A stretch of 34,137 nt of DNA from Candidatus Poseidoniales archaeon (GTDB lineage Archaea; Thermoplasmatota; Poseidoniia; Poseidoniales; Poseidoniaceae): the NCBI GenBank assembly GCA_003602575.1, contig QQRY01000053.1, positions 1-34,137 of the forward strand. Reading direction: 5' to 3'. The stretch's first letter is position 1, and the number at the start of each line of letters is the position of its first letter. This document shows positions 1-34,137 of this stretch, piece by piece. The notes beneath the pieces were generated by a model that searched no databases, had not been told where the DNA came from, and saw nothing but the letters and a program-made list of their open reading frames with translations. Position numbers and translations under genes: made by a program.

Positions 1-69
1 GGTGTCGGGGCACAGTGCTGAGTTTTCTTTTCCACTATTCAAAACATATTTTTCTGTAAAAAATTAGCG

Positions 70-1125
70 ATGCACTCAAAGAGCAAATGTGTTCCACAAC
101 AAATTATGGTGGCTACTAAACAATACAAATGTTGTTTGGTTGGCGGGACTTTTGATAGATTTCATTCGGGTCATAGTTTACTACTTTCAGCAGCTACTGG
201 GAAATCATCTAGGGTAGAAGTACACGTGACAATTGACGATATGGCTTCTATGAAATCTCCATTTATCGAAGATTATGAAACTAGGGTCGAACATATACTT
301 GATTGGGCCTCCAAGAACCTCGACTCCAATATTCAAATTTACCCTTTGAATGACAAATTTGGCCCTGCTCCGAGTCATAAAGAAGCAGATTGTATTGTTG
401 CTACAGAAGAAACAATTCATAATTGTGAGCAGATAAATAATTCAAGAATCGAAAATAATTTACCATCACTAAAGATCATCAATGTCTCACATATTATCGA
501 CTCATATGGAGAGATATTGAGTTCATCTAGGATTAGAAGTGGATTAGTAGATAGAGATGGTAATCCTTGGCTCACAGATATTCAGAGAAAAAAAATCATT
601 AAAATGGCTCCAATTTTAGATGATGAACTAAAGACTCCTATGGGGCAAATTTATTCAGGTCCAGAAGATATGCCAGAAGTGGCAATGTCATCGGCATTGG
701 AAAGTCTACCTATGAAACGTGGTTCTATTATTGCTGTAGGTGACGTCACAGTAAAGACGCTGCTTGATATGGAAATAGTTCCCGATATTGGATTGATTGA
801 CGGAATGACCAAGAGAACTGCTTTATCAGAAAGTGACATTGTCGACATGGGCCGTTTTGATGAATTAAAACAAGCCTCAAATCCTGCTGGGTGCTTGACT
901 CCTTCTTTATTGGATTCGATAGAAGAGGCAATATTTAGTCAGAACTCAGTCGTGATAAATGTTGATGGAGAAGAAGATCTAGCGCCTCTCTATATTCATT
1001 GTTTGGCGCCAATTGGTAGTGTGATTCTTTACGGTCAGCCAAATGTAGGGGTGGTTTCACAAATCACTACATTAGCGGTAAAAGAAAGATGTCGCGAACT
1101 TTTGAGTATGTTTGAGGTGAAATAA
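70..1125 (+). CDS. Fused pantetheine-phosphate adenylyltransferase / GTP-dependent dephospho-CoA kinase
   Basis: Likely carries out the last two steps of coenzyme A synthesis: 4'-phosphopantetheine to dephospho-CoA, then phosphorylation to CoA with GTP. The N-terminal half is an archaeal-type nucleotidyltransferase with the GGTFDRFHSGH motif at residues 25-35 (HxGH His32/His35) and an SSSRIR motif near residue 153. The C-terminal half matches the DUF359 GTP-dependent dephospho-CoA kinase family, with VGDV near residue 222 followed by a PDIGLIDGMTKR motif. In many archaea these are two separate genes, so this is a fusion. Neither the ATG at 70 nor the in-frame ATG at 106 has a clear ribosome binding site; a TATA-like stretch at 41-53 would fit a nearly leaderless start at 70. 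The next gene overlaps the stop by one base. Confident in both domains; the start is uncertain. Confidence 0.85.
   Translation: MHSKSKCVPQQIMVATKQYKCCLVGGTFDRFHSGHSLLLSAATGKSSRVEVHVTIDDMASMKSPFIEDYETRVEHILDWASKNLDSNIQIYPLNDKFGPAPSHKEADCIVATEETIHNCEQINNSRIENNLPSLKIINVSHIIDSYGEILSSSRIRSGLVDRDGNPWLTDIQRKKIIKMAPILDDELKTPMGQIYSGPEDMPEVAMSSALESLPMKRGSIIAVGDVTVKTLLDMEIVPDIGLIDGMTKRTALSESDIVDMGRFDELKQASNPAGCLTPSLLDSIEEAIFSQNSVVINVDGEEDLAPLYIHCLAPIGSVILYGQPNVGVVSQITTLAVKERCRELLSMFEVK
1114..1120 (+). promoter_or_regulatory. Shine-Dalgarno site of the glycosyltransferase
   Basis: GAGGTGA lies four bases before the ATG at 1125, inside the end of the upstream gene. The same GAGGTG/GGTGA core recurs before several genes here (13546, 8477, 23829) and was used to choose starts. 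Confidence 0.7.
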
Positions 1126-2246
1126 TGGTCTCACAAACCCCCTTAATCTCAATCACAGTATGTGTTAGAGATGGTGTTGATTGGGTAGATGGGTGTTTAG
1201 AGGCATTGAAAAATCAGACTTATCGGCCTTTAGAAATTATTGCAATAGATGATGGGTCTACCGATGGTTCGGCCGAATGTCTACAAAAGTGGCACGATGA
1301 AGATAGTGAAATTCCAGTTTATGTTCTAACTCAACCTCCGACTGGATTGTCTTCGGGAAGGCAATTAGCTTTGGATAATGCAAAAGGAGAATGGGTTGCA
1401 ATCACTGATATCGATGTAAGGCCTGAACAAACATGGATTGCAAATTTGTATTCAGAGTCTAATCCTGTTTCTACCGAAGAGACAGTAGTTGCAGTAACAG
1501 GAAGGACAATTTTCGAAAGATCTTCTGATTTAATCAGTAAAGTAAGATCGGTAGAAATTGCTTCTAAATATCGTTCTAGACCTAGGAGTACAAGTTTAGC
1601 AAATGGGCCATGTTCAATGTTTCATCGTGAATCCTTGATTGAAATTGGCGGTTTTAATCCGGAGTGGTATCATGCAGAAGATATGGAAGTTAGTCTAAGG
1701 CTTATTGAAAATGGGGGAACCATTGTTTATGCTCCCGATGCTTTAGTATCTCACGTACCAGAGTCAGGGCGTAAACGATTTTTGGCTAAGAGATCCAGAG
1801 ACGCTCGAGCCCACGTTAGAATAATGAGGAATTTCCCTCGAAGGAGAAGAAAAGGTCCGGATTTAGATTTCTTAGGTAGTTCAATAATAGTTTTGATGGT
1901 TGCTCCTCTTTGGATTAGTGCATTAGTCTCAGGATTACCATTTATCTATTCACTAGTAACTTCAGATAATTTAGATTGGAATACAATAAAACAGTGGTGG
2001 GAATTCAAGATGCTTATTTTGACATTATTATTATTGATTTTACATCAGTTTATACTTTTAAGAGGTCCTTTAGGTGTTGTAGTTAGAGGTTCGATAAGAG
2101 AGAGTAATCAACCGAAAATAATAGCTTTGTTTTCTTTGAGAGCGTTGACACTACAGTGGAGTTTAGCATTATGGAAGGGATTACTTCTAGGAGTAATTGA
2201 CTCTATTACAGGAAAAAACGGCCATCGCCGAATGTTCTCGAAATGA
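1125..2246 (+). CDS. Membrane-bound family 2 glycosyltransferase
   Basis: A GT-A fold glycosyltransferase of family 2 that probably moves a nucleotide-activated sugar onto a lipid or surface glycan on the cytoplasmic face of the membrane. The N-terminus has the typical ISITVCVRDG strand and an IDDGSTDGS motif near residue 40. A TDIDVRP (DxD-type, metal/UDP-binding) motif lies near residue 95, GPCSMFHR and GGFNPEWYHAEDMEVSLRL further on; the ED pair is the usual acid base region. The last 130 residues hold two or three hydrophobic membrane segments. The ATG overlaps the stop of the upstream gene by one base and a GAGGTGA ribosome binding site at 1114-1120 precedes it, so the two genes are probably co-transcribed. 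Substrate unknown. Confidence 0.85.
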   Translation: MVSQTPLISITVCVRDGVDWVDGCLEALKNQTYRPLEIIAIDDGSTDGSAECLQKWHDEDSEIPVYVLTQPPTGLSSGRQLALDNAKGEWVAITDIDVRPEQTWIANLYSESNPVSTEETVVAVTGRTIFERSSDLISKVRSVEIASKYRSRPRSTSLANGPCSMFHRESLIEIGGFNPEWYHAEDMEVSLRLIENGGTIVYAPDALVSHVPESGRKRFLAKRSRDARAHVRIMRNFPRRRRKGPDLDFLGSSIIVLMVAPLWISALVSGLPFIYSLVTSDNLDWNTIKQWWEFKMLILTLLLLILHQFILLRGPLGVVVRGSIRESNQPKIIALFSLRALTLQWSLALWKGLLLGVIDSITGKNGHRRMFSK

Positions 2247-2256
2247 GTAGATTTAC

Positions 2257-2820
2257 TCAGTCCAAATTTTCATCGCCCTCTGGTGCGAATGAAAAGTAAT
2301 TTAGGGCTAAGCCAAATGATAGAAGAGCAATCGTGACTGAGTAAACACCAGGGTCAATCCAGCCTATAGAATTCAATCCAAAGTACAGGTAATTAACAAC
2401 TCCAAGAAGAAGACACCATGCACCTGCAAGTCTTGACCAACCACCGACAGAAGGATCAGCTAGTGCAGGCCATGTTTCATTTACAAAAATAGATTTGAAC
2501 CATGCTACTACCCCGCCATCTTGTTGATTTATAGTTTTAAATCCTAAGAATACTAAACCAGCACATATAGCCATAAATACGGCATCAGATGGGACAAAAG
2601 CAGCAGCATCATCTAAACTTCCGAATGCTTTGTTGGTTGCTTCTAATGTGAATACTCCGCCCCAAGAAACTCTGTAACTTGGGTGAATGCAGCCTACAAG
2701 ATTTAGAACCGCGAGGAAAAGCCCTAACAATCCAAATGATACAAACCAGTTGGCGAGTGTTTTGTTAGGATTCATAATCATCTCTAGGATGGTAGTAGAG
2801 TCATCATTGTCTTCACTCAT
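2257..2820 (-). CDS. Four-TM integral membrane protein of unknown function
   Basis: I do not recognise a family. The protein has about four hydrophobic segments: one soon after the N-terminus (WFVSFGLLGLFLAVLNLVGC), one around AVFMAICAGLVFLGF, one around GAWCLLLGVVNYLYFG and one near the C-terminus (VYSVTIALLSFGLALNYF). The N-terminal and C-terminal tails are acidic. The open frame extends to 2862, but the ATG at 2820 is preceded by AGGTGG (complement of 2829-2834) at a spacing of eight bases, so I take 2820 as the start, giving 187 residues. It lies downstream of orc1/cdc6 on the same strand, separated by about 70 bases, and converges with the glycosyltransferase. Confidence 0.65.
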   Translation of the reverse strand: MSEDNDDSTTILEMIMNPNKTLANWFVSFGLLGLFLAVLNLVGCIHPSYRVSWGGVFTLEATNKAFGSLDDAAAFVPSDAVFMAICAGLVFLGFKTINQQDGGVVAWFKSIFVNETWPALADPSVGGWSRLAGAWCLLLGVVNYLYFGLNSIGWIDPGVYSVTIALLSFGLALNYFSFAPEGDENLD

Positions 2821-2890
2821 AGATTTGGCCACCTGCATTAAAGATATAAGAACACCGAACAAAAAATAGTTTCATTTAGCAAAAATTCAA

Positions 2891-4132
2891 TCATAGTCTA
2901 CTCTGATGCTTGTAGTTACTCGAGAAAACATCTTCGATATGTGGTTCTGATTCAACCATTATCATGACAGGATCAATATTTTGAGGAATACATGAATTAA
3001 TTTCTTTGGTACGGCCGTATCTTCCTCTACTGATTGTTCTTGCAGTAATCAATCCTAGCATGTCAAGGCTTGAAATCAATCCCGAAACCCTTCGCTGAGT
3101 TAATGCATTTTGACCAACATATCTACATGCCTGCGTGTAAATAGCATAAACTTCACCGGTTTGGATATTTCGAAGTCCATTTTTCTCATTGATTAAAATT
3201 GAAGATAAAACTAATTTTTGTTGACTAGGTAGTTTAGAAATTATAGGAGTCATTTGATCCGATTCTATTTGATGTTGGGCAGATCTTACGTGATGTTGCT
3301 CTACCATTGGAGAGCCACTTTGTTCTGCCTTTTCGGCTGAAACTCGAAGCAGATCAAGCGCACATCTAGCATCACCATGTTCCTGTGCTGCAAGTGCCGC
3401 ACAAAGTGCAATTACACCATCACCAAGTACGTCTTCGTTGAGGGATAGATTAGAACGCTGACGTAGGATATCTTGTAACTGCTCCGCATCATAAGGGTTG
3501 AAGATTACATCTAACTGTCCAAGTCTTGAGCGAACTCTTGGATCTAGGAAGTCGGTAAATTTCAAGTCATTTGAGATTCCGATTACACAAGCTCGTGCAT
3601 GGTTAAGAGAAGCATTGAGGCTTGTCAAATTATACAGCAAATCATCTCCTGCTTTACGCACTAAGTGGTCAATTTCATCAAGAACAATCACAAATACTCC
3701 CTTTCGTGAATCCATTCTTTTTATCAATTCTCCAAATACTCTATCTGTGGGCCAACCAGTAAAAGGAATCTCATCGATTTCATGACTTTCTAGTAATGAG
3801 TTTCCTATGTGGCTCAAAACTCTATACTGTGTGTCAATTTGACGACAGTTTACCATTATAGATTGAACAGGTCTCTTCAGTTCCTGACCCTTCTTTTCTA
3901 GTTCATCACAAACAAACGAGGTCACAGCAGTTTTGCCAGCCCCGGTTACTCCATATAGGGTCATATTAGATGGAATGTGCCCTTTAAGAGCCTCAACTAA
4001 ATTGAATGATAAAGTCTCGATTTCTGTTTTTCTATGAGGGAGACTTTGTGGTTGATAGTCATGGCGAAGAATTTCTTTATTTTTGAACAACGTTTTTCTT
4101 GATAGAAAACCATCGAAAATGTTGTCCGTCAT
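2891..4132 (-). CDS. cdc6: Orc1/Cdc6 replication initiator AAA+ ATPase
   Basis: Archaeal origin recognition and helicase-loading ATPase. It shows the family order: an N-terminal stretch with NKEILRHDYQPQSLPHR, Walker A GVTGAGKTAVTS, Walker B VFVIVLDEIDHL, a sensor-1 segment CVIGISNDLKF, an arginine-rich VRSRLGQ box, then a lid and a C-terminal winged helix expected to bind origin repeats. The open frame can be extended to a TTG at 4228, but the ATG at 4132 has GGTGA four bases upstream and puts the conserved N-terminus at the usual place (413 residues), so I prefer it. The upstream AT-rich gap holds a TATA-like element. Archaeal origins often sit next to this gene; I found no convincing origin-box repeats in the adjacent gap. 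Confidence 0.92.
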   Translation of the reverse strand: MTDNIFDGFLSRKTLFKNKEILRHDYQPQSLPHRKTEIETLSFNLVEALKGHIPSNMTLYGVTGAGKTAVTSFVCDELEKKGQELKRPVQSIMVNCRQIDTQYRVLSHIGNSLLESHEIDEIPFTGWPTDRVFGELIKRMDSRKGVFVIVLDEIDHLVRKAGDDLLYNLTSLNASLNHARACVIGISNDLKFTDFLDPRVRSRLGQLDVIFNPYDAEQLQDILRQRSNLSLNEDVLGDGVIALCAALAAQEHGDARCALDLLRVSAEKAEQSGSPMVEQHHVRSAQHQIESDQMTPIISKLPSQQKLVLSSILINEKNGLRNIQTGEVYAIYTQACRYVGQNALTQRRVSGLISSLDMLGLITARTISRGRYGRTKEINSCIPQNIDPVMIMVESEPHIEDVFSSNYKHQSRL

Positions 4133-4262
4133 TCGTTCACCAAGCCTAAGCATCGAAACAATGGCCGTTAGGACAAAGCGCGATGTTTTGGGGGAGTCCG
4201 AGTCCCCCTCATAAGCATGTCCACTCAAAACTGAATCAAAATTGTATTTTGGCAGGTTTAGA

Positions 4263-4277
4263 AATATTTTTTTATTT
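4263..4277 (-). promoter_or_regulatory. Putative TATA element of orc1/cdc6
   Basis: On the minus strand this reads as an A-rich AAATAAAAAAATATT block inside the AT-rich gap between the RNase Z-like gene and orc1/cdc6. A TATA box here would start transcription near 4244. That gives a short leader for the TTG at 4228 or about 110 bases for the preferred ATG at 4132. Sequence inspection only. Confidence 0.4.
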
Positions 4278-4300
4278 CAATAATAAGGCATAATTTTGTT

Positions 4301-4306
4301 AAAAAA
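4301..4306 (-). terminator. T-rich terminator after the RNase Z-like gene
   Basis: On the minus strand a TTATTTTTTAAC run follows the stop codon at 4321 by about 15 bases. Short T-runs without a hairpin are the usual archaeal termination signal. It separates this gene from orc1/cdc6. Confidence 0.35.
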
Positions 4307-4320
4307 TAACATTTTTCGGT

Positions 4321-5106
4321 TTATTTCCAATGTCCATTTTCCCAGATAAATTCATCTCCGTCAGAGGCATGATGAACATTGCTTGGATGATTGGGAAATT
4401 CTGTCTCGGTAATCTTAGGAAACTTAGAATCTTTATCATCTATGTATGTGTGAGTGATAACAAATTTTGTCGATGGATACATCTCTGACAACTTTTGAAT
4501 ATCCGAAGGCTTGTGGTGATGTTCACTGTCAACCCATTCCGGTAATCCCATCTCTACTACACCTAATTGCGATCTTTCAATCGCTTGATAAAGAGTATCA
4601 CATGGCCCTGAATCTCCACTGTGAACTACACTAGCCCCGTCTGGTGATTCAAATCTATATCCGAATGGATCAACCGAATCATCATGATGAACTCTAAATC
4701 TCTCCCAAGACCAACCATCTTCAGTTTTTCCTGTAGTCTCTTCAATCCATGTTATTCGAGTTAGGAAATTTTCCAGACTCCCAGGATAAGCAAGGTTGCA
4801 TAGATTTGTAATACGTTCTTTCGCACCCGGTGCAGCTATAATTTTCAATGGAGAGTTGTTTTGTCTATCAGAGATATATTGTCTCTCCAAGAATAGGAAA
4901 GGTAGTCCAAAAACATGGTCGCCGTGGAGATGAGTGATGAATATAGTTTCAATTTTATCAACCGTGATTCCATTTTTTCGTAGGCCGATTAATGCTGTGG
5001 GCGGGGCATCAACCAAGTGCTTGTCATCGATTAAGACATGTGAATGTAAGCGCCCATTTGGAAGAAAGGCGTTGCCTGTCCCAAGCATCTTAACCTTGTG
5101 CGCCAT
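4321..5106 (-). CDS. Metallo-beta-lactamase-fold hydrolase, RNase Z-like
   Basis: Likely a zinc phosphodiesterase of the RNase Z/ElaC type, the family that trims tRNA 3' trailers. The metal-binding motif THLHGDH spans residues 58-64 (His59, His61, Asp63, His64). An early LGTGNAFLPNG loop replaces the LGTG-xxPT of typical RNase Z. Further ligands are suggested by VVHSGDSGPCD (mid-protein) and VITHTYIDD near the C-terminus. The length, 261 residues, is a little short of the usual ~300, and the exosite arm is not obvious. A tRNA-specific role is therefore inferred; another MBL phosphodiesterase is possible. The AGG about ten bases before the ATG is only a weak ribosome binding site. Confidence 0.7.
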   Translation of the reverse strand: MAHKVKMLGTGNAFLPNGRLHSHVLIDDKHLVDAPPTALIGLRKNGITVDKIETIFITHLHGDHVFGLPFLFLERQYISDRQNNSPLKIIAAPGAKERITNLCNLAYPGSLENFLTRITWIEETTGKTEDGWSWERFRVHHDDSVDPFGYRFESPDGASVVHSGDSGPCDTLYQAIERSQLGVVEMGLPEWVDSEHHHKPSDIQKLSEMYPSTKFVITHTYIDDKDSKFPKITETEFPNHPSNVHHASDGDEFIWENGHWK

Positions 5107-5235
5107 AACATTGCCTATGAGTAATTAGATATTGTTTTAATCGACAATTCTACGACGCAAAAAAATCCAAAATTAAAAATGATGATAAACAATCCCCTTT
5201 TGGCTTCATCATAGCGCTATGCTATCGGTGGTATT

Positions 5236-6486
5236 ATGTCCGATTGGTCCGCAAAAAATCCGTATATGACTAACATTACAGAGAACTTTATTTTGAATGG
5301 AGAAGGTTCCCGTAAAGAAACCAGACATATCGTTTTTGAATTAGGTGATTCCGGTTTAGATTACAAGGTTGGAGATGCACTAGGAGTTGTATCGGAAAAT
5401 CCACCTCATATCGTAGAGGAATTAATTGAAGTTCAAGGCTGGGACCCTGAACAAATTGTCACTACACACAATGGTGAAAGAACTCTATATGATGCTTTAA
5501 AAAAGGACTTTGAAGTACACCTTGCAGGTAAGAAATTCGTTCAGTCATTGACAGAAAAAGTCGTTTCTTCAGGAATGAAAATCTCGGTGAAAATAGTTTC
5601 CCGTTCACGTGGAAAAGAAACTTGGGATTCTTCTAAAGACGGGGATTTACCCCCTGGACTAGCTAAATCTGCTCCATCCGATGACCCCAGTGAAAAAGTC
5701 GCTGCTATAGTAGGAGATGAGAAAGCGATTGAAGATTATCTATGGACTAGAGATTATGTCGACATAATGAGGGAATTTGATGTAAAATATGCTCCTGAAG
5801 AGTTTTTTGAATTAGTATCAAGGCTCAAGCCAAGGCTATACTCTATCGCATCATCACATGATGCACACCCAGGATATGTTGAACTGACAGTCGGTATTGT
5901 ACGTTTCAGTTATCATGGCAGAGATAGAGGAGGATTATGCACTCAATTTATGGCGGATGAAATTGGAACAACCAGTAAGAAGTTAGGAGTATTTATGTCC
6001 CCGACAAAATCCTTTGTTTTACCAGAAGATAAGTCTACAGACATCATTATGGTAGGTCCTGGGACTGGAATCGCCCCGTTTAGGGCATTCATGGAACAAC
6101 GTGTTTTTGATGGAGGCAGTGGTAAGAACTGGTTATTTTTTGGAGACCAATCTTCTAAAACCGAATTTTATTACAAAGACGAGATTGAGTCATGGATTGA
6201 TGAAGGCCATCTGTATAGATTCACAACTGCGTGGTCTCGTGATCAAGAAGAGAAAATATATGTTCAACATAGATTGAAAGAACACGGGGCAGAGGTTTGG
6301 GAATGGTTCGAAAGAGGCGCATATTTCTACATCTGTGGAGATAAGAAATATATGGCCAAAGATGTGCACAGAGCCTTGATAGAAATAGCCCAAGAACATG
6401 GCGGATTATCTGAAGATGATGCAACTCATTTCATTGAAAAGACAATGATGAGGGAAGAAAAGCGATATCTACGTGACGTATACTAA
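5236..6486 (+). CDS. FAD/NADPH oxidoreductase, CysJ/cytochrome P450 reductase-type without flavodoxin domain
   Basis: A diflavin-reductase-like electron-transfer flavoprotein that has the connecting, FAD and NADPH domains of sulfite reductase alpha subunit but no N-terminal FMN flavodoxin domain. The FAD-binding RLYSIASS motif starts at residue 200 and GGLCTQFMAD follows. The NADPH-binding GPGTGIAPFRAF motif starts at residue 274, then LFFGDQ, YFYICGDKKYMAKDVH and a C-terminal tail ending in Tyr. It would take electrons from NADPH and pass them to an unknown partner, possibly ferredoxin or a separate flavodoxin. A GGTGG ribosome binding site precedes the ATG. Its stop codon directly abuts the stop of the next, convergent gene. 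Confidence 0.85.
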   Translation: MSDWSAKNPYMTNITENFILNGEGSRKETRHIVFELGDSGLDYKVGDALGVVSENPPHIVEELIEVQGWDPEQIVTTHNGERTLYDALKKDFEVHLAGKKFVQSLTEKVVSSGMKISVKIVSRSRGKETWDSSKDGDLPPGLAKSAPSDDPSEKVAAIVGDEKAIEDYLWTRDYVDIMREFDVKYAPEEFFELVSRLKPRLYSIASSHDAHPGYVELTVGIVRFSYHGRDRGGLCTQFMADEIGTTSKKLGVFMSPTKSFVLPEDKSTDIIMVGPGTGIAPFRAFMEQRVFDGGSGKNWLFFGDQSSKTEFYYKDEIESWIDEGHLYRFTTAWSRDQEEKIYVQHRLKEHGAEVWEWFERGAYFYICGDKKYMAKDVHRALIEIAQEHGGLSEDDATHFIEKTMMREEKRYLRDVY

Positions 6487-6957
6487 TCATAGGCCACTAG
6501 TCGGTAACTCGACGCATGCAATTGGTACATTCATTTGAACACTCATTTCCATCATTTTCTTTGTCCACACTGAGTCGGGACCAGGGAAGGCCAACATATG
6601 AGTAGCATTAGTGAGCATTTCCTTTGCTAGTGATGAGACAGCCTCAGGCCTGCCGCTGTCTTTGGCAAAATCAGGCCTTGGCTTTGACCAAGCCTCATTG
6701 TAAACTGCTAATGGGATATTATTGTTGTCCGCCCATCTTTCTGCAAGGAAATCCACACCGCTAGCGCCGCCAAGAATTATCATATCTGGATAAGCGTGAT
6801 TTTCTACCCATAAGTCTAACTGGTTTTCTAACCAAGAATAATCATAGAATTTAGAATTTCCACAAATTACTAGATTGACTACACGTCCATCTCGATTCAA
6901 ATCTTTACCACCCAACTCGGCGACAATCTCTGCGCCTGTTTTCTCATTTTCCGCCAT
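6487..6957 (-). CDS. SLOG-fold protein, DUF2493/YspA-like
   Basis: The protein has a Rossmann-like SLOG pattern: a first strand VNLVICGNSKFYD, then MIILGGASGVDFLAERWA (the glycine-rich nucleotide-binding turn), a third strand LAVYNEAW, and THMLAFPGPDSVWTKKMM near the end. This matches the DUF2493 / cpYpsA-related group, thought to bind nucleotide or related ligands; the actual substrate is unknown. The open frame reaches 6981, but the ATG at 6957 is preceded by GGAGG (complement of 6961-6965) and fits a TATA-like element further up, giving 156 residues. The stop abuts that of the reductase gene with no base between. Confidence 0.7.
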   Translation of the reverse strand: MAENEKTGAEIVAELGGKDLNRDGRVVNLVICGNSKFYDYSWLENQLDLWVENHAYPDMIILGGASGVDFLAERWADNNNIPLAVYNEAWSKPRPDFAKDSGRPEAVSSLAKEMLTNATHMLAFPGPDSVWTKKMMEMSVQMNVPIACVELPTSGL

Positions 6958-6997
6958 GAGCCTCCATATGTGTATTATCATATCAAATTTTCCCTCA

Positions 6998-7009
6998 AAT
7001 TTATTTTTT
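6998..7009 (-). promoter_or_regulatory. Putative TATA element of the SLOG gene
   Basis: On the minus strand AAAAAATAAATT lies about 45 bases before the ATG at 6957. A start of transcription near 6977 would give a 20-base leader carrying the GGAGG site. The 156-base gap 6982-7137 is a divergent promoter region. Confidence 0.4.
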
Positions 7010-7080
7010 AGAGCATTAAACCATCATTTTGTGATAGTTTTAAGGAAATTAACCCCCTTAATCCGACATTATTTCCTGCC

Positions 7081-7090
7081 TTAATTTATG
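7081..7090 (+). promoter_or_regulatory. Putative TATA element of the biotin carboxylase gene
   Basis: TTAATTTATG lies about 50 bases before the ATG at 7138 and would place the transcript start near 7112. The leader would then contain the perfect inverted repeat at 7124-7136. Inspection only. Confidence 0.35.
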
Positions 7091-7123
7091 CATTTTCAAC
7101 CGTTTGCCTCTTAGAATGTCTCG

Positions 7124-7136
7124 ACACACAGTGTGT
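7124..7136. repeat. 13-base inverted repeat just before accC
   Basis: ACACAC-A-GTGTGT is a perfect palindrome with a one-base centre ending two bases before the ATG at 7138. It could be an operator or a leader hairpin, or be chance. Confidence 0.35.
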
Positions 7137-7137
7137 T

Positions 7138-8478
7138 ATGGGATTCAAGCGTGTCTTGATTGCAAACCGTGGCGAAATCGCTCTTAGAATACTTAGAACA
7201 TTACGAGATATGGGAATTGAGGTTGCGATAATTCATGGTCGTGAAGATCGCTTATCACTACCAGTCAGACTCTCAGATATCGCCTATCCAATCTATAGTT
7301 CAAACCCTCTTGACTCCTATTTGGATATTGAAGCGGTTGTCAAGGCTGCTAAAGAGTTGGAATGCGATGCGGTTCATCCCGGATATGGCTTCTTAGCAGA
7401 AAATGCTGATTTTGTCAAGAGACTTGAACAAGAAGGAATTACATTCATCGGCCCTTCAGCAGATGTCATCACTTTATTGGGTGATAAAATCGAAGCCAGA
7501 GCCGCAATGGAGGCAGCTGGTTTACCTACCGCAAAAGGTTCTTCAGAACCAATATCAGACGAGAAAGTAGCAAGTAAATTAGCCGAAGAAATCGGTTATC
7601 CTGTGATAATTAAGGCTGCTGCTGGAGGCGGAGGAATCGGTATGCAGATTGTTGAGAAAGGTGAAGAATTCGCTAGTGCTCTGAAACTATGTCAATCTAG
7701 GGCCAAGTCAGCTTTTGGCGATGAGAGAGTATTTGTTGAAAAATATATTCAGGGAGCCCAACACGTTGAATTTCAAGTTCTTGGTGACGGAAAAAAAGCG
7801 ATTCATTTTGGAGAAAGATTCTGTTCAATTCAACGTAGGCATCAGAAACTGGTCGAAGAAGGCCCTTGGCTTTCTGATGAAAAAAGAGCAGAAATTGGAA
7901 ACTTGGTTTGTAAAGGAGCGGAGACAGTTGGCTACAAGGGTCTTGCTACCTTCGAGTTTTTGAGAGATTCAAGTGGTGACTTCTACTTCTTAGAAGTTAA
8001 TCCTAGGGTACAAGTTGAGCATACGGTTACAGAATTGATTACAGGACATAATCTGGTTGAATTGGGAATTCGAGTTGCACAAGGTGAAGAATTATTGCTT
8101 AAACAAGAGGATATTGAGTGGCGAGGTCATGCGATACAGTGTAGGCTAAATGCCGAAGATCCAAAGGAATTCATACCAAGTCCTGGCCGTCTATGGGAGT
8201 GCCATTTCCCCTCAGGATATGGAATTAGGTGTGATACTCACGCTCATGCTGGTTATGAAATGCCGGGCTGCTTTGATTCTCTACTTGCCAAATTACTTAC
8301 TTGGGGTAAAGATAGAGAAGATGCGATCAAACGTATGCGTACTGCTCTAGATGAAACTACCATTACCGGTGTTCAACATCTAATTCCTCTTCATCGAAGA
8401 ATAATGGATGAAGAAGATTTCTTGAACAGGGATGTAACAATTCAATATATTGATAATCATCAAGAATTATTGGGTTAG
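7138..8478 (+). CDS. accC: Biotin carboxylase subunit of acyl-CoA carboxylase
   Basis: ATP-grasp enzyme that carboxylates the biotin of a carrier protein, the first half of acetyl-/propionyl-CoA carboxylase. It starts with the typical KRVLIANRGEIALRILR, has the glycine-rich ATP loop KAAAGGGGIGMQ from Lys159 (same number as the E. coli enzyme), and LEVNPRVQVEHTVTE with Glu286, Asn288 and Arg290. The length of 446 residues is that of a stand-alone subunit with no biotinyl domain attached. No carboxyltransferase or biotin carrier is visible in the window, so the partners are elsewhere. It could supply malonyl-CoA to the synthase at 23.8 kb, or methylmalonyl-CoA to other pathways. No ribosome binding site is evident before the ATG. 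Confidence 0.92.
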   Translation: MGFKRVLIANRGEIALRILRTLRDMGIEVAIIHGREDRLSLPVRLSDIAYPIYSSNPLDSYLDIEAVVKAAKELECDAVHPGYGFLAENADFVKRLEQEGITFIGPSADVITLLGDKIEARAAMEAAGLPTAKGSSEPISDEKVASKLAEEIGYPVIIKAAAGGGGIGMQIVEKGEEFASALKLCQSRAKSAFGDERVFVEKYIQGAQHVEFQVLGDGKKAIHFGERFCSIQRRHQKLVEEGPWLSDEKRAEIGNLVCKGAETVGYKGLATFEFLRDSSGDFYFLEVNPRVQVEHTVTELITGHNLVELGIRVAQGEELLLKQEDIEWRGHAIQCRLNAEDPKEFIPSPGRLWECHFPSGYGIRCDTHAHAGYEMPGCFDSLLAKLLTWGKDREDAIKRMRTALDETTITGVQHLIPLHRRIMDEEDFLNRDVTIQYIDNHQELLG

Positions 8479-8487
8479 GTGACAAAT

Positions 8488-9408
8488 ATGGACGTATTAA
8501 TGGTTGGAAGTATTGCCTATGATAGTGTCGAATCTCCAGAGGGTAAGGTAGAAGATGCTCTTGGCGGATCAGCAATTTATGGTGGAATCGCCAGTCAATT
8601 CCATGCAAGAAGGTTGAATTTAGGCTCAATAGGTCTTGTAGGGGTTGTTGGAAATGATTTCTTGGATGAAGATCGTAAGTCTTTAGAAGATTTAGGTTTA
8701 GACCTAAGAGGTATTGAAACCGCAGAAGGTAATACATTTAGGTGGGCTGGATCATATCATGGTGACATGGGTACTGCTAAAACTCATGACACTCAATTGA
8801 ATGTTTTTGGTGAATTTGAACCTAAAGTTCCTGCATTTGCAACCAATCCATCGATTCTATTTTGTGCAAATTTATTACCTATTTTACAATCTAAAGTTCT
8901 AGACCAAGTTCAACATTCAAGACTTTCAATGTTGGACTCGATGAATTTGTGGATAACTACCGCTATGGATGATTTACTTGCGGTAATGAAAAGAGTTGAT
9001 TTGATAATCATCAACGATGGTGAAGTAAAGATGATTGCCGATGATGATAATTTTATTAGGGCCTCTAAAAAAGTAGTTGAGATGACTGGTTGTAAGACTT
9101 TAGTAGTGAAGCGTGGAGAATTTGGCGTGATTGCTTTTCATGGCGAAGAAATAGTTTCTTTACCTGCCTACCCCACTGAGAAAGTAATCGACCCCACAGG
9201 TTGTGGTGATTCTTTTGCAGGTACTCTAGCCTCATACTTTGCTAACGGAGAGGGAGAACTTAGTCGACATGAACTAAGAGAGGCTCTAATTGCAGCGACA
9301 GTCACATCGAGCTTTACGCTTGAGTCATTTGGTACAGAAAGATTGATCAATTTACAAAGCGAAGAGTTTGAACAAAGACTTGAACTTTACAAAAAAATCT
9401 TGAGTTGA
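8488..9408 (+). CDS. PfkB-family (ribokinase-like) carbohydrate or nucleoside kinase
   Basis: A PfkB/ribokinase-fold kinase using ATP to phosphorylate a sugar or nucleoside. It opens with DVLMVGSIAYDSV, has a GGSAIYGGIAS substrate-binding turn near residue 30 and GLVGVVGNDF, and ends with the family signature DPTGCGDSFAG in which Asp241 is the catalytic base. The open frame starts at a GTG at 8479, but an AGGTGA ribosome binding site at 8477-8482 stands five bases before the ATG at 8488, so I take that start (306 residues). The ribosome binding site overlaps the stop of biotin carboxylase, so the genes are probably co-transcribed, though no pathway link is obvious. Substrate cannot be told from sequence alone. 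Confidence 0.85.
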   Translation: MDVLMVGSIAYDSVESPEGKVEDALGGSAIYGGIASQFHARRLNLGSIGLVGVVGNDFLDEDRKSLEDLGLDLRGIETAEGNTFRWAGSYHGDMGTAKTHDTQLNVFGEFEPKVPAFATNPSILFCANLLPILQSKVLDQVQHSRLSMLDSMNLWITTAMDDLLAVMKRVDLIIINDGEVKMIADDDNFIRASKKVVEMTGCKTLVVKRGEFGVIAFHGEEIVSLPAYPTEKVIDPTGCGDSFAGTLASYFANGEGELSRHELREALIAATVTSSFTLESFGTERLINLQSEEFEQRLELYKKILS

Positions 9409-11076
9409 TCAAGAATCAATTCTTTGAAGCCCTTCTTTTCCTTTTGCACTTGTATTATTAGAATCACTATCGATAAGGTCGCCAAAGCCAATATCATCGA
9501 AAATTTCTACCTTTTCCTGCTCGACTTGTTCACTGATCGCCTTTCTTCTTAGAGCAATCTCTTTCATTTCACGAACCTTTTCATCAGGTAGTGAACCTCC
9601 ATTACTGACCGCTAGGTTTCTGTAAAGTTCCTCTACTTCTCTTTCATGAGCTTCACTTGAGCGTGAACGTAGTTCTTCAGCAGAACTTGAGGTTTCTTGA
9701 ACTCCTTTCCCAGAAAGGAGTTTATTAGAAATATTGGAAGTGGCTTCTTTGACACTGTTTGCGACACGGTTAGCAGCAGGGATCATAATATTCCTAAATA
9801 GGCTTCCAGTTTCATTATTTTCAACTCTCTTTTTCGGCTTGAGTCTTGAATTTATTTGACTATTCTTAGAACGTAATCGAGGGAATTTCTGTTGAATAGA
9901 ATCTTTATTTTGAACAGCATCATTATTGCTTAGTGCTGTCGTATCTGTATTTCTCCTTGCGTTAGCAACCAAAGATTCGATTTCTTCTCCGAATTCATCC
10001 ACGTGTCCCAGTATAGAATCTGGAGATGTAAAGACATCATATTCAGTAGTGGGTTGTTGGGTGAAAACATCTTGTTGGGGGGCATGATATCCTTCTTTAC
10101 TGAAGAAATTTGGTAATGGTTCAGGCAAAACAGACCTTCCAGCCTCGCCATTTTGAATATAAGAGGATTCTGAAGGAAGTGAGTTAGGAGGGACATAGGT
10201 AAGCGGTTCTGCTCTATGTTCTATTGTTTTAGGCTGCTCAATTTGATTAAACATTGACATCGGATGTGGCTCTTGATGGTTCCTTCTATCCCTGACATTT
10301 TCTATGCCTCTTTGGATTAATTTATCTGAAGAAATATTTTGATTAACCGGTCTTGGGTTATCTAGCCAAGATGGTAATGCTGGTACTTCTGCTTGATTTG
10401 GCTCAAAACTTTGTTCTACTGGGACACTTGTCGGGATTATTGGTTCACTTGGTGTTTGCTCAGTGCTGAACATGAAATCACCTAGTTCTGCTTCAAGGAA
10501 TGTAGCAATTGATTCGGGTGCTTGAATTTCAACAGCCGCAACAGGTACGGTTTCTTTCTCCAAAAGAGATGACCGTGGGTATGCTGAGTCGCGGTCGAGT
10601 ATTTCCAACCCTTCTTGCGCTTCAGAAATTGTAAATCCCTGTTGAAGCCGTAGAAGAATCGTATTCAACCTCAGCAGTGCAGCATCATTTCCGGTTAGTG
10701 CATGACAGTCTCCAGCTTCGGTATCGATAGTAATTGTAGGCTTTCTCGTCAGAAGCCATCCTAAAATCAAAGAAGCCCCCAATGTTACACTAATTATTTT
10801 GAAGGTTTGATGTGATAAAATTCTGGTACCAATCCAAACAAGGCCAAAGCCAATCAAAGCGAATCCAAATGGAATTAATTTAGTATGATGGTGGTGAACT
10901 CTACTGATTGAATTTATTCTAATATCTAAGGCATGGCCCGTTTTTGATTCGATACAAAGCATACGCTCATCTACTGTAGCGCGAACTTTACCTGAAGTGC
11001 CATCCAACGAAAGAGAATTGAAAATTACATTTTCCCTCATATTCGTTGGACTTGCTTCGCGTCCCGTTAATTGCAT
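9409..11076 (-). CDS. Two-TM protein with long disordered region and charged C-terminus, unknown function
   Basis: I do not recognise a family. Residues 1-65 form a short beta-rich domain, followed by two closely spaced membrane segments (about 67-86 and 93-110) and a further beta-rich piece (PTITIDTEAG). The pattern resembles a small PH-like domain interrupted by a hairpin membrane anchor, but that is a guess. Residues ~170-430 are rich in Pro, Gln, Ser and Asn and look disordered. The last ~110 residues are highly charged and probably helical. The start at 11076 and an internal ATG at 11040 are both possible; neither has a ribosome binding site. The stop codon abuts that of the convergent kinase gene. 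Confidence 0.6.
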   Translation of the reverse strand: MQLTGREASPTNMRENVIFNSLSLDGTSGKVRATVDERMLCIESKTGHALDIRINSISRVHHHHTKLIPFGFALIGFGLVWIGTRILSHQTFKIISVTLGASLILGWLLTRKPTITIDTEAGDCHALTGNDAALLRLNTILLRLQQGFTISEAQEGLEILDRDSAYPRSSLLEKETVPVAAVEIQAPESIATFLEAELGDFMFSTEQTPSEPIIPTSVPVEQSFEPNQAEVPALPSWLDNPRPVNQNISSDKLIQRGIENVRDRRNHQEPHPMSMFNQIEQPKTIEHRAEPLTYVPPNSLPSESSYIQNGEAGRSVLPEPLPNFFSKEGYHAPQQDVFTQQPTTEYDVFTSPDSILGHVDEFGEEIESLVANARRNTDTTALSNNDAVQNKDSIQQKFPRLRSKNSQINSRLKPKKRVENNETGSLFRNIMIPAANRVANSVKEATSNISNKLLSGKGVQETSSSAEELRSRSSEAHEREVEELYRNLAVSNGGSLPDEKVREMKEIALRRKAISEQVEQEKVEIFDDIGFGDLIDSDSNNTSAKGKEGLQRIDS

Positions 11077-11171
11077 CCCAATACGCGAAGCGTTTCCTGG
11101 AGGTTATCAATCCACCGCTTTTACGAGGCGCGAAAACATCGATATTACGACCCTTTTAATTCGGCCACAGA

Positions 11172-12194
11172 CTATTCAATCTTGCTTAGATTTGCATTAC
11201 CCATGATTCTCGGTTTTGAATCAAGTTGTGAAAGTACGGTCGGTTCGGGCTTTTCTCGTCTAATGAATAGTGGAGATTCCCATTCTATTTGCAAAGTAGA
11301 GCCAGATACAGATTGAATCCGGCCTACTACGAACTGTAAATCTACACTGGCATGAACTACATCACCTACAGCCAGCACTCTTTTTTGGAATGGAGAAATT
11401 TCTAATTCGACATTTGAACGCTTGTGCAATTCAACAGCCAAAGGTACACTTGTATTGGTCTTTTTATCTTCTATTGCCGGGTGGACTAAAATCGAGCCAC
11501 TACTGAGATGTTCTTCCTTTGCATTACGTAAGGCTAGACCTACTCTATCTCCTGCTGTTGCTGAGGAAACATCGTCATCCATAACTTGTAGAGATTTTGC
11601 ATTCCCTGTTCCATTCGCCGGTAGAAGAATCAACTCATCGTGGACATTAACAGTTCCGGATTGAACATAACCAATAGCGACCAAACCTATGCCTTTGACG
11701 TTAAAGTGTTGATCGATAGGAATTACTAATTGTGAAGCCGAAGAATCAGTTAGCTCTTGTTTAATTTCATCCATGAAGCCATATAGTTGAGTTCTTAATT
11801 CAATGCCATCTTCTCTTGCGAAAATCCACTTTACTAGCCCTGCTTGTTTGAACAGCATTTTCACTTGTTCCTCATCAATCCAGGAACCATCCAAAGGCTT
11901 GATTATCGCAATGCCACGCATTATTTTCGAACTAGCAAAAGCAACAAGGGCTTCTCCAAGTGTAGCATCAATTGCAGTTACTTCAATTATACCAACTCTT
12001 GCTGCTGATAATGCATTGAGAAAAGGCCGCAGTCTTTCAGGATACTTTGCAGGTCTTATCAAAGAAAGAATTCTTGCTCCTTCTGGTCCGTTTTCTTTAT
12101 GGACATAGGTGTGTACATCCCTTTGGTCGGTTGGTTTAGCGATCTCTTTGGCTAATTCATCACTTCCAAACATTGCTATGTTCAGTACAGGCAT
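11172..12194 (-). CDS. SelB-like/EF-Tu-like translation factor lacking GTPase motifs
   Basis: The protein aligns by eye with the SelB/EF-Tu superfamily: an N-terminal G-like domain of about 180 residues, then beta-barrel domain 2 (VIPIDQHFNVKGIGLVAIGYVQSGTV) and domain 3. The G domain has lost its nucleotide motifs: where a GxxxxGK[ST] P-loop is expected it reads FGSDELAKEIAKP, and no NKxD is seen. Known archaeal SelB-like families include members without GTPase motifs, and I place it there; it is not a selenocysteine factor by this evidence. It may bind tRNA or ribosomes without hydrolysing GTP. It lies upstream of the two-TM gene on the same strand and downstream of the thioesterase. Confidence 0.7.
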   Translation of the reverse strand: MPVLNIAMFGSDELAKEIAKPTDQRDVHTYVHKENGPEGARILSLIRPAKYPERLRPFLNALSAARVGIIEVTAIDATLGEALVAFASSKIMRGIAIIKPLDGSWIDEEQVKMLFKQAGLVKWIFAREDGIELRTQLYGFMDEIKQELTDSSASQLVIPIDQHFNVKGIGLVAIGYVQSGTVNVHDELILLPANGTGNAKSLQVMDDDVSSATAGDRVGLALRNAKEEHLSSGSILVHPAIEDKKTNTSVPLAVELHKRSNVELEISPFQKRVLAVGDVVHASVDLQFVVGRIQSVSGSTLQIEWESPLFIRREKPEPTVLSQLDSKPRIMGNANLSKIE

Positions 12195-12233
12195 AATATC
12201 GCGACCAAGGTTCTACAAATGAATTTAGGGGTA

Positions 12234-12695
12234 TTAGTTGTCTTTCTGTGAAAGCATTTGTTCCCTAATGTATGCAGCCTTATCCCAGTCTTTTTGCTCA
12301 TCATCGTTTTCTACGACTAACTGCGGAATTGGAATTGGTCTCATCATTGAATCGATTGCTACAAAGAAGAAGAAGCCTTCACAAATTTTCTTTTTCTCCC
12401 AAGTTGCTTTATTGACGGCCATTGCCGTTACCTTAGTACACGCAGTATGGCTACTGGTAAATACGACCTTTCCTGTAACTTCTAACAAATCCCCTTGTCT
12501 TGCAGGAGCTATAAATTTCAAGGTATCAATTGAGATGGTCACAAATTCTCTATGAGCGAATTTAGAACAAGCAATACCTCCAGCCTTATCCATTACCGAT
12601 AGCAGCCTTCCACCAAAAAGAGTATCATGGTCGTTAGTATCGCCAGGAAATATGTGTTCAATCAAAGTCACTGGTTCTTTGGAATAGGGCTCCAT
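12234..12695 (-). CDS. Acyl-CoA thioesterase, hotdog fold (YciA/BFIT-type)
   Basis: Hydrolyses acyl-CoA to free acid and CoA. It shows the family pattern LIEHIFPGDTNDHDTLFGGRLLSVMDKAGGIACSKFA (given here in outline: PGDTN, then LFGG with the conserved Gly-Gly, then the Asp-containing helix), followed by FVTISIDTLKF and a second strand set ending in FFFFVAIDS. The open frame extends to 12749, but the ATG at 12695 puts the hotdog domain at the usual distance from the N-terminus; no strong ribosome binding site separates the options. The protein is cytosolic. It is divergently arranged with the PP-loop gene. A link to the synthase operon 10 kb away is possible but nothing shows it. Confidence 0.8.
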   Translation of the reverse strand: MEPYSKEPVTLIEHIFPGDTNDHDTLFGGRLLSVMDKAGGIACSKFAHREFVTISIDTLKFIAPARQGDLLEVTGKVVFTSSHTACTKVTAMAVNKATWEKKKICEGFFFFVAIDSMMRPIPIPQLVVENDDEQKDWDKAAYIREQMLSQKDN

Positions 12696-12786
12696 GATAA
12701 GTGCCAAGAGGCCATACTTCAAGAACTCATACCATAAAGAGCATTTCAAAGGATGGTTTCATCTATGCTAAACGATTCCAAGGGAC

Positions 12787-13458
12787 GTGGGCCAATCGAA
12801 AGTTTGCATTGCTTTAGTTTCAGGAGGAATAGATTCTCCTGTTGCGGTAGCAAGAATGTTGAAACAAGGTTGGACTATTCACTGCCTTCATTTTAGTCAA
12901 GAAGAGATTACAGGTCCGCAAGGCAAAGAGAAAACAATTGCGCTTATGAGGCATCTTCTGTCATTAGAAGGTAAGTTAGGAGAATTAGCCCGAGAAAATT
13001 TGAATAGAACAATTACAATAATTCCAATCGCACAACAACTTGCTAAATTTACTGAACATTGGGCTCATACTGAATACTTCATTCACATGAAGAGAATGTT
13101 TCATCTAATCGGCGATATAATCGGTAAGCAGAAAGGCGCCACGCATATTCTTACCGGTGAAAATCTTGGCCAAGTTTCATCTCAAACTTTGGGTAATTTG
13201 GGTGCAATAGAACAAATGTCAGAATTGACGCCGCTTAGGCCATTGTTATCATTTGACAAAAGATACATCATAGATATGGCGAGAGAAATTGGGACTTATG
13301 ACATTAGTGTTGGAGTTGAAGTTTGTGACGCACTAGGGCCCAATCGACCTACTACTGTAGCCAATCAAGAATGGTTAGAGAAAAGTGAACAAAGAGCCGG
13401 CGGGTTGAATATTCTTTGTGATGAGGCTCTGGGTCTGAAATATGAATTAAATCTTTAA
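12787..13458 (+). CDS. ThiI-like PP-loop protein without THUMP domain
   Basis: An AANH-superfamily ATP pyrophosphatase resembling the catalytic half of ThiI, the enzyme that makes 4-thiouridine in tRNA. The PP-loop SGGIDSPVA is at residues 12-20. Near the C-terminal end, the motif VCDALGPNRPTT occupies the place of the CxxxxPKHPxT segment of ThiI, with one Cys. ThiI normally has ferredoxin-like and THUMP RNA-binding domains before this region; at 223 residues they are missing, so tRNA binding would need a partner. The start is a GTG at 12787; no in-frame ATG occurs before the PP-loop. Alternatives are another sulfur transferase or NAD/queuosine-type PP-loop enzyme. Confidence 0.7.
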   Translation: MGQSKVCIALVSGGIDSPVAVARMLKQGWTIHCLHFSQEEITGPQGKEKTIALMRHLLSLEGKLGELARENLNRTITIIPIAQQLAKFTEHWAHTEYFIHMKRMFHLIGDIIGKQKGATHILTGENLGQVSSQTLGNLGAIEQMSELTPLRPLLSFDKRYIIDMAREIGTYDISVGVEVCDALGPNRPTTVANQEWLEKSEQRAGGLNILCDEALGLKYELNL

Positions 13459-13545
13459 TTTAAAACCCAAATAATGTCCTTTTGCCGAGCATTTTACCGC
13501 CAATAAGGCGATGCATTTTAGGTATAGACCTAGTGGAAGGGGAGC

Positions 13546-13551
13546 AGGTGA
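13546..13551 (+). promoter_or_regulatory. Shine-Dalgarno site fixing the surface-protein start
   Basis: AGGTGA stands four bases before the ATG at 13556 and, together with the signal peptide beginning there, decides against the earlier in-frame ATG at 13511. Confidence 0.65.
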
Positions 13552-13555
13552 TGTT

Positions 13556-16500
13556 ATGTTGGCCGGAAATGAACGAATTAAGACCTCTATTTTTTTGACA
13601 CTACTAATGATTTTAATGCCCTTTGCTGCAGCGACATCAATCAATACTTTTTCAGATGGTTCATCAGAGGTAGTGATTCAATTTAAGGACGGTGTTAACA
13701 CAGTAAATACCTCTGAAGGGGGCTTCTCGGTTCCTTCTGATGAGACTATTACTTCCGCATCATTAGATGTTTCAACACACCCATTTATCATGGCAGGGAA
13801 TACCAGAGTCGGAGTTGAATCAGGATTGCCTATTTGGGACCCTGTTCTAAATAATCAAGCTACAACTTATGATAATATTTCTAACTTCACCTATCAGGAT
13901 GATAATGGCAATCCTGTGCCTCTAAGTTTCAGTTCTGAGTCATTTATTACAGATTTTGAGTCTAACACTTCTGGATTTTCCAATACGTCAGCACTAGGAT
14001 TGGGGCAAGATCATGACGAAACTGGAGACCCTTTGACTTGGCAATATGGACGGAAAGCCGGTAGAAATGCTGTTGCTGGCCCTGATGCATGTGCATCTGG
14101 CGATATGTGCTGGGGTACTACGTTTGAAGATGATGATTACACCGATGACTCGACTGATGCAAATGAGAATACAAACAGTCCATTTTATTTCGAAATGACA
14201 TCTCCATCGATTTTCTTAGATCCAAACTTAAACGATACTTATCTTAGGTTTTCATCATGGCACTCTCTAAGAAAGAATCTAATGCCAAACGGCGACTATA
14301 CCTTTTCAGATTGTGCTTACCTAAAGATCGCTTCTTCTACCACCAATAATTTTGGCGCTGGGACCTTTTACAGTCATTTACAATTCACTCTACCTTACTC
14401 TACTGGTATATCTGCTTCAAACGGACTTTTCTTACGTCAAGATACGGCTCCTGCAGCGAATTTAATCTCAAGTGATTGTCTAGGAGTGCCATCAAACAAC
14501 TACGGTCTTGCAGGCACTTCAATCTCATCTTCCAATCAAGATGGATGGGCCCAATTAGCCGCTAATTTAGCTCCACACCTAGGAAAATATGTCAAAATAA
14601 AATTTGTTTTGGAGAGTACTGATACCGAACAACCAATTGCTTGGGGCGATAAATCTGGCTGGTATGTCGACGACTTCCAAATTGGAGAGTCATATGCAAG
14701 CGAAGGAGAAATGACAGTTACCAACGTACAAGCGCCGGTTGATTTTGATGACAAACAACCAAATGGTTTCGGTCTGTTATTTATTGACTCTTTCGAGCCT
14801 GGTGATTCAAGTATCACTATCGATATTAAAGATACCATGACGTCTCAATATATTTCTGTAGATGGAGACCAACTAAGAGATCTCGAAGGACCAGTGATTG
14901 AGTTGTGGGGAATAGACATAGATTCACATCCAATGATTTCAATTGTATTCAAATTTTCTTCGGATAGTTTAGGAGTTTCAACTCCTAGTTTACACGGATA
15001 TAATATCGGAACCAGGGTAGGGGATACTTTTGTTAATCTTGAAAACAACCGTGAACTGAACCTTGTAGATGGAAAATGGTCATTCAATAATCAAACAAAT
15101 GAATCCAATGTGTTGAAAATTGATTCATACGACTTGATTGATTACTTTTCAACTCCAATATATGGTGTCACCTTTTCCAGCATCGAAAGATGCAATTCTT
15201 ATAATGCAACACTCAGTTCCAATGGTTTAGAAAATAGTACAAATTTATCAAATAACACTTATCTAGAATTTGAAAACCCTATTTTCGATTTTGAATTTAC
15301 TCTCGTCTTGAATCAATCTTGTAACATTGAAGATATTTGGTTAGACTTATTTTTCGGTCATCATACCTCAAATGCCTATATCGATGTAGCTGATGATGGT
15401 GTCATTGATTGGGGCTTCATTGAACCAGCACAGGGAGATTTTGGCAGACAAAATCAACTTTGGGCGGGAGAATTAAATGGTGTTAGTCAAGGTGCAGTTG
15501 AGGAGAAACTCGAACTCGATGTCATAGCAGGAAATGTAACTGGCGCTTTCTTTTTACTTCCAAAATATTCGCATGTTGATTCCTTTGATTTCCTCTTGTC
15601 GGATAGTACAATCAACTCTATAAATATCTCATATGATTATACTTTAGACTTAGTTCTAACTTCCAATCTATCTATAAATTGTGGTAGAGTTGACGATTCC
15701 TCGGATATTTACTTTTCAGAATTAGATTTTACTAGTAATTGCATAGACCTGATGAACGTAGTTCTATCTACTTCCTTTGCTCCAGTATTCAAAACAGACC
15801 AATTCGGTGTTGATTGGATGCGCATAGGTGTGAAAATATCTCAGCCAGACCAGGATGGTTCAGGCTTCATCACTGTTTCAGATATGGATGCGATTTACAC
15901 ATTTACTCATACATTGAACGAATCTAATGGTTTTGACTCAATGCTTAGAGAATTCGTGGCATCGGAATCCCAATCTAGTCAGTCTAGCGAAGTATTTATT
16001 CCGATTGTCACAACATCTTCTCGAGGAGGTAGTATCAAATTTGATAATCTATCTATTACGACTGCATCAGGATATGACTCTTCATTGACATGGCTCAGTG
16101 ATAAAGAGGGCCTTTACCCAAGTGGCGAACTTTATGAAATCAAGACAACTCACGAAGTTCAAGCCTCAACAGGTTCTACTTTCTCTTCAGCACAATTGAG
16201 ATTTTCTTCAATTACTGGTGATGTTACATTTGTCTATGATCCAAATACTGGTTTTTCTGAGTTAAACGATGTTGGTAATTTACTGACCTTATCTCAAACT
16301 TCGTCAACAGCAGTTCCATTTGGCACTAGCGGTGGTAAAGAAATTACTTGGAGATTCATCGTTAACGGAGAGTGGGATGATACTTCTGAGGTGTCCATCT
16401 TCTCTGAAACTGTTGCTGCTGACGGCGTAGTTGGTATGCTTGGAGGTATAATCATTAATCCAGCGACTGGAAATGCTGTAGAGAACGATGCGGGGATTAA

Positions 16501-19468
16501 CCAATTTGAAATCTATAATGCAGCAGATGTATTACAAAATCCAGATTTAGTATATTCTAATCAGTTCTTCAAGATTTCAGGAGACATACTACTGGAGGAT
16601 ACAATGGTCAGTCCAGATCCAAATTCTTACTACTTGGTAGTCGAAGAGAAGAGCGTACAACTAGACGGGGAATTTGCTAATGTTTCATGGAATGAAATCG
16701 CAAATCGCTCTGGAGTAATCGGTGGAGTGATTGATTGGACAATAGACCTAGGAGTCTTTGCTTCAGGTAATGAGACCTACAGGTTTAGGATGAAAGATTA
16801 TTCCAATGGAGATCTTCTATGTCCTGCTTCAAGTTATCAACCAGATCAAGATTGTGCAATTCAATTCAATGTTACTATGGATATTCTAGATCCAAACCTA
16901 CTGGGGATACAACTCTATAAGAGATACTCCGGAGAAGGTAATCCAAATCTAGATGAAAATTGGCGAAATTTGTATGATGAAAGTTGGGCAGCTCCTCGTG
17001 TATCTCAAGACTTTAGAATTATAGCTAGTGATCTACCAACTCCTCCAGCCACTGCTGTAATGCATGTTTGGGTAGAGAATGACCATGATGCGAATTCCAA
17101 TGGCTTAGCTGAAGCATCAGAATATATTCAAATCCAAACAACATCAAATGGCCAAGTCCCTAATGCAACATATTCTGGCTCTTACAACGATTATGCAAAT
17201 TCCGGCTTGAGAGGACAAGTCAGTCTTTGGGTCGAATGTTATGATTTAGCAGGTAACCCAATCGACGGCGGTGGGCCTGGATTAGATAATGATATAATCA
17301 CTTACATCAATATGGATTTGGATTATCCTTCAATCAAGAATTTATTCATTGAAGATTCTGAAGGTGAGAGATTTATCAATAATCTTCCTGTAAATCCACC
17401 TCAAGGAGTTGGAACATGGAATCAAACTATGTTTGCAGGAAACGAGTATCATCTAATTGTAGAAGCAGAAGATCAAAATGGATGGAAAGATGTTGAATAC
17501 ATTATGGTTGATATTGCGCCTGCTGAATCAAGTTATGATTCAGAAATTTGGTATTTCCCAAGAAATGATACTGCATGGACAAATAGCCCATTTATCACCT
17601 TGCAGACTAATCCGGATGGAAGTTCTAAAGCAAAGATTCGAAATCAGAATGGTAATGTTCTAATCGACCCATTTGAATCGGAATTCTATCTCGATCTGCC
17701 GATTGTGTTAGATTGGGGGCTACCATTTAGCCAGTTCAACACTCCATCTTTTGCCATTAAAGATTTAGATAACTCACAAGTTTTCTCCGAATCATCCTTC
17801 AGACAATCATGGAGATACAATGATGGTATCCAACTTGATGTAAGAGGAGATTTAGTTAATGATTTGATGATATCTCCGATATTCTATGACTTAGATGCGC
17901 CTTATTCTAGAGATATTAGGAAAGGGTCTGTCTATCCTGGTGATAGTGTTAGTTTCACCGGTCAATATGTATTTACAGACGGTGTTCTAAGCAATGTATT
18001 TGTTAATCCTGAAGTTGAATTGACTCTTGAAATTACTAGACTTCCTGCAGTTGCAGATTTCGCTAAAGGTTATTCGAAGTTAGATGGTGAAGTTACTACT
18101 CACACTTTTACTGGTGGAGAATTTAACATCACTCTCAATGCACCCGGTTTGATAAATGAATTCGATTATACATTTAGACTAATCAACTTGCCAACTGGGG
18201 CTCAAGATGTCACCGATTCTAAGTGTTCAGGGCTTGCTTTCTATGGTTGTGGAAGTTTCTCGATAGCAGTTGACGGAACCCCACCTAAGGTTGTACAAAA
18301 TTCTTGGAGTGCCGAAAGAGGGGAAATGCTTGATACTGACCCTTCAAGATTCTTAGGTTCCGAAATGCCTACTTCTACCTATCACTGTGTGGATGTTGAA
18401 GTGATCATTGAAGAACAGGGTTCATTGGCTGAAGGCGATGTTATGGTTAAGTGGAAATATTTCAAGGATGTTGAAAACTCACTCACATGGGATCCATACA
18501 AGAATGCATTTGGAAATAATGAACAATCTCATGTTCTAAATCTAACCACTACTGGACAGGGTTCTATTCTAGCATATGCTGACTGTATTGATTTATGGCC
18601 TGATAATGTCGTAACTCCTGAGGTCTCAAGCAGTGATATTGGTAATGATAATGTCAAGCTTGTCATGTGGATTGATGCGGTTGATGGTTCTGGTTCTCAA
18701 GTACTGTTTGGTGGCCAACCAACCCAAGAGAGTGGCGCTTTAGGTATTTTATCAAGCGATGTTAAGCATGCTTCTAGTTATGACTTTATCTTCGAAAAGG
18801 CTCAGTTCCAAGTTAGAAACGTTCGTTTGGTTCCTTCATCTCCTGAAGTAGGAGATAGTGTTACTGTTGAAATCGAAGTCCTAAACATTGGTTCACTGGC
18901 TGGACCTGCTAACCTGTCAATACGCTCCGTAACCAATAACGGTAATCCGATTTTGGAAGGAACGGTTGTTAGCGAAGATATAGGTATTGATCAAAGTATG
19001 TGGGTATCCATTAAACTCGAAGAGTTTAGAGATGCGACAACAGGAATGTACTATATTGTCGATGATAATACCTGTATAAGCGATTGTAGTCCACTTTACA
19101 ACGGCAAAAATAGTGGTGATACATTTAATGTCAAGGTCGGAGATGATTCAAGTTCTGGAGGCTCAACTCTGTTGATTGTGATAATTCTTGTAGGTTTAAT
19201 TGGCGTACTTGCTGTTGTTGTAGTCGTTCTTTCTCGTAGACAAGGTGCAGGGGGAGATTTCTTCGAAGATGATGAATTCGAGTTTGAAGAAGAGAAATCA
19301 TACGCAGAAGTACCCTATCGTACAGCTCCTGTACAAAGTGCTGATGTAACTCCGCAAATGGCAGAAGCAATGGCTAGATTTCCTCAATGGAGTCAAGAAG
19401 ATATACAAGGTTACTTCGACCAAGGTTGGGACATCGAATCGTTACAGGAATGGATAGACGGGCAATGA
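13556..19468 (+). CDS. Giant secreted surface protein with C-terminal membrane anchor
   Basis: About 1970 residues. A signal peptide (ERIKTSIFLTLLMILMPFAAATS) is followed by a very long extracellular part rich in Asn, Ser, Asp and beta strands. A MAM/jelly-roll-like module ends at WYVDDFQIGE (near 14660-14690). Two Ca-binding-like loops appear: DQDGSGFITVSD at 15848-15883 and DHDANSNGLAEASE near 17080. A CARDB-like domain (VRNVRLVPSSPEVGDSVTVEI) sits at 18810-19070. A membrane segment at about 19160-19235 precedes a short acidic cytoplasmic tail ending in a Trp-rich motif. The frame is open from 13511, but AGGTGA at 13546-13551 and the signal peptide point to the ATG at 13556. Likely cell-surface adhesion or structure; no enzyme motif seen. 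The next gene overlaps by four bases. Confidence 0.8.
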   Translation: MLAGNERIKTSIFLTLLMILMPFAAATSINTFSDGSSEVVIQFKDGVNTVNTSEGGFSVPSDETITSASLDVSTHPFIMAGNTRVGVESGLPIWDPVLNNQATTYDNISNFTYQDDNGNPVPLSFSSESFITDFESNTSGFSNTSALGLGQDHDETGDPLTWQYGRKAGRNAVAGPDACASGDMCWGTTFEDDDYTDDSTDANENTNSPFYFEMTSPSIFLDPNLNDTYLRFSSWHSLRKNLMPNGDYTFSDCAYLKIASSTTNNFGAGTFYSHLQFTLPYSTGISASNGLFLRQDTAPAANLISSDCLGVPSNNYGLAGTSISSSNQDGWAQLAANLAPHLGKYVKIKFVLESTDTEQPIAWGDKSGWYVDDFQIGESYASEGEMTVTNVQAPVDFDDKQPNGFGLLFIDSFEPGDSSITIDIKDTMTSQYISVDGDQLRDLEGPVIELWGIDIDSHPMISIVFKFSSDSLGVSTPSLHGYNIGTRVGDTFVNLENNRELNLVDGKWSFNNQTNESNVLKIDSYDLIDYFSTPIYGVTFSSIERCNSYNATLSSNGLENSTNLSNNTYLEFENPIFDFEFTLVLNQSCNIEDIWLDLFFGHHTSNAYIDVADDGVIDWGFIEPAQGDFGRQNQLWAGELNGVSQGAVEEKLELDVIAGNVTGAFFLLPKYSHVDSFDFLLSDSTINSINISYDYTLDLVLTSNLSINCGRVDDSSDIYFSELDFTSNCIDLMNVVLSTSFAPVFKTDQFGVDWMRIGVKISQPDQDGSGFITVSDMDAIYTFTHTLNESNGFDSMLREFVASESQSSQSSEVFIPIVTTSSRGGSIKFDNLSITTASGYDSSLTWLSDKEGLYPSGELYEIKTTHEVQASTGSTFSSAQLRFSSITGDVTFVYDPNTGFSELNDVGNLLTLSQTSSTAVPFGTSGGKEITWRFIVNGEWDDTSEVSIFSETVAADGVVGMLGGIIINPATGNAVENDAGINQFEIYNAADVLQNPDLVYSNQFFKISGDILLEDTMVSPDPNSYYLVVEEKSVQLDGEFANVSWNEIANRSGVIGGVIDWTIDLGVFASGNETYRFRMKDYSNGDLLCPASSYQPDQDCAIQFNVTMDILDPNLLGIQLYKRYSGEGNPNLDENWRNLYDESWAAPRVSQDFRIIASDLPTPPATAVMHVWVENDHDANSNGLAEASEYIQIQTTSNGQVPNATYSGSYNDYANSGLRGQVSLWVECYDLAGNPIDGGGPGLDNDIITYINMDLDYPSIKNLFIEDSEGERFINNLPVNPPQGVGTWNQTMFAGNEYHLIVEAEDQNGWKDVEYIMVDIAPAESSYDSEIWYFPRNDTAWTNSPFITLQTNPDGSSKAKIRNQNGNVLIDPFESEFYLDLPIVLDWGLPFSQFNTPSFAIKDLDNSQVFSESSFRQSWRYNDGIQLDVRGDLVNDLMISPIFYDLDAPYSRDIRKGSVYPGDSVSFTGQYVFTDGVLSNVFVNPEVELTLEITRLPAVADFAKGYSKLDGEVTTHTFTGGEFNITLNAPGLINEFDYTFRLINLPTGAQDVTDSKCSGLAFYGCGSFSIAVDGTPPKVVQNSWSAERGEMLDTDPSRFLGSEMPTSTYHCVDVEVIIEEQGSLAEGDVMVKWKYFKDVENSLTWDPYKNAFGNNEQSHVLNLTTTGQGSILAYADCIDLWPDNVVTPEVSSSDIGNDNVKLVMWIDAVDGSGSQVLFGGQPTQESGALGILSSDVKHASSYDFIFEKAQFQVRNVRLVPSSPEVGDSVTVEIEVLNIGSLAGPANLSIRSVTNNGNPILEGTVVSEDIGIDQSMWVSIKLEEFRDATTGMYYIVDDNTCISDCSPLYNGKNSGDTFNVKVGDDSSSGGSTLLIVIILVGLIGVLAVVVVVLSRRQGAGGDFFEDDEFEFEEEKSYAEVPYRTAPVQSADVTPQMAEAMARFPQWSQEDIQGYFDQGWDIESLQEWIDGQ

Positions 19469-20286
19469 GTGTGAGTAGTGTGTCTTCTAGACTTGCTTGG
19501 AAAGATATTTCTTGGCAAGACCCCGATGGAGGAAAAATCATTCTTCACGGAGTCCTACCTACTATTGTATATCCTCGAAAACTAAGGCCGGACTATGAAT
19601 GGCATGGACTAGGTTTGCTTGAATCAGAAGATATCGTAGAGTTATGGGTTCAAGAAGAGAAAGATGAAGCAGAATCACAGGGTGTTAATCGTTCTCATGC
19701 TTTGATTTCTGGAGGGACAATGGCGCTTTATTTAGATGAATTAATCGAATTGGAAGATATTCCCTCGGGCAGATTTCCTGACCCAGAACCAAGAAGAGTT
19801 CATCGTCTTGCTGAGAGGCATAATAGGCCGGTTTACTTTATCGAACCATCATTTGATGATGAAGAATGGGAAGAACATATGCTCAAGGAGGCTAAGGAAG
19901 TTTCCCGTTGGAGGAAATTACTAGGATTAATCTCTCTGGGGGGAAAGTGGCGAAAGAGAGTTAAGAAGAATATTTTTGAAGCTAAAAAACCTCCGAAAGG
20001 AATCAGTGCAAATTTTGCTTCAGCATCGGTTTTAGCAGCCACTTGGTGGGACTTAAGCGAATGGCTGATTGGTGAAACCGTCTCCAAGTCAAGAAATGAC
20101 CGATTCGCAGCCAGGCTTAGAGGCGCATTAGCAGATTTAAGAAAGACCTACAATGATGATGCTTGCCTCCTGGTTCCTCTTGCTACTCCATGGCGTCATC
20201 AAATCATCAGTTCACTGGATTTATTACCCGAAGTAGAGGAGATTACTTCAAATGAAACAGATTCGGATACATCGGAGGAGGAGTAA
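19465..20286 (+). CDS. Conserved-looking cytosolic protein of unknown function
   Basis: Not recognised. The 273-residue product has no signal peptide or clear membrane segment. It contains a segment HALISGGTMALYLDELI, then RVHRLAERHNRPVYFIEPSF, a basic amphipathic stretch (SLGGKWRKRVKKNI), and RNDRFAARLRGALADLRK followed by ACLLVPLATPWRHQI. The last two recall, faintly, the end of TraB/PrgY-type domains (Arg-rich helix, then hydrophobic strand and His), but I would not assign it. The ATG overlaps the TGA of the surface-protein gene (ATGA), which suggests translational coupling, and the TBP-like gene starts two bases after its stop. An in-frame earlier ATG at 19387 would lie far inside the upstream gene and is unlikely. 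Confidence 0.6.
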   Translation: MSVSSVSSRLAWKDISWQDPDGGKIILHGVLPTIVYPRKLRPDYEWHGLGLLESEDIVELWVQEEKDEAESQGVNRSHALISGGTMALYLDELIELEDIPSGRFPDPEPRRVHRLAERHNRPVYFIEPSFDDEEWEEHMLKEAKEVSRWRKLLGLISLGGKWRKRVKKNIFEAKKPPKGISANFASASVLAATWWDLSEWLIGETVSKSRNDRFAARLRGALADLRKTYNDDACLLVPLATPWRHQIISSLDLLPEVEEITSNETDSDTSEEE

Positions 20287-20287
20287 T

Positions 20288-20824
20288 ATGGTAGCCGGTG
20301 GAGTCGACGTTCGCGTTGAAAATCAGATAGTTCGCTTTGTCTCTAGTCAGCCGATTGACCAAGAATCAGTCGTAGCTCAAATAGGTGGTCAAAGAAGTGG
20401 AGGTGTGGTCATTAAAGCCCTAGATAAGCCTAGGGCGACATTAGTTATCGACGGCGAAGGTAGAATTGTGGTTCATGGAACGCATAGAGTTGATGCCGCT
20501 AGAGCAGCCGCCAAAGAACTTCTTCTAAGACTGGGATTAGATGACTCGGGCCTACAAACCGAGTTAGGTCCAGTGATCGCTTCATTTAATTTTGATAGAG
20601 AGGTTGATGTTGAGTCATTAAATTTTGAAACTTCTGCTGGGCTATCTGAATATAATCAAAGGTTAGGATGTGCGGTAATCAACGATTCAAGACATAATTT
20701 GAAACTTTATGTATGGCCTAATGGAAAGTGTGTAACTACCGATGCAAGACATCCAAACATGGTGGCTATGTCCGCAATCTATTGGAAAAATCAATTTGAA
20801 GAAAATAATCACTTTGTAGCCTAA
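20288..20824 (+). CDS. Divergent TATA-binding-protein-like protein
   Basis: A 178-residue protein with two TBP-like repeats. Repeat 1 reads VRVENQIVRFVSS ... PRATLVIDGEGRIVVHGTHR ... AAAKELLLRLG; repeat 2 reads VIASFNFDREVDVESL ... EYNQRLGCAVI ... KLYVWPNGKCVTTDARH. Strand and helix spacing match archaeal TBP, but the DNA-kinking phenylalanines are changed: the FPG of repeat 1 is missing, FPG in repeat 2 is RLG, and the FSSGK turns are DGEGR and WPNGK. It may be a TBP paralogue that no longer kinks a TATA box. The GGAGGAG site at 20274-20280 precedes the ATG at 20288. It lies in a tight run after the surface protein and the unknown gene. Confidence is moderate because it rests on alignment by eye. 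Confidence 0.6.
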   Translation: MVAGGVDVRVENQIVRFVSSQPIDQESVVAQIGGQRSGGVVIKALDKPRATLVIDGEGRIVVHGTHRVDAARAAAKELLLRLGLDDSGLQTELGPVIASFNFDREVDVESLNFETSAGLSEYNQRLGCAVINDSRHNLKLYVWPNGKCVTTDARHPNMVAMSAIYWKNQFEENNHFVA

Positions 20825-20841
20825 ATTAAGCCTGTGGTAAA

Positions 20842-21729
20842 ATGCAAGAAAAACAGATTGTTTGGGATGGCCCGATAATCGATAATCACTTTCATCTAAA
20901 TCGTGATGGAAGATTTCTAGACGCTGCTAAAGATTTCAAGAATGTAGGCGGGACTGGATTAGTACTTGTTCACTGCCCCGATTTTTCTAATCCGCCTACT
21001 ACTAAGAAGGGCCATTCAGAAACCTACATTGATACAATAAAGATGGCTGAAATGGTCAAAAAAGAGCATGGTTTGGAAGTTAGGGTAGTCTTAGGGCCAC
21101 ACCCAGCTGCATTTGCACATCAATTCATCAACTGGATGGAAGAAGATCCTGAAAATGGTTCACAGAGGGCGATTCAAAATTATCGAGATAGTATTGATGC
21201 TGCCTTAGAATTTGTCAATGAAGGTCTTGCACATGCAATTGGTGAAGTAGGGCGTCCTCACTGGCCAGTAAGCGATGATGTTTGGCAATTATCCAATGAA
21301 CTTCTAGAAGAGACAATGCATCTTGCTGCACAAGAGGATATAGTCTTACAACTTCATGTCGAAGGAGAATTGGAATCGACGTACTCTGATTTGTCCAGAA
21401 TGGCAAATAAGGCTGGATTAGATGCTAATAAATTAGTTCGTCATTATTCACCTCCCAATATAGATTCTAAGATTACCAAAGGATTGACTCCTAGCGTATT
21501 AATTGGAAAGGGTGCATTAGAAGAATTACTCGATACGGCAAAGAGTTGTTCGCATGGATTTTTATTAGAAACCGATTACATGGATGACCCAAGAAGGCCA
21601 GGTGCTGTTTTGGGTCCAAAGACGGTCCCTAAGCGTACTAATCAATTACTCAATATGGGCATTGATGAAGAATTACTTTGGAAAGCTCACAAGGATTTGC
21701 CTGAGAAACTCTATGGTCCAGCAAATTAG
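20842..21729 (+). CDS. TatD-superfamily metal-dependent hydrolase (COG1099-like)
   Basis: A TIM-barrel metal hydrolase of the amidohydrolase/TatD group. It carries DNHFHL with His16 and His18, VRVVLGPHPAAFAH, a bridging GEVGRPHW motif, LQLHVEGE and HYSPPN with further His ligands, and LLETDYMDDPRRPG where the catalytic Asp is expected. These correspond to the archaeal uncharacterised COG1099 family rather than to bacterial TatD DNases. Substrate is unknown; DNA or a small-molecule ester are possible. The ATG at 20842 is 17 bases after the TBP-like gene with a weak GTGGT upstream, so it is likely the last gene of that run. Confidence 0.75.
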   Translation: MQEKQIVWDGPIIDNHFHLNRDGRFLDAAKDFKNVGGTGLVLVHCPDFSNPPTTKKGHSETYIDTIKMAEMVKKEHGLEVRVVLGPHPAAFAHQFINWMEEDPENGSQRAIQNYRDSIDAALEFVNEGLAHAIGEVGRPHWPVSDDVWQLSNELLEETMHLAAQEDIVLQLHVEGELESTYSDLSRMANKAGLDANKLVRHYSPPNIDSKITKGLTPSVLIGKGALEELLDTAKSCSHGFLLETDYMDDPRRPGAVLGPKTVPKRTNQLLNMGIDEELLWKAHKDLPEKLYGPAN

Positions 21730-21803
21730 CCAATTAAGTACATTTTTGGCCCAATCCTCCATCACATTCATGAATACCCGATTATACCCGTGGCTGGTGC
21801 AAG

Positions 21804-22907
21804 ATGTTGAAGCGTAGTTTTCCGTTCCTGATTCTAGTGCTATTTTTCCTGCCACTAGTGCCTATAAGTTCTGGTCAAGGCAATCCAACTCCAGGCGTCA
21901 ATATCGATTGTGAAAGTGATCCTGAATTGAATGTTCATCCATTATACTCAGAGCCAGTTGAGTTAGTCTGTACTATTGAGAATACTTCACAATTTGATGA
22001 GACGATAGAAATCAGTAATGAGTTTGAAGGCGGCACGTCAGTGCAAATACAAGGTGCTTCAGATGAGTATACTGTTGCAGGTGGAGAGACTGAAGAATTC
22101 ATAGTGACTTTTACTGGTGACGTTCGAATTCCTTCGACAGAAAGTTTTGATTTTGAAATTATTGCAACAGTTACTCAATGGCTGATTCCTGGTGAACTTC
22201 CAGAAATGGTTCAAAGTAATAGTTCAGTAGTCGGTAAGGTGGAAATAGGGACTTATGGTATTGTTGAGTTGTTAATTTCAGATAAGAGTACCCGTGCTAT
22301 GGAGCCAAGTGATGAGGTGACAATCAACCTACAATTCACCAATAAGGGAAATGATGAAGACAAAATTGAAGTCAGGATAAAGAATCAAGCAGAACTAATA
22401 GCCCAGGGCTTTTCATTCCCAATGTCTTCTTTCGTAGCAGAGGATTTAGCAATAGATGCGACTTCTCCAGTTAGAGAGATTGTAATTAGGGCTCCATCTG
22501 ATGTTTCTGAAAAGATTTCCACAAATATTCAATTTGAAGCATCGAGTACCAATGACCCAGATGCTCCAGTAAGTGCAATTTCAATCCCAGTATCGGTAGA
22601 GTCGAGCAGTAGCTCGGGGACTCTAACTGGATTGAGTGAAGATAGCCAAGACGATATTATTCTCTATGGAGCGATTGGAGGGGGAGTAATTCTATTCTTC
22701 ATGCTTGTGGGAATTATCACTCGTTCAATCAAAAAGAAGTCCAAAGATGAAAGTGATGGAATCGAACAAGCTATTGAACTCAATGACGAAGATGAGGGTG
22801 AATCACTTGGCGATGACCTTGATGATTTGTTCGATGATTTAGATGAATTTGATGATTTACCAGTTTCAGAAGATGAATTTGATGATTTACTTGATGATTT
22901 TGATTGA
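21804..22907 (+). CDS. Anchored extracellular protein with CARDB-like domains and acidic tail
   Basis: A 367-residue surface protein. A signal peptide (FPFLILVLFFLPLVPISSG) leads into two immunoglobulin-like, CARDB/NEW3-type beta domains (VELVCTIENTSQFDETIEI; DEVTINLQFTNKGNDEDKIEV). A membrane segment, IILYGAIGGGVILFFMLVGI, lies near residue 285. The cytoplasmic C-terminus is extremely acidic, made of repeated DDL, DEF and DDF units. The layout is the same as in the giant protein at 13.5 kb. A GGTG sits before the ATG. No enzymatic motif; a scaffold or cell-envelope role is inferred. Confidence 0.75.
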   Translation: MLKRSFPFLILVLFFLPLVPISSGQGNPTPGVNIDCESDPELNVHPLYSEPVELVCTIENTSQFDETIEISNEFEGGTSVQIQGASDEYTVAGGETEEFIVTFTGDVRIPSTESFDFEIIATVTQWLIPGELPEMVQSNSSVVGKVEIGTYGIVELLISDKSTRAMEPSDEVTINLQFTNKGNDEDKIEVRIKNQAELIAQGFSFPMSSFVAEDLAIDATSPVREIVIRAPSDVSEKISTNIQFEASSTNDPDAPVSAISIPVSVESSSSSGTLTGLSEDSQDDIILYGAIGGGVILFFMLVGIITRSIKKKSKDESDGIEQAIELNDEDEGESLGDDLDDLFDDLDEFDDLPVSEDEFDDLLDDFD

Positions 22908-22962
22908 ATATCAAACACAGTAAGCGCTTTTGCCTATTTGTAAAGGGTCTACAATTTGCCCT

Positions 22963-22979
22963 CTTAAGTTGTATTTACA
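22963..22979 (+). promoter_or_regulatory. Putative promoter of the acyl-synthase operon
   Basis: An AT-rich CTTAAGTTGTATTTACA block lies in the 128-base gap 22908-23035. Transcription from it would begin near 22997 and give a leader of about 40 bases. No other promoter-like gap occurs before the end of the PPTase gene, so the three genes likely share this start. Inspection only. Confidence 0.35.
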
Positions 22980-23035
22980 TGGTAACAGTCAAAGAGCGAG
23001 TGTGTTCTGCTACACCTAATTAAGGCGGACGCGTT

Positions 23036-23827
23036 ATGTTGGAACTCAATGGAAAGACGGCTTTTGTGTTCGGAGTTGCAAGCGAAGATTCGATTGCATG
23101 GGCCATATGTCAGAAGTTGGCAAGTGCGGGAGTAACGCTGTATTTGGGGTATCAAAAGAGGTTCATGAGTAGAATCTTCCAATTAAAGGATAAATTACCC
23201 CAAATCGCTGGCTTTTTCCCATTGGACGTGGCATCCGATGAGACTACCAAAGAATTCTTCGATGCCTTTAGCGCTGAGAATCCAGGTAAAAAGGCTGATA
23301 TTTTGATCCATGCAATTGGTTTTGCTCCTCGAAGTTGTTTTGATCGACCGATTCTATTTGTTGAAGACCAAGACATCAATACAGCCATGACAATTTCTGC
23401 TAATTCATTACAACGTTGCTTGAAGTTTGCTCTGCCATATCTTAATCCTAATTCCTCAACTATCACTCTGACTTATGCTGCCTCAAATCGCTATGTGCCA
23501 TCTTATGGCATTATGTCAATGGCAAAAGCGGCTCTTGAATGCTGGACAAGAGAGTTGGCATGTCACTTAGGCCCCGAAGGACATAGAGTGAACGCTATAT
23601 CATCAGGTCCAATTAGAACAATTGCAGCATCAGGGATACCTGGGTTTGATAACATACTGAACCATGTCCAAAACAATTCCCCTTTACGTAGAAATGTCAA
23701 CCAAGATGATGTAGCGGGAGCCACTTTATGGCTTGCTAGCCCACTAGCGAGTGGAGTTACAGGACAATGCATCTATGTCGATGCAGGATACTCGATTACA
23801 ATGGTCCCCGAGTCAATTATGCAATAA
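23036..23827 (+). CDS. fabI: Enoyl-[acyl-carrier-protein] reductase, FabI type
   Basis: A short-chain dehydrogenase that reduces the enoyl double bond in the last step of each fatty-acid elongation cycle. It is FabI rather than a general SDR: the N-terminal loop is FGVASEDSIAWAICQKL, the catalytic pair is Tyr157 and Lys164 (YxxxxxxK, same spacing as E. coli Tyr156/Lys163), and GPIRTIAASGIPGF is the FabI substrate-loop signature. The length of 263 residues is normal. It ends 12 bases before the giant synthase, which has no enoyl reductase domain of its own, so it most probably acts in trans on chains held by that protein. FabI is a bacterial enzyme and is unexpected in archaea. The ATG at 23036 has only a weak AGGCGGA upstream. 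Confidence 0.9.
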   Translation: MLELNGKTAFVFGVASEDSIAWAICQKLASAGVTLYLGYQKRFMSRIFQLKDKLPQIAGFFPLDVASDETTKEFFDAFSAENPGKKADILIHAIGFAPRSCFDRPILFVEDQDINTAMTISANSLQRCLKFALPYLNPNSSTITLTYAASNRYVPSYGIMSMAKAALECWTRELACHLGPEGHRVNAISSGPIRTIAASGIPGFDNILNHVQNNSPLRRNVNQDDVAGATLWLASPLASGVTGQCIYVDAGYSITMVPESIMQ

Positions 23828-23828
23828 T

Positions 23829-23834
23829 GAGGTG
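23829..23834 (+). promoter_or_regulatory. Shine-Dalgarno site of the type I synthase
   Basis: GAGGTG in the 12-base gap between fabI and the synthase, five bases before the ATG at 23840. It supports that start and co-transcription of the two genes. Confidence 0.65.
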
Positions 23835-23839
23835 TTCAC

Positions 23840-26800
23840 ATGACTCTTACAACAGCTGATGGTAAAATTTGCGAGGGTATAGAGCAGGGATTGTTCGAAC
23901 CCATCGCGATTGTGGGCATAGGCGCATTGATGCCAGATGCCGAAGATGTTGAAGCATTTTGGCAGAATATAATCGATGCTAAAGTCAGTATCGAAAGCGT
24001 TGTAGAAGATAGATGGCCTGGTAAAATAGAACACTTCTGGAAGGAAGGAGGGCCAGGAAATATCGACGAAGGATTTACTTACTCTAAAATAGGAGCCTTT
24101 GTCAAAAATTTCGAATTTGACTGGAGAAGGTGGCGTCAACCTCCCGGTACATTGGCCCAAATAGACCCATGTCAATTATGGGCGGTTGGAATTTCAGCTG
24201 CAGCCTTGGAAAATGCAGGATATGATGGAGTTGAGAAAGATATCGACCGCTCGAAGTGCGGGGTTGTATTTGCCAATGCTCTAGGCGGAGAAAATCGCAA
24301 TTTATCGAACATTAGGGTTTGGTCGAATCATACTAAACAGTTGGCTAAAAAGTATGGATTGCCTGAACAAAATCTCGAATCTTTCCAAGAAGAAATCAAT
24401 GAACAATCTCCTAGAGTCGATGAAGATACTATGCCAGGGGAATTGGCGAATGTGGTTTCGGGTAGAGTTGCCAACTTACTGGACCTACAAGGTCCAAATT
24501 ATGCCACTGACGCAGCATGTGCGTCTTCGATGGCAGCAGTCCTCGATGCATGCCGAATGTTACAATCGCGACAAGTCGATGTTATGCTTGCTGGTGCAAC
24601 AGACCGAACATTAGACCCAGCGACCTATGCAAAATTCAGTGCTATTGGAGCATTATCTGCTACTCATTCCACTCCATTTGACGCTAAAGCCAATGGCTTT
24701 GTAATGGGTGAAGGCGCTGGAGTATTAGTCCTTAAGAGATTGAATCAGGCTATTGAAGATGGCGATACGGTCCATGCTGTAATAAGAGGCATAGGAGGTT
24801 CTTCTGATGGCCGTGGTAAAGGGATTACTGCTCCTAGTCAAAGAGGACAGGTTCAAGCGATTGCTAGGGCTTACAATCAAGCGGGATACGAAGCATCTAC
24901 CGTTGAATTGGTGGAAGCCCACGGTACTTCAACAAAGGTTGGCGACGCAACAGAATTGTCGACATTATCGAGATTATGGGATGGTTATGATGGTGGAGAC
25001 CATGTAGCAGTTGGCTCCATAAAGTCGCAGATTGGTCACTTGAAAGCCGCAGCAGGTATTGCTGGTATTATCAAAGGCGCACTTGCACTACATCATCGAA
25101 CAATCCCTCCTTCTGCTGGATTTAAAACTCCAAACCCTACAGTTGAATGGTCGGAAATACCATTCTTCGTCCCTACTGAAGCAAGAGATTGGCCTAAGCC
25201 TTCAGAGAATCCTCGTAGAGCCGGAGTCTCTGCCTTTGGCTTTGGAGGGACAAATTTCCACATCGCTTTAGAAGGATATGAGTCGGATTATCACATCCCT
25301 CTTGCTAATCATTGGGAATCTAAGTGGCAATTATATTCTGATTCAGCACCCTCTGAGCCATCTATACTCGATGGTTCAGCCAAACCTTCAATGACTCATG
25401 AGGAACTAAAATCAATTGAAGGGGGAATGCTATTATTATCTGGACAATCCATTTCACAAGTCAAGAAGAAACTAGAATCTTTGAACTTTTCAGGACCATC
25501 TTTCGATGAAGATCCACGTGGACGAAGGCTCTCATTGGAATTGGACAAAGCATCAATCTTTGATTCATCAAATGAAGTTAGAATGGCAATAGTCGCCACC
25601 TCGTGGGCAGACTTTGACAAGCGAGTCTCACTTGCAGTCAAAGCAATGGATGATAAGGAGAAGTGGGGCTTTTTACAGTCTCAAGGAGTTTTGCTAACAG
25701 ATGAGCCTGCACTTCCAGCAAAGGCCAAAATCGCTCACATGTACCCTGGCCAAGGGAGTCAATACGTTGGAATGACTTTTGATTTGTACAAAAGATATAC
25801 ATCAGTTCAAGCGGTTTGGGAAAAATCAGACGAGACCATGGTCGATGTTTTAGATGGTGAGACATTATCCAGTTTTGTTCTACGAAGTGATTTGACCAAA
25901 GAAGAATTGGTGGAGAGTGAGCACAAACTCAAGCAAACAGAGTATACTCAGCCAGCAATGTTAACAGCCGATCTTGCAATCGAGAGATTGCTCAATGCGC
26001 ATGGACACAAACCTGACATGGTCGCTGGACACTCTCTAGGAGAGTATGCGGCATTGATGTCCGCTGGCATTTTGAACATGGATGGTGCATTACGAGCTTC
26101 TGCTGCTAGAGGTACGGAAATGGGCTCAGTACAAATCGATGATAAAGGGCTAATGGCAAGCATTACTGCGCCTTATCAAGAGGTCGAAGCGATAATCGAA
26201 TCCATCGATGGATATGTCATTTCAGCCAACAAGAACTCGCCAAAGATGACTGTTATTGCAGGCCAGACAGAACCTGTTAAGCAAGCAATGAAGATTTTTG
26301 AATCCAAAGGCTATTCTGCAACAGCGTTGGCAACATCTCATGCATTCCATTCTAGAATTGTTGCTCCAGCCAATGAGCCGCTACGTAGGTTCTTGGAAAC
26401 TCTTGAAATAAGCTGGCCTAAGATTCCTATTACTGCAAATGTTGATGGGCAATTCTATGATATGAAAGGAGACAACTCAAAGGATTCAGTTTTGAGTAAA
26501 TTAGCTCCACAGATGGCATCGTCAGTCGAATGGACTTCTCAAATAGAGACCATGTATGGTGCTGGTGCAAGAGCATTTGTCGAAGTTGGCCCGAAGCGCG
26601 CATTGACGATGTTTGCCACCCAAATCCTAGAAGGGAAGCCACATTTGCCGATAATGACCAATCATCCTAAGCAAGGCGGCATTGCGTCATTTTTGACTGC
26701 TATTGCCTCTTTGGCTCTAGCCGGGCGAAGACCTATGTGGCCTGAACCAACCTCTCAAGAACTATCAGAGGCATTTAGGGCAGGACCAATCGAAGCACAT

Positions 26801-29800
26801 TCAAAATCATCCAAGCCAACCACAATAAAATCCAATTCAGATGATTTGAAAACTAGGTCAAGGCCATTGCCAAGTAATGGGGCATCACCAGTAATTAGCG
26901 AGGTTAAAGCAGTAAGTCATGAAGTTTCTTCAGTCAATGTCGAAGTGTCAAATGAAGATGCTATCAATGACTATGTCGGCCAATTAATATCTTCAATGAC
27001 AGATTATCCGGCTAAGTTCTGTTCAGGAATGGTGGACATGAGATTAGTCCTTGGTATGTCTGAACAAGAGATTAGTTCTGCAATCAATAAAATTAGGAGC
27101 GAGTGTGAAACCGATTCGGAGTTTGAAATCAATAATTCTCAAACCATTGCAGATTTAGCAAGGTGGGTTAGAAAACCACCTCAGAGATTCTTAACAAAAA
27201 CTAAATCGATACATGTAGAGTCTAATTCGGCGCCAACTGGTGTTGTTAGCAATCAGGAAGACCGTAAAAAAGACCCATACGTGATTACCGGAATTTCACT
27301 AGGATTGCCTGGTGGTGAGAAGGTATTTTGTGAAGATACTTTCGAACGTTTAGTTCGTGGCGAAACCTGCATTTCGGAAGTTAGTGATGAGTATAAACAA
27401 AAACTTCTCGATAAAAATATCGTTCGATTGATCAAAGGTAGAGATGGTTCTGTAAATATGGAACAAGCGACCCAATTTGGAGACATACCTCAATTAGCTG
27501 GATTAAGAGGCGCATTTGACCTATCCGAAGAATTTGGAATCGATCCTAAATCTGTTTTAGCTTGGGATATTGCAACTCAATTAGCAGTGGCCTCAGGTTT
27601 ATTGGCGCTAAGGGATGCTGGAATCCCATTGACTCCAGTAGAACAAGTTGGCAAAGGAGGTCTGCGATTAATCACAAATTGGCAAGTACCTAAGATTCAT
27701 CGTGACAGAACTGGTGTGATATTCTCCTCTTGTTTCCCAGGAATACAATCTACATTGAAACATACCAAAACCAATGGGGATGATGGGGAAGGCAGATTTG
27801 ATCGTAGATATCTCTTCCAAGTGCTAAATATGGGTCATTCTCAGTTTGCACAGTATACAGGTATACGTGGACCAAACACTACTATCAATGTAGCCTGTGC
27901 TTCTGCAACTGCAGCATTTAGTGTCGCTGAAGATTGGCTAAGTAATGATAGAGTTGACAGAGTTGTAATCCTATCTGCTGATGATATTACTGGAGATGAT
28001 ACTTGGGAATGGTTTGGAAGTGGTTTTGCTTCATCAGGTGCGGCTTCAAGCAGCAATGTTGTCGAAGAATCTGCTTTGCCTTTCGATAAGAGAAGAAACG
28101 GACTCATACTCGGCATGGGTGCAGCGGCATTTGTCATAGAAAGACGCTCTCATGCACTTGAACGTGGAGTTCAACCTATTGCTGAGTTACTCGGCACAAA
28201 GACTGCCAATTCCGCTTTCCATGGGACTAGGCTCGATATAGACCATGTAGCAGAAACCTTTGACCAGTTTATTCATGAAATTGAAACCAATTGGGGATTA
28301 GACAGGCACGTAATAGCTCCTCAAACAGTATTTTTCTCACATGAGACCTATACTCCAGCCCGTGGAGGTTCTGCTCAATCAGAAGTCAAGGCTTTGAGGC
28401 AAACATTTGGATCAAGTACAGATAAGATAGTTATTGCAAATACCAAAGGTTTCACAGGTCATCCAATGGGTGTTGGAATAGAAGATGCAAGTATGTTTTA
28501 TGGATTGATGACTGGAAGAATTCCTCCAATTGCTAATCATAAAGAAGTTGACGAAGAGCTAGGAAATCTAAATTTATCTGAGGGTGGAGACTATCCCGAT
28601 TTGAAATACGGAATGAGGTTCGGTGCAGGTTTTGGCTCTCAAATTGCTCTTTCCTTCGTTCGGAAATGTGAATTTGAGGGTGAAAGAATTGACGGGTCGG
28701 TCTTCATGCAGTGGATAAGAGAACTGGCCAAGTCTGAAGACATAGATCTGAGAATTCTCCAAAACAAACTCGTCGCTTATGTCGATGGCCAGAATAATTT
28801 ACATGGCGGAGTTCAAGGAGAGGAGTGGCATATTGATACTAATATCAAGCATTCTCCAGCGGTAAAAGTCGAAGATAATACCGTTCAAGAGATTGAGAAA
28901 GAAATCCCAGTCGAGGTAAAACAACCAGTTCCACAACCAACAGTTCAAGCGGCTGCAAGTTCAACTATTGATTCAAGCGAATTGAGCGATGTTGTAATCG
29001 AAGTTGTGGTGAAGCATACAGGTTATCCAGCGGACTTTGTAGAATTAGACCAAGACTTAGAGGGCGAACTGGGAATAGATACAGTCAAGCAAGCAGAAAT
29101 CATGGCAGATATTCGTTCAAGATTCAATTTGCCAGTCGATGAGGATTTCATACTTTCAGATTACCCAACACTAAATCACATGATTGGATATATTCAGAAA
29201 ATGACTGGAGATTCTCCAGGTCCTGTAGAAGTTGCTGTTGCTGCAACAGCTGTAGTTGCTGAAGTCGCCCATGTGGCCGTTGAGGCAGTTGCTGAAGTGG
29301 TTCAAGAAGCAACGACTCCTGCCACGCCAACGGTTAGTGACGAGTCATTGAATGACATTGTAATTGAAGTCGTAGTCGAACATACTGGATATCCAGCAGA
29401 CTTTATCGAACTAGACCAAGATCTAGAAGGCGAACTTGGAATCGATACTGTCAAACAAGCAGAGATCATGGCAGATATTCGTTCAAGATTCAATCTTCCA
29501 GTTGATGAAGACTTCATACTTTCAGACTATCCTACACTCAATCATATGATTGCCTACATTCAAACTATGACTGGTACAGGAAGCGAAGTCAAACCAGTTC
29601 AAACCACTGAGAATCAAGAACCTCAAATTGTGCAAGAAATTGAACAACCTAAACCAATAGTCCAAGAGAAAGCCATCTCTACAGCAGATACTTCAGAGAT
29701 CGAAACTCGTCTTATTGAAGTTGTAGTTAAGCATACAGGATATCCTGCAGATTTTATTGAGATGGACCAAGACCTTGAAGGAGAACTGGGCATTGATACT

Positions 29801-32674
29801 GTTAAACAAGCAGAAATAATGGCTGAAGTTAGAGATATTTTTGCACTTCCAGTCGATGAAGATTTCATTCTAAGCGACCACCCGACTCTCAATCATTTCA
29901 CCGCTTACATAGTTAAGATGCAAGGTGGAGTACCTGAACTGGAACAAGAAGTTCAGGTTGTAATCGAAGAACCGGAAGAAGAACCTATCGCTACAGAAAT
30001 AGTAGAACAACCATCTACGCCTACTCCAACCAGACAAGTCTCAACAGAGGGATGTAGAAGATGGCAAGTTGAGGTTGAAGAGTGTTCTGGAGAATCATCC
30101 AAATTAGAATTAGAAGGTACAATCATTGTTACTGATGATGGCTGGGGAATTGCGGAAGAATTCTGTATTTTAATGGAAGAACGTGGATTGAATGCGATTA
30201 GAATCGGATTTGAAAGCGATATAAGAGATATGTCTGAGCAAAAAGAGGGTAAGCGAACAGTGTATCGTGCAGACCCTGGTAACATAGAACATATTGAACA
30301 GGTATGTGAGCAATTATCCAATGAAAATATTTCAGGTGTGGTTCACATGGCTGCATTAAAGTTAGCAGGTGTTGAGTGGGAAGAGGATACAACTCCTTCA
30401 TCACAAATTATCCTATCAGCACAAGGATGGTTCGCATTATTGAAAGGATTGGATGATAAATTAGCCAAACTAGACTCCGGCTTGATTGCATCAGTCACAG
30501 CTCTAGATGGTCGCCATGGAAACATTGGCGAACATTTCAATTCAGTACAATGTGCATCAAGTGGCGTTACAAAATCATATTCTTTCGAGAAGCCATCACT
30601 TCGTTGTAGAGCATTAGACTTACACCCAGATATAGTACTAGATTCTACAGAAGCAGCTAAAATAATCGAACAAGACCTGTTTAATTTGGGTGGAGAAGTA
30701 GAAATTGGTATTGACCGTGATAGTAGGCGCTGGACTTTAGTAGCATTTGCCGAAGATATCGAATCTGAACTAAAGCCATTGACTAAAAAAGATACTTGGA
30801 TAGTCTCAGGCGGTGGTTCAGGAGTTACTGCAGCATCCATAATCGGTGTAGCTAAGGCTAGTGAAAATGCGAAAGCACATTTCCTACTACTAGGGCGTTC
30901 TACACTAATCGAGGAAACCGAAGCATGGATTGACTGGGATGATGAGCAATTAAATCAACAAAAGATGAGTCTTAGAGAGGATTTGATTAAGTCCAGTGAA
31001 GATGGAAAAGTCACTATGGTTGAATGGAATTCACAATGGCAGAAATTTACTAGAAGTCGAGATGTCTACATAACACTCGATACAATCAATAATACTGGGA
31101 ATAAGGCGTTTTATCATTCAATAGATGTATTAGATCAAGAGTCCTTGGTCGAGTTAGGTTCTTCTTTAAAGCGTAAAATAACAGGCGTAGTTCACGGTGC
31201 AGGGTTAGAAGATTCCAAATTAGTATCCGACAAGAGCCATAGCATATTTGACAGAGTTGTACGAGTCAAAGTAGATGGTTGGAATGCATTGATGGCTTGT
31301 GTAAGGGCTTCAGGAATGGATAATCCAAATTTTGCTGCATGTTTCACCAGCGTAGCAGGAAGGTTTGGCAATGGTGGCCAGACCGATTATGCCGCAGCCA
31401 ACAGTGTATTAGATGCTGAGATGGCTAGAATGACTGCGAGTGGAGAGTGCAGGGCTGTAGCAATAGGTTGGACAGGGTGGAGAGATGTTGGAATGGCAAC
31501 GCGTGGATCTATTGAAGCGGTATTCCAAGCAGCAGGAATTGAAACCCTATCAGTTGAGAAAGGTGTAGAAATTTTCGTTCATGAAGCACTTGCAGGCGGT
31601 AAGCGACGAGTTCTTGGTTGTGGCTCTCTTGGTTTGATGGATAGGTTTGACAGTTTCCGTGAAGCTCCACTCAGGTTAACTGCAGACATGTCCGCAATCA
31701 TTGCAGACCCTTCTCGCTTTCCTTTTATTCACAAAGTAATCGATTTTGAAACCGATAAATCTCTTCTTACACAAACCACACTTTCAATGGAAGAACACTT
31801 ATTCTTAGACGACCATGCAATCGATGGAGTGCCCTATCATCCAGGGGTAATGGCATTGGAGATGTTTGCTGAAAACGCTTTATTACTAAATCCAATGACC
31901 TGTGTTGCAGGTTTTGAAGAAGTTAAATTTGGATTACCGATAAAACTACTAAAGGATGAAATGAAGGTTCGTGTCAGTAGTGTAGTGGAGAAGAAAGAAG
32001 GTTCTCTGACATGGGTTAGGTGTAGATTGGTTTCAGATCTAATGAACTCCAAGGGTGAGGTATTTGGTGAAAGAGAACATCACCAAGCAATGGTTCGACT
32101 AGTAGAGTTTAGCGATGATTTGAGACCTTTCTTGCAAAGTGAAGTGGATTCAATACCTCAAATTGGTATACCTGCTCCAGGAGATGTACAATTAATGCCT
32201 TCATTCATCTATCAAAGATATTTCCACGGGCCAAGATTCCAATCCCATGGTGGAATCTTGCGAGGAGTGGGTGATTTGGATCTACCAGGCGCTGATGGTA
32301 TCGCCTTAATGCGCAATCAACTTCCCATTACTGAGCAGTTTTCTATCGAATCACAGGGTGAAAAAGTATTGCTTGACGCGCTGCCAATGTTGATCGAGGC
32401 AGGATTCCAAAATGCTGGATTTGTGGCAATGGAGTCAGAAGGATTCTCATCACTTCCAGTAGGGATAGAATGGACCTCAATGCTAAGAGTTCCAGAGCGT
32501 AATGAGGTTTTGAGGATGAGAAGCCTGAGGACTTCGGTTGAAAGCGATGGAATCACCGTACATGATGTCATTATTATTGGAGATGATGATGGGCCGGTTA
32601 TGGCGCTAAAGGGTCTGAGGTTGAAGAGCATGGCACCAGTTCCTGAAGGCCAGAAATTCACGCTTAAACGCTAG
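23840..32674 (+). CDS. Type I iterative fatty-acid/polyketide synthase (KS-AT-psiACP-KS-ACP-ACP-ACP-KR-DH)
   Basis: A 2944-residue megasynthase. Residues 22-455: KS1, Pfa-like, with Cys227 in DAACASSM, His361 in VEAHGTST and His400 in GHLKAA. 630-935: AT with Ser732 in GHSLGEY and His837 in AFHS, typical of malonyl-specific transferases. About 1035-1115: ACP-like remnant without an attachment serine. 1145-1610: KS2 with Cys1353 in VACASAT, His1501 in SHETYTPARGG and His1541 in GFTGHPMG. Then three ACPs, each with GIDTVKQ (Thr1748, Thr1870, Thr1987), joined by Ala/Val/Pro/Glu-rich linkers. About 2070-2620: structural half and KR with a Rossmann loop at 2320 and Ser2504, Tyr2517, Asn2521. 2625-2940: double-hotdog DH with His2659 and Asp2846. 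No ER, thioesterase or PfaB-like domain is seen. It probably builds acyl chains from malonyl-CoA in the cytosol with FabI in trans; the product is unknown. Confidence 0.9.
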   Translation: MTLTTADGKICEGIEQGLFEPIAIVGIGALMPDAEDVEAFWQNIIDAKVSIESVVEDRWPGKIEHFWKEGGPGNIDEGFTYSKIGAFVKNFEFDWRRWRQPPGTLAQIDPCQLWAVGISAAALENAGYDGVEKDIDRSKCGVVFANALGGENRNLSNIRVWSNHTKQLAKKYGLPEQNLESFQEEINEQSPRVDEDTMPGELANVVSGRVANLLDLQGPNYATDAACASSMAAVLDACRMLQSRQVDVMLAGATDRTLDPATYAKFSAIGALSATHSTPFDAKANGFVMGEGAGVLVLKRLNQAIEDGDTVHAVIRGIGGSSDGRGKGITAPSQRGQVQAIARAYNQAGYEASTVELVEAHGTSTKVGDATELSTLSRLWDGYDGGDHVAVGSIKSQIGHLKAAAGIAGIIKGALALHHRTIPPSAGFKTPNPTVEWSEIPFFVPTEARDWPKPSENPRRAGVSAFGFGGTNFHIALEGYESDYHIPLANHWESKWQLYSDSAPSEPSILDGSAKPSMTHEELKSIEGGMLLLSGQSISQVKKKLESLNFSGPSFDEDPRGRRLSLELDKASIFDSSNEVRMAIVATSWADFDKRVSLAVKAMDDKEKWGFLQSQGVLLTDEPALPAKAKIAHMYPGQGSQYVGMTFDLYKRYTSVQAVWEKSDETMVDVLDGETLSSFVLRSDLTKEELVESEHKLKQTEYTQPAMLTADLAIERLLNAHGHKPDMVAGHSLGEYAALMSAGILNMDGALRASAARGTEMGSVQIDDKGLMASITAPYQEVEAIIESIDGYVISANKNSPKMTVIAGQTEPVKQAMKIFESKGYSATALATSHAFHSRIVAPANEPLRRFLETLEISWPKIPITANVDGQFYDMKGDNSKDSVLSKLAPQMASSVEWTSQIETMYGAGARAFVEVGPKRALTMFATQILEGKPHLPIMTNHPKQGGIASFLTAIASLALAGRRPMWPEPTSQELSEAFRAGPIEAHSKSSKPTTIKSNSDDLKTRSRPLPSNGASPVISEVKAVSHEVSSVNVEVSNEDAINDYVGQLISSMTDYPAKFCSGMVDMRLVLGMSEQEISSAINKIRSECETDSEFEINNSQTIADLARWVRKPPQRFLTKTKSIHVESNSAPTGVVSNQEDRKKDPYVITGISLGLPGGEKVFCEDTFERLVRGETCISEVSDEYKQKLLDKNIVRLIKGRDGSVNMEQATQFGDIPQLAGLRGAFDLSEEFGIDPKSVLAWDIATQLAVASGLLALRDAGIPLTPVEQVGKGGLRLITNWQVPKIHRDRTGVIFSSCFPGIQSTLKHTKTNGDDGEGRFDRRYLFQVLNMGHSQFAQYTGIRGPNTTINVACASATAAFSVAEDWLSNDRVDRVVILSADDITGDDTWEWFGSGFASSGAASSSNVVEESALPFDKRRNGLILGMGAAAFVIERRSHALERGVQPIAELLGTKTANSAFHGTRLDIDHVAETFDQFIHEIETNWGLDRHVIAPQTVFFSHETYTPARGGSAQSEVKALRQTFGSSTDKIVIANTKGFTGHPMGVGIEDASMFYGLMTGRIPPIANHKEVDEELGNLNLSEGGDYPDLKYGMRFGAGFGSQIALSFVRKCEFEGERIDGSVFMQWIRELAKSEDIDLRILQNKLVAYVDGQNNLHGGVQGEEWHIDTNIKHSPAVKVEDNTVQEIEKEIPVEVKQPVPQPTVQAAASSTIDSSELSDVVIEVVVKHTGYPADFVELDQDLEGELGIDTVKQAEIMADIRSRFNLPVDEDFILSDYPTLNHMIGYIQKMTGDSPGPVEVAVAATAVVAEVAHVAVEAVAEVVQEATTPATPTVSDESLNDIVIEVVVEHTGYPADFIELDQDLEGELGIDTVKQAEIMADIRSRFNLPVDEDFILSDYPTLNHMIAYIQTMTGTGSEVKPVQTTENQEPQIVQEIEQPKPIVQEKAISTADTSEIETRLIEVVVKHTGYPADFIEMDQDLEGELGIDTVKQAEIMAEVRDIFALPVDEDFILSDHPTLNHFTAYIVKMQGGVPELEQEVQVVIEEPEEEPIATEIVEQPSTPTPTRQVSTEGCRRWQVEVEECSGESSKLELEGTIIVTDDGWGIAEEFCILMEERGLNAIRIGFESDIRDMSEQKEGKRTVYRADPGNIEHIEQVCEQLSNENISGVVHMAALKLAGVEWEEDTTPSSQIILSAQGWFALLKGLDDKLAKLDSGLIASVTALDGRHGNIGEHFNSVQCASSGVTKSYSFEKPSLRCRALDLHPDIVLDSTEAAKIIEQDLFNLGGEVEIGIDRDSRRWTLVAFAEDIESELKPLTKKDTWIVSGGGSGVTAASIIGVAKASENAKAHFLLLGRSTLIEETEAWIDWDDEQLNQQKMSLREDLIKSSEDGKVTMVEWNSQWQKFTRSRDVYITLDTINNTGNKAFYHSIDVLDQESLVELGSSLKRKITGVVHGAGLEDSKLVSDKSHSIFDRVVRVKVDGWNALMACVRASGMDNPNFAACFTSVAGRFGNGGQTDYAAANSVLDAEMARMTASGECRAVAIGWTGWRDVGMATRGSIEAVFQAAGIETLSVEKGVEIFVHEALAGGKRRVLGCGSLGLMDRFDSFREAPLRLTADMSAIIADPSRFPFIHKVIDFETDKSLLTQTTLSMEEHLFLDDHAIDGVPYHPGVMALEMFAENALLLNPMTCVAGFEEVKFGLPIKLLKDEMKVRVSSVVEKKEGSLTWVRCRLVSDLMNSKGEVFGEREHHQAMVRLVEFSDDLRPFLQSEVDSIPQIGIPAPGDVQLMPSFIYQRYFHGPRFQSHGGILRGVGDLDLPGADGIALMRNQLPITEQFSIESQGEKVLLDALPMLIEAGFQNAGFVAMESEGFSSLPVGIEWTSMLRVPERNEVLRMRSLRTSVESDGITVHDVIIIGDDDGPVMALKGLRLKSMAPVPEGQKFTLKR
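26947..27180 (+). other. Degenerate acyl-carrier domain inside the synthase
   Basis: Residues about 1035-1115, between AT and KS2, follow the ACP pattern (a first helix, a TDYPAKF turn like the TGYPADF of the real carriers, then the LGMSEQE turn). At the attachment position where the other carriers have LGIDT, this one has LGMSE, so a Glu (residue 1075) replaces Ser/Thr. It probably cannot carry a phosphopantetheine and may be structural. Confidence 0.5.
28976..29920 (+). repeat. Three tandem ACP domains
   Basis: Three copies of an ~75-residue carrier at about 28976-29200, 29339-29568 and 29696-29920. Each has HTGYPADF, DQDLEGELGIDTVKQAEIMA, LPVDEDFILSD and PTLNH. Copies 1 and 2 are nearly identical also at the DNA level, for example around GCAGATATTCGTTCAAGATT in both, while copy 3 differs more. 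The linkers vary. Confidence 0.85.
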
Positions 32675-32680
32675 ATTATC

Positions 32681-32685
32681 GAGGT
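32681..32685 (+). promoter_or_regulatory. Shine-Dalgarno site of the PPTase gene
   Basis: GAGGT in the 17-base gap after the synthase stop, six bases before the ATG at 32692. It supports the start and the operon reading. Confidence 0.55.
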
Positions 32686-32691
32686 CTTCTA

Positions 32692-33459
32692 ATGAAAGAA
32701 GGATTTGAAATTCTCGAACCACCGATAACAAAACCTGCACCAAGATTACTTTGTTTTCGCTGTCCTGTATTGTCACGTAATCTCGAAGAGGTAGTACTTG
32801 CAAATGTCGATGAAGTCTCTACATTTGCCATGCAGAAGCGTAGAGATGAGCATCTATCTGGACGATGGCTACTTGCTCAAGCATTAGATGTGTGGGGGAT
32901 CAATCCCTCTGAACTAGAGATTAGGAGGAATCAATACCGAGCACCTAGTTTGGCATATTTGAGGGGTCTATGGAAAAACACAGCATTGCCATCTATATCC
33001 ATTGGTCATTCAGAGGGGTGGGCATATGTTGCTTTGATTGAAAATGGCTGGACAGTCGGAATTGACGGGGAGCCTGATGAACGTCGGATTGCTGAAAATG
33101 CATTTGATATGATGGCCTCTGGAGAAGAATTACAACAGTTGAGGTCAAATCCACATATGGCAATTAGAACTTGGACCGCTAAGGAAGCACTGCAAAAAGC
33201 GATGCGATTAGGCATGAATTTAAATCCACGTAAAATTGAATTTCCAATTGGAGTAAAAGAATGTAATTTTTCAATTGAAAATTTAAATTTTCAATTGGTT
33301 TCTTGGACTCATAAAGAGGCTCATATTAGTCTGGCTTGGGGTGAAGGTGATGGCTATGATTCAGTTCCAGAAGATGAGTTGCTAGAGAGAACGAGAATGG
33401 CTATGGAAAATACGGATTCATGGGGAGTAGGTTGTAGCACCACTAGAAATAATGTTTAA
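32692..33459 (+). CDS. 4'-phosphopantetheinyl transferase, Sfp type
   Basis: Transfers the phosphopantetheine arm from CoA to a carrier protein. The magnesium-binding motif is VGIDGEPDE with Asp125 and Glu127 (VGIDIE is more usual), and the second signature is WTAKEALQKA with Trp161, Lys164 and Glu165. At 255 residues it is a Sfp/Gsp-type pseudo-dimer rather than a short AcpS. It starts 17 bases after the synthase and is on the same strand, so it is probably the dedicated enzyme that activates the three tandem carriers. If the attachment residue there is threonine, this enzyme would have to accept Thr, which is unusual. The gene ends two bases before the stop of the convergent MerT-like gene. 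Confidence 0.88.
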   Translation: MKEGFEILEPPITKPAPRLLCFRCPVLSRNLEEVVLANVDEVSTFAMQKRRDEHLSGRWLLAQALDVWGINPSELEIRRNQYRAPSLAYLRGLWKNTALPSISIGHSEGWAYVALIENGWTVGIDGEPDERRIAENAFDMMASGEELQQLRSNPHMAIRTWTAKEALQKAMRLGMNLNPRKIEFPIGVKECNFSIENLNFQLVSWTHKEAHISLAWGEGDGYDSVPEDELLERTRMAMENTDSWGVGCSTTRNNV

Positions 33460-33461
33460 CA

Positions 33462-33905
33462 TCATTTATTCCAAACTCTACTCGATTCCCATGGAAGTCC
33501 AAATAAGATTCCGATTTCTGTAAGAATTACATAGTTTAGTATCAAATAACTCAGGTAAGAAATTATAATCACTAGAATAGAGGTATTGATAACTTTTCTA
33601 CGTTGTCGTTTGGCTTGATCTAATGTACAGATTCCTTGGTTGCGGAAATAGAACACAAGCCCTACAATGACGGTTATAGAAGCAATTAGCAGCATCAATG
33701 GTCTAAACCAAGAATATCCATCTTCGCCCCAATACAAAGTATCTGAAAGAGCAGCTCCGGTAGAAACTGTGGCTATCCCAAACATCACGAGTACGATTGA
33801 AGGAAGGCAACACATAGAGGCTATAATAGAGGAACTAGCAACAAGTTTCCAAAGAGACCTGGGGCTCTTTTTTTCGATAGTTGCCTCCGAGTCTTCATCT
33901 ATCAT
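33462..33905 (-). CDS. Small MerT-like membrane protein
   Basis: A 147-residue protein with three membrane segments. The first holds a Cys-Cys pair (Cys32-Cys33 in SMCCLPSIVLVMFGIA), as in the mercury-transport protein MerT, and a third Cys (Cys93) lies in the basic loop GICTLDQAKRQRRK after the second segment, where MerT has its loop cysteines. The resemblance is short, there is no MerP, MerA or MerR nearby, and the CC-containing segment also occurs in other small heavy-metal and redox membrane proteins. I therefore call it MerT-like rather than a mercury transporter. The start is the ATG at 33905; no ribosome binding site is clear. Confidence 0.5.
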   Translation of the reverse strand: MIDEDSEATIEKKSPRSLWKLVASSSIIASMCCLPSIVLVMFGIATVSTGAALSDTLYWGEDGYSWFRPLMLLIASITVIVGLVFYFRNQGICTLDQAKRQRRKVINTSILVIIISYLSYLILNYVILTEIGILFGLPWESSRVWNK

Positions 33906-34020
33906 GCACAGTGTTTAGTGGTTAACTAGAAAAAACATTGTATCATTAAGTCATCGAAATTTTTGTTTTTCTAGGTGTCTAATCAACTAAGATTGAAATC
34001 AAATCAGGTAATCATTGTGG

Positions 34021-34092
34021 TGCGGATAGCGGGAGTCGAACCCACGACATAAGGTTGGAAACCTCAGATGATAACCACTTCACCATATCCGC
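34021..34092 (-). tRNA. tRNA-Gly (anticodon TCC)
   Basis: On the minus strand the sequence folds as a full tRNA. The acceptor stem is GCGGATA paired with TATCCGC, with discriminator A at 34021. The D stem is GTGA/TCAT. The anticodon stem TGAGG/CCTTA encloses the loop TTTCCAA, giving anticodon TCC, which reads GGA (glycine). The T stem is GTGGG/CCCGC with loop TTCGACT. No CCA is encoded and there is no intron. It lies downstream of, and in the same orientation as, nothing else in the window after the MerT-like gene's promoter region; the 115 bases between them show no gene. Confidence 0.95.
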
Positions 34093-34137
34093 ACAGGTAT
34101 TCATTGCGAGAAGCATCTCCTCTTTGAGTCAATCGGT

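Follow-up and report, generated by a model that had tools for sequence, protein, structure and literature searches.

Poseidoniales, a deep lineage of archaea that is abundant in surface seawater, carry a block of three genes that probably forms a dedicated, self-activating fatty-acid synthase operon: a FabI-type enoyl reductase, a type I megasynthase and a 4'-phosphopantetheinyl transferase (PPTase) that, judging from sequence and predicted folds, would modify threonine on the carriers and yield a saturated acyl product. Serine-linked phosphopantetheine is generally regarded as the rule. In the literature that we searched, which covered few subscription papers, we recognised no description of natural threonine carriers or of a type I synthase in Poseidoniales.

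Architecture of the synthase locus

The window analysed here is an entire contig (C49) of 34,137 bases from a metagenome-assembled genome (MAG) of 1.97 Mb and 87% completeness. The three open reading frames (ORFs) lie head to tail with gaps of 12 and 17 bases, and their coordinates, strand, sizes and spacing are exactly those given in the original prediction (Table 1). A profile search of the megasynthase, which had been proposed as a check, returned two ketoacyl-synt domains, Acyl_transf_1, three PP-binding domains, KR and PKS_DH_N.

Table 1 The three-gene block and its upstream neighbours, in positions of the window
Feature	Position	Strand	Basis
Upstream neighbours TBP-like, TatD, choice-of-anchor T (context only)	20252..22907	+	conserved across loci
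FabI-type enoyl-ACP reductase (trans-ER), 263 aa	23036..23827	+	Pfam adh_short_C2 6e-68
Type I megasynthase, 2944 aa, KS1-AT-psiACP-KS2-ACP-ACP-ACP-KR-DH	23840..32674	+	Pfam/NCBIfam profiles
KS1, Cys227/His361/His400	23885..25309	+	Pfam; each residue identical in 69/69 aligned rows having it
AT, malonyl-type, GHSLG...HAFH	25724..26749	+	Pfam Acyl_transf_1
psiACP, degenerate carrier-like, between AT and KS2	26951..27175	+	profile hits; surrounding motif unconserved
KS2, FabF/KAS-II-like, Cys1353-His1501-His1541	27320..28879	+	Pfam; structure match
ACP1, Thr1748 at phosphopantetheine site (codon 29081-29083)	28970..29206	+	PF00550
ACP2, Thr1870 (codon 29447-29449)	29336..29572	+	PF00550
ACP3, Thr1987 (codon 29798-29800)	29684..29923	+	PF00550
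KR region, Ser2504/Tyr2517/Asn2521/Lys2477	30080..31609	+	Pfam KR; residues identical in 68/68 rows having them
DH, PKS-type, His2659	31670..32671	+	Pfam PKS_DH_N; His 68/68
Sfp-type 4'-phosphopantetheinyl transferase, 255 aa, GIDGE; WTAKEALQK at 33172-33198	32692..33459	+	Pfam

KS, AT, carrier, KR and DH domains with catalytic residues thus share one chain, as in a type I fatty-acid or polyketide synthase. In KS2, whose closest solved structure is 3-oxoacyl-ACP synthase 2 (E 9e-22), the cysteine and first histidine are identical in 70/70 rows and the second histidine in 69/70, the remaining row having an X. AT Ser732 and His837 are identical in 70/70 rows; His834 is kept in 66/70 and is Ala in four rows from outside the order. 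We take the HAFH motif of this AT to be malonyl-specific. The claim that all catalytic residues are visible held for KS1, KS2, KR, the AT serine, one AT histidine and the DH histidine, all of them invariant; a second DH catalytic residue could not be assigned from the family alignment. The domain predicted as the first carrier, between AT and KS2, proved to be a degenerate psiACP. In the window it has Glu at the aligned attachment column and Ser one position earlier, and across homologues this column holds D, E, G, A, N, V or P, or S in some lineages. Other KS-family matches in the genome were two thiolases only.

The top NCBIfam models for the upstream gene are FabI, yet the best score (219.7 bits) is below the equivalog cut-off of 391; we assign it as FabI on the best model together with YGIMSMAK, which contains Tyr-x6-Lys, presumably the FabI motif. 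FabI lies directly 5' of the megasynthase in all 13 compared Poseidoniales loci that contain the megasynthase start (11 distinct contigs), and was matched in 38/38 loci of a flank comparison. Together, FabI and the FabF-like KS2 suggest saturated acyl chains. For malonyl-CoA supply, genes for three carboxyltransferases and for an AccC-like biotin carboxylase were found.

The locus could instead encode a Pfa-like synthase of polyunsaturated fatty acids (PUFA) or secondary lipids, or a polyketide synthase, with a product other than a plain saturated fatty acid and with FabI acting at some steps or serving another purpose. The best named model of the megasynthase is indeed PfaA (TIGR02813, 896.8 bits), and tandem ACPs, a KS-AT-ACPn-KR-DH order and an associated PPTase are features that the locus shares with Pfa systems (accessible text of PMC4882568). 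However, the score falls below the curated cut-off of 1010.1, a search of the same, 87% complete genome for PfaD (TIGR02814) gave nothing at E<=1, and no FabA-like DH occurs among the Pfam matches of the megasynthase at E<=0.001; moreover, the carriers have threonine instead of serine and FabI is fixed beside the megasynthase. With the PfaA cut-off missed and no PfaD match in its own genome, a plain PUFA synthase is unsupported, and we consider the broader reading unlikely.

Threonine at the carrier attachment site

All three tandem carriers read LGIDTVKQAEI, in which threonine replaces the phosphopantetheine serine. An AlphaFold2 model of ACP1 has the ACP fold with the threonine at the start of helix II, and reaches query TM-scores of 0.67-0.80 to solved ACPs among the 50 matches listed. 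The carriers therefore match PF00550 by profile (three over the cut-off in their own genome) and by fold, and lack its attachment serine. These three were the carrier domains found in that genome, all with threonine; a fourth, weak PF00550 hit is phosphoglycerate kinase.

A motif-based count across 91 genomes gave threonine at 196 attachment sites and serine at 39, with no other residue among the 235. All four threonine codons are used (ACG 84, ACC 48, ACA 34, ACT 30), so it is the amino acid, not the codon, that selection maintains. On the tree, threonine changed to serine at least twice, each time in every tandem carrier of the protein, and one protein (L137) is mixed, with carriers S-T-T-T; these observations suggest that threonine and serine do the same job. 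Every detected carrier was of the threonine type in 12 genomes, and none of six megasynthase-lacking genomes that were searched had a carrier hit at E<=0.001. PF00550 finds only part of the carriers (1/3 in G075, 1/2 in G043), so a carrier elsewhere in a genome could be missed. In a plasmid collection, where carriers were read in 11 of 13 matching records, nine other organisms had serine only, as had two Pfa-like controls.

The adjacent PPTase scored above the gathering score for Pfam ACPS and just below it for 4PPT_N. Its AlphaFold2 model (pLDDT 89.6) has human AASDHPPT and Sfp as nearest folds, and a search against PDB sequences gave no match at E<=0.1. G123, D125, E127, W161, E165 and K169 are invariant in 45 sequences; predicted fold and catalytic motifs together identify an Sfp-type enzyme. 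A profile search found no second PPTase in the genome. Among 292 genomes, 169 have both megasynthase and PPTase, 15 the megasynthase only, one the PPTase only and 107 neither (Fisher p 6e-62, treating genomes as independent of phylogeny); in at least 3 of the 15 (G035, G131 and G186), a PPTase ORF that escaped the Pfam search lies next to the megasynthase.

The accessible part of PMC3340395 reports that E. coli ACP(S36T) cannot be modified with 4'-phosphopantetheine and is non-functional, and that the Ser-to-Thr change is used in the laboratory as an inactive-ACP control. A threonine-competent PPTase would thus be required here. Alternatively, Sfp-type PPTases may accept threonine and serine interchangeably, so that the threonine is drift without consequence and this PPTase is nothing special. 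The mixed L137 protein and the repeated switches fit such tolerance, as does the failure, outside the order, of the one candidate determinant that we found. Within the order, Gln precedes the catalytic Lys in 43/43 PPTases of threonine operons and 0/17 of serine operons (one further row, L162, has no carrier call), but it is absent from 7/7 PPTases outside the order (six archaeal, including that of the S-T-T-T protein, and that of Nonomuraea), which have Leu or Thr instead. Furthermore, only 1/26 conserved PPTase columns changes in both serine clades, against about 1.2 expected, which is not beyond chance, and we rejected Gln as a general threonine determinant. General tolerance is at odds with the retention of threonine over 196 domains, with the serine-only carriers of the plasmid-collection organisms and controls, and with the dead E. 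coli mutant; we regard it as improbable.

A further reading is that the threonines are unmodified, the ACP-like domains being structural, the enzyme working on CoA thioesters and the PPTase serving another substrate. Fatty-acid synthesis in archaea is, to our knowledge, commonly portrayed as independent of ACP, which, like the E. coli mutant, favours this reading. It sits poorly with a site that is only ever threonine or serine in an almost invariant motif, with serine forms that evolved on at least two occasions in this operon, and with a PPTase whose catalytic D, E, W and K are all retained. In addition, the PPTase occurs without the megasynthase in only 1 of 170 genomes, no other carrier was detected in its own genome, and other Thermoplasmatota fuse it in cis. 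We judge unmodified threonines to be very unlikely.

Distribution and genomic context

Of 292 Poseidoniales genomes, 184 have the megasynthase, among them a single-record MG-II chromosome of 2.06 Mb; relatives outside the order were seen in 17 genomes and one actinomycete. What had been noticed as an archaeal oddity of one genome is therefore order-wide, with relatives in other Thermoplasmatota and in one bacterium. In seven other Thermoplasmatota (six loci and G325), a threonine-ACP megasynthase runs on in frame into the PPTase. A contig scan with patterns from one sequence gave 78 loci, all titled euryarchaeote or Poseidoniales; bacterial coverage consisted of the plasmid collection. Similar bacterial proteins probably occur elsewhere.

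Profile matches bore out the predicted archaeal-type neighbours (Cdc6, TBP-like, a SelB-like domain, and CoaD with GTP-dependent dephospho-CoA kinase). Of 38 loci, several of them truncated, 36 have a match to the upstream TBP-like gene, 36 to TatD and 31 to choice-of-anchor T, and the proposed survey of Poseidoniales found the block order-wide with its flanks conserved. Base composition is not strictly continuous with the flanks, as had been thought by eye: GC per kb is slightly higher in the locus (0.40-0.45) than upstream (0.36-0.43). Assembly chimera or bacterial contamination, which the original prediction had itself raised and for which this GC difference and the MAG source might speak, is rejected as virtually inconceivable given the MG-II chromosome, the order-wide occurrence and the conserved flanks. 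The idea of a self-contained archaeal synthase line, constant in its genomic place across the order, is supported, with the amendments that the canonical carrier serine is absent and the first ACP degenerate.

Proposed pathway and implications

In the pathway that we propose, the adjacent PPTase would move 4'-phosphopantetheine from CoA onto the threonine of each tandem ACP. AT would load malonyl units, KS1 and/or the FabF-like KS2 would condense them, KR would reduce and DH dehydrate, and FabI, acting in trans, would reduce the enoyl chain. Judging from the domains, the likely product is a saturated acyl chain borne by the ACPs. Because no thioesterase domain was found in the three-gene block, this chain would probably be passed to CoA or directly to an acyltransferase; PlsC-like enzymes occur order-wide. 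PF01553 matched in 58/59 genomes and 0/4 archaeal controls, and we rejected PlsC as a megasynthase-specific partner, since PF01553 is also present in genera that lack the megasynthase.

On balance, we favour the view that this lineage makes fatty acids wholly on threonine-linked phosphopantetheine, every detected carrier being of the threonine type and served by a dedicated PPTase, which is a separate protein acting in trans in Poseidoniales and a fused domain acting in cis in the other Thermoplasmatota. Genes of bacterial type for fatty-acid synthesis have already drawn comment in this group (accessible text of PMC7852524, citing Villanueva et al.), and the enzyme behind the archaeal glycerol-phosphate backbone was encoded in none of 270 MAGs of these archaea (PMC6461757, in the part available). 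Threonine-based synthesis may supply acyl chains for ester or mixed membrane lipids built on a G3P backbone; if it does, the lipid divide could be tested directly on its archaeal side. The presence in much of Poseidoniales of a type I synthase that uses ACPs and is accompanied by FabI also matters for the question of whether these archaea make fatty-acid membranes. A natural threonine-based family with repeated switches to serine is also a ready test of PPTase requirements. Its sequences point to an unrecognised variant of very old biochemistry in widespread marine archaea.

Comparison with known systems

Pfa PUFA synthases are alike in placing KS, AT, tandem ACPs, KR and a PKS-type DH on one chain with a PPTase gene (PfaE) nearby, and PfaA carriers are phosphopantetheinylated on serine (both from the accessible text of PMC4882568), in contrast to the threonine of all three archaeal carriers. 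The archaeal chain also adds a second, FabF-like KS to the PfaA plan and has FabI, not PfaD, detected with it.

The actinomycete relative, in an unannotated stretch of Nonomuraea gerenzanensis (NZ_LT559118.1), shares the KS-AT-KS2-ACP-KR-DH order, the KS2 signature and a threonine carrier (LGVDTVKQAEI), with 40% identity over 74% of the archaeal query. It differs in having one carrier and no psiACP profile hit. The megasynthase is followed by an ORF that fuses biotin carboxylase, biotinyl and carboxyltransferase domains (Pfam) and by a PPTase, and FabI was not found in the stretch. The tree places Nonomuraea among archaeal long branches, a position that we do not trust.

In fungal-type type I FAS, as in the other Thermoplasmatota, the PPTase is a domain (PPT) of the very synthase that it would activate. 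The archaeal PPTase, however, is Sfp-like and not AcpS-like, and the fungal PPT matches its fold only weakly (2wat, rank 43). Fungal type I FAS has a different domain order and different KS and AT types. Sfp-type PPTases such as human AASDHPPT and Sfp share the predicted fold and the D, E, W and K motifs of the archaeal enzyme, which differs from them in that its carriers have threonine.

A type I synthase shared across the Poseidoniales

The three-gene block is genuinely archaeal and occurs order-wide, and it encodes a type I synthase of fatty-acid type. An ORF check bore out the gene positions of the original prediction, and a Pfam/NCBIfam domain search recovered the families named there: FabI, KS, AT, three PP-binding domains, KR, DH and PPTase. 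Per-domain matches in the window and related loci gave the megasynthase layout KS1-AT-ψACP-KS2-ACPn-KR-DH, in which ψACP is a degenerate carrier-like domain. Among solved structures, KS2 was nearest to FabF/KAS II. We aligned the active sites of 70 megasynthases, one without the KS1 part and two without the KR-DH part. Examined residues of KS1, KS2 and KR were identical in all rows possessing them, except for one ambiguous X in KS2; the AT serine, one AT histidine and the DH histidine were the same in every row having them, and the second AT histidine was alanine in four rows, all outside the order. The claim that all catalytic residues are visible held for KS1, KS2, KR, the AT serine, one AT histidine and the DH histidine; no residue of the alignment could be assigned as the second of DH.

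Features and their positions
Feature	Sequence	Positions	Strand	Observation
SelB-like protein	window	11172-12194		EF-Tu domain 2 match; no Pfam GTPase-domain match at E ≤ 0.001
1,985-residue protein	window	13511-19468		upstream of operon; matched in 32/38 loci; no Pfam/NCBIfam match at E ≤ 0.001
TBP-like protein	window	20252-20824		syntenic with operon; one clear Pfam TBP match, far under the TBP equivalog cut-off
FabI	window	23036-23827	+	
Megasynthase	window	23840-32674	+	2,944 residues
PPTase, Sfp-type	window	32692-33459	+	
Fused biotin carboxylase/biotinyl/carboxyltransferase ORF, then PPTase	L103 (Nonomuraea)	15640-21117		behind Thr-carrier megasynthase

The genome survey suggested with that prediction found the megasynthase in 184 of the 292 Poseidoniales genomes sampled and in 17 of 22 genera. 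It was present in 25 of the 35 genomes of this set with completeness of 90% or more and contamination of 5% or less, in 38 of the 59 nearest relatives, and in the single-contig MG-II chromosome record CM001443.1. The locus is no artefact of assembly. Gene order is kept as TBP-like, TatD, (anchor protein), FabI, megasynthase, PPTase. Matches in the 38-locus synteny set, where several loci are truncated and two (L078 and L145) are one contig, numbered 38 each for FabI and megasynthase, 37 for PPTase, 36 each for TBP-like and TatD, and 31 for the anchor protein. Megasynthase and PPTase occurred together in 169 of the 292 genomes and were both missing from 107; 15 had the megasynthase only and one, 65% complete (G293), the PPTase only.

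Among the 59 nearest relatives, no megasynthase match was found in genera g3, g4, g6, g8 and g10 of family f2. All genera except g1 hold together on the megasynthase tree, which would make presence in the common ancestor, followed by loss, the simplest account. Transfer within the order is possible: genus g18 (L143, L172) is classed with family f1, yet its megasynthase groups with f2 and has switched to serine carriers.

Relatives beyond the order

In a draw of 389 genomes from across the phylum, 103 matched the megasynthase. Seventeen of these lie beyond the order, spread over seven family codes, and there the longest open frames span 3,090-3,824 residues. Thirteen of the 17 had a PPTase match. 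The PPTase motif lies in-frame behind DH in six loci (L133-L138), a C-terminal fusion; a seventh case (G325) has its PPTase match within a 3,276-residue frame, and L132 (G334) has no fused PPTase. Extra N-terminal ACPs are found in the L132 and L136 megasynthases, and L137 combines one Ser and three Thr carriers within one protein. One bacterium, the actinomycete Nonomuraea gerenzanensis, encodes KS-AT-KS2-ACP-KR-DH with the KS2 signature of the archaeal megasynthases. Its fused carboxylase ORF looks like a malonyl-CoA supply within the megasynthase cluster.

Threonine at the carrier attachment site

All three tandem ACPs of the window megasynthase carry the motif LGIDTVKQAEI. Using a pattern with fixed flanks and a free site, we counted 196 Thr, 39 Ser and no other residue in a set of 91 genomes, each represented by a single locus, that includes Nonomuraea and the contaminated MAG G281. 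Serine carriers occurred in g2 (12/12, G281 not counted), g9 (18/18), g18 (8/8) and f11 (1/15). A profile-based tally without fixed flanks (167 redundant loci) agreed for tandem carriers in the rows printed, and its residues other than Thr or Ser were those of ψACP. All four Thr codons are used; Ser codons are TCN in every case, one step from ACN. On a KS1-to-KS2 tree that was built by a quick method from 53 rows (one of them 20% filled) and has several long branches, the Thr/Ser state changes twice, a count that omits the mixed row and one carrier-less row, and the outgroup is Thr; the simplest reading would be that Thr-to-Ser switching happened twice. ACP1 is predicted to fold as an ACP, its Thr sitting where helix II begins.

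Within the window's own genome, the only real carrier matches are the three Thr carriers (a fourth match is phosphoglycerate kinase), the sole PPTase match is the gene adjoining the megasynthase, and the remaining KS-family matches are thiolases. Sixteen of 22 further genomes had carrier matches. Every match lay within the megasynthase in 14 of these (11 Thr types and three Ser types, G035, G050 and G164; G315 judged from fragments), and G329 and G360 have one additional Ser carrier each. No carrier match at E ≤ 0.001 was found in the six megasynthase-lacking genomes. Thr-only genomes number 12, own genome included, in terms of detected carriers, of which PF00550 recovers one of three in G075 and one of two in G043.

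Product and membrane context

FabI is fixed within the operon, PfaD had no match in the own genome and a FabA-like DH had none in the Pfam domain search; from these sequence features together we favour complete reduction, giving saturated chains. Genes for carboxyltransferases and a biotin carboxylase are present. PlsC-like acyltransferases were matched in 58 of the 59 relatives, against none of four archaeal controls. Their frames fall in two sizes, about 270 and about 530 aa, with three matches in most megasynthase-bearing genomes and one or two in f2 genomes lacking the megasynthase. Portions of PMC6461757 report the archaeal glycerol-phosphate backbone enzyme in 0 of 270 MAGs and G3P dehydrogenase in all genera except one; fatty-acid degradation is the emphasis of passages from PMC6336850, PMC9723583 and PMC6741140. 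The synthase product may be used in membranes.

Comparison with known carriers

The predicted structure of the archaeal PPTase shows an ordinary Sfp-like fold, and its motifs are intact, so that modification of the carrier threonine by this enzyme would be the simplest reading. A Gln before its catalytic Lys was considered as an adaptation to Thr and rejected as a general determinant, since the association fails outside the order. We found no precedent for threonine carriers in the literature searched. Carriers of nine other plasmid-collection organisms and two Pfa-like controls have only Ser, and the S36T variant of E. coli ACP, also used at the phosphopantetheine site in part of PMC13343975, is described in an excerpt of PMC3340395 as non-functional and not modifiable by 4'-PP.
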